Shown in pieces: positions 1 to 64,000 of a stretch of 64,000 nt of DNA. This DNA is from Acidobacteriaceae bacterium (GTDB taxonomy: Bacteria; Acidobacteriota; Terriglobia; Terriglobales; Acidobacteriaceae): positions 1 through 64,000 of the forward strand of contig JAOAPC010000001.1 in the NCBI GenBank assembly GCA_025462735.1, written 5' to 3'. Under the pieces are notes generated by a model that saw only the letters and a list, made by a program, of their open reading frames with translations, was not told where the DNA came from and made no database searches. Positions within the stretch are counted from its first letter, which is position 1, and the number at the start of each line of letters is the position of its first letter. The position numbers were made by a program, and so were the translations under genes.

Positions 1-1267
1 CGCGCAGCGCAAAGGTTTTGATCGGCCCGTCCCCGACGGCCATCATGTTGTTGATCATTACCGGCCTGAAGAAGCGCTCCGTCTGGAGATTGTGCATCAA
101 GTTGTCAGTGTAGAAAGGTGGCTGGTGGCAGCTCCCGCATTGGCCCTTCCCCAAGAAGATCGCCTGGCCTCGTATCTCCGCTGCCGTCGCCTTGCTCGGA
201 ATGAGCTTGCCAAAAACGTCGAGCTTGGGCGCCGGTGGAAAGTCCAGCATCTCTTGAAAATCGGCCATGAAGTCGACTTGGCTTCCGCGCTCGAGAGGAT
301 TTACGCCCTTCTTTGTGGCGATCACAATATCGCCGTCAAAATACGCGGTGCGCTGCTCGAATTCCGTGAAATCCTCGACCGTCTTCAGGGCCCGCTGCGA
401 CCCGAGGAGCCGCTGAATGTTTAGGCCGCGGAGCGACAGCGTCTTGATCCGGTGACGGAACTGCTGTGGACGGGTATCGGGGGCCAGATGCGTCGCGCCG
501 TTTTGATGGCCGTTGGAATGGCAATCAAAGCAAGCCGCGCCCATGCTGGGAATCGCCGAGCGGCGGTCCTCAGTCGTATTGAACTGCTGCTGCGGGAAGG
601 GCGTCAGCAAAAGCCGCAGCCCTTCCAGCTGCCTGGGTGTGAGTATTCCGTTGAACATCTCGTAAAAATTCGTGAGCGAGACCAGCTTACCTTGCGAGAC
701 ATCGCCCAGATCCGGGCGCGGCGCCACGTACATGGCTGGTGGAAACTCGGCCAGGAAGTGGTCCGGCAGATCGAAATCTATGTCGAAGCGGGTCAGGTCT
801 CGCCCGTCCTGCTGCTTTATTGCGTCGATCAGGAAGTGCGGAAAAACAAAGCCGCCGTCGGTGTGTTTGGGATGCGGCAATGGGTAGAACCCCTTCGGAT
901 ACAGATTCTGTTCGCGAATCTGCTCCGCGCTCATAGCGGCCAGCTTCTCCCAGCTCGTTCCGGCGGGCAGCTTCACCCGGACGCCTTCTTGTACGGGTTT
1001 TCCGCGGTCCATCGTGACACCCTGGGCCGGGCGGTCGCTCAGGTCATAGCGCTCGTTGAGCAGAGCGTTATGTTCCTTTTCAATTCCTGGCTTTTCCGCT
1101 GTCACTCTCGCCTTGAACGACGCGAATGATTCGGTACTGTCGACCTTCATATAGCTGGTCTGCCCGCGTTGTTCTTGCTGGGCATGAAGCAGGTCCAAGA
1201 ACACGAGCAAACCAGCAATTACAAAGAGGAGCCAGATCCTTTTCACCAAAACGTTTCGCTTCGCCAT
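1..1267 (-). CDS. Di-haem cytochrome c peroxidase-like protein, 3' end outside window
   Basis: The frame is open from an ATG at 1267 to the left edge (about 422 codons), so the C-terminus is missing. The N-terminus has a Sec-type signal (basic MAKRN, a hydrophobic run ending near LLHAQ). Two haem-binding CxxCH motifs are visible: CFDCH mid-protein (about nt 515-530) and CGSCH near the C-terminal side (about nt 135-150). The second is followed by FYTDNLMHN, a pattern typical of the C-terminal domain of bacterial di-haem cytochrome c peroxidase/MauG-like proteins. It is expected in the periplasm, using or supplying electrons. It starts 36 nt after the FN3-like gene and is probably co-transcribed with it. 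Peroxidase activity is inferred from family only; an electron-transfer role is equally possible. Confidence 0.8.
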   Translation of the reverse strand, partial: MAKRNVLVKRIWLLFVIAGLLVFLDLLHAQQEQRGQTSYMKVDSTESFASFKARVTAEKPGIEKEHNALLNERYDLSDRPAQGVTMDRGKPVQEGVRVKLPAGTSWEKLAAMSAEQIREQNLYPKGFYPLPHPKHTDGGFVFPHFLIDAIKQQDGRDLTRFDIDFDLPDHFLAEFPPAMYVAPRPDLGDVSQGKLVSLTNFYEMFNGILTPRQLEGLRLLLTPFPQQQFNTTEDRRSAIPSMGAACFDCHSNGHQNGATHLAPDTRPQQFRHRIKTLSLRGLNIQRLLGSQRALKTVEDFTEFEQRTAYFDGDIVIATKKGVNPLERGSQVDFMADFQEMLDFPPAPKLDVFGKLIPSKATAAEIRGQAIFLGKGQCGSCHQPPFYTDNLMHNLQTERFFRPVMINNMMAVGDGPIKTFALR

Positions 1268-1303
1268 TCACCACCGCCTTAAATGTGGGAATCAATATCG
1301 CGT

Positions 1304-1777
1304 TCACCGGTTGGTGACAGGCTTGGCGGTGCTGTTTGCTACATCGTCCTTGCCACTGGGTTCTGTCGTGAAACGTTTGACCATGCTCTTTACTCCGTCG
1401 TCCTTGCCATTAGCTTCCATGGAGTTAACTTTGTAGTAATACGTCGTGCCAGGCTTGAGGTCCTCCATGCGCACGCGGAAAACGGTATCGGGATGTCCAG
1501 GGTTCAGCCTGATGGGACTTTTCGCGGTCTGGCTAAGGTCCTTGGGATTAGTACCATAATGCACGACTCCGTAATGCTCGGGCGAGCCTCCGGGGTTGTT
1601 GCTTGTCCATCTGATAATCGCAAAGTCAGGATCAATACGTTCCATCTCTGGCCCTTTAGTGATCCGCACGTGGGCAGCTCTCTTTGTTGTAGGACTCACC
1701 TGCGTGGCCGCTGGGATTGAGTAGAGTAGGCCACCGGCCATCACCGTTATCGCCAGTTTCACAAACGTTCTATTCAT
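1304..1777 (-). CDS. Exported fibronectin type III-like protein
   Basis: A 157-residue protein. The start at 1777 is chosen because GGAGG lies 6 nt upstream; a start 7 codons further up has no ribosome site. Residues 1-25 form a Sec signal (MNRTFVKLAI, then a hydrophobic stretch). The rest reads as one FN3/purple-acid-phosphatase N-terminal-like beta-sandwich: IIRWTSNNPG, a central VVHYG, then LKPGTTYYYKV, which is the classic FN3 strand pattern. No catalytic motif is seen. Such domains bind carbohydrate or protein partners on the cell surface or in the periplasm. It lies between two cytochrome genes and probably belongs to the same leftward unit. Its 5' edge coincides with the boundary of the duplicated block that begins at 1786. 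Confidence 0.7.
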   Translation of the reverse strand: MNRTFVKLAITVMAGGLLYSIPAATQVSPTTKRAAHVRITKGPEMERIDPDFAIIRWTSNNPGGSPEHYGVVHYGTNPKDLSQTAKSPIRLNPGHPDTVFRVRMEDLKPGTTYYYKVNSMEANGKDDGVKSMVKRFTTEPSGKDDVANSTAKPVTNR

Positions 1778-1830
1778 GTAAAGCCTCCACCGAATCATTC
1801 AATTCATATTTCCCACAAGAGGAAGAAATT

Positions 1831-1858
1831 GTGTGGAGGCCGCGAACGGCCCCCACAC
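1831..1858 (-). terminator. Hairpin downstream of di-haem cytochrome copy 1
   Basis: A 12-bp stem (GTGTGGAGGCCG with CGGCCCCCACAC, one G-U pair on the transcribed strand) with a 4-nt loop, about 50 nt after the leftward stop codon. The trailing T-run is weak (AATTTCTTCC), so termination strength is uncertain. An almost identical hairpin follows copy 2. Confidence 0.5.
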
Positions 1859-1909
1859 CTCCATGCTATGTTTCCTTACCTGGCATTCGCGCCTGGTTTA
1901 GCGTGTTGC

Positions 1910-3739
1910 TTACGGTATAGGCATAGTTGGGAACGGAGAAACACCACAGACCGCCGATGCGCAGGGCGGAAGTGGCGGAGTCATGATAAGGAAATCATTA
2001 CCTTGAGTCTTAGCCGAACCACCTTGCATGCACTTACCAGTAAAGGTACCGATGTCGGGATAGGTACTCACGCCGGGGTGAGCCGGGTCAAAACCGTCCG
2101 TCAGATCTTGCATGATGATCACGATCTGGTCCTCTTCCTGGTCCGTTAAACCGAGATTTCCGATCGTCATGTCGATGTTGTTCTTGACCTCGGGCATCGG
2201 CCAGCAATCTACCTTTTCAGTTGTTCCTTTCGGGCAGTGCCCCGACGTCACCGGAAAGGCGAATTTTTTCACGTCGCGGGTGTTGTAGAAGTGAACGAGT
2301 TGTTTCAGGCTTTTGATGTAGCCATTGTGGAAGAACTCCTTCTGGAAATAGCCGACGTTCGTGCCGTTCACGACCGCCCCTGGCGCCTCGGTGGTGGGAC
2401 ACTGTGGCGGCGCCATAGCCACGTTGCGCACCGTAGACACCTGCTGTCGGCCGTCCATCCGCGGTGCAAGTTGCTTCCAAGTATCGTTCGGGTTTGGGGC
2501 AGAGCCGAAACCGCTTCTCAGAAAAGTCCCCAGTCCCAAATCCCTGTAGCTGAAGCCCAGGGGATTGGGGGTGAACCCGAAGGGATCGGGCTTGGTCTGA
2601 TAAAAGAAAGCATCCCTGGGATTCAGGGGCAGGCCGAGATTGGAAAAGCCGAAGCAGGTGAACAAAGGCCGCGCGTTAGTGGCGAATGTTCCGGTTTGGG
2701 TCTGGCCCGGCGTCAGGGTGGTCCTTTGTCCGTCGAGGTGGCAGGAATTACAGTTCGCTTTGCCGGCGAACAAAATGGCGCCCGCAAGCTCATTCGGCGA
2801 GTAGGCGGAACCAGGCAGTCCCTGTATGTTGGCATCGACTTTCGAGGTGAAAGGGCTGACCTGCGGTCCATCTTCGAAGAAGGAAACAGATTGTGCCCAG
2901 TGGTTATATATCGAGTTTGCGCGCGTGCGGTCTACCGGACTTAACTTGACTGGGGTAGCGCTAGTGCCGAACACCGCAGCCCCTCCCGGCGTTGCGCAGA
3001 TCTCGGCAGTATTGGGAGGGAATTTGATATCAAACGAGCCTTTGCCCCAGACTTCTTCAAAGAGGGGCCGGTACACAGCCTGGGAAAGCCGGAACGCGAT
3101 GCAAGCCGTGTCGGGAAAGCCCATTTCCTGAGTATCGACGGGAGGATGCTGCGCCTGCTCGGCATCGGCACTCTGTAGCAGATATCCGGTCGAGCGTCCA
3201 TCCCAGAAGTTTCCGCCAAAGAGAAGCCCTTGGTCGGGGTAGAGCTGGAGGACAGGATATCGGGGTGAGTAGGTGTATCTCTGTGCCGTTCGCTTGCCCG
3301 CCCGAAAGCGAAGCGTTCCGGGATACGCGATCATCGTCAGATTCACTGACGGTATCGGTCCGCTAAATCCGGCATACGGCATGTGGCAAGACGCACATGC
3401 TGAATTTCTCTCGGGCGACATATTCTTGTCGTAATTCATGAGCTTACCGAGTGTTTCTACTGCCTGATATCCGGTACCCTGAAGGGTCGGCGGTTGACCT
3501 GTCAGAGTCGGGGGCTTTGAGGCCTTCCACTGTGCAATCGTTTTAGCTTCAATGAAATCTACCTCGCGCAGGACCCTCTGTAGCTCTGAATTTATATCGG
3601 GCGGGAGAATCCCCGGTGGGTATGGGTTGTAAATTTTAGGTGCTTGGTCGTCTTCAGGCTCTTGGCCCTTAGTAGTCATCACGACCCCCAGTACCATTAA
3701 GCACACTACGGACAGAATGGCCAGAGTTGTACGCTGCAT
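1910..3739 (-). CDS. Di-haem cytochrome c family protein, tandem copy 1
   Basis: 609 residues. The signal peptide is about residues 1-25 (MQRTTLAILSVVCLMVLGVV). Two CxxCH haem sites are seen: CASCH at 115-119 and CNSCH at 330-334. This two-domain layout fits the bacterial di-haem cytochrome c peroxidase/MauG superfamily, but the protein is much longer than classical CcpA (about 330 aa). It would be periplasmic, taking electrons from donors such as the nearby quinoproteins or reducing peroxide. The N-terminal and C-terminal thirds are nearly identical to those of the paralogue at 4235-6010; the region between the haem sites and around residues 260-400 differs most. AAGGG lies 9 nt before the ATG. 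Function beyond electron transfer is inference. Confidence 0.85.
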   Translation of the reverse strand: MQRTTLAILSVVCLMVLGVVMTTKGQEPEDDQAPKIYNPYPPGILPPDINSELQRVLREVDFIEAKTIAQWKASKPPTLTGQPPTLQGTGYQAVETLGKLMNYDKNMSPERNSACASCHMPYAGFSGPIPSVNLTMIAYPGTLRFRAGKRTAQRYTYSPRYPVLQLYPDQGLLFGGNFWDGRSTGYLLQSADAEQAQHPPVDTQEMGFPDTACIAFRLSQAVYRPLFEEVWGKGSFDIKFPPNTAEICATPGGAAVFGTSATPVKLSPVDRTRANSIYNHWAQSVSFFEDGPQVSPFTSKVDANIQGLPGSAYSPNELAGAILFAGKANCNSCHLDGQRTTLTPGQTQTGTFATNARPLFTCFGFSNLGLPLNPRDAFFYQTKPDPFGFTPNPLGFSYRDLGLGTFLRSGFGSAPNPNDTWKQLAPRMDGRQQVSTVRNVAMAPPQCPTTEAPGAVVNGTNVGYFQKEFFHNGYIKSLKQLVHFYNTRDVKKFAFPVTSGHCPKGTTEKVDCWPMPEVKNNIDMTIGNLGLTDQEEDQIVIIMQDLTDGFDPAHPGVSTYPDIGTFTGKCMQGGSAKTQGNDFLIMTPPLPPCASAVCGVSPFPTMPIP

Positions 3740-4044
3740 GGTGCGATCCCTTTCTTGATACCTGAGTTACGGAATTAAAGTTGCTGCAGGCAGCAGAAGG
3801 GGGTGGTGAGGGTACTACGCGGAACGTGCCAAAAAATCTCAATCACCCGAAAAACTACCGAAGGTGGCTATAGCTCAGTATCAGGCTAGCGCACGCCCAA
3901 GTGGAGAATGGTCGAACATTAACCCGTCACGCTGGCGGGGTCAATACCATCGTTACCTGATTAACTTTAGGGCTAACAAGTGTTAGGTAGAGGACAGAAC
4001 CCCTCGCCGTGCGAGGCAGTTTCCGGAAACATGTCCCTTTTTTC

Positions 4045-4112
4045 GGGCGGCCACTAATTAGGTGGTTAAGCGCCTCTTCGATAGGCTTGAGTCTCTCGAC
4101 GGAGCCATACAT
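4045..4112 (-). pseudogene. Remnant of the 3' end of an rraA-like gene
   Basis: The stretch 4071-4112 aligns with 6358-6402, the last codons of the intact rraA-like gene at 6334-7110. Translated leftward it gives MYGSVERLKPIEEAL, against MYAYIEKLKSIEEAV in the intact protein. Sequence to its right switches abruptly to the downstream spacer of the cytochrome gene. It is therefore the junction scar of the tandem duplication, and no functional product is expected. Confidence 0.7.
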
Positions 4113-4155
4113 TCCACCGAATCATTCAATTCATATTTCCATACAAGAAGAAATT

Positions 4156-4183
4156 GTGTGGAGGCCGCGAACGGCCTCCACAC
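4156..4183 (-). terminator. Hairpin downstream of di-haem cytochrome copy 2
   Basis: Perfect 12-bp stem (GTGTGGAGGCCG / CGGCCTCCACAC) around a CGAA loop, 52 nt past the leftward stop; on the transcribed strand it is followed by AATTTCTTCTT. Conserved between both duplicated copies, which supports a role in 3' end formation or transcript stability. Confidence 0.55.
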
Positions 4184-4234
4184 CTCCAAGCTATGTTTCC
4201 TTACCTGGCATTCGCGCCCGGTTTAGCGTGTTGC

Positions 4235-6010
4235 TTACGGTATAGGCATAGTTGGTAACGGAGGGACATCACAGATCGCCGATGCACAGGGCGGCAGCGG
4301 CGGAGTCATGATAAGGAAGTCATTCCCTTGAGTCTTAGCCGATCCACCTTTCATGCACTGACCGGTGAAAGTATCCCTGTTCGGATAGGGTTTGGTGAAA
4401 CCATCCGTGAGTGTTTGCAAGAACGCCACGATCTGGTTCTCCTCCTTGTCCGTCAGGCCGAGCATACCGGTCGTCATGTCGAGGTTGTTCTTGACCTCGG
4501 GCATGGGCCAGCAATCTACCTTTTCAGTTGTTCCTTTCGGGCAGTGCCCCGACGTCACCGGAAAGGCGAATTTTTTCACGTCGCGCGTGTTGTAGAAGTG
4601 AACGAGTTGTTTCAGGCTCTTGATATAGCCGTTGTGGAAGAACTCCTTCTGGAAGTATGGCCCTGGCGCTTCGGTGGTGGGGCACTTGTTCGGTGCCATA
4701 GCCACATTGCGCGCCGAGGATACTTGCATTTGGCCGTCGCTAGTCGGTGCGTGTTTTCTCCAGCTTTGGTTCGGGCTGGCCCAGGAACCGAAACCGCTTC
4801 TGAGGAATGTTCCCAATCCCAAATCTCTGTAGGCGAAGCCATAGGGATTGCCGGTGAACCCGAGAGAATCCGGCTTGGTCTGATAATAGAAAGCATCCCT
4901 GGGATTCAGAGGTAGGCCTTCGTTGGCCGACCCGAAGCAAGTGAACAGAGGCGTCACGAGGGCTTCGTCACTGGTGTCGGTCAGATTCGAGGTCAGTGTG
5001 GTTCCTCTGCCGTCCAGGTGGCAGGAGTTGCAGTTTCCCTTACCCCGGAACAGCTTGTAACCGGCCATCTCGTCTGCTGACAGGGTGGCGTTCCCGGCCA
5101 GGAACGCGTCAAATTTCGACGTGAAAGCGCTGACCTGCACCGACTGCTCGTACGCGTCCAGGGCCTGCCCCCAGTGGTCATAAATAGTATTTGACTTGAT
5201 GCGGTCTTCCGCACTCAGCTTAACCGGTTCGACATTCGATCCGAAAATCTTAGCTCCTCCCGGGGTTTCGCAGATCTCCTCAGTATCGGGCGGGAATTTG
5301 ATGTCGAACGAGCCTTTGCCCCAAACTTCTTCAAAGAGGGGCCGGTACACAGCCTTGGACAGCTTGAAGGCGATGCAAGCAGTATCCGGATTGCCCATTT
5401 CTTGAGTGTCCACCGGAGGACCCTGCGCCTGATTGGCGTCAGGATTTCTTAGCAGATATCCGGTCGCGCGTGAATCCCAGAAGTTTCCACCAAAGAAAAG
5501 GCCCTGGGTTTCGTTGAACTGGAGTACCGGGAAGAACGGGGCGTACGGGTATCTTTGGGCTGACCGTTTGCCCGCACGAAAGTGGGCCGTTCCAGGATAC
5601 GCAATCATGGTCAGATTGACTGACGGTATCGGTCCGCTAAAGGCTACATACGGCATGTGACAAGAGGCGCACGCCGAATTTTTTCCGGGTGACATGTTCT
5701 TGTCATAATTCATCAGCTCGCCGAGTGTTTCTACTGCCTCAGTTCCTGTGTTCGCAAGGATTGGCGGCTGGTTTGTCACCGTCGGAGGCTTTAAGGACTT
5801 CCACCGTCCGATCGCTCTGGCTTCGATGAAATCTATCTCGCGCAGGACCCTCTTCAGCTCTGAATTTATATCGGGCGGCAGAATCCCCGGCGGGTATGGG
5901 TCGTAAATTTTCGGTGCCGGGTCTTCAGGCTCTTGGCCTTTAGTAGTCATCACGACCCCCAGTACCATTAAGCACACTACGGACAGAATAGCCAGAGTTG
6001 TACGCTGCAT
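4235..6010 (-). CDS. Di-haem cytochrome c family protein, tandem copy 2
   Basis: 591 residues, paralogue of the product of 1910-3739. Same signal peptide; CASCH at 114-118 and CNSCH at 327-331. Shared blocks include GGNFWD, PVDTQEMG, ACIAF, WGKGSFDIKFPP and EFFHNGYIKSLKQLVHFY. The deposited changes are concentrated between and after the haem domains (for example a deletion of NGTNVG-type sequence and a different 270-320 segment). The ribosome site AAAGGGA precedes the ATG. It likely works as a periplasmic electron-transfer or peroxidase enzyme; the two copies may differ in partner or expression. It lies 323 nt downstream of the rraA-like gene, so it may have its own promoter. Confidence 0.85.
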   Translation of the reverse strand: MQRTTLAILSVVCLMVLGVVMTTKGQEPEDPAPKIYDPYPPGILPPDINSELKRVLREIDFIEARAIGRWKSLKPPTVTNQPPILANTGTEAVETLGELMNYDKNMSPGKNSACASCHMPYVAFSGPIPSVNLTMIAYPGTAHFRAGKRSAQRYPYAPFFPVLQFNETQGLFFGGNFWDSRATGYLLRNPDANQAQGPPVDTQEMGNPDTACIAFKLSKAVYRPLFEEVWGKGSFDIKFPPDTEEICETPGGAKIFGSNVEPVKLSAEDRIKSNTIYDHWGQALDAYEQSVQVSAFTSKFDAFLAGNATLSADEMAGYKLFRGKGNCNSCHLDGRGTTLTSNLTDTSDEALVTPLFTCFGSANEGLPLNPRDAFYYQTKPDSLGFTGNPYGFAYRDLGLGTFLRSGFGSWASPNQSWRKHAPTSDGQMQVSSARNVAMAPNKCPTTEAPGPYFQKEFFHNGYIKSLKQLVHFYNTRDVKKFAFPVTSGHCPKGTTEKVDCWPMPEVKNNLDMTTGMLGLTDKEENQIVAFLQTLTDGFTKPYPNRDTFTGQCMKGGSAKTQGNDFLIMTPPLPPCASAICDVPPLPTMPIP

Positions 6011-6333
6011 GGTGATGTCCCTTTCTTAATTACCTGAGTTACGGAATTAGATTTGCTGCAGGCAGCAGGAAAGGGGTGGTCAGGGTACTACGGGAACGTC
6101 CCAAAAAATCTCGATCACCCAGAAAACTGACGAAGGTGGCAATAGCTCTGAATTAGGCTAGCGCACGCCCAAGTGGAGAATGGTCGAACATTAATCCGTC
6201 AACGCTGGAGAGGTCAATACCGTACTTACCTGATTAACTTTAGGGGCAACAAATCCTGCTATTCGAGGGGTTATCAGTTGTCTGAAACAGGTCATTTTTT
6301 CGCGGTGGCGCTAATTCCTCATGCTGGGCGCTC
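6011..6333. other. Intergenic spacer upstream of cytochrome copy 2
   Basis: No coding region is supported. The part 6050-6245 is repeated upstream of copy 1 (about 3775-3970), including AACATTAA and ACCTGATTAACTTTA. The conservation of this 5' block between copies is consistent with a shared promoter, but no clear -35/-10 pair is asserted. Confidence 0.5.
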
Positions 6334-7110
6334 TTACAGGCGACCGAACTTTTTGACCGCCTCTTCAATCGACTTGAGTTTCTCGATATAGGCATACATC
6401 GAATGCTCTTTGAAATCCATTTCCTGGGCGGTAACCAGGACCTCAGCGGCACGCGCGCGCGGCACAATCGCTACTCCATCCGAATCTGCGACAACAATAT
6501 CTCCGGCACTCACTGAAGCCCCGTCGCAGATGACCGGAATATTTGCTCCGGCGAAGCGATAATGTCCGACCGACGTAGAAGGCACGCTTCCCAAAGCAAA
6601 CACTGGGAACCCGATTTTCTGCAGATACGCTGTATCGCGCACTCCGCCGTCAATCACGGCACCGGAAAAATTTCTGGCGTGCATCGCAGTTCCCATCAAT
6701 CCGCCCATGCCAGCTATGTCGGCGCCGTCTTCGACCACCATCACATACACGGAGTTAGGCGCGCCTTGATCGATGGCCGCCAGCATGCCATCAAGTGCCT
6801 TGGGATCGTGGTTCTCTTCTTTCTTTAACTTGACCGTAACCGCGAACCCGGCGAACCGCGACGTAAAAATCGGACGCATCCGATGCGACAGATAAATTCG
6901 CTGCCCGGCGACTTTTTCCATCGCATCAGAGACCGACGCTACCTCCACGTGACGATACCCATCAAGCAGCGTTGCGTCAGAAGTTACATCAGCAGGGCGT
7001 GAGAACGCTGGAGTGATCTCAAAAATAGCGACCGTTGAAATGGCTGCTGCCAAGCTGATTGTCGCGATGAGAATCCGCGATCTTGAAGCCCCACGTAATA
7101 TGCTGTTCAT
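6334..7110 (-). CDS. Exported RraA-like (HMG/CHA aldolase family) protein
   Basis: 258 residues. AAGGAG sits 6 nt before the ATG. Residues 1-38 are an N-terminal hydrophobic export signal, which is unusual for this normally cytosolic family. The RraA/HMG-aldolase fold is marked by GAVIDGGVRD, whose Arg-Asp pair binds the metal and substrate in 4-hydroxy-4-methyl-2-oxoglutarate aldolases, and by the downstream GDIVVADSDGVAIVP. A divalent-metal aldolase or oxaloacetate-decarboxylase-type reaction on a short 2-oxoacid is likely; a regulatory RraA role in RNase E inhibition is unlikely outside the cytoplasm. It starts 35 nt after the polysaccharide deacetylase and is likely in its operon. Confidence 0.75.
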   Translation of the reverse strand: MNSILRGASRSRILIATISLAAAISTVAIFEITPAFSRPADVTSDATLLDGYRHVEVASVSDAMEKVAGQRIYLSHRMRPIFTSRFAGFAVTVKLKKEENHDPKALDGMLAAIDQGAPNSVYVMVVEDGADIAGMGGLMGTAMHARNFSGAVIDGGVRDTAYLQKIGFPVFALGSVPSTSVGHYRFAGANIPVICDGASVSAGDIVVADSDGVAIVPRARAAEVLVTAQEMDFKEHSMYAYIEKLKSIEEAVKKFGRL

Positions 7111-7145
7111 CTCGTGCTCCTTCGGTACGCCTGATGTGAGAAGCG

Positions 7146-8120
7146 TTATGGCTGTGTCGGCGGGTGCGGTAGCGCGTTCGATTTATCGATCACCCATTGC
7201 GGAAAGACCGGAGTATGTTGCGGCGGGTGACCGCGTGTGATGGCCCAATGATCAAGCCAGCTCGTTCCTTCTTCGCCGACGTATTCGTCCGGCAGGCTGT
7301 AGGCGGAGTCGCTGAGCGCATCCTGCAGCGTGACCAATTGGTAGCCGCGCTTGCGGAGCAAATCCAATAACTCGCCAATGTGGTCCGCTTCCAGCCAATT
7401 GGCATGCAGAAGTATGATTTGCTTCGGTTCATATCCGATCAGGTCCTTGGAGAACTTTTCGTAGTAATCGAAAACCGCGCTTGTATAAGAAAGATATGAA
7501 CTGACAAGCTGCTGCTCGAGTGCGGTATCGCCGCGCCGCCGAGCGTCGTCGTACACGCCGGCATACATCCAATCCCACGCATCCATGGTGATAGGAGCAA
7601 TGTGATAGCCGCGGTCCACGAGAAAAGCTTCAGCCTGGCGGCGGGTCTCGAGATCGCGGCCGGTGTCAAGATAAGGATGCCGGAAGTAGCGCAGCTTCAT
7701 GTTGTGCTGTGCCAGCAACATCCGAGTGACCGTCTCGCCGCGGATGATTTCCTCTTCCCACTCTTTTAATCCCACGCGATTCAACGAAGCATGGCTGAAG
7801 GTGTGGTTGCCGAGATCAAATCCGTCGTCCAGCCACATGCTGAGCGCTTTGATGCGCTCATCTACTTCACCAAACTTGTAGAGCTTGCGCTCGTTCACAA
7901 AACCAACAGCGGGGATTTTTTGATCGCGCAAAGTTCCCAGCAGCTTGGTTGTCATTTCAATGATTTCGCTTCCGGTCATCGAACTCGCGCCACCCGCGGG
8001 AAGATCATCGATTGTGATTGCAATTCCACGCTGGGCAGGATTCTGCGCTTGAAGCGGCATCGCAGTCGCAAACAGCAATGAAAGCAAGATGAAATCATAC
8101 GTCGCGAATACTCGCTTCAT
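7146..8120 (-). CDS. Exported polysaccharide deacetylase (NodB/CE4 family)
   Basis: 324 residues from the ATG at 8120, which has GGAG 7 nt upstream; an in-frame start at 8183 would add 21 residues ahead of the signal peptide. The signal is MKRVFATYDF followed by a hydrophobic run ending LQAQ. NodB motifs are recognisable: AITIDDLP (motif 1, catalytic Asp pair), NHTFSH (motif 2, metal-binding His), RHPYLDTG (motif 3) and ILLHAN (motif 5). The enzyme should remove N- or O-acetyl groups from a glycan, or act on a related amide, outside the cytoplasm. It sits in a leftward unit with PLP, RidA and PQQ enzymes, so a substrate carrying acetylated amino sugars is plausible but unproven. Confidence 0.85.
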   Translation of the reverse strand: MKRVFATYDFILLSLLFATAMPLQAQNPAQRGIAITIDDLPAGGASSMTGSEIIEMTTKLLGTLRDQKIPAVGFVNERKLYKFGEVDERIKALSMWLDDGFDLGNHTFSHASLNRVGLKEWEEEIIRGETVTRMLLAQHNMKLRYFRHPYLDTGRDLETRRQAEAFLVDRGYHIAPITMDAWDWMYAGVYDDARRRGDTALEQQLVSSYLSYTSAVFDYYEKFSKDLIGYEPKQIILLHANWLEADHIGELLDLLRKRGYQLVTLQDALSDSAYSLPDEYVGEEGTSWLDHWAITRGHPPQHTPVFPQWVIDKSNALPHPPTQP

Positions 8121-8229
8121 TGATGTGCTCCGTAATTTGGTCGAAAGTGGCTCGGACCGAAACTTGCCTACCTCATCCTTCACGGTGCTTCGCGGAAAAA
8201 TCGCACCAACTCACTGAGTCTTGATCCCG

Positions 8230-9483
8230 TTACGCCGAATGCTGCCGCAGTACTTTGGACAACTGCTCCGCAATAATCTGGTCCTCGCCGGGTTGCAGCA
8301 TGAACGAATTCATCGCCAGGCCGGGGCGCCCTTCGCCTCCGCCAATCACAATCGACGGCTGCCCGCTGCGCAGTATCTGCGAGGCTTGCGAAGGTGTTAG
8401 TGAGATCCGTGCATCCCACGTGATCTGCATATGCGGAACATGGTTCGCAACCTCTGGAATAAAAAACGAAGTGCTTACGCCTGGAATTTTCGTGATTTGC
8501 GCCGAAATATTTTCCAAGCGTTGCTGCCACTCTCTCGCCAGCGCGTCATGATCTTCGCTCAGGTATAGTTCCAACGCCTTCAGCATCCCCACAATCTCTT
8601 CCTTGCCCACTTTTTGACCGCGTCCTAGCGTGTCCTCGTAAGGACTGTTATTGAGCAGCGCGTAATGCACTAACTCTTCGCGTCCGATCAGCATTCCCGC
8701 GCACTGCGGCCCCCGCAGCGCTTTGCCGCCGCTGAACGTGATCAGGTCATAGCCCATGTTGGCGTAATCCCATAGATGCGACACCGGAGGTGTATCAGCC
8801 GCGGCATCATTCATGCACGGAACGTTGTGCTGCTTGGCCAACTTCGGCCACTCGTCGACTTTTATCTGTCCCGCGGAGTTGGCGAAATTCGTGAAGTGCA
8901 TCATCGCAGTCCGCTCACTCACAGCCCGCCGCAACTGCTCGTGCGTCTCGATTTCGATGAGCTTTACGCCGGGTCCTCTCAGTTGGTGATCAAACGGATT
9001 GCGGTGCGTTTTCTGGATGATCACCTCAGACTTCATCCCCGTCAGATCAGGCAATTGCTTGATCAGGCTCTCATTGTCGCCGGTAAGAATGCCCGCCAGC
9101 CCCGACTGTATCGCTCCCGCCGCGCCCGAAGTGACAATCGCGCTGTAGCCTTGCGGCAGCTTGAGCATTTGCGAGATGCGCTTGCCCGCGGCCACCTCCA
9201 GCTCTGGAATACTCACGAAGTGCCGCGCTGCTTGCGCCATCACAGCTTCGACTTCCGGCCGTATGAGTGATCCTCCGAGAGTGGTCATGGTTCCTTCGCC
9301 GTTGATCACTGTGGTGACGCCCAATTCCTGGTACGGATTTCCAGATTGGCCAAGGCCTGCTGCCGCGGCACTTGGCTCTGATGCAGGCGCTTTCGTTGCA
9401 AACAGCTTTCGCGGTGCAGCAATCGCGGCTGCCACCGCACCAAGAGTTCCCAGGAACCCGCGGCGGCTCGAAGTCGAATTCAT
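8230..9483 (-). CDS. Tat-exported SelA-like PLP-dependent enzyme
   Basis: 417 residues. It starts with a twin-arginine signal (SSRRGFLGTL then an Ala-rich hydrophobic run, about residues 1-30), so the folded enzyme with cofactor would be exported. The body resembles the selenocysteine synthase/D-glucosaminate-6-phosphate ammonia-lyase branch of fold-type I PLP enzymes: NGEGTMTTLGGSL near the N-terminus, VTSGAAGAI, and TFSGGKALRGPQCAGML containing the presumed PLP lysine. True SelA is decameric, cytosolic and has no signal, so this is not selA. Beta-elimination or ammonia loss from an amino acid or amino sugar acid is the likely chemistry. It is 15 nt from the upstream RidA gene, a family that removes enamine/imine products of such lyases. 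Confidence 0.75.
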   Translation of the reverse strand: MNSTSSRRGFLGTLGAVAAAIAAPRKLFATKAPASEPSAAAAGLGQSGNPYQELGVTTVINGEGTMTTLGGSLIRPEVEAVMAQAARHFVSIPELEVAAGKRISQMLKLPQGYSAIVTSGAAGAIQSGLAGILTGDNESLIKQLPDLTGMKSEVIIQKTHRNPFDHQLRGPGVKLIEIETHEQLRRAVSERTAMMHFTNFANSAGQIKVDEWPKLAKQHNVPCMNDAAADTPPVSHLWDYANMGYDLITFSGGKALRGPQCAGMLIGREELVHYALLNNSPYEDTLGRGQKVGKEEIVGMLKALELYLSEDHDALAREWQQRLENISAQITKIPGVSTSFFIPEVANHVPHMQITWDARISLTPSQASQILRSGQPSIVIGGGEGRPGLAMNSFMLQPGEDQIIAEQLSKVLRQHSA

Positions 9484-9498
9484 ATTGGCTCTCCCGAT

Positions 9499-10008
9499 CT
9501 ATTTTTTAGATAACGCGGCAATGCAATTAATTTCCACCAGCGAGTTTCCTGGAAGCGCCGCAACCGCGACCGTGGTACGCGCCGGACCTCCATGCGGGAA
9601 ATAGGTCTTAAACACTTTGTTCATCCCGTCGTAGTAATCGATTTTTGCCAAAAAAACTGTAAGCTGGACCACGTCGTCCAGATTCGAGCCGGCAGCTTCG
9701 ACAAGTTTCTTGATGTTGTCCATTACCTTCGTTGTATGCGCGGCGATCTCCCACGAATCAGCCGATCCGCTATCGTGGGCCCCAACTCCGGCAATATAGG
9801 CCAAGCCATCGTGGACTACGATCGGCGAGATCATGGAATTGCCCTCAGCTGGCTTTCCTTCATCGTTCAGTTTGCGGACACCTTCGTCTTTGTGTGAGGA
9901 CCTTCTGGCTTCCGAGGGCTTGGAAAGCAACGCAGCCAGTCCAAACGCGGAGAATACCGGCGCCAGAAGGCTGGCGAAATTTCTACGACTCAATGGAGTT
10001 GAATTCAT
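9499..10008 (-). CDS. Tat-exported RidA-family enamine/imine deaminase
   Basis: 169 residues; canonical RidA is about 130, and the excess is a twin-arginine leader (LSRRNFASLL followed by a hydrophobic segment, residues 1-35). RidA features include IAYIAGVGAHD-like N-terminal strands, VVQLTVFLAKI, and GGPARTTVAVAALPGNSLVEI with the Arg and Glu used to bind the imine carboxylate. It hydrolyses reactive 2-aminoacrylate-type intermediates to 2-oxoacids and ammonia. A strong AAGGAG lies before the ATG. Being exported next to an exported PLP lyase strongly suggests the two act in sequence in the periplasm. Family membership is clear; substrate is not known. Confidence 0.85.
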   Translation of the reverse strand: MNSTPLSRRNFASLLAPVFSAFGLAALLSKPSEARRSSHKDEGVRKLNDEGKPAEGNSMISPIVVHDGLAYIAGVGAHDSGSADSWEIAAHTTKVMDNIKKLVEAAGSNLDDVVQLTVFLAKIDYYDGMNKVFKTYFPHGGPARTTVAVAALPGNSLVEINCIAALSKK

Positions 10009-10044
10009 AAAGCTCCTTTTTATCGAAATGAATTGCTGAAGTTC

Positions 10045-11679
10045 TTACTGCGGTAGAGCAAAACTAAAAAGGTCGCTCCCTGCTGCGACTGCCACATACT
10101 GCTTGCCGCTAACTGCATAACTCATTGGCGAAGCACTCATGTCCTGGCCCGTATTGAAATGCCATAACGGCTTGGCGTCGCGGGCGTCCACCGCTTCAAA
10201 CGATTGCGCATCATCTCCGAAAAAGAGCAGCCCTCCACCTGTGCTCATGGTCCCGCCGGTCGAGTGCCCTCCGCCAACTTGCGGATATTTCCACGCAAAG
10301 GTTCCTGTGGCGACATTGAACGCCAGCAGTATCTTTTGAGAATTCTCGCCTGGAATATGCTTCACTCCGGTCGAATAGAACTCCTTGCCCGGTGTGAAGC
10401 GTTGCGGCTCAGGCGCCGAAAAGTAAGTTTGGCATTGCTCCAATGCCATGAAATAAAACAGTTGCGTCGATTCGTTATACGATGGCGCAAACCAGTTGGT
10501 AGCGCCAGAGTATCCTGGGCATACCTTTGTCCCAGCGGGTGTGGGCTCTACCTCGGTCCGGATCGGGCGTCCCTTCGGATCAATCCCTTGTGCCCAGTTC
10601 AGTTTTTCCACGAACCGCGTCCCCGAAAGAAATTCGCCGGTACTCCGATCCAGAACGTAGATAAACCCGTTGCGATTTGCTTCGATCAACAATTTTCGCG
10701 ATAGACCTTTATAAGCCGCATCGATCAGCACTGGCGTTTCGGTCGCGTCGTAATCGAAAAGATCATGCGGCGTAAATTGGAAATACCATTTCAGCTTGCC
10801 AGTCTCCGGATCGAGCGCCAACACACAGTCGGTATACAAGTCGTCTCCCGGACGCACGCTGCCTTCGAAATCCGGTGCGGGATTGCTGGTTCCCCAGAAC
10901 AACGTTTTCAACTCGGGGTCATAAGTTCCCGGCATCCACGTTGTGCCGCCGCCGTGCAAATACAAATCCCCTGGCCAACTATTAGACCCAACTTCTCCGG
11001 GCGCCGGAATAGTCCAGAATCGCCAGACGAGTTTGCCACTCTCCGCGTCATACGCCGCAACGAATCCTCGCACTCCGTCGTCGCCACCCGAGGTCCCAAC
11101 TATGATCTTGTCGTTCACTACCAACGGGGCGCTGGTCGCCCCATAGTTGCTGTTCCAATCCGCGTACGCCACATCCCAGATTAGGTTTCCAGAACGCGCA
11201 TCCAGGCACAGCAAATGCGCGTTGTCCGTCTCGCGATAAACGCGATTGTGCCAGACTCCAACTCCACGGCTAATGTGCCGCGACGCATCATCAATCAACC
11301 CTTCTGAGTTGGGACGCGTATAGTGCCACACCGTCCGTCCAGTTTGTGCGTCGAGCGCAAACGTGTCGTTTGCCGAGGTCACGAACATGGTCCCATTCAC
11401 CACTACGGGAGTGACTTCCAGATGGTCTGAATTGCGTGAATGAAATATCCACTCGGCGCGCAACTGGTTCGCATTTTTCACGTTGATCTGGGACAACGGG
11501 CTGTAGCGCCGCCCGGAGTAGTCTCCGTTGTAAGAGAGCCAGTTGTCTGTCATCGGCGCAAGCAGGTCCTGCGTGCGAACATTGATCTCGCTCTGCACCG
11601 CGCCGTTTTCCTGTGTACGCGCAACGGCTGCCCACAATACCAATGCGAGCCGCACGCAGACCGGTACGCGTCGTATCAA
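10045..11679 (-). CDS. PQQ-dependent alcohol dehydrogenase-type quinoprotein
   Basis: 544 residues, beginning at a TTG directly after the TAG of the upstream gene. A short signal (VRLALVLWAAVA) is followed by an eight-bladed propeller with repeated blade signatures such as ALDAQTGRTVW, AYDAESGKLVW, ALDPETGKLKW and FNVATGTFAW. The HDLFDYDATE segment (309-311) carries the Asp pair of the active site of methanol/ethanol-type dehydrogenases. The vicinal Cys-Cys that often sits over PQQ is absent: the corresponding region reads SRGVGVWHNR. No cytochrome domain is fused, so electrons must go to a separate cytochrome c, several of which are encoded nearby. It oxidises an alcohol or sugar in the periplasm; substrate unknown. 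Confidence 0.85.
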   Translation of the reverse strand: MIRRVPVCVRLALVLWAAVARTQENGAVQSEINVRTQDLLAPMTDNWLSYNGDYSGRRYSPLSQINVKNANQLRAEWIFHSRNSDHLEVTPVVVNGTMFVTSANDTFALDAQTGRTVWHYTRPNSEGLIDDASRHISRGVGVWHNRVYRETDNAHLLCLDARSGNLIWDVAYADWNSNYGATSAPLVVNDKIIVGTSGGDDGVRGFVAAYDAESGKLVWRFWTIPAPGEVGSNSWPGDLYLHGGGTTWMPGTYDPELKTLFWGTSNPAPDFEGSVRPGDDLYTDCVLALDPETGKLKWYFQFTPHDLFDYDATETPVLIDAAYKGLSRKLLIEANRNGFIYVLDRSTGEFLSGTRFVEKLNWAQGIDPKGRPIRTEVEPTPAGTKVCPGYSGATNWFAPSYNESTQLFYFMALEQCQTYFSAPEPQRFTPGKEFYSTGVKHIPGENSQKILLAFNVATGTFAWKYPQVGGGHSTGGTMSTGGGLLFFGDDAQSFEAVDARDAKPLWHFNTGQDMSASPMSYAVSGKQYVAVAAGSDLFSFALPQ

Positions 11680-13179
11680 CTAGAAATTCCTCGCGCCAGA
11701 TTGAATCGCCGCCTCGCCCACACTGCCGCGGTCTTTGTCCTGGTCATCCACCAGATGAATCGCAACTCGCTTTGGCGTGCCTTGCATTTTGATTTCCTGC
11801 CGCAATTGCACCGCCGCTTGTGGCGTGACCGAAATCAAATCGACGGATTTAATCTCCGCACCATTTCCATCTTCAAAATGCGCGACCAGTTTGCCGGGGA
11901 AGAATACCCCGATCGAAGCAGAAATCATAACCCCATCTGACGTGGCCGAGGCCGCGATCCGGCCGGCAATCACTCCGGCGTCTGCCACATTCGTGATTCG
12001 TCCCGCAATCCGCGTAGGGAACCAGTTCGTTTGCATCTCGTAAGTCTCACCGGGCTTCAGTTCCGCCATGGGGCTATTCACTTCGGCTTCCATGTAATAC
12101 GGCGCCTCATCCGGCGTCGCATCGCGCAACACCGGCTTCCCACTGGAATCGATATTGACCGCCGCGCCGTTCTTGTAAAAGATCAACGAAGCCTTTCCCG
12201 GATATTCCGCGCGCTCTTGGGGGTAGAATCTCTCCACCATCGCATATTGGTTTGCAGCGTCATCTACCGCCAGCCAGCCCGCAGTCGAGTCCAGCCAAAC
12301 TTCATTTTCCAGATAAAGCCAGTGGAGCAAGAACATCCCGTCCTCGGTAGAGAACGATGGATCGTCGGCCAAACCGGAGCGCACCTGATAGCCGTTGGAA
12401 TACGCGCTCTGGGGATTGAGAGGTGCGAGCGCCCAGAAATCGCGATTGTACTCCTGCGGATTCCTCCGGTCCGCAGTGTCGTATTGCGTAACCGTCTGCA
12501 TCGACCATCGAATCGTTCGGCTTACTGCGTTCTTCATAATGGAGCGAAAAGAAATTTCGGGCGAATTCGCGCCGATCATGATCTCACGCGAATACTGCAA
12601 TCCGGTTCGCATGTCCGCAGGCCCGTCGAGACGAACGCTGCATGTCGACCCATGCGAAATGGTTTTCAGTTGATATTCGCCATCATCCAGTTCGTCTGCG
12701 ATCGGACCCGGCCAGTGTTGGCCGTCGTCTTTGCCCTCCGGTAATGGCCAGATCTTGTCGCCTCCATAGTTAAACCATTTGCCATTCGCAGCCGATGGAG
12801 GAAAATACTTGCCCTTATATTTTGGATTCACGAACAGGTATGCGTGCCCGGCGAAGGTGACCTGCATCAATCGCCCGCCGAGTTGGGGCACGATCGTCAA
12901 CTGCAACCAATCATTCGACATTTGCCCCGCCGCCCAACCCTCAAAAACAGTGGAACGAATTTCGCATGGGAGGTGCAGTTCCGCGCCCGTTGTTTGGGCC
13001 GTCACAAGAGTTTCAAAGCAAAGCAGGCTTACCGTCAAAAACCATGCCGTGCGTCTCACCGGTTTCGCCAAACTTTCCAGAGTGAAGATGCCCGTGCGCG
13101 GCCTCCTTCCGAATTCGAACAGAAGCCGTTGCTCGCTTGAAAAACGAATTTCATGCTTGACAGTAGATTCCGCGCTCAT
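11680..13179 (-). CDS. Exported DUF4380-like protein (galactose-mutarotase-type fold)
   Basis: 499 residues if the ATG at 13179 is used. A hydrophobic signal lies at about 45-60 (RRTAWFLTVSLLCF), so a later TTG/GTG start near residue 35-42 is also possible; no good ribosome site settles it. After the signal, LQLTIVPQLGGRLMQV and NPKYKGKYFPP followed by NYGGDKIWPLPEG match the DUF4380/aldose-epimerase-like group. These large beta-sandwich proteins bind sugars, but catalytic His residues of mutarotase are not evident here. It is the first gene of the leftward operon and abuts the PQQ dehydrogenase with no gap. A carbohydrate-binding or lyase-accessory role is inferred. Confidence 0.65.
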   Translation of the reverse strand: MSAESTVKHEIRFSSEQRLLFEFGRRPRTGIFTLESLAKPVRRTAWFLTVSLLCFETLVTAQTTGAELHLPCEIRSTVFEGWAAGQMSNDWLQLTIVPQLGGRLMQVTFAGHAYLFVNPKYKGKYFPPSAANGKWFNYGGDKIWPLPEGKDDGQHWPGPIADELDDGEYQLKTISHGSTCSVRLDGPADMRTGLQYSREIMIGANSPEISFRSIMKNAVSRTIRWSMQTVTQYDTADRRNPQEYNRDFWALAPLNPQSAYSNGYQVRSGLADDPSFSTEDGMFLLHWLYLENEVWLDSTAGWLAVDDAANQYAMVERFYPQERAEYPGKASLIFYKNGAAVNIDSSGKPVLRDATPDEAPYYMEAEVNSPMAELKPGETYEMQTNWFPTRIAGRITNVADAGVIAGRIAASATSDGVMISASIGVFFPGKLVAHFEDGNGAEIKSVDLISVTPQAAVQLRQEIKMQGTPKRVAIHLVDDQDKDRGSVGEAAIQSGARNF

Positions 13180-13185
13180 CCACTA

Positions 13186-13199
13186 TTAACACGTTTTAA
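13186..13199. promoter_or_regulatory. Possible LacI-type operator in the divergent promoter region
   Basis: TTAACACGTTTTAA is a 12/14 palindrome with a central CG, the general form of LacI/GalR-family sites. It lies in the 190-bp gap between the leftward DUF4380-PQQ operon and the rightward TonB receptor. A single site this short can occur by chance, and no LacI gene is in the window. Confidence 0.3.
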
Positions 13200-13372
13200 T
13201 GCAGGCTTCTATCGTAGTACGCTTCATAATTTTGTCAATGAATCATGGCAATGAAGTTGCAGCGGCAGGGAAGTCTTAAGTGGCGTTGTTGTTCTCAATA
13301 GCAGTGGAATTCCTGAATATAAGAATCTACTCGGTAATTTCGAAAGCAGAATTTTTCCGTTGGGGGGCTACT

Positions 13373-16300
13373 ATGCGGCGGTTTAGATTTCTATCCAGCG
13401 CGCTCGGCGCGATTTTACTTAGTTCGATTAGCCTCTGGGCTAGCATTAACGGCAGCATATCCGGGGTCGTCACCGACTCGAGCGGCGCCGTGGTTAGTGG
13501 CGCAACCGTAACCGCCACCAATACACAGACTGGCGTAAAGACCACACTCAAGACCGACTCCAAGGGTTTCTACAATTTTCCCGCTCTCCAGATCGGGAAC
13601 TATACGGTGGATGTCCAGGAACAAGGTTTCAAGACCGAGAGCCGCACCGGCTTGGTCATCGACGCAAACTCCGCCGTGCGCGCCGACTTCACGCTGCAGA
13701 TCGGCCAGATAATCGAGAAGGTCACAGTTGCCAGCGAAGCCGCCCACGTTGAAACCGAGAGCACTCAGATGGGCGAAGTGATCACCGCTAAAACCATCAC
13801 GGCAGTGCCGCTGAACGGACGCGCCTACACTGATTTACTCGCGTTGCAGCCAGGCGTGTCACCTTATACGGCCAGCGACACCGGAACCCCGGATCTCAGC
13901 GGCCGCAACGTTGACGGTGGCTTGAATCCCGGGAACCAGTCGGTGAATGGCCAACGAGAGACCGCCAACAGCTTCATGGTCAACGGTTCCACGGTCGAAG
14001 AAGGACGAAACAACGGAGCTGCCATTATTCCGAACCTTGACTCGATCGAGGAATTTCGCATTATCACCAATAATTTTGACGCCGAATATGGAAATTACAG
14101 CGGTGGGCAAGTCAACGTTGTTACGAAGTCGGGTACCAATGGGTTCCACGGAAGTGGCTTTGACTTCCTGCGCAACACCTCGTTCGACGCCAAAAATTAT
14201 TTCTCGCTTTCGAGCGATCCGACTCCGGTATTTCGCCAGAACATGTTCGGCGGCACCTTCGGCGGGCCATTGGTAAAAAATAAAACATTCTTTTTTATCG
14301 ATTACCAGGGGACGCGCCAGACGCGGGCGCCGTTAGTGAATAGGACAATGCCATCGTTGCTCAATTTTGGTGGTAGTTTTGATCCTGCAAGTCCCTTCAG
14401 CAACGGCACTGATGCAAACAACAATCCTATCGCCGCAACCGTCGGTGGGCAGGCCTTCGCGGACATAATTGCCGGACGGCAAGGACTGGCGCCGGGTACA
14501 TTTAGCGACGGTGAACCGTACTACTACACTGCTGCAACTATCGACCCTACAACGATTGATCCGAACACCGGGGCCGGAACACCTTATGGTTCGACCTGCA
14601 CCACGTCATCGCAGTGCGTGTTCCCGAACGGGATCATTCCGCAGGACGCATGGTCGCCAGTAGCTACAGCCGTGGTCAATCTTGGCCTTATTCCCACGCC
14701 CAACAACGGCAACAACTTCACAAGTTCCGCTTTCGCCAGAAAGTTGCGTGACGATAAAGGCGGAATTCGCGTCGATCAAAACACGCGCTTTGGCAATTTC
14801 TTTGCTTACTACTTCAACGACGATTACAGCCTGAACGACCCGATTCCAGATGGCGGAGCCAGCGTTCCGGCGCAAAAGTTCGCCTACACCGCCCTCACGA
14901 CAGGCCGCGCACAGCTCATCAACCTCGGACACACCAAGAATTTTGGATATTACTCGGTGAACGAAATCCGGCTGAGCTATGTGCGCAATGCGATCAATCT
15001 GGCACAACCCGAAGGCGGAGAGGGACCGAACTACAGTCTTTCCAAGTTGGGCTTTGTTACGCCGTGGGGACCGTCAGGCGGAATCAGTCCCATAGCGCCT
15101 AAGCTGGAAGGCGTGCCGTTTTTCGGCTTTAACAACTTCTCGATTGGTGTCCCAACCGTCAGCACACGCCAGTACAACAACTCATTTCAGGTTCTCGATA
15201 ACTTCACCAGAGTTATCGGGACTCACACGGTGAAATTTGGTGGCCAATTTCACTATGACCAGATCGACGAAAGAAATCTGGCTGCCGAAAATGGCCAATA
15301 CAGTTTCAGCGGCAGCGAGACCGGAATTGATTTCGCGGACTTCCTCATCGGCGCACCTGACAGCCTCACGCAGGCAAGTCCGCAGCTACTCGATTCGCGC
15401 AGCAAGTACTACGCACTATTTGGACAGGACAGCTGGCGGGTCACGCAAAATCTTGTCTTCAACTATGGCTTGCGCTGGGAAGCCAGCATGCCCTGGTATG
15501 ACACGCAAAACAAAACCGAAACTATCATTCCCGGCAAGCAGTCGGTGAAATTCCCCGGCGCGCCTCTTGGCTACGTAGTTGCCGGCGACCCCGGCGTTCC
15601 GCGCACACTCGGCCCAACGCGGTGGCATAATTTCTCTCCGCGTGTCGGTCTTGCTTATTCGCCGAGTTCATCTTCGGGTCTGATGGGCAAACTGTTTGGT
15701 GGTCCGGGCCACACCAGTATTCGAGTTGGTGCTGGCCTCTATTACACGTCGATTGAGGATCTCTCACAGTTCCTGGAGGTCGGCGATCCGCCTTACGGCC
15801 TCTATTATGGGAGCGCCGCCCCGCCGCTCCTGGAGAAACCTTACATCACGCGGTCCAGCGGTGTTAACGTGGGCCAGCGTTTTCCGCTGCCCTTCCCGTC
15901 GACAAATGTGTCTCCGAGCCATCCTGACACCACCTTCCCGTGGGGTCAGGTCGAACCTCTCTCCTATGACTGGTCGTTCGATAATCGCAACAAGCTGCCA
16001 TATTCCGAGCACTACGAACTATCCATTCAACGCCAGATCGGTCCCAACACCGTCGTCACGGTCAGCTACGTCGGCAACCAAGGCCATCGGCTGGCTACGG
16101 GCGTAGAAGCGAACCCCGCGAATCAGGCATTGTGCCTCTTTTTGAGCGATCCAAATAACCTCGGACCTGGCAGCGCGCCTCCCTGCGGTCAATTCAGCGA
16201 GACACCTCAATTCACCTATGATCCGGTAACGAAGACCGGGACTAGCACCCCCTGGATAACCGCCACCGGACAAGTCATACCTTCGGTTCGCCCGCTGGGG

Positions 16301-17083
16301 CCGCTTTTCGATACCAACCCTCACGAGTCAACGGTCGCAAATTCGCGCTACAACTCACTACAGGCTGGGTTGACCCATCGCGCAGGATCTTTAACGCTGG
16401 GCGCAGGCTATACCTACAGCAAATGCATGGACAATGCGTCCGGACTCGAAGATTCCACTAACCCGTTCGATCCGCGGCGCAGCATCGCCCTCTGCAATTT
16501 CGACCTTACTCACAGTTTTGTTCTCAGTTACGACTGGGCCTTGCCGTTTGACAAGATGGTTGGCTCGGGTTGGATGAAGACGCTCGCCAGCGGCTGGACT
16601 CTTTCCGGTATCACGCGTTTTGCCACCGGCCTCCCTGTCAGTCTTAGCGAAGGCGACGACGCGTCATTGATTGGCGCCAACGCGGCCGGTCTTGATGTCC
16701 CCGACTTTGCGGGCGGGGGACAGGTTTTGGCTAACACCAATCCGCGACACCAGGAGCAGACGTATTTCAACGTATCGCTTTTCAGTCCGGAGCAACTCGG
16801 GCACCTGGGCAATTCGCGTCGGCGATTTTTTCACGGGCCAGGGCTTAATAATTGGGATATGACATTGTCCAAGGTCACTAGAATTACGGAAAGCAAGGAA
16901 CTCGAACTGCGAGTTGAAGCCTTCAATCTGTTCAATCACGCGCAGTTCAGCAATCCCGATGGCGGAATAGATTCCGGCCCGCCGAATTTTGTGAACGGCG
17001 TAAATCTGGGCGGCACATTCGGCTTGGTCACTTCCGCCCGCGATCCCCGCATTATGCAGTTGGGCGCAAGGTTCACGTTCTAG
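13373..17083 (+). CDS. TonB-dependent receptor with N-terminal carboxypeptidase-regulatory domain
   Basis: About 1236 residues from the ATG at 13373 (GGGGGG 5 nt upstream); an upstream in-frame start would place 31 residues before the signal peptide. Signal MRRFRFLSSALGAILLSSIS; then a CarboxypepD_reg-like beta-sandwich (about 25-105, GVVTDSSGAVVSGATVTAT); a plug region (GEVITAKTITAVPLNGR, FRIITNNFDAEYGNYSGGQV); and a long outer-membrane barrel with alternating aromatic strands, ending LGARFTF. The terminal Phe is typical of outer-membrane proteins. This is the Acidobacteria-type oligosaccharide receptor resembling SusC. It diverges from the exported oxidation operon and is followed by a cytochrome and a lactonase, so it probably takes up or concentrates the substrate of that locus. 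Confidence 0.9.
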   Translation: MRRFRFLSSALGAILLSSISLWASINGSISGVVTDSSGAVVSGATVTATNTQTGVKTTLKTDSKGFYNFPALQIGNYTVDVQEQGFKTESRTGLVIDANSAVRADFTLQIGQIIEKVTVASEAAHVETESTQMGEVITAKTITAVPLNGRAYTDLLALQPGVSPYTASDTGTPDLSGRNVDGGLNPGNQSVNGQRETANSFMVNGSTVEEGRNNGAAIIPNLDSIEEFRIITNNFDAEYGNYSGGQVNVVTKSGTNGFHGSGFDFLRNTSFDAKNYFSLSSDPTPVFRQNMFGGTFGGPLVKNKTFFFIDYQGTRQTRAPLVNRTMPSLLNFGGSFDPASPFSNGTDANNNPIAATVGGQAFADIIAGRQGLAPGTFSDGEPYYYTAATIDPTTIDPNTGAGTPYGSTCTTSSQCVFPNGIIPQDAWSPVATAVVNLGLIPTPNNGNNFTSSAFARKLRDDKGGIRVDQNTRFGNFFAYYFNDDYSLNDPIPDGGASVPAQKFAYTALTTGRAQLINLGHTKNFGYYSVNEIRLSYVRNAINLAQPEGGEGPNYSLSKLGFVTPWGPSGGISPIAPKLEGVPFFGFNNFSIGVPTVSTRQYNNSFQVLDNFTRVIGTHTVKFGGQFHYDQIDERNLAAENGQYSFSGSETGIDFADFLIGAPDSLTQASPQLLDSRSKYYALFGQDSWRVTQNLVFNYGLRWEASMPWYDTQNKTETIIPGKQSVKFPGAPLGYVVAGDPGVPRTLGPTRWHNFSPRVGLAYSPSSSSGLMGKLFGGPGHTSIRVGAGLYYTSIEDLSQFLEVGDPPYGLYYGSAAPPLLEKPYITRSSGVNVGQRFPLPFPSTNVSPSHPDTTFPWGQVEPLSYDWSFDNRNKLPYSEHYELSIQRQIGPNTVVTVSYVGNQGHRLATGVEANPANQALCLFLSDPNNLGPGSAPPCGQFSETPQFTYDPVTKTGTSTPWITATGQVIPSVRPLGPLFDTNPHESTVANSRYNSLQAGLTHRAGSLTLGAGYTYSKCMDNASGLEDSTNPFDPRRSIALCNFDLTHSFVLSYDWALPFDKMVGSGWMKTLASGWTLSGITRFATGLPVSLSEGDDASLIGANAAGLDVPDFAGGGQVLANTNPRHQEQTYFNVSLFSPEQLGHLGNSRRRFFHGPGLNNWDMTLSKVTRITESKELELRVEAFNLFNHAQFSNPDGGIDSGPPNFVNGVNLGGTFGLVTSARDPRIMQLGARFTF

Positions 17084-17130
17084 GCAGCCTTTGGTGAAAG
17101 CTGAAAGATAGCTTGCGGCACTTCTCCGAA

Positions 17131-17970
17131 ATGAAGTTCGAGAACATTATGCGCAAGCCCGCTTTGCTGGCAGCCTTGCTCATCTTCTTTGCTCCACCGC
17201 TCGCGCATTCGCAGCAGCACGCGCCTACTTCTCGCCAACCTGCTCACTCCGCGCGGCACTCCAGCGGCCAGCAACTCTTTGCAACTACCTGTGCCGCCTG
17301 TCACGGGCTCGACGGTATGGGCAGTGAGCGAGCGCCGAATATCGTTACCAACCCGCAAGTTCAGAAACTCTCGGCTGCGGAGATTTCTCGCATCGTGTCT
17401 GCTGGTGTGCCGGGAACCGGAATGCCCGCATTCCAGCGTTTGGGAAACCCGGCAATCGCCTCCGTAGTGGCTTACCTCAGAGGCCTGCAAGGCAAGAACC
17501 GTCCCGTGCCACTACCGGGAGATCCTCAGCGCGGTGAGGCGCTTTTCTTTGGCAGCGCCCAATGTTCAACCTGCCACATGGCTGCCGGCAAGGGCGGGTA
17601 CATCGGCCCCGATCTCAGCACTTACGGCCAGACGCATACTGCCGAAAAAATCAAGTCCGCCATCACCAATCCCGCAGAACGAGACTCGATCAAGACCATG
17701 GTGACCGCGACTGCCACGAACGGCGACCGTTACCATGGGATCATTCGCAACGAGGATAATTTCTCACTACAGCTGCAATCCACGGATGGCGCATTTCACT
17801 TCCTTTCGAAAGCCGACGTCAAAACGATCGACCGGTCCCATGGCTCAATCATGCCTTCCGATTACGCATCTCGACTCACCCAACCTCAGCTGAACGATAT
17901 AGTCAGTTATATGCTCAGCCTGAAAAAAAAATCCTTGCCCGGCGCCACTCCCCACACGGATGATGAATAG
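17131..17970 (+). CDS. Exported di-haem cytochrome c
   Basis: About 279 residues from the ATG at 17131 (ATG at 17149 or a TTG at 17113 are alternatives; no ribosome site decides). Signal around MRKPALLAALLIFF. Domain 1 carries CAACH with a later MPAF axial-Met motif; domain 2 carries CSTCH after the GDPQRGEALFFG pattern and then TATATNGDRYHGIIRNED, seen in Planctomycete/Acidobacteria haem-binding domain proteins. It likely accepts electrons from the PQQ dehydrogenase or passes them to the oxidase chain. It follows the TonB receptor by 47 nt, and its stop overlaps the upstream region of the SMP-30 gene. Confidence 0.85.
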   Translation: MKFENIMRKPALLAALLIFFAPPLAHSQQHAPTSRQPAHSARHSSGQQLFATTCAACHGLDGMGSERAPNIVTNPQVQKLSAAEISRIVSAGVPGTGMPAFQRLGNPAIASVVAYLRGLQGKNRPVPLPGDPQRGEALFFGSAQCSTCHMAAGKGGYIGPDLSTYGQTHTAEKIKSAITNPAERDSIKTMVTATATNGDRYHGIIRNEDNFSLQLQSTDGAFHFLSKADVKTIDRSHGSIMPSDYASRLTQPQLNDIVSYMLSLKKKSLPGATPHTDDE

Positions 17971-18004
17971 CTTTATGTCCGAAATTTTCTGTTTGAGAAA
18001 TGCA

Positions 18005-18970
18005 ATGAAGGTAATGAAGATAGTCATACTTGCCCCGCTAAGCTTGTTCCTGTTCGCAATATCGTCTCCGGTTTTCGCTCAGCAGGGCGCTCGCAAATTT
18101 GAACTTCAACCAATTTCGCCAAAATTCTCGACTCTGATCCCGCCTAACGCCAAGCTCGAAACCGTTGCCACCGGCTTCGGGTTCACCGAAGGCCCAGTAT
18201 GGGACCCGGCAGGATTCTTATATGTCAGCGACGAGGAAACGAATAAGATTTTCCGCGTCGATCTGAGGGACGGCCGAAAAGAAGAACTTATTTCTCTTGG
18301 CGACCCCGACGGCAACACCTACGACCGTCACGGCCGGCTGATCGATTGCGCCAGCGTATTGCGTGCCATCATCGCCGTTTCGAAAGATGGAAAATACAAA
18401 ATTCTGGCCGATCGCTTCGAAGGGAAAAAATTTAACAGCCCCAACGACGTAATTGTCGGCCCAGATGGTGCCCTCTATTTCACCGATCCCACTCTCGACT
18501 TGCCTAAGGGCCAAAACCAGGAGCTTCCGTTTCAGGGTGTCTTCCGCCTCGACAAAAATGGCAACGTTCGTTTGCTTACGAAAGAACTCACACAACCAAA
18601 CGGCCTGGCATTCTCTCCCGACGGCAAGAAATTCTATGTTGACGACAGCGAGCAAAGAAACATTCGGGTTTACGATGTTGCCTCGGACGGCTCGTTGACC
18701 AACGGCCGCATTTTCGGCGAGGAGCCGGGGGAGAAAAATGATGGCGTTCCCGACGGCATCAAGGTCGACCGTGATGGCAATCTATTCGTGACCGGTCCGA
18801 AAGGAATTTGGGTCTGGAGTCCCGACGGCACTCACCTCGGCACCATCGCCATGCCAGAACAACCGGTAAACCTCACTTGGGGAGGGGAAGACCTCCACAC
18901 CTTATATATAACCGCCACAACTTCCGTTTACCGCCTGCAAACCACTACTCACGGTTTCGTCTCTCATTGA
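18005..18970 (+). CDS. Exported SMP-30/gluconolactonase-family protein
   Basis: 321 residues from the ATG at 18005 (GAGA 7 nt upstream); an upstream ATG at 17960 overlaps the cytochrome gene. Signal MKIVILAPLSLFLF ending FAQQ. The six-bladed SMP-30 propeller is evident: TEGPVWDP (metal-binding Glu), NSPNDVIVGPDGALYFTDP, TQPNGLAFSPDGK and GVPDGIKVDRDGNLFVTG. These supply the Glu, Asn and Asp ligands of a divalent metal. The family hydrolyses aldonolactones such as those produced when a PQQ dehydrogenase oxidises a sugar, which fits this locus. Location is periplasmic. Confidence 0.85.
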   Translation: MKVMKIVILAPLSLFLFAISSPVFAQQGARKFELQPISPKFSTLIPPNAKLETVATGFGFTEGPVWDPAGFLYVSDEETNKIFRVDLRDGRKEELISLGDPDGNTYDRHGRLIDCASVLRAIIAVSKDGKYKILADRFEGKKFNSPNDVIVGPDGALYFTDPTLDLPKGQNQELPFQGVFRLDKNGNVRLLTKELTQPNGLAFSPDGKKFYVDDSEQRNIRVYDVASDGSLTNGRIFGEEPGEKNDGVPDGIKVDRDGNLFVTGPKGIWVWSPDGTHLGTIAMPEQPVNLTWGGEDLHTLYITATTSVYRLQTTTHGFVSH

Positions 18971-19140
18971 GCGCCACCCGCCTTTTCCGAACGCAAACTC
19001 GGGTTCACCCCAACCGGACAACTTAGCAGCCGCTCTGTTTACTGTGTTGGTTCCATCTCCCAACTGTCTTGAGTGTTGACTACACGACAGTTACGATTGA
19101 TCCAAACCGGCTGGCTGCAACGAAGCCTGAGGAGATCCTG

Positions 19141-19791
19141 ATGCGAGCATTAATCTGTTGGGCTTTGGTCTTGCTGATGCCTTCCGCGATTTTCGCGGCG
19201 GATACGCCAACTGCAGTAATCTACGGCACCGGGTCGGTATACCTCGACGGTTCGCAACTCGCCAACTCAGCCCCGGTCATGGCGGGTGACATTATCGAAA
19301 CCAAAGAAGTTGGCGTAGCCCATCTTGATATGAGCGGCTCCACTGCCATCATCCAGCCCAACGCTATTGTCAGATTTCAAGGCGGCGGCCTTTCACTTGA
19401 CCGCGGCAGCATCTCAATGGCAACGGGAAAGTCGCTAACCGTTTCCGCCAGAGACTTCCAGATCACTCCTGCTTCCTCCGCATGGACACAATTCGAAGTA
19501 ACGCGCTCCGGTGGCACGATCCAGATCGCCGCCCGCAAGGGTTCGGTCACGATCAGCTGCGGCGTTGGCGTCCCTACTGTTATTAAGGGGGGGCAACAGA
19601 TCACGCTGGCAGACGCCCAGGACTGCGGGGCCGCTGCCAAGGCAAGCTCCGGTGCGCCCCCGGCCGCTAGCACTCCAATCCTCACATCGCACGTTGCGGA
19701 ACTAGCCGGTCTCGGCACCGCAGCTGGCCTGCTCATCTGGACTTTCGGCGTCCACCGTAACGATGATCCTGTAAGCCCTTATAAGCCTTAA
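19141..19791 (+). CDS. Exported FecR-domain-like protein with C-terminal membrane segment
   Basis: 216 residues; GAGGAG six nt before the ATG at 19141 decides this start over one at 19069. Signal MRALICWALVLLMPSAIFAA. The middle has FecR-like beta repeats (GDIIETKEVGVAHLDMSG, IIQPNAIVRF, GSISMATGKSLTV). A hydrophobic helix near the end (AGLGTAAGLLIWTFGV) is followed by a short charged tail. It lacks the cytoplasmic anti-sigma helix of true FecR, so it is more likely an envelope scaffold or sensor than an anti-sigma factor. Nothing else in the neighbourhood (PilZ gene downstream) fixes its role. Confidence 0.65.
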   Translation: MRALICWALVLLMPSAIFAADTPTAVIYGTGSVYLDGSQLANSAPVMAGDIIETKEVGVAHLDMSGSTAIIQPNAIVRFQGGGLSLDRGSISMATGKSLTVSARDFQITPASSAWTQFEVTRSGGTIQIAARKGSVTISCGVGVPTVIKGGQQITLADAQDCGAAAKASSGAPPAASTPILTSHVAELAGLGTAAGLLIWTFGVHRNDDPVSPYKP

Positions 19792-19906
19792 CCAGAACCG
19801 GCCCGCCAAGGCGTATCAAGAGAACCACTCCCACCCGCCAGCCTTTCTGCGCAGGTGACTCTAGTAACTTTCCCATTTTCCTGGCAAAAACAATAATAAG
19901 GTCGCA

Positions 19907-20260
19907 ATGCAGGAGCGCCGCATCAACCCGCGCAGGAAGATGGTTCTGCCGGTGAAGATCTCCATCGGTGACGGCGCGGGGCTCGCTTACACTATGGACA
20001 TCACCTCGGCCGGCGCTCGTCTGGGCGGCGTACGTGCGGGAATCGAAACCGGGCAGACCGTCAGCTTGATCCGAAATGGTCGAAAAGCAAACTTCAAGGT
20101 TGTGTGGGTCCAGCAAATCAGTCCTAAGGAAATCCAAGTCGGCATCGAGGCAATGCAAGAGGTGAACAATTTTTGGGGTGTCGACCTCTCGGAACATCAG
20201 AACGGCGGGAAGAAAGATCTTAACGCCCTGATGAGCCTGTTGGGCGGAAAGAAGTCCTAA
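19907..20260 (+). CDS. PilZ-domain c-di-GMP receptor
   Basis: 117 residues, a stand-alone PilZ domain. The c-di-GMP-binding motifs are both visible: RRINPRR (RxxxR) near the N-terminus and DITSAG (D/NxSxxG) about 25 residues later, followed by VVWVQQI and QVGIEAM strands. AAGG lies 5 nt upstream of the ATG. The C-terminal 25 residues (EHQNGGKKDLNALMSLLGGKK) are an extra basic tail. It should couple c-di-GMP to motility, secretion or surface polymer control; pilT lies 9 kb away, but no target is linked directly. Confidence 0.85.
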   Translation: MQERRINPRRKMVLPVKISIGDGAGLAYTMDITSAGARLGGVRAGIETGQTVSLIRNGRKANFKVVWVQQISPKEIQVGIEAMQEVNNFWGVDLSEHQNGGKKDLNALMSLLGGKKS

Positions 20261-20574
20261 CTTTTCGCAGTGGAGCAACCGCTCTCGGCCGTTCAATCCC
20301 TGACAAATCTCCGATCAAGATTGTCTGAACCTCTGTCCTGTCTGGTCCCGCCTCCGAGAGTTGCCGAACAAGAAGAATTCATTTAGCCTCGTCAGCTATG
20401 TCGCAGGAACCTGCGGTCCCAACTTCGGGGGTTGCCCCACCTTTTGGCCCGATTTTGGCGAAGGGTGGGCTCTCACTACGGTCGGCACCACGCCAATGCG
20501 TCTTCGCAGGCGCCTCTGCCAGACTTCCTTCCTGCAAAGCTGCAAAGTGAGGAAATTCGTGGCGGATTTCTGAA
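20261..20574. other. Spacer before eutB with one short palindromic repeat
   Basis: No gene is supported. A member of the GCCCCAC...GGGTGGG repeat family occupies 20431-20469. No cobalamin riboswitch is recognisable by eye. Confidence 0.5.
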
Positions 20575-21966
20575 ATGAGTGAGCGCTTTGCCTTTTCCGA
20601 TCTGCGCGAACTTTTCGCCAAGGCCAACGAGGAGAAGTCTGGCGATCAATTGGCGGGAATCGCTGCCCGTTCCGAACGCGAACGAGTCGCAGCCAAGCGC
20701 CGCCTCGCCGATTTAACTTTGGGCGAAATTCTCCGGCAGCCGCTGATCTCCCCCGACGAAGACGACGTCACTCGCCTTGTCCTTGAAACATACGACCAGC
20801 AAGCATTTCAGCGCATTTGCAGCATGACCGTGGGCGAGTTCCGCGAATTCATCCTCACCGACTCGACCAGCGAAACCGAACTGCGCTCGATTCAGCGGGC
20901 CATCATCCCTGAAATCGCTGCAGCCGTTACCAAAATCATGAGCAATAAAGATCTCGTCATGGCTGCGGCGAGGTTCCGCAACATCACCCGCTGTCGCAAC
21001 ACCATGGGAGAGCGCGGTGTGTTGGGAATCCGTTTGCAGCCCAATCATCCTCGCGATGACGTCGGCGGCATCCTGCTCGCCACGTTCGAAGGTCTGCTCT
21101 ACGGCTGCGGTGACGCTGTTATCGGTATCAATCCCGCGACCGACTCGGTCGAGACCGTAAGTTCGATTTTGTCGGCGGTCAATCGCCTGGTAGAGATATA
21201 CAAAATCCCAACTCAGACCTGCTGTCTTGCGCACATTACAACTCAGCTTGCGGCTATGGAGCGCGGTGCCCCCGTGGATTTGCTTTTTCAGTCCATTGCC
21301 GGCACCGAGGCCGCGAATCGCAGCTTCGGGATTAGTTTGGAAATGTTGCGTGAGGGCCGCGAGCAAGTCCTCGAAAGTCACGGCCATCGTGACGTCGCGT
21401 GGCGAGGCAATAATGTCATGTACTTTGAAACCGGCCAGGGCAGTGCTCTCTCCGCGAACGCGCATCGCGGAGTTGATCAGCTTACACTTGAAGCCCGTGC
21501 CTACGGAGTCGCCCGCGTGTTCAACCCATTCCTGGTAAATAGTGTGGTCGGCTTCATCGGCCCCGAGTACCTATACGACGAACGCCAAATTATCCGCGCC
21601 GGACTCGAAGATCATTTCATGGGCAAACTCCTGGGATTGCCCATGGGATGCGACGTTTGCTACACCAACCACGCCGCCGCCGACCAGAACTCCGCCGACA
21701 ACCTTTTGCTCTTGCTGGCGGCGGCCGGTTGCAACTATTTCATGGGCGTGCCTTGCTCGGATGACGTGATGCTCAACTATCAATCCACCAGCTATCACGA
21801 CGCGCTCTCGGTAAGGCGCCTGTTTAATCAGCGGCCGGCTCCCGAGTTTCTCGCATGGCTGCAGAAGATGGGAATCTATCGCGATCTTGAACCAGCAATG
21901 CTCGACGCTCCCGCTAAACGCCAGTTGATGGAAGGCCTCGAATTGTCGATCGCGAGGGCTAAGTAA
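20575..21966 (+). CDS. eutB: Ethanolamine ammonia-lyase large subunit
   Basis: 463 residues, close to the 453 of E. coli EutB. Recognised by its continuous similarity to the TIM-barrel catalytic subunit: TVGEFREFIL, GIRLQPNHPRDDV, YGCGDAVIGINPATD, the GPEYLYDERQIIRAGLEDHFMG-like segment near residue 325-345 and GLPMGCDVCYTNHA. With EutC it forms the adenosylcobalamin-dependent enzyme that splits ethanolamine into acetaldehyde and ammonia. There are no eut shell-protein or reactivase genes around it, so it acts without a locally encoded microcompartment. eutC follows directly. Confidence 0.95.
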   Translation: MSERFAFSDLRELFAKANEEKSGDQLAGIAARSERERVAAKRRLADLTLGEILRQPLISPDEDDVTRLVLETYDQQAFQRICSMTVGEFREFILTDSTSETELRSIQRAIIPEIAAAVTKIMSNKDLVMAAARFRNITRCRNTMGERGVLGIRLQPNHPRDDVGGILLATFEGLLYGCGDAVIGINPATDSVETVSSILSAVNRLVEIYKIPTQTCCLAHITTQLAAMERGAPVDLLFQSIAGTEAANRSFGISLEMLREGREQVLESHGHRDVAWRGNNVMYFETGQGSALSANAHRGVDQLTLEARAYGVARVFNPFLVNSVVGFIGPEYLYDERQIIRAGLEDHFMGKLLGLPMGCDVCYTNHAAADQNSADNLLLLLAAAGCNYFMGVPCSDDVMLNYQSTSYHDALSVRRLFNQRPAPEFLAWLQKMGIYRDLEPAMLDAPAKRQLMEGLELSIARAK

Positions 21967-22770
21967 TTGTCAGCCCAACCTCGAGAACCTACAGATAAAG
22001 ATAAGGAGCTGGCGTTTGAAAACGACCTGCCCGAGATTATCCAAAAAATTCGAGCTCGTACACCCGCACGCCTGTTGATGGGGCGAGCCGGCACCTCTTA
22101 CCGCACCGGCACGCAGATGGATTTGCGTGATGCCCACGCCGCCGCGCGGGACGCCGTTCGTGCGGAACTCGATCTGCAAAAAGACTTCAATCCCGCGTTT
22201 CTCGCAGAGCGGAATTTGTTTGAAGTTTGTACCAATGCAGCAACCAAAGATGAGTACCTGCTCAGGCCCGATCTCGGGCGTCATTTCAGCGAGCAAGCCC
22301 GATCAGAAATCCTTCACCGTTGCCCCGCTCGTTCCGATCTACAGATCGCAATCGGCGATGGGCTTTCGGTGACCGCCGTCCGCGCTCAAGTTCCGCAGCT
22401 CCTGCCACTGTTAATTGACGCTGCAAAAATGCGAAGCTGGACAGTCGGTCAGCCGTTCGTCGTCCGCCACTGCCGCGTCGGAATTCTCAACCAGATTGGC
22501 GAACTGCTTTCACCGAAGGTTGCAATGCTACTAATTGGCGAACGTCCAGGTCTGGCGACCGCGGAAAGTCTGTCGGCCTATATGGCGCATCAACCGACAC
22601 CCAGTCACACCGACGCCGATCGCAACTTAATTTCAAACATTCACACCCGCGGAGTAAGTACCGAGGATGCAGCACGCCGAATTCTGGATCTTGCGGCGCA
22701 AATGATGACGGTTCAGAAAAGCGGTTACACGTTGCGAGAAGAACCAAGTGCGCGCCGAGCTTTGGAGTAG
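21967..22770 (+). CDS. eutC: Ethanolamine ammonia-lyase small subunit
   Basis: 267 residues starting at a TTG immediately after the eutB stop, so translation is coupled. EutC signatures include RARTPARLLMGRAGTSYRT, LRLRDAHAAARDAV-like sequence, IGDGLSV, VGILNQIGELL and LLIGERPGLATAESLSAYM. It completes the B12-binding lyase with EutB. Slightly shorter than E. coli EutC (295), lacking part of the variable N-terminus. Its last 46 nt overlap the end of a convergent membrane-protein gene. Confidence 0.95.
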   Translation: MSAQPREPTDKDKELAFENDLPEIIQKIRARTPARLLMGRAGTSYRTGTQMDLRDAHAAARDAVRAELDLQKDFNPAFLAERNLFEVCTNAATKDEYLLRPDLGRHFSEQARSEILHRCPARSDLQIAIGDGLSVTAVRAQVPQLLPLLIDAAKMRSWTVGQPFVVRHCRVGILNQIGELLSPKVAMLLIGERPGLATAESLSAYMAHQPTPSHTDADRNLISNIHTRGVSTEDAARRILDLAAQMMTVQKSGYTLREEPSARRALE

Positions 22771-23306
22771 TCTCCGGTGGGGCTCCTCCAGTTACTTGCC
22801 AACGTTCCGGCCGCCCACCCCAGCGCAAACAGAAGAAACAGCTTGCTACCCGGAACGCCCGAGCGCCATGCCCAGAGTGCGCCCAGAGTTGGGATAACCG
22901 CGGAAGACGTAACTCCTGCGGACCACATAATCGCTTTGGCCATCGGGCTGGCTTTTTGCATGGAGGCTTTCTCCGTCTGCACTCCAAAAAAAGGAAGATG
23001 CTCGAATAACCACCGCACTCCAGCAGGCCAGCCTTCTGGGTTCCCAGTTCCGCCAACCGTGTAGAAGGCGAAGCGAATGCCAAGAACTCGGCCTACCAGC
23101 CAGTGAGCAACAGCGTGACAGCAAAAATACAGCAGCATCCAGCCCACAACCATCTGGGCGATCGCAGCCATGGTCGAATGTGCCGATCGCGCCGCTGCAA
23201 GAGCAAAATAAGCGCCCACGAGCCCGCCAACCTGCACCAGATTTCCAGCCGCAATCGAAAGCCGGCCAAAAACCTTGCGGTTCGGAGATAAAACTGTGGA
23301 GTTCAT
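22725..23306 (-). CDS. Integral membrane protein with a HAVAH motif
   Basis: 193 residues from an ATG at 23306; an upstream in-frame start at 23423 is less likely, since it would add a soluble leader. Four or so membrane helices are seen (LVGAYFALAAA, MVVGWMLLYFCCHAVAHWLVG, MAKAIMWSAGVTSSAVIPTLGAL, LFLLFALGWAAG). Helix two holds HAVAH, placed as the HExxH of site-2-type proteases would be, but the catalytic Glu is replaced by Ala-Val, so proteolysis is doubtful. Its 3' end overlaps eutC tail to tail. No family is assigned with certainty. Confidence 0.6.
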   Translation of the reverse strand: MNSTVLSPNRKVFGRLSIAAGNLVQVGGLVGAYFALAAARSAHSTMAAIAQMVVGWMLLYFCCHAVAHWLVGRVLGIRFAFYTVGGTGNPEGWPAGVRWLFEHLPFFGVQTEKASMQKASPMAKAIMWSAGVTSSAVIPTLGALWAWRSGVPGSKLFLLFALGWAAGTLASNWRSPTGDYSKARRALGSSRNV

Positions 23307-23485
23307 GAATTGGTTCGTCGCCCCTGCCGTCCAAATGGCCGGGCTCTTCGGTGGACTTTGATTGTAATCTGCAGCCACCCTGAGCCGATAAAAGCTGCAA
23401 AGCGGGGGGACAAGGCGTGGCAACCACGTCTTGGAAACAGCCTTGTTCTCATAACCGTCATCGAAGGGCGTGAGGTGATCTTTTA

Positions 23486-23935
23486 GTGAACCGAACTCGT
23501 AAGCATTCGTTTGTCCGCCGACACTCTCTGAGCATTGTGTCTAGCGCGATCCTGCTCTGCTGGATCGTGCTTTACCTTCATTCCAATCCCGATACGCACT
23601 GGGGCTCATTTTTTGGCAACGCCATCGCCGACTGGACCGGTCTCGTGGTCACGGTTTTGGCTACTACCTGCATGTATGAAAGGGGCTCGGCAGAAAGCCG
23701 CAAGCCTCCCCATCACCTCTTGGCCCCGATTTGGGAAAAACTACAGGAGCACTCGCTAACTATCTTTCTCGTGGTCACTGGCGCAGGCTGGATTGCCCTG
23801 TTCGCCAAGTCCGAGCCAAATTCAAAATGGGGGCAAGTCATCGGCAACATCGTCTCTGAATGGACGCAGATTTTTGGCTTGGTGATCCTGACAAAAAAAT
23901 TGATCGAGACTCGCTCGAAGGAAAGCAAGAGATGA
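23486..23935 (+). CDS. Small membrane protein with internal duplication
   Basis: 149 residues from GTG at 23486, with GAGGTGAT upstream as a strong ribosome site. Two halves match each other: HSLSI...W...SNPDTHWGSFFGNAIADWTG and HSLTI...W...SEPNSKWGQVIGNIVSEWTQ. Each has a membrane helix followed by a soluble loop and a second helix. About four helices in total, both halves ending in a short charged tail. No known family is recognised; the repeat points to a pseudo-symmetric membrane unit formed by gene duplication. Confidence 0.65.
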   Translation: MNRTRKHSFVRRHSLSIVSSAILLCWIVLYLHSNPDTHWGSFFGNAIADWTGLVVTVLATTCMYERGSAESRKPPHHLLAPIWEKLQEHSLTIFLVVTGAGWIALFAKSEPNSKWGQVIGNIVSEWTQIFGLVILTKKLIETRSKESKR

Positions 23936-23937
23936 AT

Positions 23938-24009
23938 GTGTGGCGCGGGCGCCATCGTCCGCGAAGCTGCACATTATGTCCGTGTGGCGCGGGCGCCCTC
24001 GCCCGCGAA
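23938..24009. repeat. Two tandem copies of the GGCGCGGGCGCC repeat
   Basis: Units at about 23938-23964 and 23982-24007 share GTGTGGCGCGGGCGCC followed by a GCCCGCGA-type end. Reverse-complement copies occur at about 42194-42220 and 43933-43958. This is a short palindromic intergenic element of the genome. Confidence 0.75.
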
Positions 24010-24051
24010 ACTTGTGGGCATCGAATATTGTTTCTGATAACCACAACACCA

Positions 24052-27000
24052 CTACTTGGTTTCGAGCAGTCCTTCTACCACTCCATACGCCTCACCCAGC
24101 GCCCCATCCAAAGCTCCCGGATCTTTACCGCCGGCCTCTGCCAGATCCGGTCTGCCTCCGCCTTTGCCGCCAACTTTTTGCGCCACGGGTCCGATGACCT
24201 TTCCTGCTTGAATCCGCGAGGTCAAGTCTTTCGTCACGCCCACAATCAGAGACACATTTCCATTCGTTGCCGACCCGAGCACCACGACGCCCGAGCCAAT
24301 CTTGTCCCGAAGCTGATCGACCAGAGTCCGCATCTGCGCGCGCTCCAGATTGTCCACGCGATGCGCCAGTACCTTCACTCCGCGTACATCTTTTATCTTT
24401 TCACCCGCTGAAGCCACCGAAGACGAAGCCGACTTCATCCGCGCCTGATCAAGTTCGCGCGACAACCGCTTGATCTCCGCGTCTTTCTTTTCAAGCTCGG
24501 CCTTCAGCGCTTCCGCCGGAGAATATTCGGGCTGGGCTATTTCTGATTGGGTGCCCCACCCTTCCCCGCTTTCTGGGGAGGGTGGGGATTTTGAATCCGT
24601 CTCAACTGAGAGTGCCCCATTCACGCTCGAGGGTGCCCCATCCTTTCGCGTTTTTTGCGAAAGGGTGGGCCCCACGAACGCTGACACGACGTTTTCTAGC
24701 TCATAGTCTCGACGGAAGCGTTGTAACGATCCCTCTCCCGTCACCGCCTCCACCCGACGCACTCCCGACGACACGCTGCCTTCCTTCAAAATCTTGATCA
24801 GCCCAATCTCGCCGGTCGCCCCTGTGTGCGTGCCACCGCACAGCTCCGTCGAGAAGTCGCCAATCTTGATCACCCGCACCCGGTCGCCATATTTCTCGCC
24901 AAACAATGCCATCGCGTGGTATTCGTTGACCGCCACATCAATCGGCACGTTCTCAATGACCTCGACCCGCTGGTTCCGCAGCACTTCCTTATTAATAAGG
25001 TCCTCAACATCCTGCAGTTCTTCGTCTTCGACCGCGGTGAAGTGCGAAAAATCAAATCGCAGATGGTTCGGCGCCACCAGCGATCCCGCCTGCTTCACAT
25101 GCTTGCCCAGCACCTCGCGCAGTCCCGCCTGAAGCAAATGAGTTGCGGTGTGATTCCGCATCGTAGCTTCGCGAATACCTGTGTCCACCACCGCATCCAC
25201 TTTGTCCCCGACACGAAGGGCAAACTCAAAACCCCCACCCTCCTCCGGAGGGGAAGGGCGGGGCACCCTCTCGGTAGATGTGGGGGTGCCCCATCCTTCC
25301 GCGTTCTTTGCGGAGGATGGGGACTTTGACTTACTCGAACCAAAAGACTTCATCACAACGCGATGCGCCCTTACGCCCTGCACCGGGTAGTAGCATCCCT
25401 TCACCTCGGCGACTACGGTGTTCAACTCATCGCTGTAAAGCACTCCACGGTCCCCAACTTGTCCGCCCGATTCCGCATAGAACGGCGTGTGGTCGAGAAT
25501 GACCTCGCCTTCTTCGCCAGGCTTGAGTTCCTGCACGCCTTGTCCATTCTTCATGATGGCCAGCACTTCACAATCTTCCGAACGCGTCTGCAGATATCCC
25601 TCAAACACCGACTTCGGTAGCTGCTGATACACCGGATTCGCCGTCTGCTTGGCCGCGCCTTTCCATGAAGCGCGAGCACGCTCGCGCTGCTCCGCCATAG
25701 CACGGTCGAAGCCCGCTTGATCAAGAGTCAAACCAGCGTCTCGGACAGCATCTTGAATGAAATCCAACGGCAGGCCAAATGTGTCGTACAGCTTGAACGC
25801 ATTCTCGCCCAAATAAATCGGCATTTCGCGAGGCTCGAGGGTGCCCCATTGACTCTTGTCGAGTCCAACATCCTCCAAGCCCTTTTCGGGCCGTTTCGCT
25901 AATCTTTTTTCTGCGATAAGAGGCGCGAGGTCGCTCTCGAGCCTTGCCAGACCGATATCAAGAGTGTGGGCGAAGCGCTTTTCTTCTTCGAGCACAACCT
26001 CTGCAACGTGCTTCGCTGACTCGCGCAATTCTGGATAGGCATCTTGCATCAAGTCTCTTACCGCAAACACCATCTCATGCAAAAACGGTTGAGACCTCCT
26101 CAACATACGTCCGTGCCGAATTGCTCGGCGCATTATTTTGCGGAGCACGTAGCCGCGTCCTTCGTTGGATGGCGTGACGCCATCCGAAATCAAGAACGTC
26201 GTAGCTCGTGAGTGGTCAGCGATAATACGTAATGACGCTTGGTGTTCAGATCCGGTAAGTAAGTCCGACACTGCGCGCTTATCGCTGTCCGGGAAAGTTA
26301 ACGACGCTGCCTTTCCAATCAGCGGCACAAACAAATCCGTCTCATAATTCGAGATCACGCCCTGCAGCACCGCCGTCACCCGCTCCAGTCCCATGCCAGT
26401 ATCAATCGAAGGCTTCGGCAGCGGATTCAGTTTGCCCGACGCATCCCGGTCAAACTGCATGAACACCAAATTCCAAATCTCGACATAGCGGCCGCAATTG
26501 CATCCAAACGCGCAGTCAGGATGTCCCTGGTCCGAAGCCGCCGGGCCCATGTCGTAATGGATCTCGCTGCACGGTCCACACGGACCGGTGTCGCCCATCT
26601 GCCAGAAGTTATCTTTCAATCCAAACTCAAAAATGCGATTCTTTGCGACGCCTTGCGCCAGCCACAAGTCATAAGCTTCGGCATCGCGAGGCACGCCGCC
26701 TTCGCCGTTGAAAATCGTGACGTATAACTTGTCTTTCGGGATCCCGAACCACTCCTTCGACGTAATCAGCTCCCACGCATACGCAATCGCATCTTTCTTG
26801 AAGTAATCGCCAAAGGAAAAATTCCCCAGCATCTCAAAAAACGTGTGATGCCGATTGGTGAAGCCGACATTTTCCAGATCGTTATGCTTGCCGCCCGCTC
26901 GCACACACTTCTGCGAAGAGGTCGCGCGCGTGTAGTCGCGCTTTTCAAGGCCAAGAAAGACGTCTTTGAACTGGTTCATCCCTGCATTGGTGAACAGCAG

Positions 27001-27105
27001 CGTCGGATCGTTATGCGGCACCAGCGACGACGAATGCACCTCGCGATGTCCCTTCTGAACAAAGAAGTCCAGAAATTGTCGCCGAATTTGCGAACCCGTC
27101 AACAT
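24052..27105 (-). CDS. alaS: Alanyl-tRNA synthetase carrying repeat-encoded insertions
   Basis: 1017 residues, about 140 longer than E. coli AlaRS (876). N-terminal aminoacylation domain ([36 protein letters not shown]); editing domain with zinc ligands HTATH (652-656) and CGGTH (756-760); C-terminal coiled coil ([19 protein letters not shown]) and C-Ala end ([15 protein letters not shown]). All essential motifs are intact, so the protein should work. Extra segments at about 404-426, 589-627 and 811-856 are encoded by the GTGCCCCA/GGGTGGG repeats seen elsewhere, read through in frame in linker regions. It diverges from the cNMP/DUF1003 gene. Confidence 0.97.
24538..24675. repeat. Palindromic repeats inserted in frame in alaS (C-terminal linker)
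   Basis: Two family members: 24551-24588 (GTGCCCCACCC...GGGTGGGG) and 24631-24673 (GTGCCCCATCC...GAAAGGGTGGG), with a further fragment AGTGCCCCATT between them. Together they encode AlaRS residues about 811-856, between the editing domain and the coiled coil. Confidence 0.85.
25225..25341. repeat. Palindromic repeats inserted in frame in alaS (before the editing domain)
   Basis: Members at 25231-25268 and 25283-25322 encode AlaRS residues about 589-627, just before [12 protein letters not shown] short fragment GAGGGTGCCCCATT at about 25838-25850 marks a third, smaller insertion. Confidence 0.85.
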
Positions 27106-27135
27106 GGTGGAAGTTCAATTCTAAACGACCCGGCA

Positions 27136-27251
27136 CATTGAATCATCGGATCATTGAGTCATTAAAACCATAATGCACTCTGGCGTCGTCTTTTTACCCC
27201 TGCATTTACGAACTTGGCTGTTCAATGATTCAATGTTCCGATGATTCAATG
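27136..27251. repeat. 28-bp inverted repeat in the alaS / cNMP divergent region
   Basis: Left arm 27136-27163 (CATTGAATCATCGG...) and right arm 27224-27251 (AATGATTCAATG...) are inverted copies differing at about two positions, separated by 60 nt. Each arm also contains GATTCAAT sub-repeats. Position between two divergent starts suggests an effect on transcription or mRNA structure. Confidence 0.6.
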
Positions 27252-27270
27252 ATTCAATTTCGGAGGAACC

Positions 27271-28107
27271 ATGGCCTGCAATCCTACTGTTCTGCGGCAA
27301 GTGCCGCTATTCGCCTTGCTCGACGATGAAGAGACCGCCGTCTTAGCCAGCCAGGTTGAACTCAGAACCTTCGCTCCGCGGCAGCGGATTTACAAAATGG
27401 GCGATCCAGGTGATCGCGCCTATGTTCTGGTCTCGGGTTCAGTGCGCGTCACCACGGTAGATGAAGACAACCAGGAAGTCGTGGTCGATCAGCCTTCGCA
27501 AGGAGAGTTCTTCGGCTTCGCCTCTATGCTTGAGCAAACGCCGCATCAGACCACCGCGATCGCGCACGAAGAAACCGTCTGCATCGAAGTCGACCGCCAC
27601 GATATTAGCGTATTACTGCAGCACAAGCCCATGGCCGGAATGGATATGCTCACCGCCCTGGGGCGCCAGTTCCATGCCTCGCAGCAACTGGTGCGCGTGC
27701 GGGCCAGCCGCAATCCGAATCAGATAATAGAAGAAGAGGAAACCCACGGCGAACGCGTTGCCGACACCGTCGCTAGCTTCGGCGGGTCATGGACCTTCAT
27801 CATCACTTTCCTTTCTGTTCTGGTCGTCTATTCATCCACCAACGTGTTGCTCGGACACCGCGCGTGGGACCCATATCCCTTCATCCTGCTCAATCTTTTT
27901 CTGTCGATGCTCGCGGCCATTCAAGCCCCGGTCATCATGATGAGCCAGAACCGACAGGACAAAAAAGATCGCCTGCGAAGCGAGCTGGATTATGAGGTGA
28001 ACCGTCGGGCCGAAGTCGAAATACAAGGACTGGCCAGCAAGATGAACATGCTCGGCGACAAGATTGGGGACGTCGAAGATCTGTTACGAAAGAAGTTGCC
28101 TGCGTGA
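27271..28107 (+). CDS. Cyclic-nucleotide-binding domain plus DUF1003 membrane protein
   Basis: 278 residues; GGAGG 5 nt before ATG. Residues about 8-125 are a cNMP-binding/Crp-type sensor (VPLFALLDDEE, GDPGDRAYVLVSGSVRV, GEFFGFASML). Residues about 160-235 are DUF1003: ERVADTVASFGGSW, two helices (FIITFLSVLVVYSS, FILLNLFLSMLAAIQAPVIMMSQNRQ), then a coiled coil (LDYEVNRRAEVEIQGLASKM). There is no DNA-binding helix-turn-helix, so it is a membrane-tethered sensor rather than a regulator. Which ligand it binds is not known; the fusion is common in Acidobacteria. Confidence 0.85.
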   Translation: MACNPTVLRQVPLFALLDDEETAVLASQVELRTFAPRQRIYKMGDPGDRAYVLVSGSVRVTTVDEDNQEVVVDQPSQGEFFGFASMLEQTPHQTTAIAHEETVCIEVDRHDISVLLQHKPMAGMDMLTALGRQFHASQQLVRVRASRNPNQIIEEEETHGERVADTVASFGGSWTFIITFLSVLVVYSSTNVLLGHRAWDPYPFILLNLFLSMLAAIQAPVIMMSQNRQDKKDRLRSELDYEVNRRAEVEIQGLASKMNMLGDKIGDVEDLLRKKLPA

Positions 28108-28120
28108 AAAAACTCAGGCG

Positions 28121-28657
28121 TCAGTGTTCAGTCGATTCGTTTCCGAAACTTTCGAGCACGTCTTCCTCAACGTCCCACTTGCGGAGAATGATGAAGATCG
28201 TCTTCGCTCCAAAACCTGCTCGCATCAGTTGACGGAAGACTCGCGCTGCCTGTTTCTGATCTTTAGGTTTCTTCACCCGCTTGCGCTGTAAATATTCCCG
28301 CGCTTGTTTCTCTTCATCTACTTCGCTGTAAACCGAATTCACCGCCTTCTCCAGAACTTCGCTGTGAACGCCTTTTATCTTCAAATCCGTACTCACGCGC
28401 CGGCGTCCGAACTTTTCGTTGTCACGTCGAAATGCGGAGTACGTGGCCGCATATTTCGCATCGTTCAAATATCCCTGATCTTTCAACTTCCGAATTACCA
28501 AATCAACCAACGTCTGTCCGATTTCGGTATCTGCAGCCACTCTTTGCCGCAACAATCTTTTCAGCTCCGCAACCGAGCGCATTCTTCGTCCGAGCGCGCC
28601 CACTGCGTACTCGTACAATTCGTTCTCCGTTTCCAGTTTGCGTCGCGCAAAGCTCAT
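28121..28657 (-). CDS. recX: Recombination regulator RecX
   Basis: 178 residues from the ATG at 28657 (a GTG three codons up is possible). Three-helix repeats of RecX are seen: LYEYAVGALGRRMRSVAELKRLL, VIRKLKDQGYLNDAKYAATYSAFR, FGRRRVSTDLKIKGV, and a C-terminal AARVFRQLMRAGFGAKTIF. RecX caps and inhibits RecA filaments. It is not next to recA here and converges with the cNMP/DUF1003 gene (14 nt apart). Confidence 0.85.
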   Translation of the reverse strand: MSFARRKLETENELYEYAVGALGRRMRSVAELKRLLRQRVAADTEIGQTLVDLVIRKLKDQGYLNDAKYAATYSAFRRDNEKFGRRRVSTDLKIKGVHSEVLEKAVNSVYSEVDEEKQAREYLQRKRVKKPKDQKQAARVFRQLMRAGFGAKTIFIILRKWDVEEDVLESFGNESTEH

Positions 28658-28776
28658 AATCACCACAAAGTACTAGTACTTCTGAGTGCGGATATTAACA
28701 GAATCTTTACGAAACTTTTGATGACAATGGGAACTTAACCGCGTCTATATACGTAACAGCTAAACAGGAGCAAGTC

Positions 28777-29160
28777 ATGCTTACCGTAAAGAGTGAACGG
28801 GCCGGTGATGTGGTGGTTATAAAGTGCGCGGGAAGAATCGTGCGCGGTCAGGAAGCCGCATTGCGCAACGCCGTGCTTCAGGAGAAGCTCGCGCGGGTCG
28901 TGGTGCTTGATCTTTCCGACGTCGACTCAATCGATGCCGGCGGTCTCACTTTGCTCGTATATCTGCATCGTTGGACCGAGAACAATCGCACTCATCTTAA
29001 GCTGGTGAATCCGAGCGTATTCGTGCACGAGATGTTGACCCGCACCCATCTCAGCTGTGTCTTTGACATTTCATCGTTTGATGACGCTGTGACCGTGCTC
29101 TGCGGCCGCGAACGAGAACGACAACGCGAGAGCCATACCGCCGCTGTTGCCGCGTACTGA
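28777..29160 (+). CDS. STAS-domain anti-sigma-factor antagonist-like protein
   Basis: 127 residues with AGGAG six nt upstream. Single STAS domain: VVIKCAGRIVRGQEAALRNAV, VVLDLSDVDSIDAGGLTLLVYLHRW and LVNPSVFVHEMLTRTHL. The DSIDAGG motif has Asp-Ala where the phosphorylatable Ser of SpoIIAA (DSSG) would be, so phospho-switching by a cognate kinase may not occur. It may work as a partner-binding module in a regulatory complex. No anti-sigma kinase is adjacent. Confidence 0.8.
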   Translation: MLTVKSERAGDVVVIKCAGRIVRGQEAALRNAVLQEKLARVVVLDLSDVDSIDAGGLTLLVYLHRWTENNRTHLKLVNPSVFVHEMLTRTHLSCVFDISSFDDAVTVLCGRERERQRESHTAAVAAY

Positions 29161-29265
29161 GTGTCCATGTGGGTGGGACATTCCTGTCCGACAAATAACA
29201 AACACAAGCTGATAAACGAGAGTAAATAATCCTAGAACAGTCCCACCCGCTGTGCAGGCGATTGG

Positions 29266-29313
29266 CTTCCTCTGTGGCTTTTCCTCTGTGCCCCTCTGTG
29301 TTCGCTGTGGTTA
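29266..29313. repeat. CTCTGTG-type intergenic repeat
   Basis: CTCTGTGGC...CTCTGTGCCCCTCTGTG occurs downstream of the STAS gene; the same motif recurs at about 34750-34795, where it encodes the tail of the radical SAM protein, and in degenerate form near 48663-48715. Confidence 0.55.
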
Positions 29314-29340
29314 GCTTTTGAGAACGAGTCGCAGCCGGGC

Positions 29341-30465
29341 CTACCGTCCCCCAAACCCGGTCGCCTGCATCGCATTCTTTGACATGTCGCTGGTTGAAGA
29401 AATACCCTGCATACGCAGCTTGAAGTCGTCTGCATTCGAAGCGTTCTCGAGCGCGGTTTCATACGCAACCAATCCCGCCTGGAACAGGTCCCATAACGAC
29501 TGATCGAACGTCTGCATTCCGTATTGCGATGTTCCCGCCGAAATCGCGTCCCGCACCGCTCGTGTCTTTTCGGGTATCAGAATACATTCGCGGATGTACG
29601 CCGTATTGATCATGACTTCGACCGCCGGAACTCGTCCCTCGGCGTCGACCCGCCTCACCAGTCGTTGACTGACTACCGCCCTCAGCACCGCCGCCAACTG
29701 TAGCCGGATCTGCTTCTGCTCCGGAGGTGGAAACACAGCAATAATTCGGTTGATGGTTTCGACCGCATCCAGCGTGTGCAGGGTTGAGAAAACCATGTGC
29801 CCGGTTTCCGCCGCGTGCAGCGCCGTCCCAATGGTCTCCATGTCGCGCATTTCGCCGACCAGAATCACGTCAGGATCCTGACGCAAAGAAGCCCGCAGTG
29901 CCGCCGAAAAACTCGGCGTATCCACTTCCACCTCGCGCTGGTTCACGTACCCTTTTTTGTCACGATGCAGAAATTCGATCGGGTCCTCGATCGTAATAAT
30001 GTGTTCCGCGCGCGTAGAGTTCACGCGGTCAATCATTGCCGCCAGCGTCGTCGATTTGCCGGATCCGGTCACGCCGGTCACCAGCACCAGTCCGCGTGGC
30101 ATTTCACAAATTTGCTCGATGATCTTCGGCAAATACAACTCGTCGAGCGCGCGAATTTTCGTCGGAATTACGCGCAGCACCAGGCCCACGTTTCCGCGCT
30201 GCTGAAAAACGTTCACACGGAAGCGTCCCAGTCCGGCCACGCCGTACGCCATATCAATTTCGCTGATCTCTTTGAACTTTTGTTTCTGCCGTGCAGACAT
30301 TATGCTGAACGCCATGGTCAACATGTCTTCGGCGCTTACGCGCGGCTGGTCGGTCAACGGCACCAGATCGCCGTCGATTCGTAGGTGAGGATAGTTCCCG
30401 ACTTTCAAGTGCAAGTCGGAGGCGCGCCGCTCCATCGCAATTTTCAGCAGATCATCTATTTGCAT
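29341..30465 (-). CDS. pilT: Twitching motility ATPase PilT
   Basis: 374 residues. PilT/secretion ATPase hallmarks: N-terminal ASDLHLKVG, Walker A GVTGSGKSTT, ITIEDPIEF Asp box, VILVGEMRDMETI Walker B and the His-box region TAAETGHMVFSTLHT-like sequence. The RASDLH start and AIRE-like C-terminal part (ISAGTSQYGMQTFDQSL) favour PilT over PilB. It powers pilus retraction from the cytoplasmic side. No other pil genes are adjacent, so the gene is outside a pilus operon here. Confidence 0.93.
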   Translation of the reverse strand: MQIDDLLKIAMERRASDLHLKVGNYPHLRIDGDLVPLTDQPRVSAEDMLTMAFSIMSARQKQKFKEISEIDMAYGVAGLGRFRVNVFQQRGNVGLVLRVIPTKIRALDELYLPKIIEQICEMPRGLVLVTGVTGSGKSTTLAAMIDRVNSTRAEHIITIEDPIEFLHRDKKGYVNQREVEVDTPSFSAALRASLRQDPDVILVGEMRDMETIGTALHAAETGHMVFSTLHTLDAVETINRIIAVFPPPEQKQIRLQLAAVLRAVVSQRLVRRVDAEGRVPAVEVMINTAYIRECILIPEKTRAVRDAISAGTSQYGMQTFDQSLWDLFQAGLVAYETALENASNADDFKLRMQGISSTSDMSKNAMQATGFGGR

Positions 30466-30656
30466 GCGGACGGTTTCCCAGGACCATCTGTATGATCACC
30501 CGAATTCGTACCCTATTAAAGATGACCTAAGTAACGACGTTCTCGCAGGCGAACTACGCAGTTAGACTCGCACCACTACTTGTAGAAGTTGGGCTGTCCA
30601 CCCTGCATTCGGACGTGCCAATAATTTCCTTGCAACCAAAAGCCAACTGTGAGATA

Positions 30657-30673
30657 ACTACGTAATGCGTAGT
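30657..30673. promoter_or_regulatory. Palindrome over the PadR gene start, candidate operator
   Basis: ACTACGTAATGCGTAGT has two 6-bp arms (ACTACG / CGTAGT) and contains the ATG at 30665. A related half, CACGTAGTAG, follows at about 30681-30690. Overlap with the start codon of a PadR-family gene suggests autorepression. Confidence 0.45.
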
Positions 30674-31006
30674 ACTCGACACGTAGTAGAGAAGGACAAG
30701 GGCACGGGATTAGGACATTTTTCCGACCCGCCGCTGCTCGTCCTCGCCAGTCTCGCAAGTGGACCCAAGCATGGACACGCCATGATCGAGGACATTGCCA
30801 CCATGTGCGGTACCCGCCTGGGTCCGGGAACGCTTTATGGGGCAATCGCGCGCCTGGAGCAGCAGGGTTGGATCGAGCCACTTCCAGCCGAGGAACGCCG
30901 CCGCCCCTATCGCATAAACGGTAAGGGCTTGAAAGTTCTGCGTGCCAGGCTGACCACGCTGAAAATGTTCACCAAAGCCGGACTGGAAAGGGTGGAGTCC
31001 TTGTGA
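30665..31006 (+). CDS. PadR-family transcriptional regulator
   Basis: 113 residues. Winged helix of PadR: LLVLASLASGPKHGHAMIEDI, then GPGTLYGAIARLEQQGWIEPL and RPYRINGKGLKVLRARL. The family senses small molecules or envelope stress and represses its own operon. The N-terminal 20 residues before DPPLLVLAS are not part of the fold; no other good start exists. It is followed by a membrane protein gene whose GTG start overlaps its stop by 4 nt, so the two are translationally coupled. The start lies in a palindrome that may be its own operator. Confidence 0.88.
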   Translation: MRSTRHVVEKDKGTGLGHFSDPPLLVLASLASGPKHGHAMIEDIATMCGTRLGPGTLYGAIARLEQQGWIEPLPAEERRRPYRINGKGLKVLRARLTTLKMFTKAGLERVESL

Positions 31007-31497
31007 ACCGAGCCCTCGCCCGGCTGCTTATTTCGCTGTATCCGCGTGACTGGAGACAGCGTTACGGCGAAGAATTTGAGGCGCTTCTTCTCGCGGGTGG
31101 TGGCGGCCTTCGCACCTCGGCAAATGTGATTTGGTCGGCACTTTGTGAGCACATCTTCTCAACTCGAGGAGGCTATATGAATCAACCCACTTTCGGCGCC
31201 ATCATGAGAAAGCCGAGTGCCTTTCTTCCCCTGGCAATGTCACTTACTGCTCTAGCCATGCTAGGCGGCGCCTATATCTTTGCCGTGGCCACCGGACACG
31301 GCGGCCTTGTGCGCGAACCGGATGAGGGGGCCATTGCTCATCTCTGGCAGCTACTCATGGCCGGTCAGTTGCCTGTGCTGCTGTTCTTCGCGATCAAGTG
31401 GTTGCCACGCGCTCCGCGACAGACGTTGTACGTACTCGCCCTCCAAGCCGGAGCTGCGCTGGCGTGCATGGCACCCGTCTTCTTTCTTAATTTGTGA
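31003..31497 (+). CDS. Membrane protein co-translated with PadR
   Basis: 164 residues from GTG. N-terminal LISLYPRDWRQRYGEEFEALL is the conserved soluble prefix found in many proteins encoded after PadR genes in Acidobacteria; three hydrophobic helices follow (LAMSLTALAMLGGAYIF, LLMAGQLPVLLFFAI, TLYVLALQAGAALACMAPVFF). No transport motif is seen. It may be the target of PadR regulation and take part in an envelope function, but nothing more specific is supported. Confidence 0.75.
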   Translation: MNRALARLLISLYPRDWRQRYGEEFEALLLAGGGGLRTSANVIWSALCEHIFSTRGGYMNQPTFGAIMRKPSAFLPLAMSLTALAMLGGAYIFAVATGHGGLVREPDEGAIAHLWQLLMAGQLPVLLFFAIKWLPRAPRQTLYVLALQAGAALACMAPVFFLNL

Positions 31498-31530
31498 TGC
31501 GATCGGTCACCACTGGGTCAGGATGAACTT

Positions 31531-31982
31531 GGGTGCCCCATTTCTCGCAGATTTTGCGAGAAATGGGATCAAGGTCTAGGCGCGCAGCAGAAAGGCCGGG
31601 ATTGGCCCACCTTTCACCAACCTCACTGAGGTTGCCCCACCCTTTGTGGTTTTCAAAGGGTGGGAGAGCACCGGCCCGAGCGCCATGTTCACTCATCACA
31701 GACTCACCGTAATCGAGTGCGTAAGGTCATTCAGTGGGCGGGTGGTCGTGCCCCATCCTTTCGCGCTTTGCGAAAGGGTGGGTACCACGAACCTCGAAGA
31801 GAAGAAGAACGGCTTTCAGGCCGCGATACGCCGTATTCGATCCGGGTGTGTTGATTAACACGGGGTCCGGGCTCATTGTAAGCATAAAAGTGGAAGCTGC
31901 TCCAGGGGCGGGTGGCCACCCTCCCATTCGTGAAATAACACGAGGGGTGCCCCATTTCTCGCGTTTTTTGCGACAAGTGGGA
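31531..31982. repeat. Cluster of four GTGCCCCA palindromic repeats
   Basis: Members at 31531-31568, 31631-31664, 31748-31782 and 31944-31982 have the form G-TGCCCCA(T/C)-(ttctcgc or cttt)-loop-matching arm-TGGG. They fill most of the 566-nt gap between the PadR-linked gene and the quinoprotein, which is otherwise non-coding. Confidence 0.8.
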
Positions 31983-32000
31983 ATCACAACTTCAAATACA

Positions 32001-32027
32001 AAAACTAAGGCTGCCTCGCGGCAGCCC
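32001..32027 (-). terminator. Terminator of the cytochrome-quinoprotein gene
   Basis: Stem GGCTGCC/GGCAGCC with TCGC loop, 38 nt past the leftward stop; the transcribed strand continues TTAGTTTTTGTATTTG, a fair T-run. A near-identical repeat-plus-hairpin arrangement lies at 34612-34697. Confidence 0.7.
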
Positions 32028-32063
32028 CTGTTCTTCCTTACGGCTGATAGCTGAAAGCGGGTA

Positions 32064-34469
32064 TTACGGCAAGCTAAACGCCTCGTACACGCTGCCCGAC
32101 GATCCCTTCGGATCCTTCCCGCCTCCCGCCGCCACCACTACGTACTGCTTGCCACCGACCATGTACGTCGCCGGTGTTGCGACACCAGCGTTCAGCAGAG
32201 TCGTTTCCCACAAGAGCTTCCCGTTGCGGGTATCGAAGGCGCGGAATTTTTTGTCATAAACCGTTGCACCAATGAACAACACATCGCCCGCCGTCAGAAT
32301 CGGCCCACCATAATTCTCCGTGCCCGTATTCTTCAATCCCTTTGCCGCCAGCTCCGGATACTCACCCAGCGGAACTTTCCACAAATATTTTCCGCTGTTC
32401 AAATCAATAGCACTCAACGTGCCCCACGGTGGCGTAATCCCAGGATATCCATCCGGATCAATAAAGTCGTTCGATCCCGTAATGCGATATTTCATGGGCG
32501 CGCCTTCGGCCGTGCTCGAATATAGCGCGTCGCGGTCTGGGTCCGCATCGACCGGATTTTTCGCCGTCAGGTAGGCAACCAACCCATTCACATCGTGATC
32601 GTTAAGGCCAGTAAACGCTGGCATTGCGCCCTTGCCTTGCCGGATTCTCGCCTCCACCTGCTCGGCTGAGAGCCGCTGTCCCACTCCCGTCAGAGCGGGA
32701 AATACCGGTGGCTTGCCTTCGCGGTGCTCGCCGTGACAAGTGGCGCACTTATCCTGATAAAGAGTCGCCCCGTGGGTTTGCGGATCTTCGGCGGCGCCGC
32801 CCGTCTTCGCCGCATCCTCCGCCTGGCTGCTGTCCTTCTCCGGTTCGTTCGCGCTGGTTTGCAGAAACTTGATCAGCGCCTGCATGTACTCGCCCTGCAG
32901 GCTGGGAAACGCCGGCATGCGGCCCTTCCCCTGCATGATCGTGTTCTCGATCTGGTCCGCCGAGAGCCGCTTTCCTACGTCAATAAGCGATGGATATGTA
33001 GGCGGCGATCCCGTCCTCTTGTCTCCGTGACAAATAGTGCACTGGTTGTGATATGTCCTCTCGCCCGTGCTGCCGCGCCCCGGCTTGTTTTCGGTGAGCG
33101 CAATCACGCACGCCGCTTCGTTCGCGTTGATATAGATAATGCCGCGCCGCGGATCGACCGCCGGCCCGCCCCACTCCGCCCCGCCCAGAAAGCAGGGAAA
33201 CACGACCGTTTCTTGATCTAAGCCCGTCGGAATGAATTGGCCGCCGCTCAAATATGTACTGAAAGTTTTTTCCGCCCATTCATGCGCCACCGGCGTTCGC
33301 TGCGTGAGCAACTCCTCCGTCAAAACCTGCCGCGTGAACGGCGAGGGCGCCGTCGGCACCGGCTGCGTGGGAGACGTAACTTCACCGGGAATCTGACTCG
33401 CCGGGAAGCTGCGCTCTTCAATAGGAAATAACGGCTTGCCTGTTGCACCGTCGAACAGAAAAAGGTATCCCTGCTTTGTGGTTTGTGCGACCGCATCTAC
33501 CCGTTTCCCTTCGCGTTTCACGGTCACCAGCGCCGGAGGCGCAGGAAAATCGCGGTCCCAAATATCGTGATGCACTCCCTGAAAATGCCAAATGCGCTTG
33601 CCCGTCTCCGCATCCAGTGCCAGCAGCGTGTCAGCAAACAGATCGTCACCCACCCGGTCCGCTCCGTAAAAGTCAAACACGGCTGAGCCTGTGGGCACAT
33701 AAACGATGCCTCGCTTTTCATCGAGAGACATGCCCGCCCAATTGTTCGCTGCGCCCGAATACTTCCACGCATCTTTGGGCCACGTCTCATATCCAAACTC
33801 GCCCGGATGCGGAATGGTGTGGAATCTCCATCGCAGCGCCCCCGTGTGCACGTCGAACGCGCGAATATCCCCGGGCGGGGATGGATGCGTTTCCGGATTG
33901 CGCCCGCCCACGATGATCAAGTCTTTGTAAACAATGCCGGGACTCGTCATCTGCACCGATTGCAACCGGTAATCACCGCGCATGTCCTTCCGCAGATCGA
34001 GGCGTCCCTGCTCGCCAAATTCTGCGATCGGCTTGCCATCTTCCGCATTCAGCGCATAGAGAAAATTCGTGACCGAGGCAAAAATGCGATTCTCTTTTCC
34101 GTCCGTCCAGTAGGCCAGCCCCCGCTCCGGACTGTTTCCCTTAATTCCGGAATCGAACTTCCAGATCAGCTGTCCCGTCGCTGCATCGAGCGCGAGCACC
34201 TTTGACGTTGCGGTATAGGCGTACAGAACGCGGCCGACGATCAGGGGACTGGTCTCCAGCCCGCCCTTTTCGCCGCCATCAAACTTCCACGCCAGCTTGA
34301 GCTTGTGAACGTTTTTCCGATTGATCTGCGAAAGACTTGAGTAATGGTCGGCCGCCGCCTGCCCACCATACACCGGCCAGTCTTGCGTGGCTTGACCTTG
34401 GCAGAACGTAGGAATTGCAATCGACATGGATACAATGCTGAGAAAAAGAAATCTGGATACTAACCCCAT
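32064..34469 (-). CDS. PQQ quinoprotein dehydrogenase with two internal cytochrome c domains
   Basis: 801 residues with a Sec signal (about 1-25). Propeller blades start at residue 30 (WPVYGGQAAADHYSSL, ALDAATGQLIW, AFDVHTGALRW, ALDAETGKRIW). HHDIWDRD (300-307) matches the active-site region of glucose-dehydrogenase-type quinoproteins. Two cytochrome c domains lie at about 465-545 (CTICH at 477-481, axial MPAF) and 560-640 (CATCH at 575-579, axial MPAF), after which the propeller resumes (GTLSAIDLNSGKYLW, AFDTRNGKLLW). The haem domains are therefore inserted inside the propeller, not fused at its end, and would carry electrons straight from PQQ. Substrate (sugar or alcohol) unknown. A different gene from the one at 10045. 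Confidence 0.88.
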   Translation of the reverse strand: MGLVSRFLFLSIVSMSIAIPTFCQGQATQDWPVYGGQAAADHYSSLSQINRKNVHKLKLAWKFDGGEKGGLETSPLIVGRVLYAYTATSKVLALDAATGQLIWKFDSGIKGNSPERGLAYWTDGKENRIFASVTNFLYALNAEDGKPIAEFGEQGRLDLRKDMRGDYRLQSVQMTSPGIVYKDLIIVGGRNPETHPSPPGDIRAFDVHTGALRWRFHTIPHPGEFGYETWPKDAWKYSGAANNWAGMSLDEKRGIVYVPTGSAVFDFYGADRVGDDLFADTLLALDAETGKRIWHFQGVHHDIWDRDFPAPPALVTVKREGKRVDAVAQTTKQGYLFLFDGATGKPLFPIEERSFPASQIPGEVTSPTQPVPTAPSPFTRQVLTEELLTQRTPVAHEWAEKTFSTYLSGGQFIPTGLDQETVVFPCFLGGAEWGGPAVDPRRGIIYINANEAACVIALTENKPGRGSTGERTYHNQCTICHGDKRTGSPPTYPSLIDVGKRLSADQIENTIMQGKGRMPAFPSLQGEYMQALIKFLQTSANEPEKDSSQAEDAAKTGGAAEDPQTHGATLYQDKCATCHGEHREGKPPVFPALTGVGQRLSAEQVEARIRQGKGAMPAFTGLNDHDVNGLVAYLTAKNPVDADPDRDALYSSTAEGAPMKYRITGSNDFIDPDGYPGITPPWGTLSAIDLNSGKYLWKVPLGEYPELAAKGLKNTGTENYGGPILTAGDVLFIGATVYDKKFRAFDTRNGKLLWETTLLNAGVATPATYMVGGKQYVVVAAGGGKDPKGSSGSVYEAFSLP

Positions 34470-34611
34470 CGCTCCCCCTCGACCTTGTGTAGCGCTGACT
34501 ACCTTTCATGCGACTGCCTTGAGTGTCCGTGCATTATAACGGCGGCGCCTGGCCGCCGGTTTTCACGGTAGATAAATTGAGGGTTCACTTCTCCCGATCA
34601 CCAAGCGACGA

Positions 34612-34649
34612 GGGTGCCCCATTTCTCGCGTTTTGTACGAGAAGTGGGA
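34612..34649. repeat. GTGCCCCA palindromic repeat upstream of a terminator
   Basis: GGGTGCCCCATTTCTCGC ... GAGAAGTGGGAA. Together with the hairpin that follows it closely matches 31944-32027, so repeat and terminator occur as one copied unit. Confidence 0.75.
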
Positions 34650-34674
34650 ATCACAATTTCAAATACAAAAAACA

Positions 34675-34697
34675 AAGGCCGCCTTGCGGCGGCCTTT
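34675..34697 (-). terminator. Bidirectional terminator, end of the radical SAM gene
   Basis: AAAGGCCGCC-TTGC-GGCGGCCTTT, a 10-bp stem with TTTTT on the plus side and TTTGTTTTTTG on the minus side, 20-40 nt past the leftward stop at 34719. Confidence 0.85.
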
Positions 34698-34718
34698 TTC
34701 TGATGTAACAGCTGAGAA

Positions 34719-36869
34719 CTAATCTCCCGCCACTGGCTCCGCCAACTCCGGTGTTTCTCTGTGTGACTCTGTGCCCTCTGTGGTTAAAGGTTTAGCGCCG
34801 TTCGGTTTCCCCAGCGCGCCTAGCGGAATGAATCCATTCTCGGCCACGACTGGTTTTTCCTTCAGCACGACTTCGCGATACAGCGACGCCATACGCGCGT
34901 TGTACGCCGGATCAGCCTTCTGCTTGGCATCGCGCGCCCGCTTCTTCTCTTCACCGGCGTTCTTGGCGATGCCCAGCTTGTCCAGATCGTGCTGCTCTTC
35001 CTGCGTGACAATTCCTTCCCGCAGATAGAGCGAGTGCTCGTTCGACTCCATACCCACGCTCTTGCCACCGGCAAAAATCTCATGCCGCCCATGCTCTTCG
35101 TACCACTTGGTGAGCGTGGCCGTCATGTGCATCTTCTCGATAATGTTCCGCCAGCCTACGCCCGTGTTGTACGCGCAGAATGAAATCTCGCCTTCCTGCG
35201 TGGCATACGGGATGATGCATTGCTCGGTGCGCCGGAAGTCGTAATTGAACAAGTCCTGGAACCACATTCCCGCGATGAACAGGAAGTTCCACCGGTCGTT
35301 ACGCCGCTTCATGACGTCGTCAATGCTGCGGTCCGGCCCAACTTTACCGTAGTCTTTGCCAGTCGCATTGAAGTTCTTATCGAACTTCTTCAGCAGGTCC
35401 ATCAACTTGAAATGTTTCGGCGACTTGAACGGATCGTAATTCTTCATCAAACACAGCGCCATTCCGAAGATGGTCAGGAACTTCCCGCGCGACGCATCGT
35501 TGACCTTGGCAATGTCCTTCGCCAGTTGATCTCCGTGCAGGAACGCCGTCACCGGAACTGCTTCCTTCGTCTCTTTATCGATCATCACCGCCATGCCCGT
35601 CCCGCAATTCGGGTGACAACCGCAACTGAGTTGGCCCCAGTCGTTTTTGAGGTCGTTGACGTGCATCAGGTCGGCCCAATCGCTAAAGGTGGACATGAAG
35701 CTGATCGGGAACCAGTCGCGGGCAGGTTCGCCCAGGCCGGTTTGACCTTTTACGTCGTGGGCCAAATGGGACAGCGTATAACGCTGCGCCATGCGGCGCT
35801 CGTCGGTGATGGCTTCATCGCGTCCGGTGAAGCTGACCGGCTGGAATGAAAGGAAGCCGATCTTCTTAGGATTGTCGAGTGCGAACTGGATGATGCGTCC
35901 GACTTGCTCGTTGTTAATGCCGTTGACGATGGTCACGACCGGGACGATTTCAACGCCGGCGCGATGCAGGTTGTCGATGGCTTTAAGTTTTACGTCGAAC
36001 AGATTGCCGACTTTCCGGTGAGCGTTGGCAGCGTTGCCTATGCCATCGAATTGCAGATATGCATAACGCATTCCAGCTTCAGCGGCTTGTTGTGCGAACT
36101 CGAAGCTCTTGGCGAATTCAATTCCGTTGGTCGCAGCTTGGACCGAGTTGTATCCAACCTTGCGGGCGTAGCGAACTGCGTCCAAGAAATAAGGAGACAG
36201 CGTCGGCTCGCCGCCCGAGAACTGCACGCTCATCTGACGCCGAGGCTTAATTGTGATGGCGTTGTCGAGCATCGTCTTGATTTCTTCCCACGTCAGCTCG
36301 TGCACGAAGCCGACCTGGTTGGCATCCATGAAGCAGGGATCGCACATCATGTTGCAGCGGTTGGTTAGGTCGATGGTGAGCACCGAGCCCCGTCCGTACT
36401 TCACTGTGGACGAGCCGTGCTTGTGCAGCTTTTCGTCGTTGTGGGCGGCGATGTCGCGGCCCGGGAATACGTCTTCAAGGTGCTTGGAAAATTCGGTATC
36501 GACGGACATCAAGTCCTGGAAGCGGCCATGCTTCGGGCACTCTTTGACCATCCAGATCTTGCCGTCTTCCTCGATGAAGGTGGCTTTGATCTCGCCGACC
36601 TTTTCGTTCATCAGCACTTCATAAGGAAGGTGGCCGTCGAGAATCTGCTGACGGATTTCGGGCACGCACTTAGGGCAGAGAGAATCGGTGGCGCGGGGCC
36701 AGCCGAGCGGCGGCTTGGACTTCTGGTAAGACTTGAGCAGCGGCTTGTCTGACCATTTTGGCGTGGGCGACGGGCTCGGCTTAATACGGTTCAGACGATC
36801 GAATACGAGCCACGCTCCTCTCGCGCCAAGGGTGACTGCCTTCTCTACATATTTAATAGGCTTGTGCAT
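34719..36869 (-). CDS. Radical SAM protein resembling tetraether lipid synthase (Tes)
   Basis: 716 residues, soluble. An N-terminal rubredoxin-like metal site (C65xxC68 in LCPKC and CPKHG at 111) precedes the SAM-cluster motif C172-x3-C176-x2-C179 (TNRCNMMCDPC) and FSGGEPTLSP. Further Cys motifs follow: SCGCHPNC (416-422), C551 and C565. This N-terminal CPxC...CPxHG plus CX3CX2C plus CGCHPNC layout is that of MJ0619/Tes, the archaeal enzyme that joins lipid tails into membrane-spanning tetraethers; bacterial homologues are linked to branched GDGTs. A membrane-lipid coupling role is therefore proposed but not shown. The last 22 residues (from LTTEGTESHRET) come from a CTCTGTG intergenic repeat. 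A terminator follows; no operon partner. Confidence 0.75.
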   Translation of the reverse strand: MHKPIKYVEKAVTLGARGAWLVFDRLNRIKPSPSPTPKWSDKPLLKSYQKSKPPLGWPRATDSLCPKCVPEIRQQILDGHLPYEVLMNEKVGEIKATFIEEDGKIWMVKECPKHGRFQDLMSVDTEFSKHLEDVFPGRDIAAHNDEKLHKHGSSTVKYGRGSVLTIDLTNRCNMMCDPCFMDANQVGFVHELTWEEIKTMLDNAITIKPRRQMSVQFSGGEPTLSPYFLDAVRYARKVGYNSVQAATNGIEFAKSFEFAQQAAEAGMRYAYLQFDGIGNAANAHRKVGNLFDVKLKAIDNLHRAGVEIVPVVTIVNGINNEQVGRIIQFALDNPKKIGFLSFQPVSFTGRDEAITDERRMAQRYTLSHLAHDVKGQTGLGEPARDWFPISFMSTFSDWADLMHVNDLKNDWGQLSCGCHPNCGTGMAVMIDKETKEAVPVTAFLHGDQLAKDIAKVNDASRGKFLTIFGMALCLMKNYDPFKSPKHFKLMDLLKKFDKNFNATGKDYGKVGPDRSIDDVMKRRNDRWNFLFIAGMWFQDLFNYDFRRTEQCIIPYATQEGEISFCAYNTGVGWRNIIEKMHMTATLTKWYEEHGRHEIFAGGKSVGMESNEHSLYLREGIVTQEEQHDLDKLGIAKNAGEEKKRARDAKQKADPAYNARMASLYREVVLKEKPVVAENGFIPLGALGKPNGAKPLTTEGTESHRETPELAEPVAGD

Positions 36870-37191
36870 GTCTTGCGTGCCCTTTCGAACTACTGGATTG
36901 AACTGCGTCGTTGGTCATTTGTCCTTGGCCCAAATCCCAGCTTTTCAGCATTGGATTTGCCAACGACCGACCACCAAAGCCCAACGAACATTAATGGTTT
37001 TCAGTTCTTCTATCCTATTGAGCCACCGTGGCTAAGGCACGCAATTGTCAACGAGAGGTAAAAAAACGGGGTTGAGTGGGTAAAACTGGCAGTGGGCGGA
37101 GCCTAAGTTATTGATGGGATTAGGGCTTTCATAGTGCACAATCCTCGTTTTTGGCGTCCGAACGACGAAGGATGAAAACTGTCGCAGGTGT
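36870..37191. other. Non-coding spacer between two leftward genes
   Basis: The 322 nt carry no supported gene or strong hairpin; the promoter of the radical SAM gene should lie here. Nothing further is seen. Confidence 0.4.
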
Positions 37192-38133
37192 TCACGGAAC
37201 GGCGTTGGGCAGGTCCACGAACTCGGTATCTACGGCGCCGGATGGGCTGATGGTGTGGACGGCGAATCCCAATGTGCCTCCCCAGGGGAGCCAACTTGTG
37301 CTTGGGCCATCGCGCCAGGTTATCTCTCCCCACTCGAAGATCTTGGCGCTATGCCAATGGCCGACAAGAACGGTCTTTACTCCCAACGCATGCAGGGCGT
37401 TCATCTCGCGTGTGCGGTAGGGATCGCTGATGATCCAGTAGGGCTTGGTGTCAGGGGGAAAGCCGTAGTCGCGGGCGACAGGGATGTGCTGGACGGCTAT
37501 GGGAACGTGTCCCGCCCCAATTGCGGACTTCTCCTGGGTGACAATACTGTTCATCCAGTTCAGCATTTGAGCGGACTGGGCCTGGGTATACGTGGGCAGC
37601 GGAGGCGGGCTGGTAGCTGAGTAGTTGGTGTAATTTCCCAGTAATTGAGAATCGACGACGATGATATCCACGAACTTCACGGTAAAGCGATAGTAATCGG
37701 CGCCAAAGACGCTGCGATACGTGGATACATCCAGGGTATGCACGTCGTGATTTCCTGGAACATAGTGCACCGGCGCCTTCAGGTTCGCCAGAATCGATTT
37801 GGCCTGCAACCAGCATGACTGGCCTTCGCCAATGTCTCCAGAGACGATGACCGCGTCGACTACTCGGCGATTGATCATCTGCACAGCCGCGTTCAGGTTA
37901 GTGGCGGCGTGAGGCGCATGCGTCGAATCACAGATGTGAGTGTCGCTGATCTGCGCAATCACAACCTGGGCGAGTGCTGGCTTTGACGAACATACTCCTG
38001 CAACCAGGGCCAGCAACAAACCTGCGAGTCTTGCGAATTTGCCGCTGTACTCTCCTCTGAACTGCCTGCTTTTTGGTGGGTGGACTGTGTGGGAACCAGG
38101 GGACGAAAGGTACTGCTCGACTGCGGGGCGCAC
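37192..38133 (-). CDS. Exported metallophosphoesterase (calcineurin-like)
   Basis: 313 residues, GTG start. Signal peptide at about 28-55 (ARLAGLLLALVAGVC ending LAQ). Calcineurin motifs: QISDTH (D-x-H), VSGDIGE (GD), VPGNHDVH (GNHD), VAVQHIPV-type His and VGHWHS (GHxH), giving the bimetal site. It hydrolyses a phosphoester outside the cytoplasm; family members act on cyclic nucleotides, phospholipid head groups or nucleotides. It diverges from the MarR gene, separated by a 210-nt gap. Confidence 0.85.
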   Translation of the reverse strand: MRPAVEQYLSSPGSHTVHPPKSRQFRGEYSGKFARLAGLLLALVAGVCSSKPALAQVVIAQISDTHICDSTHAPHAATNLNAAVQMINRRVVDAVIVSGDIGEGQSCWLQAKSILANLKAPVHYVPGNHDVHTLDVSTYRSVFGADYYRFTVKFVDIIVVDSQLLGNYTNYSATSPPPLPTYTQAQSAQMLNWMNSIVTQEKSAIGAGHVPIAVQHIPVARDYGFPPDTKPYWIISDPYRTREMNALHALGVKTVLVGHWHSAKIFEWGEITWRDGPSTSWLPWGGTLGFAVHTISPSGAVDTEFVDLPNAVP

Positions 38134-38322
38134 GACCGAACTCCTGCCACGATCTGATACTGAGCTGCTGGCGCGCGCAATCGGCTAGCAGTCGTAATTT
38201 TTCATACGCGGTCTTGATACAAGCTAAATCCCCAAACAGTAGGCTGGACGCTGGGTTTGACGCAGGACAGTGTCTTCTCTCTGTTAAAAGCGCACGTCGA
38301 AGAATTTCGTGAGTCCAATTAC

Positions 38323-38334
38323 ATGTATATACAT
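38323..38334. promoter_or_regulatory. Palindrome upstream of the MarR gene, candidate operator
   Basis: ATGTATATACAT is a perfect 12-bp palindrome ending 11 nt before the ATG at 38345, where a MarR repressor would block transcription or translation of its own operon. Length and position are typical; binding is untested. Confidence 0.4.
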
Positions 38335-38344
38335 CTATTCCGGT

Positions 38345-38788
38345 ATGACCCAATCCCCAGTCCCAAACTTGCCATGCGTGTGCAGCAGCGTACGCCGCGC
38401 TTCCCGCGCGTTGACGCAGTGTTATGAGCAGGCGCTGCGACCGTTAGGACTGCGGGCCACGCAGTTCACGATCCTGCAACTACTCTCGCTCGCGGGAGAG
38501 GTGTCGCAAGGCCAGCTGGGCGAAATGCTGGCCATGGACAGCACAACCTTGACTCGCACTCTGGAGATCATGCGCCGGGAGGACTGGGTGGCCGAGCGTC
38601 GCGGCGAAGATCGACGGCAGCGATGGTTGCGACTGGCCAAGGCAGGAAAAACGCAGCTCGACCGAGCTTTGCCAGTTTGGGAAAAACTGCAATCACGACT
38701 CCGCGGTCAAGTAGGCGAGAAGGCGTGGGAGCTGATCTTTCAACTCACGAATCAACTAACGAAGCTCACTACTACCAATTGTCAATAA
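38345..38788 (+). CDS. MarR-family transcriptional regulator
   Basis: 147 residues from the ATG at 38345; a GTG 12 codons upstream would read through the palindrome. Winged helix: LRATQFTILQLLSLAGEVSQGQL, LAMDSTTLTRTLEIMRREDWV, then the wing RRGEDRRQRWLRLAKAG. MarR proteins usually repress a neighbouring operon and are released by small ligands or oxidation. Two membrane-protein genes follow, the first after 12 nt, so they are its likely targets. The C-terminal ends QLTKLTTTNC with a Cys of unknown importance. Confidence 0.9.
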   Translation: MTQSPVPNLPCVCSSVRRASRALTQCYEQALRPLGLRATQFTILQLLSLAGEVSQGQLGEMLAMDSTTLTRTLEIMRREDWVAERRGEDRRQRWLRLAKAGKTQLDRALPVWEKLQSRLRGQVGEKAWELIFQLTNQLTKLTTTNCQ

Positions 38789-38800
38789 GGAGACTCTTTT

Positions 38801-39439
38801 ATGAAAAGCTATGGAAAACTCGTCGGGGGACTCATCGCTGCCTGGTTCGTTCTTGCTTTTTCAGCGTCAGCCATGCATGCATTTGAAACTGGGTCGCAGC
38901 GCGTCGGACTCGCAGTTGCAGTGGCTGCGCTGACGCCCATCATCGTTTTCTCGGTTTGGTTCGCCACCTCAGAACAATTCCGGCAGTTCGCGTTGTCGGT
39001 GAATCCGCGCATTCTGACGTTAATGCAGACGTGGAGAATTCTTGGCTTGGTTTTTGTCATCCTTGAAGCGCGAAAACTTCTTCCCGCGGTATTTGCGTTT
39101 CCGGCGGGATATGGCGACATTGCCATTGGGGCCACGGCGTGGTTTGCTGCGCTGAAGCTGGCTAACCCAAAACGTCGCAATAGCTTTATTCTGTGGCAAT
39201 CGCTTGGTATTACAGACTTGATCGTGGCTGTGAGCCTGGGCACGACGGCTGTATTGATCAGTCCGCACGCTCCTTCCATGCTTCCATTAACGGTGCTGCC
39301 GCTCAGTTTGGTCCCGACATTCCTGGTGCCGCTGTTTATGATTTTTCACGTGATCTGTATTGCCCAAGCCAGGATGTGGCGCACAGCCGCGGCCGATTCT
39401 CGTGCCTCTGGAGAACCATTGCGGAGCGTGGCTGTGTAA
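38801..39439 (+). CDS. Multi-helix membrane protein in the MarR operon
   Basis: 212 residues, AGGAG upstream. About six hydrophobic helices (LVGGLIAAWFVLAFSASA, VGLAVAVAALTPIIVFSVWF, WRILGLVFVILEARKLLPAVF, GDIAIGATAWFAALKL, LGITDLIVAVSLGTTAVLI, LPLSLVPTFLVPLFMIFHVI). No nucleotide-binding or transporter motif is visible. The operon position suggests a role in the response controlled by MarR, for example transport of a hydrophobic compound, but that is inference. Confidence 0.8.
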   Translation: MKSYGKLVGGLIAAWFVLAFSASAMHAFETGSQRVGLAVAVAALTPIIVFSVWFATSEQFRQFALSVNPRILTLMQTWRILGLVFVILEARKLLPAVFAFPAGYGDIAIGATAWFAALKLANPKRRNSFILWQSLGITDLIVAVSLGTTAVLISPHAPSMLPLTVLPLSLVPTFLVPLFMIFHVICIAQARMWRTAAADSRASGEPLRSVAV

Positions 39440-39559
39440 GCGCACACGAGAGCATCCACTTCTGGCAAAAGCGGCGAGAAGTGGGCAGCCCGGCAACGAC
39501 GGTGAATCCTTGAATGTACGACGGAACTCTATCAACCAAGACCTTGCGAAGGTAAATCG

Positions 39560-39910
39560 ATGACAAAACGATTTTGGAGCTGCGCGCTTATGACGCTCCT
39601 CAGCGCCGGCGTGAGCGCTGGGTTTTCTGTTCAAGGCCTTTTCGAGTCGGGTAGTAGCGACAGCTTCGCCCGCTATGCGGCTTCGCGAAGCGTCGCCTTA
39701 CTGCTATCAGTGCTGATCGCGATCGGTGTTCGTTCACGAATGGCAATCGCGTTTCTGGGGATCACCATGACGGCTGTGCAAGGGTTTGACGGCGTCATCG
39801 GCGCGCTTGCTCACGATCCCTCGAAGACGTACGGACCATTTGCCTTTGCTGTGCTGAATGCACTCGCGGTGAGCTGGCTGCTGCGAGGGCAGGGGAGTCG
39901 CTCGAAATAG
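39560..39910 (+). CDS. Small membrane protein downstream of the MarR operon
   Basis: 116 residues with ATG at 39560. Three to four hydrophobic helices (ALMTLLSAGVSAGFSV, VALLLSVLIAIGV, MAIAFLGITMTAVQGFDGVIGAL, PFAFAVLNALAVSWLL). Likely part of the MarR-led transcript though 120 nt separate it from the previous gene. No recognised family; small DoxX-like proteins have this size and helix count, but the match is only general. Confidence 0.65.
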   Translation: MTKRFWSCALMTLLSAGVSAGFSVQGLFESGSSDSFARYAASRSVALLLSVLIAIGVRSRMAIAFLGITMTAVQGFDGVIGALAHDPSKTYGPFAFAVLNALAVSWLLRGQGSRSK

Positions 39911-40002
39911 AGTTTCGTTCGCTAGCTCTCGTTTGACGGAATTTCTGGATGCGAGCCTCGCGGACAGCCGCGCCCGTACTCGTGTCCGAAGGTCAAGATA
40001 GC

Positions 40003-40773
40003 TCACTCCAGCAGCGGTTTGAAGCTAAGCACCAGGCTCTCAACGAAATCGACCAATTGATGGAGCGATGGGAGCAGCGCATTTGTCTGTCCAATCTCAG
40101 ACTCGCTGATCGCTTCCTCGATCTCGGCTTGGACGTCTCGCTCCACGTTCGGCTCGACTCCGGCGAAATGGGGGTTGTCTGCTTTCAGCAAATAAGCTCC
40201 GTCGAACCAATCCGCAGTGAACAGAAAATCGTGCGCAACGGTAAAGAGGGTACGGTGCTTGTCGATGTTATCAAGCTCGTGGATGCGCCAGAGCGCATCG
40301 TTCCCGCCTTTGTACGGTTTGAGCTTGTCGATAGCTTCTATTGCCGCAGGCGTCATTCCTTTTACTTTTCTAGCCTTGTCGGTTTCATACTTGGCGAAAG
40401 TCTCCGCGATCGGAAATTCAATCTGCCTAAGCTCCTTGTCGGTGAGTGGCACAACGGGTGGAGCAGTAGTCACTCCAACTAAGACAAGCTGCTTTGCAAG
40501 ATGATCAAGGGCGGACCTGAGATTGTGAACAACGTCGCCAGCGATTGCGACGGCCTCAAAGGAGAGAGTTGGCACCTTCTGGAACTTGTTGGGATGAAGC
40601 AGGACCATGGGATTGGGAGCGATACCGGTATTTGGATCGGGCGTGAGTATTGTCGTGTGTTGAAGGGAAAGAACCTCGGCTGCGAGGTCACGGAGGTGCT
40701 TCTTGGCCCGCTCGATCTTTACCCGAATGAGGATTAGCCGATCTCTGGCATCTAATTTGTCTTTCCTGCTCAT
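40003..40773 (-). CDS. Uncharacterised protein with an Rx4H (HEPN-like) motif
   Basis: 256 residues, mostly helical and soluble. VVHNLRSALDHLAKQLV contains R-x4-H, the metal-independent RNase signature of HEPN proteins; a second conserved-looking motif, LDNIDKHRTLF, follows about 75 residues later. HEPN enzymes occur in toxin-antitoxin, abortive infection and CRISPR systems, but no antitoxin or nucleotidyltransferase partner is adjacent. The gene lies beside the repeat-rich zone. Function is unknown; the HEPN idea is an inference from one short motif. Confidence 0.6.
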   Translation of the reverse strand: MSRKDKLDARDRLILIRVKIERAKKHLRDLAAEVLSLQHTTILTPDPNTGIAPNPMVLLHPNKFQKVPTLSFEAVAIAGDVVHNLRSALDHLAKQLVLVGVTTAPPVVPLTDKELRQIEFPIAETFAKYETDKARKVKGMTPAAIEAIDKLKPYKGGNDALWRIHELDNIDKHRTLFTVAHDFLFTADWFDGAYLLKADNPHFAGVEPNVERDVQAEIEEAISESEIGQTNALLPSLHQLVDFVESLVLSFKPLLE

Positions 40774-40912
40774 ACTTGTCCAAATCGCTTGCCGTTTGGC
40801 TTACGGTGGATGTTGTGCAAGTTCCGACCGAGGCAGCAACTCTAAGACTAAATTGTATTTAGCTGGATTTGGTTTGGCGGGGTGTATTGTTGCCGAAATA
40901 AAGTTCGGCGGG

Positions 40913-40982
40913 ATGGCCCACCTTTTGCGACACCGCCCAAACCGAGGCTGCCCCACCCTTTGCGGTTTTTCCGACGGGTGGG
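40913..40982. repeat. Two GCCCCAC-type palindromic repeats
   Basis: GGCCCACCTTTTGCG... and GCTGCCCCACCCTTTGCGG...GGGTGGGC lie head to tail, the first partial. Same family as at 31631 and 20431. Confidence 0.7.
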
Positions 40983-41091
40983 CAATTTCGCCAGTCCGGG
41001 CACCGCCGAGTGACAAGACAGATGGGAGCGCTGAATCGGTACGGCTGGAAGCCGTACCCTTCCACTCCATACCTCTTTCTAACTCAACCCA

Positions 41092-41381
41092 AAAATTCCC
41101 GAAATAAAACAATCACGAAATATTTCAACCGGGAACGGCACGAGTTCCACTCGTGCCGATTTAGTCTTCGTAAGGATGCGGCTTCCAGCCGCTGAGGTAC
41201 GCTCGTGAAGCCTACTCGTCTGATGTCTCCGCCGGGAACATATTTCGTGACTTCTCGACTTCGTCTCTTCTTCTTAAAACCAAATGTATGTCCCCAGCGG
41301 CTAAAGCCGCTCATATTCACTGCCCAATGGGGCACGACTAGAAGTCGTGCCCTTCCCGTCCACGCCCTTGACGCAAACCAA
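41092..41381 (+). mobile_element. Internally deleted copy of a REP-flanked transposase element
   Basis: Its left 165 nt match 41382-41545 and its right end (from CAGCGGCTAAAGCCGCT to GCACGACTAGAAGTCGTGCC) matches about 41940-42017, but the interior is missing. It keeps the transposase start (MKPTRLMSPPGTYFVT at 41205-41252) and then jumps to sequence resembling RLFFLK. It is therefore a non-autonomous derivative lying next to the full element. Confidence 0.7.
41205..41290 (+). pseudogene. Truncated 5' end of the RAYT transposase
   Basis: The first 16 codons equal those of the intact gene at 41491 (MKPTRLMSPPGTYFVT); about 60 nt later in the parent are deleted, the reading then continues as RLRLFFLKPN and the frame runs out into the right-hand REP. 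No HUH motif is present, so it is inactive. Confidence 0.7.
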
Positions 41382-42017
41382 GATTCCCGAAACAAAACAA
41401 TCACGAAGCATTGCAACCGGGAAGGGCATGAGTTTCACTCGTGCCGATATAGGCTAACGATGACGCGGCTTCCAGCCGCTGAGTACGCTCGTGAAGCCTA
41501 CTCGTCTGATGTCTCCGCCGGGAACGTATTTCGTAACATTCTCGACTTGGCAACGGCGCAGACTTTTCGTTGTGGAACCGTATGCGCGTCTCTTCTTGAA
41601 AACAATCTATGCCTACCGTCGCGAAGGAAATTTCCAGCTGCATGCTTTCGTCCTAATGCCCGAACATATTCATCTGCTGCTTACACCGGCAGAAGACGTC
41701 ACACTCGAACGCTCGGTGCAGCTCATCAAGGGCGGCTACTCGCATGCGTTCGGAGTTGACTTCGGTAAGCACAAGGAAGTTTGGCAGAGAGGCTTCACAG
41801 ATCACCGGATTCGAGATCGTGAAGATTTCGAAAAACATCGGCAATACATTCACCACAATCCCGTGGCGCGCAGGCTCGTGAATCGGGCAGCCGAATATCG
41901 CTACTGCTCGGCACATCCAGGATTCAAGCTGGACCAGCCGCCCTCAGCGGCTAAAGCCGCAGTTGCATAAGCGAGAATCGGCACGACTAGAAGTCGTGCC
42001 CTTCCCTTGCTTGCCCT
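41382..42017 (+). mobile_element. REPtron: REP-associated tyrosine transposase with flanking REPs
   Basis: The transposase gene is flanked left by GCATGAGTTTCACTCGTGCC and CGGCTTCCAGCCGCT palindromes, and right by CAGCGGCTAAAGCCGC and GCACGACTAGAAGTCGTGCC palindromes. These are the same short hairpins found singly in the gap at 42.7-42.9 kb. The layout is that of bacterial REP elements mobilised by RAYT enzymes. Confidence 0.75.
41491..41970 (+). CDS. REP-associated tyrosine transposase (RAYT, IS200-like HUH)
   Basis: 159 residues from GTG at 41491. Y1 transposase features: FVTFSTWQRRRLF at the N-terminus, the HUH metal site MPEHIHLLLTP, and the C-terminal catalytic Tyr in RQYIHHNPVARRL, with EYRYCSAHPG following. 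A single-domain Y1 HUH enzyme that nicks single-stranded REP hairpins. Length is normal for RAYTs. The last residues (SAAKAAVA) are encoded in the right-hand REP. All catalytic residues are present, so it could be active. Confidence 0.9.
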   Translation: MKPTRLMSPPGTYFVTFSTWQRRRLFVVEPYARLFLKTIYAYRREGNFQLHAFVLMPEHIHLLLTPAEDVTLERSVQLIKGGYSHAFGVDFGKHKEVWQRGFTDHRIRDREDFEKHRQYIHHNPVARRLVNRAAEYRYCSAHPGFKLDQPPSAAKAAVA

Positions 42018-42045
42018 TGAACTCGCGGGTGAGATCTCCCGTTCA

Positions 42046-42226
42046 CCTCGAAAGTCAAAAGCCCGACCCCTTCGACTGCGCTCAGGGCAGGCTCTCCCCA
42101 AAAAACGGGGAAGTGTGGGGCACCCGGGTCTTTTATGGACGGGCGAGGACGCCCGTCGCTCCACACTCATAAATTTTGATGGAGTCTCTAACGTTCGCGG
42201 GCGAGGGCGCCCGCGCCACACAATTC
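42046..42226. repeat. Three mixed palindromic repeats after the RAYT element
   Basis: A CTTCGACTGCGCTCAGGGCA/CCCCA...GTGGGGCACCC member (about 42056-42125), GACGGGCGAGGACGCCCGTC (about 42136-42160) and CGCGGGCGAGGGCGCCCGCG (about 42196-42217). The last one forms the 3' end of the following leftward gene. Confidence 0.75.
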
Positions 42227-42640
42227 CGGTTTCATCAAATGCCAGGCTTCGCGATATTTTTCCAGGCGCATTTGTTTCGCTTTGCGATGAGGATAAAAAC
42301 GGAGCATGGGCGCGGGCATGCAGGCTCGGACGGGCAGCACGTACCAGAGATCAAGCGGGATGACGTGGGCGACGAGGAAGTCGATGTCCTTAGGGCCATA
42401 GACGGCGCGGCCTTTGCCAACCGTATAAGTGGCGCGAGTTTCATAGGCGTGAGCACGGAGACTGTCGGTGGCTTTGATCTGGACGCGGAGCAGGCGGCGT
42501 CCGTTATCGAGGATAAAGTCGTAGCGCTCGGAGTCTCCCCAAGGCTTGGCGACGCCAAAGCCGAGCTGACTAGCTCTGTGAAGGAAGGCGGCTTCGGAGC
42601 GCTCTCCACAGCGCTTTGTGTTTTTCAGTTTTCGTTTCAT
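42188..42640 (-). CDS. PD-(D/E)XK-like endonuclease-family protein with repeat-encoded tail
   Basis: 150 residues; GGGGAG 5 nt before the ATG. A restriction-like core is suggested by GERSEAAFLHRASQLGF (Glu), RYDFILDNGRRLL (Asp) and RVQIKAT (Q-x-K replacing E-x-K), the pattern of group-I-intron-type PD-(D/E)XK proteins. The last 9-10 residues (CGAGALARER) are coded by the inverted CGCGGGCGAGGGCGCC repeat, so the original stop was probably lost or replaced when the repeat arrived. DNA cleavage is possible but unproven; it could also be a decayed mobile-element gene. Confidence 0.65.
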   Translation of the reverse strand: MKRKLKNTKRCGERSEAAFLHRASQLGFGVAKPWGDSERYDFILDNGRRLLRVQIKATDSLRAHAYETRATYTVGKGRAVYGPKDIDFLVAHVIPLDLWYVLPVRACMPAPMLRFYPHRKAKQMRLEKYREAWHLMKPELCGAGALARER

Positions 42641-44085
42641 TTGGACTCCCCGACTGCAAAGAAGCAGACATGGTGGAGCAGGCCTTCAGGCCTGCGGTTC
42701 AGGTTGTGATGATTTCGGCTTTAGCCGCTGAGGACCTCAGGGGCTAAAGCCCTCGGTTTTTAGAAGGCGTAATGCAGCGCTGAAAGCGCTGCTCCACCCA
42801 TCCCCCTCAGCGGCTAAAGCCGCTGAGTACCGGCGGCGATATCGGCACGACTAAAAGTCGTGCCCTTCCCGTATTGGCTCGGCTCTTATTTGTGCGGGTA
42901 GTTCGTGCCATACGAATTTCCCACTTCTCGCAAAAATCGGCGAGAAGTGGGGCACCCATGTTTCCGTACGGACGGGCGGGGACGCCCGTCGCTCCACGTT
43001 CAAAATGGACCCAAAGGCAAAAGCCCCATCCCTTCGACTGCGCTCAGGGCAGGCTCTGTCGCAAAAATCGCGATGAGGATGGGGCACCCGCTGGAGGTGT
43101 TGTCTGGACAGGCGAGGACGCCCGTCGGTCTCACATTCAAAATTGGCCCCAAAGTCAAAATCTTCACCCCTTCGACAAGCTCAGGGCAGGCTCTCCCCAA
43201 AAGCGGGGAAGGTGGGGCAACTGGTATGGGTCATCTATGGACGGGCGAGGACGCCCGTCGCTCCACTTACTCTTGAGTATGAGAATGTGGCCCAGAAACA
43301 CGAAAGGCGCAGCGATAGCTGCGCCGGTTTAGTTATCTTCTAGTTATAGGATAGCAGTTCTAGAAGGGAATTGTGCCACGTTTGGGAAGTTTATATTCCG
43401 TGCTGGATGTGCGGTTTAGGGGAAATTGTGTGTGCGGAGGGGCTTGACAAAGTTTTCAACAGGGAAAGTTAAGCAGTACGGCCGCAGTCTGCCGATGATG
43501 GCCCGGGCCTTATTAGAGGATGATTCGCAAGGCGAATGATCATACCCCATCTAATAGCCTAACCGCAGATTCCTCGACTTCGCTCGGGATGACAGTAGCA
43601 AGAGTTAGGTAATGCAGCGCTGAAGCGCTGCTCCACCCAAAGTCAAAAGCGTCGGACAGGGAATGTCCGACCCACACGGGCTGCAGCCGTTCCCACAGAG
43701 TCGCAGGTGATCCCGTTTACTGCACGTGTGGCGAGATGCGGCATAAGGTTCCTCTCACGCACGCAAGCGCCCGTGTCCGGAATGACACTGTTATGGAGGT
43801 TGGATTTGGCATGGCTGAAGCCGTGCCCTGATACGAACCTGCTTGGGAGTGGCGCCCGTACCACGCAGCTCCCACTTCTCGCAAAAGCGGCGAGAAATGG
43901 GGCACCCCCGGCCCGACCTAAACGCTCTATGTCCGCGGGCGAGGGCGCCCGCGCCACATACCCACTTCTCGCAAAGGCGGCGAGAAATGGGGCACCCCCG
44001 GCATTCATCTTTCATTCACGCGCCCTTAACCCCTTTTTGAAGATGCTCCCGGTAGTCTCATTTGGACTGCCAAGGAGGCTTGCCT
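42641..44085. repeat. Repeat-rich intergenic region with many short palindromes
   Basis: About 1.4 kb with no supported gene. Members seen: CAGCGGCTAAAGCCGCTGA and GCACGACTAAAAGTCGTGCC (42.8 kb), TAATGCAGCGCTGAAAGCGC (about 42.77 and 43.61 kb), CCCACTTCTCGC...GTGGGGCACCC (42.92, 43.87, 43.97 kb), CTTCGAC...GCTCAGGGCAGGCTCT (43.03, 43.17 kb), GACGGGCG(A/G)GGACGCCCGTCGCTCCAC (42.97, 43.24 kb) and the CGCGGGCGAGGGCGCC unit (43.93 kb). Several families are interleaved. The 3' end includes the promoter of the gene at 44086. Confidence 0.85.
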
Positions 44086-45702
44086 GTGATCTCTCGGATA
44101 TTCTTATCTATCTCTCTTGCCTTAACGATGATTCTGTTACCCGGACTTGCCCAGGCTGATGGCCACGGTGATCAGCATGTCGAACATGTTCTGCTGATCA
44201 GCGTGGATGGGCTGCACGCGCTTGATGTCGCGAACTATGTTCAATCCCATCCCAATTCTGCGTTGGCTGAGCTGTCGAAGCATGGAGTCACGTATTCCAA
44301 TGCACGCACTCCGGCAAATTCGGATTCTTTCCCCGGGCTTCTGGCGCTAGTGACCGGTGGCTCGCCAGTCACGACCGGATTGTTTTATGACTTCAGCTAC
44401 GACCGCAAGATTTTCGACGCGACCAATACGACCTGCTCGGGCACTCCCGGCAACGTCATGATATTCGACGAAAGCATTGACCGTTACAACGCACAACAAG
44501 TATCGCTGAACGTGATCGATCCTACTAAGCTGCCTCGCGTGCTGGTGAATGGGAAGTGTGTCGCATTGTTCCCGCACAGTGCGTTGCGCACCAACACAAT
44601 TTTTGAAGTGGTGAAAGCTGCCCATGGACACACCGCCTGGGCCGATAAGCACCCGGCCTACGACCTGGTGAACGGGCCATCAGGCAAGGGAGTCGATGAC
44701 CTATATACTCCGGAAGTCACCAACTTCAATGGATTCGACAATACCGTCAGCGTAGTTTGCACGGTGCAGAACGACTACTTGAAGGTGCAGGCGATCATCA
44801 ATGAAATTCATGGAAAGAATCATGACGGAACGCCAGGGCCTGGAGTTCCAGAAGTTTTCGGCATGAATTTTCAAGCAGTGAGCGTTGGGCAAAAACTGGC
44901 GCACGATAACTCGGATGGCAGCTGCGTCAGCGATACTGGGGCGCTGGTGGGACAGCCCGGTGGCTATACCGATGGCGCGGGAACTCCAACCGCAGTCCTG
45001 CAATACGGTTTGGACAAAACCGACCAGGCGCTCGGTATGATGATTCAGGCGCTCAAAGATCAGGGCATTTACGACTCGACCTTGTTCATCGTGACTGCGA
45101 AGCACGGACAGTCGCCGATCAATCCAGTAAAAACCAACAAGCCTGGCCATTTCGCAGATCTGGTTGCGACCCTGCCTGATGCCGGCACCGACCCCGCTGG
45201 AATTGCAATCGCCGGCGCGGGCGGTTGCTCGACTGGTCCGTGCGGTCTAGTGCAGGACGACGACATTGCGCTGATCTGGCTCCAAGGCCAGAACGCAACC
45301 GCAGCGCAAGTTGGCGCTTACCTCAACAAGAACGCCAATGCGTTGTTCATCGATGAGGTCATGGCGGGCAATGAGCTGAAACTGAAGTTCAACAGTCCGG
45401 CCACAGACAGCCGCGTCCCGGACGTGATCGTGCAACCCATTTACGGCACCATCTACACCGGCTCAACCAAAAAGAATGCCGAGCACGGCGGGTTTAGCTT
45501 CGGAGATACCAACGTCGGGCTAATCGTTTCGAACCCCGGGCTTTCACCGTCGGTGTTGAAGACGCCAGTAGCCAGCTCGCAGGTCGCGCCCACGATCTTG
45601 AGCGCGCTGGGTCTTGATCCTGCTACGTTGAAGTCGGTGCAAGTCGAGAAGACAGAAGTGCTTCCTGGACTGCCGTTCAAGGCTTCGGATCGAGAACACT
45701 AA
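44086..45702 (+). CDS. Exported alkaline-phosphatase-superfamily phosphodiesterase
   Basis: 538 residues from GTG at 44086, set by AAGGAGG 7 nt upstream. Signal VISRIFLSISLALTMILL ending AQA. Alkaline phosphatase/nucleotide pyrophosphatase superfamily: LLISVDGLHALD (metal Asp), ANSDSFPGLLALVTGG (probable Ser nucleophile), TAKHGQSP and AEHGGFSFGDTNVGL (metal His/Asp). It should hydrolyse a phosphodiester or pyrophosphate bond outside the cytoplasm. A sharp terminator follows; it is monocistronic. Confidence 0.85.
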   Translation: MISRIFLSISLALTMILLPGLAQADGHGDQHVEHVLLISVDGLHALDVANYVQSHPNSALAELSKHGVTYSNARTPANSDSFPGLLALVTGGSPVTTGLFYDFSYDRKIFDATNTTCSGTPGNVMIFDESIDRYNAQQVSLNVIDPTKLPRVLVNGKCVALFPHSALRTNTIFEVVKAAHGHTAWADKHPAYDLVNGPSGKGVDDLYTPEVTNFNGFDNTVSVVCTVQNDYLKVQAIINEIHGKNHDGTPGPGVPEVFGMNFQAVSVGQKLAHDNSDGSCVSDTGALVGQPGGYTDGAGTPTAVLQYGLDKTDQALGMMIQALKDQGIYDSTLFIVTAKHGQSPINPVKTNKPGHFADLVATLPDAGTDPAGIAIAGAGGCSTGPCGLVQDDDIALIWLQGQNATAAQVGAYLNKNANALFIDEVMAGNELKLKFNSPATDSRVPDVIVQPIYGTIYTGSTKKNAEHGGFSFGDTNVGLIVSNPGLSPSVLKTPVASSQVAPTILSALGLDPATLKSVQVEKTEVLPGLPFKASDREH

Positions 45703-45726
45703 GAAGTCTGCCGTCTGGTGGGACTA

Positions 45727-45756
45727 AAAGCCCTGGCGAAAGCCAGGGCTTTTTTA
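45727..45756 (+). terminator. Rho-independent terminator
   Basis: AAGCCCTGGC-GAAA-GCCAGGGCTT followed by TTTTTATTT, 25 nt after the stop of the phosphodiesterase gene. Confidence 0.92.
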
Positions 45757-45789
45757 TTTCTTTTCGGAGGGTCGCAGAGACTGCGCTGG

Positions 45790-45829
45790 GGTGCCCCATT
45801 TCTCGCCGCCTTTGCGAGAAGGGGGACTT
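45790..45829. repeat. GTGCCCCA palindromic repeat
   Basis: GGGGTGCCCCATTTCTCGCC...GCGAGAAGGGGGA, a member of the family at 31531. Confidence 0.75.
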
Positions 45830-45882
45830 ATTCGGGTCAACTGCCTGGCCAATGCCAGGGGATGAGGGTGGAGCAGGCCTTA

Positions 45883-46284
45883 TCACTGCAACGGCTTGCC
45901 GATTTCCCAGTGGTGGCCGAAGGGATCGACGAGGCGACCGACGCGCCAACCATAAGGCTGGTCGGTGACCGGCGAAACCGTTGTCGCTCCGGCTTTGAGC
46001 GCGCGGGCGAAGTCGGCATCGGGGTCCTCGACCACCATGACCATGCGAACCGTCGCGCCGCCGCGAAACTCAGCGTCCAGTGACTCAGGACTGAAGTTTT
46101 TGTGCTCGGGAGATTCGTCGGACATCCAGAAATCGGCTTCTCCCACGGCCAGTTGCGCGACAACTTCGCCAGTATCGCTCTCGATGCGGAAAAGCTCGCG
46201 CGCTCCGAAGGCCTGCTTGTAAAATTCGACGGCCTTGGCGCCGTTGCGGACCGAGAGCATCGGGGAGATGGAAGTTTTTGCCAT
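45883..46284 (-). CDS. VOC (glyoxalase/PhnB-like) family protein
   Basis: 133 residues from the ATG at 46284 (AGGAGA 7-8 nt upstream); an earlier in-frame start adds 13 residues without a ribosome site. Two beta-alpha-beta-beta-beta repeats: SISPMLSVRNGAKAVEFYKQAFGA and VRMVMVVEDPDADFARALKAGAT, then RVGRLVDPFGHHWEIG. The HHWEIG end is the second metal-site Glu region of PhnB-like VOC proteins. Likely a metal-dependent lyase, isomerase or resistance protein; substrate unknown. Confidence 0.85.
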   Translation of the reverse strand: MAKTSISPMLSVRNGAKAVEFYKQAFGARELFRIESDTGEVVAQLAVGEADFWMSDESPEHKNFSPESLDAEFRGGATVRMVMVVEDPDADFARALKAGATTVSPVTDQPYGWRVGRLVDPFGHHWEIGKPLQ

Positions 46285-46411
46285 GGCGTTCTCTCCTGAA
46301 AAGAACAAGGCATATTGTGGCACAGGCAGTCGTCAGCCATTCATCCATCAGCCATTCAGCGATCAGCCCGTACCCTTTTTTCCCCAGCCGTGGAACGGCG
46401 ACAGAGTGCAG

Positions 46412-46486
46412 CAGCCCAGGGCGCAAGCCGTGGGCTGAGCACCAAGAGCAAATTAAGCCCCGCAGGGGCGAAAGAAACACATGGCG
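46412..46486. repeat. AGCCCC-GCAGGGGC repeat
   Basis: Two adjoining hairpins, AGCCCAGGGCGCAAGCCGTGGGCT (about 46412-46437) and AGCCCCGCAGGGGCG (about 46456-46470), ahead of ACACATGG. An inverted relative is found at 50549-50611. Confidence 0.6.
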
Positions 46487-46513
46487 AGAGCGCGGAAAAA
46501 CAAGTGTCGTAAT

Positions 46514-47191
46514 TTATTTCTTAAGGTAGAGGAAGAAGAACAGCACGCCGACGAGAACGAGAGCTGCCGCCAGAAAACGAAGGAACGAGCTGCTGCCGAC
46601 GGGAGTGATGGGTGAATTGCCGTCCAGACTGGTGTTGGAAAAAGACGATGAGACCGGAGAGCTGGGCTCCAAGGCGCCGGAATTTTTCTGACGTCCCTTG
46701 AGAAAGCGAGACAACAGCTCACCAGCATTGCCGTTTGAGAGAATGTATTCGCGTCGAACCTTGCCTTCCGTGCCGAGTTTCGTCACTGCGATTTTCACTT
46801 TTCCATCAATCTGCTGGTGTTTGAGCTGCTCGACCAACTCTGGCGGAAGGTTCTTTTCGACAAGCGCGACTGCCTTATCGGTGAGCCATTGCTCGACTGC
46901 TTTCTTGGTGCCGCCTTCGGCAGATTGCAAAGAGGTATCGCCGGACTGTGCGGTGAACCCATTGGTCTTAGTGTCGAGTGAGACGAATTTCTTTTCGAGA
47001 GAGATTTTCAATCCCGGGATCTGGCTTTCGACCTCGGAAGTAATTTTGTCTTGAATTTGTTGCTGTAGCTCGAAGCGAGTGGCGCCTTCGAGTGGCGGAA
47101 CAGTGGGATCGTCGCAACGTGCGATAAATCCGCCTTCGGGCTTAGGCTCGATGCGATAAATGACCCTCGAGATTGTGCGCTTGATTTCCAT
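46514..47191 (-). CDS. Tail-anchored protein with HicB-like N-terminus
   Basis: 225 residues. Start YRIEPKPEGGFIARCDDP has the beta-strand layout of HicB/UPF0150 folds. The middle is soluble and predicted mixed helix/strand (LQQQIQDKITSEVESQIPG, VEQWLTDKAVALVEK, VKIAVTKLGTEGKVRREY). A single membrane helix (FLRFLAAALVLVGVLFFFLYLKK) closes the protein, so the bulk faces the cytoplasm. No HicA partner is encoded next to it, so a toxin-antitoxin role is not supported. Confidence 0.6.
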   Translation of the reverse strand: MEIKRTISRVIYRIEPKPEGGFIARCDDPTVPPLEGATRFELQQQIQDKITSEVESQIPGLKISLEKKFVSLDTKTNGFTAQSGDTSLQSAEGGTKKAVEQWLTDKAVALVEKNLPPELVEQLKHQQIDGKVKIAVTKLGTEGKVRREYILSNGNAGELLSRFLKGRQKNSGALEPSSPVSSSFSNTSLDGNSPITPVGSSSFLRFLAAALVLVGVLFFFLYLKK

Positions 47192-47374
47192 CAGCTTTTT
47201 GAGATTGTACGGCGACTTTGCGGAGTAACAGAGAACTTAGGTAACTGCGTCTACAGACTTGCTGCTCGCACGGCCCGCGAGAAGTCGGTCACCACAGCCT
47301 GGAGAGTCGGATACAATACTCGTTTCTGAAATGCTTGCGCTTGCGATGAGCGAAGCCGAGAGGATGATGAGCTC

Positions 47375-48574
47375 GTGATCGTAGGAGTGCCGAAAGAAAT
47401 TTATCCGGGAGAGCGGCGGGTGGCGCTAACGCCGGTGGTCGTGCCGATGCTTGCCAAGGCAGGGCTGGAGATTGCAATCGAGGCCGGGGCGGGAGTAGCG
47501 GCTGGCTATCCGGATGCTCAGTATCAGGAGAGGGGCGCGAAGATCTTGCCGGACCGTGCGGCAGTGTTTGCGCAGACCGACATCATTGTGCAAGTGCTCG
47601 GCCACGGCGCCAATGACAAGAACGGCGAAAGCGATCTGCGGCTGATGCGGCGCGGGCAGGCGCTGGTGGCGTTTCTGCGGCCATTGGGATCGCCGACGAA
47701 CGACGGCAAAACCGATGCGAGCAGAGTGCAGGAGATCGCGCAAACGGGCGTGGCATCGTTTGCCGTGGAGTTGATGCCAAGGACGACGCGGGCGCAGAGC
47801 ATGGACGCGTTGTCGTCGATGGCGTCGATCGCCGGGTACAAAGCGGTGCTGGAGGTAGCGAACGCGCTGCCCAGAATCTTCCCAATGATGACTACCGCCG
47901 CAGGAACGATTATGCCCTCCCGAGTGCTGATAATTGGCGTGGGCGTCGCCGGGTTGCAGGCAATTGCTACGGCGAGGCGGCTGGGCGCAGTTGTATCGGC
48001 TTACGATGTGCGTCCGGCGGCGAAGGAGCAGGTACAGAGTTTGGGAGCAAGATTTGTGGAGTTACCACTCGAAACAAAGGATTCGCAAGACGCCCGAGGA
48101 TACGCGAAGGCGCAGGATGAGGCGTTTTACGCCAAACAGCGTGAGTTGCTGGGGCGCGTGGTGGCGGAGAGCGATGCGGTGATCACGACGGCGGTGGTGC
48201 CGGGGAAGAAGGCTCCGGTGCTGGTAACGGCGGAGATGGTGAAGGGCATGGCGCCGGGTTCGGTGATCCTTGATCTAGCGGCAGAGCGCGGCGGGAACTG
48301 CGAGCTCACACGCGCCGGCGAAACTGTGGTTGAACATGGAGTAACGCTGATTGGGCCGATCAACTTGGCCAGTGGGGTGCCACATCATGCCAGCCAGATG
48401 TACGCGCGGAATTTGACGTCATTTCTTGCGAACCTGGTGAAGGATGGAAAGATGCGGCCGCCGGAGACCGACGACATTATCCGCGACACGTTGTTGACCC
48501 AGGGCGGGGAAGTGGTGAATGCGCGGGTGAGGGAGTTGTTGGGATTGCCGGGATTAGTGACGCAGAGTGAATAA
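47375..48574 (+). CDS. pntAa: NAD(P) transhydrogenase subunit alpha, part 1
   Basis: 399 residues, GTG start. Domain I of proton-translocating transhydrogenase, which binds NAD(H): GVPKEIYPGERRVALTP, MPRTTRAQSMDALSSM, GVGVAGLQAIATARRLGAVV (Rossmann) and VVAESDAVITTAVVPGKKAPVLV. It ends before the membrane part, which is encoded separately (48768-49064), as in the three-subunit version of Rhodospirillum rubrum. The complex uses the proton gradient to make NADPH. Confidence 0.93.
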   Translation: MIVGVPKEIYPGERRVALTPVVVPMLAKAGLEIAIEAGAGVAAGYPDAQYQERGAKILPDRAAVFAQTDIIVQVLGHGANDKNGESDLRLMRRGQALVAFLRPLGSPTNDGKTDASRVQEIAQTGVASFAVELMPRTTRAQSMDALSSMASIAGYKAVLEVANALPRIFPMMTTAAGTIMPSRVLIIGVGVAGLQAIATARRLGAVVSAYDVRPAAKEQVQSLGARFVELPLETKDSQDARGYAKAQDEAFYAKQRELLGRVVAESDAVITTAVVPGKKAPVLVTAEMVKGMAPGSVILDLAAERGGNCELTRAGETVVEHGVTLIGPINLASGVPHHASQMYARNLTSFLANLVKDGKMRPPETDDIIRDTLLTQGGEVVNARVRELLGLPGLVTQSE

Positions 48575-48591
48575 GAGTCAACACCCCTACC

Positions 48592-48622
48592 CTCTGCGAA
48601 AAGCGCGGAAGAGCGGGGCACC
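48592..48622. repeat. Short palindromic repeat within the pnt operon
   Basis: CCCTCTGCGAAAAGCGCGGAAGAGCGGGGCACCC-type member, degenerate, lying between pntAa and pntAb. Confidence 0.5.
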
Positions 48623-48767
48623 CGATCGATCTCTGTTCTTCGTCGTTAAAGGCTTCTAAAGGTTTTAACCGCAGAGTTCGCAAAGGTACCGTGAAGTTCG
48701 CAGAGAAGCAGATTCCTCACCGCTAAAGCGGTTCGGAATGACAAGATTTTGGAACCGGAGATTTGAA

Positions 48768-49064
48768 ATGGGTTCATCCCTGATTGATGGATTGTTTGTT
48801 TTTATGTTGGCGGGGTTCATTGGGTTTGAGGTCATCAAGCGGATCTCGCCACTGCTGCACACGCCGTTGATGTCGATCACCAACGCGCTCGATGCGATTG
48901 CGGTTGTGGGCGCGATTGTGCTGGTAGGTAGGCATGAGAGCCGGCTCTCCTTTATTTTGGGGATTCTGGCGGTGATTGCAGCGACGAGCAATATTGTCGG
49001 CGGTTTTTTGATTACCGATCGCATGCTGAGAATGTTTAAGAGCAGCCGTCCGGCAAAATCATGA
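48768..49064 (+). CDS. pntAb: NAD(P) transhydrogenase subunit alpha, part 2 (membrane)
   Basis: 99 residues from ATG at 48768, GGAG 7 nt upstream; a TTG/ATG earlier at 48738 would add 10 residues. Three or so helices (LFVFMLAGFIGFEVIKRI, ALDAIAVVGAIVLVG, LSFILGILAVIAATSNIVGGFLIT). Forms part of the proton channel. Its ATGA overlap with pntB indicates translational coupling. Confidence 0.88.
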   Translation: MGSSLIDGLFVFMLAGFIGFEVIKRISPLLHTPLMSITNALDAIAVVGAIVLVGRHESRLSFILGILAVIAATSNIVGGFLITDRMLRMFKSSRPAKS

Positions 49065-50479
49065 TTGACTTCCTGGGCAGCCAGAACTTCATCGCAATAA
49101 TTTATTTGGTGGCGAGCGCGCTGTTCATCCTGGCGCTCAAGTGGATGAACTCGCCTGCAACCGCGCGGCGCGGAATTTTCGCGGGCGAGAGCGGCATGGT
49201 GCTCGCCATTGGCGGAACTCTGCTGCAACTTGGCGTTGACGGAAAGCTGCAGCACCTGGCGATTGATTACACCTGGGTGTTCATCGCGCTGGGGATTGGG
49301 ACAGCGATCGGAATCCCGCTGGGCTTGGTTCAAATGACGGCGGTGCCGCAACGGACCGCATTGAGCCATGCGTTTGGCGCGTTCTGCGTAACGCTGGTGG
49401 GCACGGCAGAATTTTATTTGCGCACGCCGAATGTGCAGCCATTTATGATGGCGGTGCTGTGCTGCGAAGTGATTCTCGGCGGGCTGACCGTGACGGGCAG
49501 TTTGATGGCGGCAGGAAAACTGCAAGAAGTGCTGCCGCAGCGTCCAATTACATATAAAGGACAGAACTTCGTAAACCTTGCGGTGCTGGCAATCGCGATT
49601 GGGATCGCCGGGTACCTAGTGCACGATCCCAGTGCGACTCATCTTTATCCGGTGATGGTTGGCATTGCGCTGCTATTCGGCGTGATGCTGGTTATCCCGA
49701 TCGGCGGCGCGGACATGCCGACGGTGATCTCGCTATTGAATTCGTATGCGGGACTTTCCGCGGCGGCAATGGGATTTGTGCTTGGCAACAAACTGCTAAT
49801 TGTTGCCGGCGCATTGGACGGATCGTCCGGATTCATTCTTTCGGTAATTATGTCGAAGGCAATGAACCGGTCGTTCACCAATGTAGTGTTCGGAGCATTC
49901 GGACAGGTGGCGCCTGCGGCAGCGGGAGCGCAGGAATCTCGGCCGGTGAAGAGCGCGTCACCGGAAGAAGCTGCGGAAATTCTGGCGGCAGCGAGCAAAG
50001 TTGTGATCGTGCCAGGATATGGGATGGCTGTTGCACAGGCGCAGCACAAGGTTCGCGAACTATACGACTTGCTCACGAAGCGCGGAATCGACGTGCAGTT
50101 CGCGATCCATCCGGTGGCGGGACGTATGCCGGGACACATGAATGTGCTCCTGGCCGAAGCCGATGTTCCCTATGATCACTTGAAGGAAATGGACGACATT
50201 AACGGAGACTTTCCGCAGACGGATGTCTCATTAATTATTGGCGCGAACGACGTGACCAATCCAGCGGCGAAGACCGACAAGTCGAGTCCAATTTATGGCA
50301 TGCCGGTGCTGGATGTCGAGAGATCCCACACCGTGATGGTGATCAAACGCAGCATGAACCCGGGTTTCGCGGGAATTGATAATCCTCTTTATTATATGGA
50401 CCAGACGCTAATGCTCTTCGGCGATGCGAAAGCGTTCGTAAGCAATATTGTGAAAGAGCTTTCGAACAGCCACGGGTAG
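49061..50479 (+). CDS. pntB: NAD(P) transhydrogenase subunit beta
   Basis: 472 residues. N-terminal membrane part with about nine helices, then a NADP(H)-binding domain III: VVIVPGYGMAVAQAQHKVRELYDLL, FAIHPVAGRMPGHMNVLLAEADVPYD and ANDVTNPAA. Completes the three-gene pnt operon. Confidence 0.95.
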   Translation: MIDFLGSQNFIAIIYLVASALFILALKWMNSPATARRGIFAGESGMVLAIGGTLLQLGVDGKLQHLAIDYTWVFIALGIGTAIGIPLGLVQMTAVPQRTALSHAFGAFCVTLVGTAEFYLRTPNVQPFMMAVLCCEVILGGLTVTGSLMAAGKLQEVLPQRPITYKGQNFVNLAVLAIAIGIAGYLVHDPSATHLYPVMVGIALLFGVMLVIPIGGADMPTVISLLNSYAGLSAAAMGFVLGNKLLIVAGALDGSSGFILSVIMSKAMNRSFTNVVFGAFGQVAPAAAGAQESRPVKSASPEEAAEILAAASKVVIVPGYGMAVAQAQHKVRELYDLLTKRGIDVQFAIHPVAGRMPGHMNVLLAEADVPYDHLKEMDDINGDFPQTDVSLIIGANDVTNPAAKTDKSSPIYGMPVLDVERSHTVMVIKRSMNPGFAGIDNPLYYMDQTLMLFGDAKAFVSNIVKELSNSHG

Positions 50480-50548
50480 GTGTTGTTCATTCCGAGGCCC
50501 GTTTTTCGAAGAGGTGCCGTCCCTACGGGACTCTCTTCCTTCCATGCT

Positions 50549-50611
50549 TTCCCCGCACTTACGTGCCGGGCTTTCATATATCGCCCCTTGCGGGGCTGAA
50601 GACATGTGGCG
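50549..50611. repeat. GCCCCTTGCGGGGC-type repeat
   Basis: CCCCGCACTTACGTGCCGGG followed by CGCCCCTTGCGGGGCTGAAG and ACATGTGGCGC, inverted relative of 46412-46486. Confidence 0.6.
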
Positions 50612-50704
50612 CTAACCTTGGCTTCTTCCCCCAATCGGAAGACGCTAAGCCTGAAAAATCGTAATATCCTTTAAGCGACACAACTGCCTCTCATTTCAGT
50701 GTTC

Positions 50705-51526
50705 ATGGTTAACTTTCTTTCTATCATCGCTTTGGGGTTTTTTCTCGGGATGAGGCACGCCACCGATCCCGATCACGTAATCGCGGTGAGCACGATTGTG
50801 AGCCGAGAACGCGAGATTTCGAAATCCGCGTGGATCGGCGTGTTCTGGGGCCTCGGACACACGCTGACAATTTTCGCGGTGGGCGCTGCGATCATTCTTT
50901 TCGATTTTGTGATTCCTCCGCGCATTGGGCTGAGCATGGAACTGGCGGTGGGGCTAATGCTGATCCTGCTGGGCGTGATCAATGTGGTGAGTTTCTTTCG
51001 CGGATTGCCAAGGGCCGCAGCGTCTGCGGACAAATCCGTGCCGGAGGCCCCACACTCAGAAGTGGTTCACTCCCATGCACACAGCCATGGGGATTACATT
51101 CACACGCATTCGCATTCCCATGTGCCGGCGTCGCACGTGCATGCAGGGCGGAATCCGGTAGCGTGGCTGGACCGCGCGTTCTTGCGATTTAAAGTCTATC
51201 GGCCGTTTCGGCCATTAATGATTGGGATTGTGCACGGTCTGGCAGGATCTGCAGCGGTAGCGTTGCTGGTGCTCGCGACCATCCGCGATCCGCGTTGGGC
51301 AGTGGCGTATTTGCTGGTCTTTGGAATTGGGACCATCGCCGGCATGATGGTGATCACCATGAGCATTGCGTCAACATTTCGGCTGGCGCGTGGGAAACAG
51401 GAATTTCTGCGACAGCTGGCGATGGTTTCCGGAGTGCTGAGCCTGGGGTTCGGGATTTTCGTCGCGTACCATATTATCGTTGTGAACGGCTTGCTCAGCA
51501 GGCATCCGCAATGGGTGCCGCGATGA
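50705..51526 (+). CDS. Nickel/cobalt transporter (NiCoT/UreH-like)
   Basis: 273 residues from ATG at 50705 (GTG two codons up also possible). Helix 1 carries GMRHATDPDHV, the HX4DH metal signature of NiCoT permeases. Further helices: WIGVFWGLGHTLTIFAVGAAIIL, MELAVGLMLILLGVINVV, MIGIVHGLAGSAAVALLVLA and GTIAGMMVITMSIAS. A His-rich loop (SHAHSHGDYIHTHSHSH) in the middle probably collects metal. It supplies nickel or cobalt; users in the window are the LarA-type racemase (Ni) and EutBC (B12). Confidence 0.88.
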   Translation: MVNFLSIIALGFFLGMRHATDPDHVIAVSTIVSREREISKSAWIGVFWGLGHTLTIFAVGAAIILFDFVIPPRIGLSMELAVGLMLILLGVINVVSFFRGLPRAAASADKSVPEAPHSEVVHSHAHSHGDYIHTHSHSHVPASHVHAGRNPVAWLDRAFLRFKVYRPFRPLMIGIVHGLAGSAAVALLVLATIRDPRWAVAYLLVFGIGTIAGMMVITMSIASTFRLARGKQEFLRQLAMVSGVLSLGFGIFVAYHIIVVNGLLSRHPQWVPR

Positions 51527-51542
51527 CAGGGAACCCCAAACT

Positions 51543-51618
51543 TGGTGAGCGCGGCTGGACTCGAACCAGCGACCCATGCCTTAAAAGGGCATTGCTCTAC
51601 CAACTGAGCTACGCGCCC
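51543..51618 (-). tRNA. tRNA-Lys(UUU), with encoded CCA
   Basis: The minus strand folds as a cloverleaf: acceptor GGGCGCG/CGCGCTC, D-arm GCTCAGTTGGTAGAGC, anticodon stem ATGCC-CTTTTAA-GGCAT with anticodon TTT, 5-nt variable loop, T-arm GCTGGTTCGAGTCCAGC, discriminator A and genomic CCA. 76 nt; one G-U pair in the acceptor. Confidence 0.97.
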
Positions 51619-51845
51619 ACTCCTCACTCAATCTAGCATAAAGTCTTCTGCCACAGCGGTGTAAGAACTTGCCAATCAGTCCACCCTTGGCGGGAAATTC
51701 CGGGCAGAACCGCCCGGCTGCGCTCGGGATACATTCGACAAGCTCAGTATTTCGGCACGCGGCGCAGACTCCTGCTGAGCCTCGAATCCTGCCGTCTCAC
51801 CATAATTGTTCCCTGGTGCCGTTCCCGTAGAATTACTGAGAGTTC

Positions 51846-53045
51846 ATGCCTAAGACTAGCTACCGTACCAGCAGATTTGGGGAATCAGTGATTCGCGGGA
51901 TGACGCGCCTCGCCAATGAATGCGGCGCGATCAACCTGTCGCAGGGGTATCCCGATTTCGATCCGCCGGAAGTGGTTTTACAGGCTGCGGAACGCGCTGC
52001 GCGGGCTGGGCCACATCAGTATGCGGTTACGTGGGGCGCGCCGAATTTTCGCGCGGCGCTGGCACACAAGCAATCGCGGTTTATGGGGCTTGCGATCGAT
52101 GCCGAGGAGAACATAGTGGTCACGTGCGGCAGCACCGAGGCCATGATGGTTGCAATGATGACCGCGTGCAATCCAGGGGACAAGGTCATAGTGTTCTCGC
52201 CGTTTTACGAAAACTACGCTGCCGACGCGATACTCTGCGGAGCAGAGCCGATCCATGTGACTCTGCACCCGCCTGCGTTTGGCTTCGATTCGGACGAACT
52301 ACAGCGCGCGTTTGAGCAAAAACCGAAGGCGTTAGTTTTGTGCAATCCTGCCAATCCATCGGGGAAAGTTTTTACCCGGGACGAACTTCTGTTTATTGCG
52401 AAGCTGGCGGAAGAGCACGACACATTCGTGCTCACGGATGAAGTTTATGAGCACATCGTGTACGAGCCGCACCAGCACACATATTTTGCCTCGTTGCCGG
52501 GAATGTTCGAGAGAACTCTCTCTTGCAGTTCGCTTTCGAAGACCTATTCGATGACCGGATGGCGGCTGGGATATGTGATCGCGTCGCACACCGTGATCAA
52601 TGAAGCGCGGAAAGTTCACGACTTCCTGACGGTGGGAGCTGCGGCGCCTTTGCAGGAAGCAGCGGTGACGGCGTTGGAGTTGCCCGATAGCTATTACAAA
52701 GAGCTGCAAGCGCTGTATGCAAAAAAGCGAGCAACTTTTCTGGACTATCTGGACGCAGCCGGACTCGTGTACACCGAACCGCAGGGCGCTTACTACGTCA
52801 TGGTCGACATCTCCGAATTCGGATGGAAGAGCGATGTGGCATTTTGCGAGTGGATGGCGCGCGAAGTCGGCGTGGCCGCGGTGCCGGGATCGAGCTTCTT
52901 TCACAAGCCGGTAAACCATTTGATCCGGTTGCATTTTGCGAAGCGGTCGGAGACGCTGGCCGCTGCGGGAGAGCGCCTGCTGAGATTGAGGAACAAGGCC
53001 GAGCAAGCAGTTTCCGCATCCCGTTCTGAAAGCAAATTTTGTTGA
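51846..53045 (+). CDS. Class I/II aminotransferase, kynurenine/methionine aminotransferase-like
   Basis: 399 residues. Fold-type I PLP aminotransferase: INLSQGYPDFDPPE (N-terminal substrate loop), VTCGSTEAMMVAMM, NPANPSGKVF, DEVYEHIVY and SLSKTYSMTGWRLGY with the PLP Lys. Closest general resemblance is to the kynurenine/methionine/glutamine transaminase group (KAT/YbdL). It transfers amino groups to 2-oxo acids in the cytoplasm. Confidence 0.92.
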   Translation: MPKTSYRTSRFGESVIRGMTRLANECGAINLSQGYPDFDPPEVVLQAAERAARAGPHQYAVTWGAPNFRAALAHKQSRFMGLAIDAEENIVVTCGSTEAMMVAMMTACNPGDKVIVFSPFYENYAADAILCGAEPIHVTLHPPAFGFDSDELQRAFEQKPKALVLCNPANPSGKVFTRDELLFIAKLAEEHDTFVLTDEVYEHIVYEPHQHTYFASLPGMFERTLSCSSLSKTYSMTGWRLGYVIASHTVINEARKVHDFLTVGAAAPLQEAAVTALELPDSYYKELQALYAKKRATFLDYLDAAGLVYTEPQGAYYVMVDISEFGWKSDVAFCEWMAREVGVAAVPGSSFFHKPVNHLIRLHFAKRSETLAAAGERLLRLRNKAEQAVSASRSESKFC

Positions 53046-53091
53046 GCTGAGTTGTTCACCTAAGTAGCCCGACACTTACACTGCCTACAGC

Positions 53092-53448
53092 ATGTCCGGT
53101 ATCAACCACAAGTTACCTGCTCAGCATAGGGGGCATCCTACAGCGAGAACCCAGGGAGTCCTTTGCGTGCCGAAAATTCTTCAGATGTTCAGGCGAATCA
53201 AACAGAGCAAAAGCCGACGACAGACTGTATCCAATGCATTCATGAAAGTTTTGGGAGCTGAGGTTATTCAGTTCCCCAGAGAGCGGGAAGAATTGCAACG
53301 GCGCGAAGAACCGCATTTGTCCGAAGATCCACCTGATTACGAGACGATAACTCGCTGGCTACAGTTGGCGGACGAACTCTTACGTAATGAAGACCGTGGG
53401 TTCGATTTTGGGGGGCATGGTGAGACTCGCGATCGCAAAGAAGCGTGA
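53092..53448 (+). CDS. Hypothetical protein, uncertain
   Basis: 118 codons; the first 30 look like non-coding sequence and a later start (MFRRIKQSK at about 53185) is possible. The C-terminal part (ELQRREEPHLSEDP, ITRWLQLADELLRNED) is charged and could form helices. No family or ribosome site supports it strongly; it fills the gap between the aminotransferase and the convergent SDR gene. Confidence 0.35.
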   Translation: MSGINHKLPAQHRGHPTARTQGVLCVPKILQMFRRIKQSKSRRQTVSNAFMKVLGAEVIQFPREREELQRREEPHLSEDPPDYETITRWLQLADELLRNEDRGFDFGGHGETRDRKEA

Positions 53449-53513
53449 TGAGCAAAGTCGCTCCGCCTAATGTGCGGAGATCACGGCGAAACACAATCTC
53501 CTACAATTTTCAG

Positions 53514-54290
53514 TTATTGGTTCACTCCGCTAGCCAGCAAGCCTCCATCGACGGCGATTATATGGCCGGTAATAAAGCTTGCAGCCTCGGAGGCAAGGAA
53601 CACTGCTGCACCTCCGAGTTCATCCAATTGGCCGAAACGATGCATGGGCGTGCGAAGCAGAAATTCGCGGCCGCGTTCAGTGCCATCGAGCAGAGCGGCG
53701 TTCAGATCGGTGCGGAAGACGCCGGGTGCGATCGCGTTCACGCATACGCCTTTGGTGGCCCATTCGATCGCTAACGACTTGGTGAGAGATGCGACCGCAG
53801 CTTTGCTCGCGCAGTAGGCGGTAACTTCGTAGAGCGCCAAAAAAGATGCAATGGACGCGATGTTGATGATTCGACCGTAGCCCTGCTCGATCATGTGCCG
53901 ACCGAAAACACGGCAGGTACGCAGTGTGCCGGACAAATTGGTTTCCATGATCGCGTTCCAGTCGGAGTCAGGGAACTCAAGTGTCGGCATGCGTTTGGTG
54001 CGGCCGGCGGAGTTCACGAGAATGTGGACGCTGCCGAATTCTGCTGTGACCTTTTTCAGGAGATTTTCGACGCTAGCGTTCTCGGTGACGTCGCAAACTT
54101 CGGCGAGCGAACGGCGGCCGAGGGCTTTGACTTCAGAGGCGGCTGCGTTCACGAGTTGAGCGCGGCGGCCTGTGGGAACGACGTTGGCGCCAGCTTTGGC
54201 CAGCGCCCGAGCGATGGCGAGTCCGATTCCGCTAGTCCCGCCAACTACGACTGCGGTTTTATTTGTGAGATCGAGCAGAGGATGGCCCAT
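53514..54290 (-). CDS. SDR-family oxidoreductase
   Basis: 258 residues. Classical short-chain dehydrogenase: cofactor motif VVVGGTSGIGLAIA (TGxxxGIG variant), LVNSAGRT (NAG), active-site Ser in IINIASIASF and YCASK (YxxxK), C-terminal IIAVDGGL. The residue after strand 2 (PTGRR) favours NADP(H). It lies 102 nt after larA-like and is likely the last gene of the sugar/hydroxy-acid operon, oxidising or epimerising a hydroxy acid. Confidence 0.92.
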   Translation of the reverse strand: MGHPLLDLTNKTAVVVGGTSGIGLAIARALAKAGANVVPTGRRAQLVNAAASEVKALGRRSLAEVCDVTENASVENLLKKVTAEFGSVHILVNSAGRTKRMPTLEFPDSDWNAIMETNLSGTLRTCRVFGRHMIEQGYGRIINIASIASFLALYEVTAYCASKAAVASLTKSLAIEWATKGVCVNAIAPGVFRTDLNAALLDGTERGREFLLRTPMHRFGQLDELGGAAVFLASEAASFITGHIIAVDGGLLASGVNQ

Positions 54291-54392
54291 AAATAAATGT
54301 GACTGTGAGTTGCGTCGAAATTATATCGTCAGGCAAGTACTTTGTGACGGCTGCGGCGACGCGGGCCGACCTAACGCAAGCTCAATCTGACA

Positions 54393-55697
54393 TCATGCGG
54401 GCACGTGAGCGGTCGCGGATATGACATCCTGCTTGGCCTGACTGGAATTCTTCAAGCGATAAAGAATTTCGCCCGCATGGGGAATGAGCTTGATGCCTTC
54501 CGACTCGTGGTTTTTCCAATCGTCCAAGTGGATGGCTTTGTAATCCCGGTAGCCCAAGTTGAGGTCGCGGCAGCGCTTTTCAGGGATTGCGGTCGCGAGA
54601 GTCACTTTGATGCGCGGCCTCTCAACGCCGCTAGCGGCGTCATAGGTGCCTTGCCCGTAGAGGTGTATGGAGTGGGCGAGCACGCCGCGCGGAATATCAG
54701 CAAAACGCTTCGGCTGTTTCAGGAAATATTCGGCGCAGTGATAGCCGACTTTGTCGATGAAGTCGCCGTGTGAGTAGCTGGCGTCAGTGATGTGCGGCGC
54801 GTAAAGAATTACTTCACCGCTATCCGCAATGGCCGGATCAGATTTATACATTCCTTTGGCGCCGGTCCAAAGGTCTGTGTACATTTCAGGTATAACTGCG
54901 AGCACGCGGCGGAACGGGCGTTCGACCCAGTGGATGTGGGTTTCAGAGGAGTGCTCGGCCGCCGCCTTCCATGCATCGCGAGCCGGGCCGAAATAAATGC
55001 CAGCGATATTTGTGCCTTTGAGCACGAGAGCGAAACAGGCAACTGGAACTGGAACCTTGGAAGCGGCGAGATCAATCAACGCGCGAACCGGCGTAGTGCC
55101 GGTGCCGATAATGTTGTAGCTTCCGAGCAGAGCGCCAAGCCAGTGAGTCTGATGAATCATTTCGCCGGTGCTTACGCCGGGGAACAGATATTTATTTCCT
55201 CCGGAGAATCCGACCACCTCGTGAGGAAAAACGGGTCCGCAAATCAGCACCTGGTCATAATCGAGGAGCAGGCGGTTGATTTGTATGCGGATCGATTCTG
55301 AAAGTACACCGCCTGAAATCCTGCTGACGTCGGCAGCGGGAATAATACCGATTTCTGCGAATGTGCTGGGGACGTCCCAGCGGTGATTGAAGATGTGCGC
55401 TTTCTCACACATTCCGCTGGCGACGGGGTGTCCTAATAACAAGCTGAGTTGCGCTTCATTCATTAGCGGATGCGTGCCCAGTGCGACCAGGTAATCACAA
55501 GCGGCGGCATGAGCGCCAATCTCGGCTTGTAGAATTTCGAACATCAGCGGCATAGGCATTGTTCGCGTGCCGTCGGGAATGATGACTAAAACGCGTTTGC
55601 CTTGTACTGAAAGCCGTGATGCCGCTTCGGAAACAAATTGGCAGACCTCATCGCGAGAGAGGTTATTCTCTGGAGCGCGCTTGCTGAGAATCGTCAT
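54393..55697 (-). CDS. LarA-family nickel-dependent racemase/epimerase
   Basis: 434 residues from the ATG at 55697, 15 nt after the stop of the preceding gene; a start 53 codons further up overlaps that gene and is unlikely. LarA (DUF2088) features: VIIPDGTRTMP (Asp/Arg near 40-45), ALGTHPLMN (active-site His), GPVFPHEVVGFSGGNKYLFPG with the His and the Lys that binds the nickel-pincer (NPN) cofactor. The family racemises or epimerises 2-hydroxy acids (lactate, malate, sugar acids). Cofactor genes larBCE are not in the window. A Ni transporter lies 4 kb away. Confidence 0.88.
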   Translation of the reverse strand: MTILSKRAPENNLSRDEVCQFVSEAASRLSVQGKRVLVIIPDGTRTMPMPLMFEILQAEIGAHAAACDYLVALGTHPLMNEAQLSLLLGHPVASGMCEKAHIFNHRWDVPSTFAEIGIIPAADVSRISGGVLSESIRIQINRLLLDYDQVLICGPVFPHEVVGFSGGNKYLFPGVSTGEMIHQTHWLGALLGSYNIIGTGTTPVRALIDLAASKVPVPVACFALVLKGTNIAGIYFGPARDAWKAAAEHSSETHIHWVERPFRRVLAVIPEMYTDLWTGAKGMYKSDPAIADSGEVILYAPHITDASYSHGDFIDKVGYHCAEYFLKQPKRFADIPRGVLAHSIHLYGQGTYDAASGVERPRIKVTLATAIPEKRCRDLNLGYRDYKAIHLDDWKNHESEGIKLIPHAGEILYRLKNSSQAKQDVISATAHVPA

Positions 55698-55711
55698 GTA
55701 CTTATGAAAGC

Positions 55712-56959
55712 CTAAAACTCCGGACGAAATGCTTTCGCTTCCTCGAGAGTGACGCGGCGCTTCTCGCGATAAGACAAGTTCGACATATGGGCCACTACAG
55801 CTGTGCGATAACCGAGCTCTACCGGAGAATTTGGAGTTTTGCGGCTGCGCATGCAATCGATCCAGTTTGCCATGTGGCTTGGGGTCGGACTGTTGCCGGT
55901 CAGCGCGGCGCCATTCGGGCGATTGACCGACTCGGGGTAAAACCGAATCTGTTCGTCCGATTTTCCACTGACCATGTCATTTGCGCCAGCGATGTATTCG
56001 ATGGTTCCGTCGCGACCCAATATTCTTTGCCCTAACCCGTACCGGCGATTGCTGAATGTCGATTGCCAGGTCACGACGACGTCATCGGGGAAGTCCAGCG
56101 TAACGGCGATGGTGTCGGGAACTTCGCGCCCGTCTTTTTCAGAAAACACCCCGCCGGACATGTAAGCGGCCGTGGGCAGCGGAAGATCCAAGAGACCCAT
56201 GATCCAAGCCATTTGATGGATCATGTTTTCGGTGACATTTCCGCCGGAGAACATCCAATACAGGCGCCAGTTCATGAACCTGTAAGCGTCGAATCCCTTG
56301 TCAGGCCTGCCATTCAGGAAGGCTTTCCAGTCAACATTCTGGGCGGTGCAATCGGAGGTTGGCTGGCGGACCCACTGCCCTTGCCCTTGAGGAGTGTTGC
56401 GGCTCATCCAGGAATCAACTTGCGTGACCTTGCCAACAATTCCATCTGACATCCACTTTCTTGCGTCGGCGTATGGCCCCCCGGTCTGGTGTTGCAGGCC
56501 AATCTGGATTACGCGGTCAGATTTGCGTGCGGCAACGAGGCACTGTTCAGCTTCGGGGATCGACCACGTCATCGTCTTTTCAGCATAGAGATCTTTGCCA
56601 GCGGCGAGCGTGTCCACGAAATGACGGGCGTGGATGTGTAATGGACTGGCCACGATGACGCCGTCGATGTCTTTTAGATCGAGGAGACGGCGATAGTCGC
56701 CGAAGGTGTGAATGCCGGGGACGATCTGCTTGGCCTCGTCGAAGCGGCGAGGGTAAACATCGGCGATGGCGACGACTTGAGTTCCGGGAACGGCCGCGAT
56801 CTGCTTCAGAAGATCCTGGCCGCGCGAACCTGCGCCGATCATGGCTACGCGAACGCGATCATTGGCGCCGATGGCGCCAGCGGCGAGTTTGGGAGCGAGA
56901 AATGCCGCGCTCGCGGCTGCTGTTTTCTTGAGGAAGTCACGTCGAGTGTTCTGAACCAT
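55712..56959 (-). CDS. Tat-exported Gfo/Idh/MocA oxidoreductase
   Basis: 415 residues. Twin-arginine leader NTRRDFLKKTAAASAAFL, then Rossmann VRVAMIGAGSRGQDLLKQI, the EKTMTWSIPEA conserved Glu-Lys region and LHIHARHFV. Many Acidobacteria and Planctomycetes have exported members of this group. Substrate is probably a sugar or sugar acid; NAD(P) would have to be exported bound. Adjacent to larA-like and the exported isomerase, all on one strand. Confidence 0.9.
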   Translation of the reverse strand: MVQNTRRDFLKKTAAASAAFLAPKLAAGAIGANDRVRVAMIGAGSRGQDLLKQIAAVPGTQVVAIADVYPRRFDEAKQIVPGIHTFGDYRRLLDLKDIDGVIVASPLHIHARHFVDTLAAGKDLYAEKTMTWSIPEAEQCLVAARKSDRVIQIGLQHQTGGPYADARKWMSDGIVGKVTQVDSWMSRNTPQGQGQWVRQPTSDCTAQNVDWKAFLNGRPDKGFDAYRFMNWRLYWMFSGGNVTENMIHQMAWIMGLLDLPLPTAAYMSGGVFSEKDGREVPDTIAVTLDFPDDVVVTWQSTFSNRRYGLGQRILGRDGTIEYIAGANDMVSGKSDEQIRFYPESVNRPNGAALTGNSPTPSHMANWIDCMRSRKTPNSPVELGYRTAVVAHMSNLSYREKRRVTLEEAKAFRPEF

Positions 56960-56995
56960 GGGAACTCCTTGCGGTGGTCACCGCGGGGATTCGAT

Positions 56996-57988
56996 TTACA
57001 GTGCTCCCGATTTTTCGAGTTCTGCTTTCATGCCCGCCCAACTTTGGATTGAAGACGCTTCCGGAGTGCCCGTGCCATGCCAGTGGGTTTCGAGACTGAC
57101 GGCGTGACGATAACCATCGCGCTTTAACGCGGTGAACTGTCCGACCCAATCGATGGTACCTGTGCCCATCGCAGCCCATTCATAACCTTTTTCCGTTTTG
57201 ACAATGTCTTTGCAGTGGCAGTGACCGATGCGATCTTTAGGAAGAAGATTGTAAGCATCGGGGTAGGGCTTCTCGCCGCGCATGGCTGCGTTACCTGGGT
57301 CCCAATTCAGCATGAGGTGGCGAGACGGCACCGCAGCCAGTACTTTTGCTGCTTCGGCTCCGGTTGCAGTGTTGCAGGCGAATTCATTTTCGAGAACGAG
57401 AATCAATCCCGCCTTTCCGGTCTTCTCTGCGGCGTTCTGCAGGGCGTCGTTCATAGCGTGGCGATACGGCGCCTGATCTTCCAGGCGCCAAAAATCGAAA
57501 CAGCGTATGCGGTCTGTAGAAAATTGCTTGGCGAGCTCGATACATCGATCCAGAACTTCACCTTGCTGAGAATAAGTGAAGCTAACCCCAAATTGATCAT
57601 GCTCGGGACTGAATTTCGATTTCGGCGCTCCGGGCCAATCAACCTTAAATAAAGGACTGGCAATGTCGGTGACTTTCAAATTGTATTTTTTCAGCAGGCG
57701 TGACGCTTCAGCGATTTCAGTTGCATCGAGTTTGGCACTGTTCTTATTCCAGAGCTCTCGAATCTCGACCCAACCCATACCAAATTGTTGCGATGCAATC
57801 TCGCAGGCATGACCGAAATCCTGAGAAATCTCGTCGGTGATGACTGAGATCCTAAATGGTGATTTCGCGAGACGAGCAGATTCGGATTGCGAGGGCAGAG
57901 GCCGGGCAGCGGCTGGAATGGAAGCACTAGCGGCGAGTGCTCCCACCCCGGCAACGATAAATTTGCGGCGAGACAGCTCTGGCGGCAT
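56996..57988 (-). CDS. Tat-exported sugar phosphate isomerase/epimerase (xylose-isomerase-like TIM barrel)
   Basis: 330 residues with twin-arginine leader LSRRKFIVAGVGALAASAS. AP-endonuclease-2-type TIM barrel: ISVITDEISQDFGHACEI, LVLENEFACNTATGAEAAKVL, LNWDPGNAAM, GHCHCKDIV and SLETHWH, in order, giving the metal ligands Glu/Asp/His/Glu. Acts on a hexose/keto-sugar. Follows the aldo/keto reductase gene by 32 nt and precedes Gfo/Idh by 36 nt. Confidence 0.88.
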   Translation of the reverse strand: MPPELSRRKFIVAGVGALAASASIPAAARPLPSQSESARLAKSPFRISVITDEISQDFGHACEIASQQFGMGWVEIRELWNKNSAKLDATEIAEASRLLKKYNLKVTDIASPLFKVDWPGAPKSKFSPEHDQFGVSFTYSQQGEVLDRCIELAKQFSTDRIRCFDFWRLEDQAPYRHAMNDALQNAAEKTGKAGLILVLENEFACNTATGAEAAKVLAAVPSRHLMLNWDPGNAAMRGEKPYPDAYNLLPKDRIGHCHCKDIVKTEKGYEWAAMGTGTIDWVGQFTALKRDGYRHAVSLETHWHGTGTPEASSIQSWAGMKAELEKSGAL

Positions 57989-58020
57989 GCTGCTATTTTG
58001 CCACGAACCGCCAGTCTAGT

Positions 58021-58917
58021 TTACCCGCGCACTCGTCCTGCTGTAGTTTTGCCGTTTACCTCGTCCAGTTGGCGAAATTCTTCATCGCTAAGGCGAAGCG
58101 CCGCGGCCGCGATGTTTTCTTCCAGATGCTCCACCGATGATGTGCCCGGAATGGGGAGCATGTACGGAGAACGTTGCAACAGCCATGCGATGGCAACTTG
58201 AATTGGCTTCACGCGATGGGCTTGTGCGATGCGGGACAAGACCTCGTGTCCGACTCCGCCGGCGCCCAGGGGGAACCAGGGAATGAAGGCAATGCGGTTC
58301 TGTTCACAATAATCTACGACATGCTCCCACTCGCGATCGAAGACGCTGTAGCGGTTTTGTACGGAGACAATTTGCGCAATTTTCCGTGCTCGCTCAATGT
58401 GCTCGCGGGTGACATTGGAGAGTCCGATCAAGTGAATCTTTCCTTCGGACTGCAAGTCGACGAGGGTTTGTACAGATGCGTCGAAGGAAATTGCGGGATC
58501 GGGAGCGTGTAATTGATAAACCTCGATGCGATTAAGGCGAAGGCGCTTTAGGCTTCCTTCAATTGCTTCACGCAAATGTTTGGGGCTTGCATCGTGAGTC
58601 CACTGGTTTGGACCGGGACGGTTCCACCCGCCTTTGGTTGCGACAACAAAGCCCTTGGAATAAGGAAATAAAGCCTCCGCGATTAATTCTTCGCTGACAC
58701 CGGGGCCGTACGAGTCTGCGGTGTCGACAAAGTTGACGCCCAGCTCGACCGCCCGGCGCAGAACCGCGATGGCGGCCGCGCGGTCCTTGGGAGGACCCCA
58801 GATCCCGGGGCCAGTAAGGCGCATGGCGCCGAATCCTAAACGGTTGACTGTAACTTCGCCGCCCAGTTTGATTGTGCCTGCCGCGGCTGCAGTAATGCTT
58901 TCCACTTGAGTGCTCAA
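58021..58917 (-). CDS. Aldo/keto reductase
   Basis: 298 residues from TTG at 58917, set by AGGAGG 5 nt upstream. Catalytic tetrad visible: NFVDTADSYGPG (Asp, Tyr), FVVATKGGW (Lys), VYQLHAPDP (His); TIM barrel with GLSNVTREHIERA and PIPGTSSVEHLEENI binding NADPH. Cytoplasmic, no signal. First gene of the leftward operon with the isomerase, Gfo/Idh, racemase and SDR. Confidence 0.93.
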   Translation of the reverse strand: MSTQVESITAAAAGTIKLGGEVTVNRLGFGAMRLTGPGIWGPPKDRAAAIAVLRRAVELGVNFVDTADSYGPGVSEELIAEALFPYSKGFVVATKGGWNRPGPNQWTHDASPKHLREAIEGSLKRLRLNRIEVYQLHAPDPAISFDASVQTLVDLQSEGKIHLIGLSNVTREHIERARKIAQIVSVQNRYSVFDREWEHVVDYCEQNRIAFIPWFPLGAGGVGHEVLSRIAQAHRVKPIQVAIAWLLQRSPYMLPIPGTSSVEHLEENIAAAALRLSDEEFRQLDEVNGKTTAGRVRG

Positions 58918-59083
58918 GATTGCCTCCTGCTAAAGGTGTGGGTGCGGGCCTATGCCCTCATTATGTGATGAATTGTGCGCCAGATCGTTGCAGTAGTTGT
59001 GGGTAGAACGATAGAAATAAAGACAAAGGCAGGGTCACATTTAAGAAGAACAACGCATCAGTTTCTTGGTGCAGGAAAAGTTT

Positions 59084-59188
59084 GGGCCTGTCCAACGAAG
59101 TGCCCTCGGGGCGAGGACGATACGGCTGCGGGATCCGCTGATAGCATCAGCGGATAAGGCCCGCGAACCACTGAGTGTGGACAAGCCC
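59084..59188 (+). ncRNA. Candidate structured RNA (unassigned)
   Basis: Outer arms GGGCCTGTCCA (59084-59094) and TGGACAAGCCC (59178-59188) pair over 10 of 11 positions. Inside is a long hairpin: GCGGG + ATCCGCTGA (59128-59141), loop TAGCA, TCAGCGGAT (59147-59155), a 4-nt bulge and CCCGC (59160-59164). A small GCCCTCGGGGC stem precedes it. No Rfam family is recognised by eye; strand is shown as + but the pairing allows either. Confidence 0.4.
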
Positions 59189-59275
59189 TTTCCTCAAGAA
59201 GCAGTGCAGACCGTCTGGTTTGGCGGATTGCGTGCTTGTTGAGCCATGATCAAGAATGACTTACCTGGCTTGAAA

Positions 59276-59289
59276 ATACTGTCCAGTAT
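59276..59289. promoter_or_regulatory. 14-bp palindrome upstream of the Crp/Fnr gene
   Basis: ATACTG-TC-CAGTAT, enclosed by a second inverted pair TGAGCCAT (59240-59247) and ATGGCTCA (about 59287-59294). Candidate regulator-binding site or hairpin. Confidence 0.4.
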
Positions 59290-59365
59290 GGCTCACCTTT
59301 TTAATGCAACGTACGCGAGGGTTGACCTGGGCAGGAGCGACATTATGAGTACGAGTATAAGATGC

Positions 59366-59404
59366 GATTTTCTCTCCTGATTTTCTCTCCTGATTTTCTC
59401 TCCT
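59366..59404. repeat. Three tandem 13-bp repeats at the Crp/Fnr promoter
   Basis: GATTTTCTCTCCT occurs three times without a gap (59366-59378, 59379-59391, 59392-59404), ending at the -10-like TATAAT. Copy number changes would shift promoter spacing. Confidence 0.85.
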
Positions 59405-59409
59405 ATAAT
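59404..59409 (+). promoter_or_regulatory. -10 element TATAAT, probably leaderless transcript
   Basis: TATAAT ends 8 nt before the ATG at 59418, so transcription would begin at or next to the start codon; no ribosome site is present. Confidence 0.5.
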
Positions 59410-59417
59410 TATCAGTA

Positions 59418-60083
59418 ATGAGAGCTGCTGCAGTAGGCAAAAAGGCCCGAGAATTCGATCCCAACAAGTTTCTGGCGACCATCGGTGACGGCAGGAGAAT
59501 ACTGGCGATTGCAAGAAAGCAGACTATCTTCACCCAGGGGGACGTCGCCGACGCGGTCTTCTATATCCAAAAAGGCAGGGTGAGACTCACGGTGGTGTCC
59601 AAGGCCGGGAAGGAAGCGACAATCGCCATATTGAGGGAAGGGGAATTTTTTGGCGAGGGATCGATGGCGGGTCAGGTGCGCCGTATGGGATCGGCAGTGG
59701 CCATGACCGCTTGTGAGATTTTGCGCGTGGACAAGAAAGCGATGATTGAAGCGCTGCATCGCGAACACACGTTTTCCGACATATTCGTCGCGTACTTGCT
59801 GCAACGGAATATCCGTTACGAAGAGGACCTGGTTGACCAGTTGTTTAATTCCAGTGAAAAAAGACTGGCGCGCGTGCTTCTGCTGCTCGCGCGTTTCGGC
59901 AAGGAAGGGAAGCCGGAGGCGGTGGTTCCAAAGATCAGCCAGGAGACTTTAGCGGAGATGGTGGGCACCACCCGCTCGCGAGTCAGCTTTTTTATGAACC
60001 GGTTCAGGAAGCTGGGCTTTATTCACTACAATGGCGGGCTGAAAGTACATAGCTCGCTGCTCAATGTGGTTCTGCACGATTGA
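59418..60083 (+). CDS. Crp/Fnr-family transcriptional regulator
   Basis: 221 residues. Cyclic-nucleotide-binding-type sensor: ILAIARKQTIFTQGDVADAVFYIQKGRVRLTVVS, GEFFGEGSMAGQ; dimer helix; then a Crp helix-turn-helix KISQETLAEMVGTTRSRVSFFMNRFRKLGF. No N-terminal Cys cluster, so not an oxygen-sensing Fnr. Its N-terminal 100 residues match those of the second copy at 63680. Global control role is likely. Promoter carries triplicated 13-bp repeats and seems leaderless. Confidence 0.92.
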   Translation: MRAAAVGKKAREFDPNKFLATIGDGRRILAIARKQTIFTQGDVADAVFYIQKGRVRLTVVSKAGKEATIAILREGEFFGEGSMAGQVRRMGSAVAMTACEILRVDKKAMIEALHREHTFSDIFVAYLLQRNIRYEEDLVDQLFNSSEKRLARVLLLLARFGKEGKPEAVVPKISQETLAEMVGTTRSRVSFFMNRFRKLGFIHYNGGLKVHSSLLNVVLHD

Positions 60084-60114
60084 GCGCATCACGCACACTG
60101 AGCAGCGAAGTTGC

Positions 60115-60909
60115 CTAGATACGCAGTTTTCTACGTGCTGCGCCTATCAGAATTACCAACCCGCTTCCCAGAAGGCCCATAGTGCCAGGCTCTGGAACGG
60201 CGGAGACTGTGCCGCCGCAGCGGGTGATGACATTGGTGTCCAGGGTTACGGCAGCATTTCTCGCCAAGGCACTGCCGCAAATGATGGTTGCGCCGGTAGT
60301 CAGGGTGATGCTACTGAGCGCAAGAATATTTCCTTCGAACGCGGTGCTTGTACCGAGCGTCGCGGAGCTGCCAACCTGCCAAAAGATGTTCTTGTCGGTC
60401 ATTTGTTTACCCGTCAGACTGTTGATAAAAATAACCGACGAGGCGCTGGCGGTGGTAAGCGCGCTAGGTATCTGAAAAACGAACAGCGAACCGGGCTTGC
60501 CCCTGAGGATCAATTGCCCGTTCAGCTGAGCAGAACTAGTGAAGGAATACACCCCGGGCGTGAGAGTAGTCCCGTTAGTTACAATACCGGGCAAGCTACC
60601 GGTGGCGGATAGTCCTGCCGCTTTGTTGTATGCTTTGGTCAGATCAAGCTGCGCCTGAGCTGCGGCCCCGTTGGTCTGGTTGATGGTTCCGTTCACGGTG
60701 CCTGGAGGAAAGCCGGTTATGGATGTACCGGGGCTGAGACCCAAGTCCCCATTTAGGACGGTTGGGCCGGTATTAGTTACGGTCTGGCCGGCGAGCACTG
60801 CGTAGCTACCGGCGGTGAATAGATTGACGCCGTCGGCGTAAGCGCCGACTGCAAACAACGTGAGCAGCAAGAACGAGAGAGTGAATAGACGAACGGCGCT
60901 AGATTTCAT
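60115..60909 (-). CDS. DUF3494 ice-binding-like protein with PEP-CTERM anchor
   Basis: 264 residues; AGGAG 6 nt upstream. Signal MKSSAVRLFTLSFLLLTLF. DUF3494 body: VLAGQTVTNTGPTVLNGDLGLSPG, TLTPGVYSFTSSAQLNGQLIL, FVFQIPSALTTASAS and FWQVGSSATLGTSTAFEGNILA, the irregular beta-helix of ice-binding proteins. C-terminal sorting signal VPEPGTMGLLGSGLVILIGAARRKLRI-type (VPEP, hydrophobic helix, basic end) for exosortase. It may bind ice or act as an adhesin. Converges on the Crp/Fnr gene. Confidence 0.92.
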   Translation of the reverse strand: MKSSAVRLFTLSFLLLTLFAVGAYADGVNLFTAGSYAVLAGQTVTNTGPTVLNGDLGLSPGTSITGFPPGTVNGTINQTNGAAAQAQLDLTKAYNKAAGLSATGSLPGIVTNGTTLTPGVYSFTSSAQLNGQLILRGKPGSLFVFQIPSALTTASASSVIFINSLTGKQMTDKNIFWQVGSSATLGTSTAFEGNILALSSITLTTGATIICGSALARNAAVTLDTNVITRCGGTVSAVPEPGTMGLLGSGLVILIGAARRKLRI

Positions 60910-61228
60910 GTTTTCTCCTACCTACAGGAACTTCATTCGGCAAAACCAGAACCGGGAACCCGGGCCAGAGAAGCTACTGGCCAGACCTATCTCGGACTGA
61001 GATTGGAATACCAACGAAAGTAAGTGCAATTAAGCCACCGCAGCTCTTACCCGCCTAGGACTGCTGACAAGTGTCGCTGCTTTCATAAACTTAGGCCCTA
61101 AAGGCCGCGAGAGCCGATCATGGAGCCTTTGCCTGAACCTGCACATATGTGCACTTAAGTACAACGGATAGTGCGCTATCGCACCAGAGAACCTGCTTTT
61201 CACTACAACCGGCCTGGAAGTCCATCGC
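60910..61228. other. Non-coding spacer with two palindromes
   Basis: No gene supported. TGCACATATGTGCA (61140-61153, perfect) and GTGCG-CTAT-CGCAC (61171-61184) lie about 230-275 nt from the ice-binding gene start; the region also holds its promoter. Confidence 0.45.
61140..61184. promoter_or_regulatory. Pair of adjacent palindromes
   Basis: Perfect 14-bp TGCACATATGTGCA, then GTGCGCTATCGCAC 17 nt on. Spacing of about three helical turns would suit cooperating dimers; binding protein unknown. Confidence 0.35.
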
Positions 61229-61522
61229 TCACGGCTTATGTACTTCTGTACGGTTCAGAGCTTCGAAGTATGCGTGCGCCATATGTCCCATATCGGCAGG
61301 ACCTGTCGTGTCCCACTGAACTGGTGGGAAATCGCGTGTCGCGCCGACGGATTCAGTTGCTTTGCTTTGCCGATGGCCGCATGAAAGGCACAGCGCTCCC
61401 AATTCCCTGACGTCAGTCTCTTTTGAGATTTCATTCTCGCGTACCGCGATAGAGGCTGAAACCACCGGGCCCCGGCACTTGTCACACGAATATGCAGAGA
61501 GGTGGAGGTATTGTGTTTTCAT
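61229..61522 (-). CDS. Small zinc-ribbon protein
   Basis: 97 residues from the ATG at 61522 (AAGGA 5 nt upstream). CDKC (13-16) and CLSCGH (45-49) form a four-Cys zinc ribbon; the rest is soluble and unremarkable. Its stop is 319 nt from the ice-binding gene and its start follows a terminator of the next gene. Together with 62515 and 63321 it makes three zinc-ribbon proteins in this regulatory cluster. Role unknown. Confidence 0.6.
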   Translation of the reverse strand: MKTQYLHLSAYSCDKCRGPVVSASIAVRENEISKETDVRELGALCLSCGHRQSKATESVGATRDFPPVQWDTTGPADMGHMAHAYFEALNRTEVHKP

Positions 61523-61582
61523 TGGCGTCCTTTTAAGCAGCGCTGATGTGGATGCTGGCTTTCCCCGATCCCACATATGATT

Positions 61583-61610
61583 AAAACTGCGCTGCCGCCG
61601 GCAGCGCAGT
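61583..61610 (-). terminator. Terminator of the LuxR-type response regulator
   Basis: ACTGCGCTGCC-GCC-GGCAGCGCAGT, an 11-bp stem, with TTTTAAT on the transcribed (minus) strand, 17 nt past the stop at 61627. Confidence 0.85.
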
Positions 61611-61626
61611 CTGTAGGCAACAATTT

Positions 61627-62370
61627 TCAGACGGCGGCCTGACGAGCCAGGCCTGCCATGCGAATTTCCGGTAAGTGAATGGGCAGCACGATAGCTGGCA
61701 AGTCCACAGTTGGCAGCTCCAGAGGAATGATCTGATTCTTAAGTGCGTACATCACCAACTCGACGGTGGAGTGAAGTTTAAGCTTGAGCATCACATTACT
61801 GCGATGACTTTCGGCGGTTTTTACCGTCACTCCCAGTAGGGTGGCGATTTCCCTGGAGGTCTTGCCCTCGCTCACGAGCAGCACGACTTCGCGCTCCCTC
61901 GGTGAGAGCCTGGGCGGCAAGGCCATTGATGGCGTCTGCCGATGAGGCTGCAGGTAACCGTCCAAGATCAGGTTGGATACGCGTGAGCTAAAGCTGGACC
62001 GGTGGCGTTGCATTGCTTCGATTGCTTCCGCGAGCTCATCGGCCTTATCAGACTTGAGGACCCAACCGCACACCCCGGCTTCTAAGCACTCCCGAATAAC
62101 ATGCTCGGCCTCGACGTTAGTCACGACCAGTATTCTCTGGTCCGGATTGTGTTTCAAAATTTGTCGCGCTGCATCAACGCCATTCAGGTTCGGCATGCAG
62201 ATGTCCAACATCAGAAGATCTGGCTTCAGTTGCATGCATTTTTTTACGGCTTCGCGTCCATCATCTGCCTCACCGCAGACCTCCCAGCCTTCGTGCGATC
62301 GGATGAGAGAAGAGACACCCATCCGAAAAACCGGATGGTCATCAGCCAACAATATGCGGAATGTGTTCAT
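61627..62370 (-). CDS. NarL/LuxR-family response regulator
   Basis: 247 residues from the ATG at 62370 (GGAGG 4 nt upstream; 28 extra codons precede it in frame). Receiver: LLADDHPVFRMG, phospho-acceptor Asp56 in LLMLDICMPNLNG, VVTNVEAEHV, VLKSDKADELAEA. C-terminal LuxR helix-turn-helix: LSPREREVVLLVSEGKTSREIA, VTVKTAESHRSNVMLKL. Its kinase is not adjacent. It is followed by a good terminator. Confidence 0.93.
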   Translation of the reverse strand: MNTFRILLADDHPVFRMGVSSLIRSHEGWEVCGEADDGREAVKKCMQLKPDLLMLDICMPNLNGVDAARQILKHNPDQRILVVTNVEAEHVIRECLEAGVCGWVLKSDKADELAEAIEAMQRHRSSFSSRVSNLILDGYLQPHRQTPSMALPPRLSPREREVVLLVSEGKTSREIATLLGVTVKTAESHRSNVMLKLKLHSTVELVMYALKNQIIPLELPTVDLPAIVLPIHLPEIRMAGLARQAAV

Positions 62371-62514
62371 AGAACCTCCACTGAAAACTTTCCCTGTGTA
62401 GACTTTCTGAATTATGGCATTCAGAGTTGCTGAGGTCTGCTCACAATTGCTCATAGTCGATCGATAGTTTTACTCGAGTCATCACCGGTCTAGCTAGTTT
62501 GCGAGCAAACGAAG

Positions 62515-63255
62515 CTAGAGCCATTGCTCGAGCTTTAGGTCGGCCTTGGCGGATTGCGCACGTGTTTTTTTAGCGCCAAGTGGCGCAGTTTCGGGCGCCG
62601 CTGCAGCGGCGGATTTTTCTTGCGTTTTCAGGAAAGCGGCTTTCCAAGCCACGCGCTTTTCGGGCGAGGTCACAGAGCGCGAAAAATCAATGATGTAGGT
62701 GACCTCGTGAGGACAGTAGATGCACGAGGTTTTGAGAATCTCACCGGTGGGTTCATGGTCCACGGTGAAGGGAAACGACCGCAAGCACTCTGTGCAAGTC
62801 AGGACTACGAATGGTTTGCCGTTGTGGTCTTTACCGTTTCGTGGAATCCACACGGGAGCATTCTGTCCTTTGTGGTCCTTGGCGCCGGTGCGGACCAGCT
62901 TGGCGATAATTGCCAGGAGCCCGGCGGCATTTTCTCGTCCTTTGGCGTAGAAAGCATCGGCTATGACTCCATTAGGAATTTCACTGGAATCATAGGCACC
63001 GCTGGAGGCCACAACCAGAACCTCCGGAAACCTGCGTCGAACCACTGATAGCAGCTCGAATCCGGACATTTGCGGCATGTTAAGGTCGGAAAGTATCAGG
63101 TCCGGAACCTGCTGCTGCAAGTGCAACAGCGCGTCAAAGCCGTCGCTTGCGGCGGTGACCTCGTAGCCTTCGTCACTCAGTAATTTGGAGATTGTGATAC
63201 GGACGGAGATGTCATCTTCGACTACCAGTACTCGGGTTTTGGATTTTGCGGGCAT
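62515..63255 (-). CDS. Receiver domain fused to a zinc-ribbon output
   Basis: 246 residues. CheY-like receiver with Asp57 (LILSDLNMPQMSG), acidic DD near 14-15 and Lys105 (FYAKG). After a short linker, VWIPRNGKDHNGKPFVVLTCTECLRSF and SCIYCPHEVTYII give C154xxC157 and C178xxC181, a zinc ribbon instead of a DNA-binding helix-turn-helix. The tail (AAAAAPETAPLGAKKTRAQSAKADLKLEQWL) is disordered. It may be a signalling adaptor. This combination is uncommon. Confidence 0.8.
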   Translation of the reverse strand: MPAKSKTRVLVVEDDISVRITISKLLSDEGYEVTAASDGFDALLHLQQQVPDLILSDLNMPQMSGFELLSVVRRRFPEVLVVASSGAYDSSEIPNGVIADAFYAKGRENAAGLLAIIAKLVRTGAKDHKGQNAPVWIPRNGKDHNGKPFVVLTCTECLRSFPFTVDHEPTGEILKTSCIYCPHEVTYIIDFSRSVTSPEKRVAWKAAFLKTQEKSAAAAAPETAPLGAKKTRAQSAKADLKLEQWL

Positions 63256-63320
63256 CGGATAAGACCTTCCCGAAATCGCTGTTCTACGCGGTCAGCGAAT
63301 TCTGCCTGACGTTCGAACGG

Positions 63321-63545
63321 TTACCTTTTTCCGGACTGGGCTTCCAGAGCGTCGGCCGCGCTAAGCTTTCGGTCCCGATGTGGCTCGGTACGCAAGGCAC
63401 CCGAATTCAGTTCACAGGGCTCGTCGATGGCTGCGGCGCAAGTGGGACAAGGCACTGCGTGGATCTGTTTTCGGGTAAGTTCTCTGGTCTTCACTGTCCC
63501 ATCATGGAACGTTCCAAAGCTGGAATGCTGCTCAATATTGCTCAT
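63321..63545 (-). CDS. Small zinc-finger protein
   Basis: 74 residues from ATG at 63545; an alternative GTG at 63494 gives 57 residues and would avoid overlap with the facing gene. AVPCPTCAAAIDEPCEL, then ALRTEPHRDRKLSAADALE, contains C-x2-C...C...H ligands of a small Cys/His finger that I have seen in Actinobacterial/Acidobacterial short proteins. Possible DNA or RNA binder; no further evidence. Confidence 0.6.
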   Translation of the reverse strand: MSNIEQHSSFGTFHDGTVKTRELTRKQIHAVPCPTCAAAIDEPCELNSGALRTEPHRDRKLSAADALEAQSGKR

Positions 63546-63683
63546 GAAAAGGCCAAAGAAGCGGAGGTATTAGCCGAGGGGTGCGGTGATGAAATTGTGA
63601 GCAAAAGTGAACAGCTTTGGTGGCAGCTTCGGGACAAAATGTTTAAAGGTGTAACTTCGCACTGGGAGAGAAGCTATTTATGA
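63504..63683 (+). CDS. Small helical protein coupled to the second Crp/Fnr gene, uncertain
   Basis: 59 codons, ATG at 63504. LNIAHEKAKEAEVLAEGCGDEIVSK and QLWWQLRDKM would form helices. The TGA overlaps the next gene start (ATGA at 63680), suggesting coupling. It partly overlaps the opposing zinc-finger gene unless that uses the later start. A longer frame (from 63246) is not convincing. Confidence 0.35.
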   Translation: MERSKAGMLLNIAHEKAKEAEVLAEGCGDEIVSKSEQLWWQLRDKMFKGVTSHWERSYL

Positions 63684-64000
63684 CAGCAGTCATGCCGGCG
63701 AAGAAACTGGACGATTTCGATCCAAAGAAATTCCTTGCCACCATTGGTGAGGGCAGGACCGAGGTTGCCTTTCTCCGGAAAGAGACAATTTTCAAGCAAG
63801 GGGACGAGGCTGACGCCGTGTTTTATGTCCAGGAGGGCAAAGTCAGCCTTACTGTCGTTTCCAAGAATGGCAAGGAAGCGACCCTGGGCATACTGAGCCA
63901 AGGAGAGTTTTTCGGAGAAGGCAGCCTGGCGGGGCAGCGGTTGCGTATGGGCTCCGCGAGCGCCATGACTGACTGCGAAATTCTCCGTATTGACAAGAAA
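63680..64000 (+). CDS. Second Crp/Fnr-family regulator, 3' end outside window
   Basis: 107 codons visible, running off the right edge. Same family as the gene at 59418: FDPKKFLATIGEGR, KETIFKQGDEADAVFYVQEGK, GEFFGEGSLAGQ and CEILRIDKK, about two of three residues shared over the visible N-terminal domain. GGGAGAG lies about 9 nt upstream; a second ATG at 63692 is possible. The helix-turn-helix is beyond the window. Confidence 0.85.
   Translation, partial: MTAVMPAKKLDDFDPKKFLATIGEGRTEVAFLRKETIFKQGDEADAVFYVQEGKVSLTVVSKNGKEATLGILSQGEFFGEGSLAGQRLRMGSASAMTDCEILRIDKK

Follow-up and report, generated by a model that had tools for sequence, protein, structure and literature searches.

Nine genes of an Acidobacteriaceae bacterium appear to encode a periplasmic oxidative route for amino sugars, in which a PLP enzyme would eliminate ammonia to give a 2-keto-3-deoxy-aldonate (2-keto-3-deoxygluconate, KDG), a reading whose chances we put somewhat above even. 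The block spans positions 6334-18970 of the window, the stretch of 64,000 nucleotides that was analysed (JAOAPC010000001.1:1-64000). In the pathway that we infer, a hexosamine or the end of an oligosaccharide would enter through the TonB-type receptor, the CE4 enzyme would deacetylate it where needed and the mutarotase-fold DUF4380 protein would provide the right anomer. The quinoprotein would oxidise C1 and pass the electrons to the di-haem cytochrome, and the SMP-30 protein would open the resulting lactone to an unphosphorylated 2-amino-2-deoxy-aldonate, for example D-glucosaminate. The Tat-exported DgaE-like PLP enzyme would then eliminate water and release an enamine, which the exported RidA would convert to KDG and ammonia in the periplasm. 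Finally, an ACS-family MFS carrier would bring KDG into the cytosol for KDG kinase and Eda to act on, or RraA would cleave it in the periplasm, or both. With PLP-dependent ammonia elimination of the DgaE type as the key chemistry, RidA and RraA would be explained as a sequence of steps.

All nine reading frames are open and complete according to the ORF list and the family profiles, and the genes named in a first-pass annotation of the window are found where it had placed them. On the minus strand, from 13179 downward, the order is DUF4380, quinoprotein, RidA, SelA-like PLP enzyme, CE4 deacetylase and RraA-like gene, with gaps of 0, 36, 15, 46 and 35 bp, respectively, and the plus strand carries the TonB-type receptor, the di-haem cytochrome c and the SMP-30 lactonase. 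Start codons are those of the longest frames in the ORF list, and the real starts of the DUF4380 and receptor genes are probably internal to these. Of the twelve or so adjacent genes on divergent strands that had been described within 7146-18970, the adjacency and the divergence stand and the number falls to about nine, with the RraA-like gene (6334-7110, minus strand) belonging to the same block and lying outside that range. Two neighbouring di-haem peroxidases of the MauG type (1910-3739 and 4235-6010) were discarded as members together with FecR and EutBC, as none of them had a match in any of the 80 loci from relatives.

Neighbourhoods of homologs were gathered within Acidobacteriota and, separately, 80 named loci were compared in a scan with one genome per species. 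A locus was taken as orthologous when its SelA shared at least 60% identity, which was the case for 66 of the 80. Around SelA in these 66 loci, where many contigs are short and the counts are thus lower bounds, RidA is found in at least 58, the quinoprotein in 53, RraA in 49-52, the MFS carrier and cytochrome c in 49 each, and SMP-30 in 34, followed by IclR in at least 27, TonB receptors in 26, KDG kinase in 16, DUF4380 in 15, Eda in 12 and NagB in 11. One of the genomes with the cluster is that of Acidobacteriaceae bacterium KBS 96 (locus L165). When only the 36 fully flanked loci are considered (those with 8 kb or more of upstream and 4 kb or more of downstream sequence), the cytochrome is present in 33, the quinoprotein and RidA in 32 each, RraA in 30, the MFS carrier in 28 and SMP-30 in 21. 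Moreover, the order is largely fixed, with SMP-30 and the cytochrome divergent on one side, followed by RraA-(IclR)-(DUF4380)-quinoprotein-RidA-SelA-MFS-KDG kinase-Eda. RidA lies directly upstream of SelA, at a median distance of 42 bp among RidA neighbours, and the MFS, KDG kinase and Eda genes lie downstream, on the side and strand of SelA, with a single exception for MFS. Ten distant SelA homologs (42-48% identity, including planctomycete and verrucomicrobial ones) have no core genes nearby other than one RidA, in locus L202. Chance adjacency is ruled out by these 66 orthologous loci together with the missing core genes around the distant homologs, L202 excepted, and the conserved co-occurrence that had been proposed as a check is thus borne out.

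The genes could also form two separate groups that share a regulon, with the quinoprotein, cytochrome and SMP-30 making aldonates for respiration and the exported PLP enzyme, RidA and RraA doing something else. The division of the oxidase genes between two divergent units is consistent with this arrangement, as is a related module in genus g4, in which RraA (about 60-67% identity), SelA and a Tat-exported RidA occur with MFS, amidohydrolase and TonB genes and a second SelA-like enzyme, and where quinoprotein, cytochrome and SMP-30 were not detected nearby. The proximity of the quinoprotein to RidA-SelA in 53 of the 66 loci, nearly always upstream and on the same strand, argues against it, and we regard such a separation as improbable. 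The g4 module suggests that lyase, RidA and RraA are the stable core, to which the substrate can come by other routes.

The export signals were surveyed with a simple pattern test, uninformative for Eda and IclR, rather than a trained predictor. In the window, Tat-type motifs are found in SelA (MNSTSSRRGFLGTL) and RidA (SRRNFASLL), the signals of the other members being, by eye, of the Sec type. By the pattern test, 61 of 63 SelA orthologs and 46 of 49 RidA orthologs retain the Tat motif, and hydrophobic N-terminal regions are present on the RraA, quinoprotein, SMP-30 and cytochrome orthologs and absent from KDG kinase. The boundary between compartments thus appears to coincide with the transporter. 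The claim that processing is all-exported therefore holds for the enzymes of the cluster and not for the whole route, since many relatives add an MFS carrier of the cytoplasmic membrane and a cytosolic KDG kinase and KDPG aldolase.

The SelA-like protein (8230-9483, minus strand) is predicted to be a Tat-exported 2-amino-2-deoxy-aldonate ammonia-lyase of the DgaE/SelA family (TIGR01437, 4e-49; NF047797, 3e-39), with Lys254 as the PLP lysine. It is closest to DgaE, matching the 7lc0 profile over positions 49-414 (366 residues, E 3.5e-41) and also 7lce, and scores below both equivalog cut-offs (135 bits against 600 for NF047797 and 168 against 385 for TIGR01437). An identity as SelA proper, the L-seryl-tRNA(Sec) selenium transferase (selenocysteine synthase), was rejected, at 48 bits for a cut-off of 268. 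The residue roles in DgaE have been published, including a modelled phosphate cluster of Arg301, Arg332 and Arg346 (PMC9529869). In the profile alignment, the PLP lysine of DgaE (Lys213 by the chain count used here, 217 in the text of PMC9529869) corresponds to K254 and the carboxylate Arg226 to R268, both being retained, and all three phosphate-site arginines are lost, with His351, Gly and Phe in their places. Such a loss is expected with an unphosphorylated periplasmic substrate. Furthermore, His162/163, described as strictly conserved in DGL (PMC9529869), have no His pair as their counterpart in the aligned stretch of the window lyase (HFTNFANSAGQ), where the alignment adjoins a gap. In the H163A variant of DgaE turnover stays high and free enamine is released, and RidA has been named as the type of enzyme that clears such enamines (PMC9529869). 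By comparison with this variant, loss of the proton-donor histidine would explain the adjoining exported RidA (9499-10008, minus strand), a predicted enamine/imine deaminase with the Rid fold (PF01042, 2e-24) and a catalytic-type Arg144 in the ARTTV motif at 143, which reaches 83 bits for TIGR00004 (cut-off 106). On this view, a naturally His-less exported lyase would be expected to have RidA as its near-constant neighbour, and the two may form a functional partnership.

The RraA-like protein has a predicted export signal and belongs to PF03737 (4e-34). Its best PDB match is the HMG/CHA aldolase 3noj, with the VRD of which its GGVRD aldolase motif (residues 155-159) is aligned, and the curated cut-offs are not reached. 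It is predicted to be a class II pyruvate aldolase, or a dehydratase/decarboxylase, and probably acts on a 2-keto-3-deoxy acid. In three other genomes, exported RraA homologs (about 50% identity) overlap or lie near genes for exported MR_MLE proteins, members of the enolase superfamily, to which the acid-sugar dehydratases belong. RraA thus appears to accompany two distinct enzymes that might produce 2-keto-3-deoxy acids, SelA here and MR_MLE elsewhere. Alongside MFS, KdgK and Eda, an RraA of this kind would be redundant, which counts against the main reading.

For the oxidative steps, the quinoprotein (10045-11679, minus strand) is a predicted exported dehydrogenase acting on C1 of an aldose (PF01011, 2.5e-84). 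Its best profile is TIGR04528, 'acido-empty-quinoprotein group A', with a score below the cut-off. The PQQ pocket of PQQ-dependent alcohol dehydrogenases was compared in alignments with 1kv9 and with orthologs. Its stacking Trp (W248), calcium-ligand Asn (N266), catalytic Asp (D309) and Arg (R336) are invariant in the nine orthologs aligned, whereas Asp replaces the calcium-site Glu and there is no vicinal Cys pair. PqqE was not found above its cut-off in this genome, which is about 97% complete, and was found in one of eight genomes of the genus; in one survey, PqqU in Acidobacteria was seen in Vicinamibacteria only (PMC12124388). PQQ may arrive by diffusion, or the quinoprotein may use something else. 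The name PQQ dehydrogenase, given in the first-pass annotation to this quinoprotein with a mostly kept pocket, is therefore less than certain. The predicted electron acceptor is an exported di-haem cytochrome c (17113-17970, plus strand; PF00034, TIGR02603) with CxxCH motifs at 60 and 151. It is followed by an exported lactonase of the SMP-30 gluconolactonase type (17960-18970, plus strand; PF08450, 6e-51), which has the metal-site motifs TEGPVW, NSPND, PNGLAF and PDGI and matches the gluconolactonases 3e5z and 3dr2 in the PDB. The DUF4380 protein (11680-13179, minus strand) scores just under the Pfam cut-off and has a galactose-mutarotase fold (Foldseek to GalM 4bze, E 2.6e-9, TMt 0.59), in keeping with oxidation of an aldose at C1; it is predicted to be an accessory aldose 1-epimerase. 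Uptake is assigned, as a prediction, to the TonB-dependent outer-membrane receptor of the CarboxypepD_reg/OMP_b-brl_4 type (13280-17083, plus strand; PF25183, 3e-175), which has a 75% identical ortholog within the corresponding cluster of another genome of the genus (locus L096).

With regard to the product, the MFS carrier found downstream in relatives is of the D-galactonate/ACS type and the kinase is a pfkB protein whose best models are KDG kinases, which together with Eda indicate a 2-keto-3-deoxy-aldonate as the likely product. The linkage of KdgK and Eda is seen in a minority of loci, and the window cluster is without the linked MFS, IclR and NagB genes of its relatives. In this genome, an MFS ortholog (66-67% identity) with an FAA-hydrolase as its neighbour lies at position 188437 of the contig C1, and the KDG kinase (68%) adjoins Eda (49%) in a separate cluster on C11. 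A search of this genome for a NagB-type deaminase found none, the sole PF01182 protein being a 6-phosphogluconolactonase, and the IclR of the clusters has no close ortholog there (best match 28%). Since KDG kinase and Eda equally serve uronates and aldonates, the sugar is fixed by no gene. The substrate might even be another beta-hydroxy alpha-amino acid, such as 3-hydroxyaspartate, D-threonine or N-acyl-D-amino acids, from which the PLP enzyme would eliminate ammonia, with RidA clearing the enamine, RraA cleaving or decarboxylating the 2-keto acid and the quinoprotein oxidising an unrelated alcohol. Enzymes of the SelA/DgaE fold do use amino acids, members of the RraA family cleave 4-hydroxy-2-oxo acids, and the best model for the IclR regulator of the relatives is BhcR (beta-hydroxyaspartate), with KdgR narrowly behind. 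In addition, an amidohydrolase replaces the CE4 enzyme in the g4 module, but the Pfam names of amidohydrolases fix no substrate, and the linked KDG kinase, Eda, lactonase, mutarotase fold and NagB/GH proteins indicate a sugar acid. An amino-acid substrate thus seems unlikely.

The amino-sugar context is also seen around the deacetylase and in the glycosidase-like neighbours. The CE4 poly-/oligosaccharide deacetylase (7146-8183, minus strand; PF01522) is a predicted Sec-exported protein with TIDD, HTFSH and RHPY motifs, and its PDB matches are GlcNAc deacetylases. NagB-type genes (of the glucosamine-6-phosphate deaminase type) occur in 11 loci, and two kinds of exported protein that carry CBM32-like domains and weakly resemble GH39, GHb and GHa, in 10 and 5, respectively; their CBM32 parts best match the CBMs of chitosanases in the PDB, and a model of the GH39-like partner was too poor (pLDDT 44) and was left unused. 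The first-pass annotation had an acetylated amino sugar taken up and wholly processed in the periplasm with a PQQ enzyme and the deacetylase as a central step. The CE4 gene indeed adjoins SelA in the window with its motifs intact, and its orthologs adjoin GH39-like/CBM32 proteins in several genomes. Within the SelA locus, it is found in only 2 of the 66 relatives, so it is peripheral rather than a core step. As the later steps are also cytosolic in many relatives and PQQ is uncertain, with PqqE not above its cut-off and the pocket partly altered, this version is the least probable of all, and very improbable in itself. The broader claim is supported, namely that a catabolic set, conserved and for the most part exported, combines oxidation of an aldose and hydrolysis of a lactone in an amino-sugar context.

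Acidobacteriota are plentiful in soil, though difficult to grow in culture, and one of the main pools of organic nitrogen there consists of amino sugars from microbial and fungal necromass. If the proposed route is true, soil Acidobacteriota would release the ammonia of amino sugars in the periplasm, where electrons would also enter the respiratory chain, and the exported PLP, RidA and RraA enzymes that recur across the phylum would have a specific job. A search of open-licence PMC text found no matching description of an exported RidA/PLP pathway or of periplasmic glucosaminate, and the novelty is provisional. That this is an undescribed periplasmic amino-sugar pathway, in which an unphosphorylated substrate is deaminated by a His-less PLP lyase dependent on exported RidA and KDG is imported, has in our view slightly less than an even chance. 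The steps are known singly, and the all-exported version would be new if true.

In Pseudomonas, glucose and gluconate are oxidised in the periplasm by quinoprotein glucose dehydrogenase and gluconolactonase. The likeness lies in an oxidation at C1 that takes place outside the cytoplasm and feeds electrons into the respiratory chain, followed by import of a keto acid, whereas here a periplasmic deamination would follow and the quinoprotein is of the alcohol-dehydrogenase type. The RraA-like FlDet of Flavobacterium, a KDGR (2-keto-3-deoxy-glucarate) dehydratase/decarboxylase, likewise places the RraA family on a 2-keto-3-deoxy sugar acid, but it acts on a hexarate and was reported with alginate catabolism and without a PLP lyase (PMC8563752). 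The GlcNAc pathway predicted from chitinase clusters of Natrarchaeobius combines a deacetylase, a glucose dehydrogenase, a DgaE homolog and a RutC/RidA-family protein; that pathway, likewise a prediction, is haloarchaeal, with an unknown kinase drawn before the lyase and no export of lyase or RidA described (PMC12343721). In the DgaE system, the PLP lyase belongs to this family too and has the catalytic Lys and carboxylate Arg, the product is again a 2-keto-3-deoxy sugar acid, and a KDPG aldolase follows downstream (PMC9529869). Conversely, DgaE is cytosolic and acts on a PTS-phosphorylated substrate, whereas the lyase described here is Tat-exported, misses the phosphate-site arginines and His162/163, and would have RidA as a partner and be followed by a kinase acting after deamination. 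If the proposed route is true, the two systems would offer a clean test of the reason for which DgaE has retained its proton-donor histidine, given that RidA accompanies the enzyme that lacks this residue.

Among the homologous loci compared, L057 (3057-4361, minus strand) codes for an exported protein that carries three RidA domains in tandem, and L114, L163 and L176 likewise encode such a protein. In these loci it adjoins a second Tat-exported SelA-like enzyme, often with a cupin also nearby, and together they apparently form a parallel module. The cluster itself is also present in L166, on a contig labelled Betaproteobacteria but probably mis-binned, with a SelA identity of 69% and an acidobacterial gene order.

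Within the window, the two tandem MauG/MbnH-like di-haem proteins (1910-3739 and 4235-6010, minus strand), whose N-termini are nearly identical, were considered as cluster members and rejected, since they lie outside the conserved cluster. The putative amino-sugar-acid cluster also neighbours the adjoining EutB and EutC genes of ethanolamine ammonia-lyase (20575-22770, plus strand), for which no conservation with the cluster was found in the relatives. A second, haem-bearing quinoprotein alcohol dehydrogenase (32064-34469, minus strand) adjoins a radical SAM protein (34719-36869). Adjoining lactate-racemase N-domain, Gfo/Idh/MocA and sugar-isomerase-like genes (54393-57988, minus strand) perhaps constitute a further sugar catabolic set.

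Finally, in L082 (7070-9071) and L083 (1116-3249), the gene for an exported enolase-superfamily protein overlaps that of an exported RraA, which suggests another exported sugar-acid route in Acidobacteriota.

Follow-up and report, generated by a model that had tools for sequence, protein, structure and literature searches.

Does the Tes-family gene at this locus make branched tetraether lipids, or does its product join lipid tails to another end? Past temperature and pH are reconstructed from branched GDGTs (brGDGTs), and the makers of these lipids and the enzymes involved are poorly constrained. A brGDGT role for bacterial Tes homologues was already proposed in 2022 by Zeng et al., who reported 456 of them, including acidobacterial ones (PMC8941075), and Halamka et al. 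proposed it for the homologues of Solibacter (PMC10087280). In a 2025 survey, 17 of 97 acidobacterial MAGs from the Black Sea carried Tes homologues, whose function was noted as unconfirmed. The stretch of 64,000 nucleotides from an Acidobacteriaceae genome analyzed here (the window) carries a gene that the first-pass annotation, reading the cysteine motifs, took for a possible bacterial tetraether-lipid synthase.

The gene and its homology to MJ0619/Tes

The gene is a 716-codon open reading frame (Table 1), and the frames antisense to it are most likely chance products. Its start agrees with that of its relatives (MxKxIK) in an alignment. Pfam matches were found to Radical_SAM and to the HMPTM zinc ribbon, which corresponds to the N-terminal domain of MJ0619. 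The highest-ranking NCBIfam model was the tetraether lipid synthase Tes (NF045702) with an E-value of 2.6e-94, and the best match among solved structures in a sequence search was MJ0619 (7TOL, E 3.4e-64). The Tes score of 316.6 bits stays below the curated 450-bit cut-off of this equivalog model, so that the profile comparison proposed in the first-pass annotation did not assign the protein to Tes, though other acidobacterial proteins exceed the same cut-off. The second-ranked model, the TrsS radical SAM (seleno)protein (NF045646), was rejected as an identity since its 211.5 bits lie far under the cut-off of 490 and also below the Tes score.

Structure comparison gave the same relative. VIA-align superposed the predicted model on MJ0619 (7TOM) with a Z of 26.5 over 465 aligned residues at 29% identity, every non-Tes row scoring below 15, and MJ0619 also ranked first in Foldseek (E 1.2e-27). 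The pLDDT was below 50 at residues 172-190 and in much of 537-585; with such low confidence near the metal sites, metal geometry was not taken from the model. The N-terminal helix was not predicted to be transmembrane, though it is hydrophobic.

Table 1. Features of the Tes-family gene and its product in the window
Feature	Position	Strand	Remarks
CDS, Tes-family radical SAM protein, class without N-terminal [4Fe-4S] cluster	34719..36869	minus	716 aa, ATG start, TAG stop
N-terminal helix, residues 4-28	36786..36860	minus	pLDDT blocks 86-96; absent from MJ0619
Rubredoxin-type site C65-X2-C68-X42-C111-X2-H114	36528..36677	minus	spacer 42 versus 20 in MJ0619
Segment in place of N-terminal [4Fe-4S] site, residues 141-161, AAHNDEKLHKHGSSTVKYGRG	36387..36449	minus	zero Cys; H149, H151 and G152 invariant in the window class (42-protein alignment)
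Radical SAM motif C172-X3-C176-X2-C179, then F180	36333..36356	minus	motif comparison
CGCHPNC, residues 416-422	35604..35624	minus	C422 aligned with MJ0619 C338
Putative C-terminal cluster segment: M535, C551, Y555, C565	35175..35267	minus	alignment with MJ0619 M439, C455, Y459, C470
C-terminal extension, residues 600-716	34722..35072	minus	poor conservation, poor structure prediction

A gene for an 801-aa PQQ-type dehydrogenase with two cytochrome c domains between propeller parts (32064-34469) lies 249 nt downstream on the same strand. Elsewhere in the window an open reading frame at 41491-41970 resembles, by eye, a REP-associated (RAYT-type) transposase, and the stretch around it (41-44 kb) shows short peptide-like segments that recur in several reading frames and may be REP-like DNA repeats. 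The neighbors were discarded as functional evidence: the PQQ dehydrogenase, metallophosphoesterase, MarR and pilT-like genes do not recur in relatives, and no neighbor of any family was found conserved across the relatives' loci. A search for plasmid-borne relatives of the protein returned weak partial matches only.

Metal sites and catalytic residues

MJ0619, the archaeal tetraether synthase that couples two lipid tails across the membrane, has four metal sites: a rubredoxin-type site C9-X2-C12-X20-C33-X2-H36, an N-terminal [4Fe-4S] cluster on C73, C77 and C80 (CX3CX2C) plus a His, the radical SAM CX3CX2C cluster, and a C-terminal [4Fe-4S] cluster with the labile Met439 (Lloyd et al., PMC9433317). 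A [4Fe-4S] cluster of this enzyme carries an S-C intermediate, and M439 and Y459 are conserved across 1000 archaeal homologues (PMC9433317).

The window protein contains the motifs C65-P-K-C68, C111-P-K-H114-G, C172-X3-C176-X2-C179 and C416-G-C-H-P-N-C422, which are not chance occurrences because their cysteines are kept in 42 relatives and the Tes model and MJ0619 match the protein so strongly. Three of the four MJ0619 sites (the first, third and fourth) are retained. The rubredoxin-type ligands C65, C68, C111 and H114 are invariant in the 42 relatives, and the radical SAM CX3CX2C is found in every class member except those with a gap or masking at this position. At the fourth site C422, M535, C551, Y555 and C565 are aligned with their MJ0619 counterparts and conserved. 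The CGCHPNC motif aligns with SSHQHC of MJ0619, so that only the last cysteine is common to both; C422 is a putative ligand of the C-terminal cluster, a role that conservation across both classes described below suggests for the individual C-terminal cysteines. C416 and C418 are additional invariant cysteines of the window class. The alignment also shows the SAM-loop residues F180, Q343, S346 and R350 retained, and none of the residues linked to coupling in MJ0619 has been lost.

The second site is lacking. Its ligand segment reads HKHGSSTVKYGRG and is free of cysteine, and no cysteine occurs at this position in any window-class member that has the region among 42 aligned proteins. The cysteine layout that had been equated with that of MJ0619 thus agrees at the rubredoxin-type, radical SAM and C-terminal sites but not at C73/C77/C80, and in CGCHPNC it agrees at the last cysteine only. 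The first-pass annotation had further anticipated four metal sites with no ligand missing, which is contradicted throughout the window clade by the loss of the N-terminal site. The missing cluster is perhaps an electron relay. Its absence implies another electron route or fewer cofactors, and raises the question of how coupling by an enzyme of the Tes type can proceed in its absence.

Two Tes-family classes in Acidobacteriota

A phylum sample of 297 genomes was scored with the Tes model. Matches above the cut-off occurred in 34 genomes, the acidobacterial proteins of this kind scoring 470-620 bits, and in many other genomes the match was of the window type, scoring about 310-350 bits and lying in a longer open frame. 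The motif CPxxCGxCxxH, which comprises all four N-cluster ligands, was kept in 20 of 20 acidobacterial proteins above the cut-off. Because the N-terminal site is kept in these and absent from the window clade (42 compared), the phylum has two Tes-family classes. In a maximum-likelihood tree the 42 window-class proteins were placed on one side of a 100/100 branch, apart from MJ0619 and the above-cut-off proteins; with the tree unrooted and its branches long, we infer that the window class lost the N-cluster, rather than that it was gained elsewhere. The homologues of Koribacter and Solibacter (42% and 40% to MA_1486) would belong to the above-cut-off class.

Nearly all of the 80 nearest loci listed from named genomes are acidobacterial. 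Among the matches listed, Candidatus Sulfotelmatobacter and other subdivision 1 MAGs are closest (82-86% identity), and Edaphobacter, Granulicella, Acidipila, Acidicapsa and Bryobacterales follow at about 72-80%. At 97% completeness, the window's genome has one Tes-family gene, the next radical SAM match scoring 55 bits. Each of the 31 genomes sampled from its family gave a Tes-family match at window-class score or higher, and three of these carry both classes close together, in tandem about 245 nt apart in one (G265) and with one intervening gene in the others (G073 and G121). Some acidobacteria lack the class: one family with many species (f23) is almost entirely without a Tes-family gene. 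Acidicapsa dinghuensis has a window-class gene and, elsewhere in its genome, a second Tes-family match that is more distant and scores 256 bits (G300 contig C9:128038-129459).

The classes also differ in their association with ether genes. Of 19 genomes in the phylum sample with a Ger-like DUF2229 protein of 1,000-1,075 aa, 15 also have an above-cut-off Tes protein (Fisher p 8e-13, with kinship ignored and the lists transcribed by hand). In one genome (G203) a Ger/PlsA-like gene with the two-domain architecture lies about 250 nt downstream of the Tes gene on the same strand. This locus (L156:5181-10183, contig C20) comprises the above-cut-off Tes gene, the 1032-aa Ger/PlsA-like gene and a 475-aa gene, and is a candidate tetraether cassette. 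In view of the co-occurrence and this adjacency, ether-linked coupling is read as mainly the role of the above-cut-off class.

The present analysis adds the division into two classes, the loss of the cluster and the strain-level lipid link described below. No description of the two acidobacterial classes or of the lost cluster was found in the literature, in a search that left supplements and most subscription journals outside its scope, so that priority is uncertain. The split warns against treating all Tes homologues as brGDGT genes, as metagenome surveys may do.

Product of the window class and comparison with known systems

Iso-diabolic acid has been reported from acidobacterial subdivisions 1, 3, 4 and 6 (PMC13274423). 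Edaphobacter modestus DSM 18101 contains 30.4% of it, with glycerol ethers undetected (PMC11354219), and an earlier study reported ethers in Edaphobacter under other conditions (as noted in PMC11354219). One of the relatives' loci (L103) is from this very strain. Its genome encodes a single Tes-family protein, which belongs to the window class (313.8 bits), and a search of it for DUF2229 (Ger/PlsA-type) genes found none. E. aggregans contains 26.4% iso-diabolic acid (PMC11354219) and its single Tes homologue shows 32% identity (PMC8941075), which by this measure is the level of the window class. The E. modestus strain match is correlative, there being other radical SAM proteins in these genomes; it is the strongest evidence and suggests tail coupling by the window class without ether formation. 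Since a Tes-family match occurs in all 31 genomes of the window's family and DUF2229 in just 8 of them, the window class is independent of ether formation. Iso tails end as isoprenoid (phytanyl) tails do (Zeng et al., PMC8941075), and with such an end on the iso-C15 tail the chemistry fits coupling by the window class.

The window protein, a member of a distinct Tes-family class in Acidobacteriota, probably couples lipid tails and yields ester-bound iso-diabolic acid. Homology, fold, retained catalytic residues, the lost auxiliary cluster, clade identity and the single Tes-family gene are observed; reaction, substrate and product would be as follows, with the mechanism modeled on that of MJ0619. 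SAM would be cleaved by the reduced radical-SAM [4Fe-4S] cluster, and the 5'-deoxyadenosyl radical would attack an iso-C15 acyl chain in a membrane phospholipid, abstracting hydrogen from its terminal methyl group. The resulting carbon radical would be stored on one sulfur atom within the C-terminal [4Fe-4S] cluster until a second iso-C15 chain is coupled to it. The product would be the membrane-spanning lipid with ester-bound iso-diabolic acid (13,16-dimethyl octacosanedioic acid), the 13,16-dimethyl C28 skeleton arising because two iso-C15 tails are joined at their ends. The retained cluster ligands and SAM-loop residues allow such a mechanism. Later conversion of ester to ether toward brGDGT could occur where a Ger/PlsA-type reductase is encoded. 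This may apply to the window's genome, where contig C3 encodes a DUF2229 protein of 1204 aa that also has two BcrAD_BadFG domains, so that ether formation or conversion to brGDGT is possible there.

Several points count against this assignment. In the literature found, activity has been shown for no bacterial Tes homologue; Solibacter usitatus has two Tes homologues and iso-diabolic acid was undetected (PMC10087280); and Mss, the Thermotoga coupling enzyme whose function has been tested, is likewise reported from Acidobacteria (PMC13274423), so that an Mss homologue may be present elsewhere in these genomes. The absent neighbor conservation and the missing N-terminal cluster weigh in the same direction.

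That the protein is a strict tetraether synthase acting on ether lipids to give brGDGT, in line with the role proposed in the first-pass annotation and, for bacterial Tes homologues, by Zeng et al., appears unlikely. E. aggregans makes brGDGT with a single Tes homologue at window-class identity (PMC8941075), the 1204-aa protein has the two-activation-domain architecture of validated Ger proteins, which have two BcrAD_BadFG domains (PMC13274423), and Tes tolerates both ester and ether lipids (PMC13274423). Yet E. modestus has iso-diabolic acid with neither detectable ethers nor a DUF2229 gene, DUF2229 is confined to a minority of the window's family, and ether-linked coupling tracks better with the above-cut-off class, both in the Ger-like carriers and at the G203 locus. 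What stands of the first-pass proposal is a Tes/MJ0619 relative by sequence and fold, from an acidobacterium and credible as a tail coupler; strict Tes identity does not, and the best-matched lipid is ester-bound iso-diabolic acid.

It is rather improbable that the protein modifies a lipid or other hydrophobic molecule without coupling while an Mss-type radical SAM enzyme couples, for example the product of the radical SAM/SPASM gene (P0002) beside the Ger-like gene on contig C3. Thermotoga Mss is the bacterial coupling enzyme confirmed by expression (PMC11604127), P0002 accompanies a Ger-like gene in three genomes (G000, G233 and G007), and the window class lacks the auxiliary cluster. However, P0002 is absent from E. 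modestus, Granulicella and Acidipila, where generic radical-SAM matches only (E 1e-11 to 1e-14) were found, and therefore does not explain the iso-diabolic acid of E. modestus; moreover, the window protein keeps every coupling-linked residue of MJ0619.

A P0002-type gene, a gene for a ~596-aa protein without a match in a Pfam search and one for a ~1200-aa Ger-like protein recur together at L127:1018-9080 (on contig C3 of G000), L158:3572-10468 and L159:5208-12043, and three other loci (L142, L143 and L145) have the latter two without P0002. In a Bryobacteraceae MAG (L094:9995-13425) a P0002-type gene lies 60 nt downstream of a window-class gene in the same orientation; this linkage was not found at 20 further P0002 loci and was set aside as an isolated case.

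With the window protein taken as a coupling enzyme for ester lipids, its gene becomes a single-gene candidate for iso-diabolic acid, which often makes up at least a quarter of acidobacterial fatty acids. More tentatively, Acidobacteriota may use two Tes-family enzymes in parallel, a three-site one (this gene) that couples iso-fatty acids in ester linkage to iso-diabolic acid and a four-site Tes that acts with a Ger-like ester reductase for tetraethers. If so, the lipids of an acidobacterium, whether membrane-spanning esters, brGDGTs or both, would be predictable from its gene content.

Archaeal Tes/GDGT-MAS (MJ0619, PDB 7TOL/7TOM, NF045702) shares its fold with the window protein over residues 57-596 of the latter, together with the rubredoxin-type site, the radical SAM cluster, the C-terminal ligands, the labile Met and the conserved Tyr. 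The window protein differs by the lack of N-terminal [4Fe-4S] ligands, an extra N-terminal helix, a C-terminal extension and a rubredoxin spacer that is 22 residues longer. The acidobacterial homologues above the Tes cut-off come from the same phylum, belong to the same protein family and are about 35% identical to the window class, and are distinguished by four N-cluster ligands, another tree position and co-occurrence with Ger-like proteins. Mss of Thermotoga maritima (Sahonero-Canavesi et al. 2022) has a similar proposed product type, tail-coupled (iso)diabolic acids, and its radical SAM architecture has been likened to Tes (PMC13274423). A control scan of the T. maritima genome gave no Tes-model match at E 1e-20, which argues against close kinship, so that Mss appears to lie outside the Tes family. 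The products would differ as well, since Thermotoga diabolic acid arises mainly by omega-1/omega-1 coupling (PMC8788747) whereas iso-diabolic acid corresponds to coupling at the chain ends.
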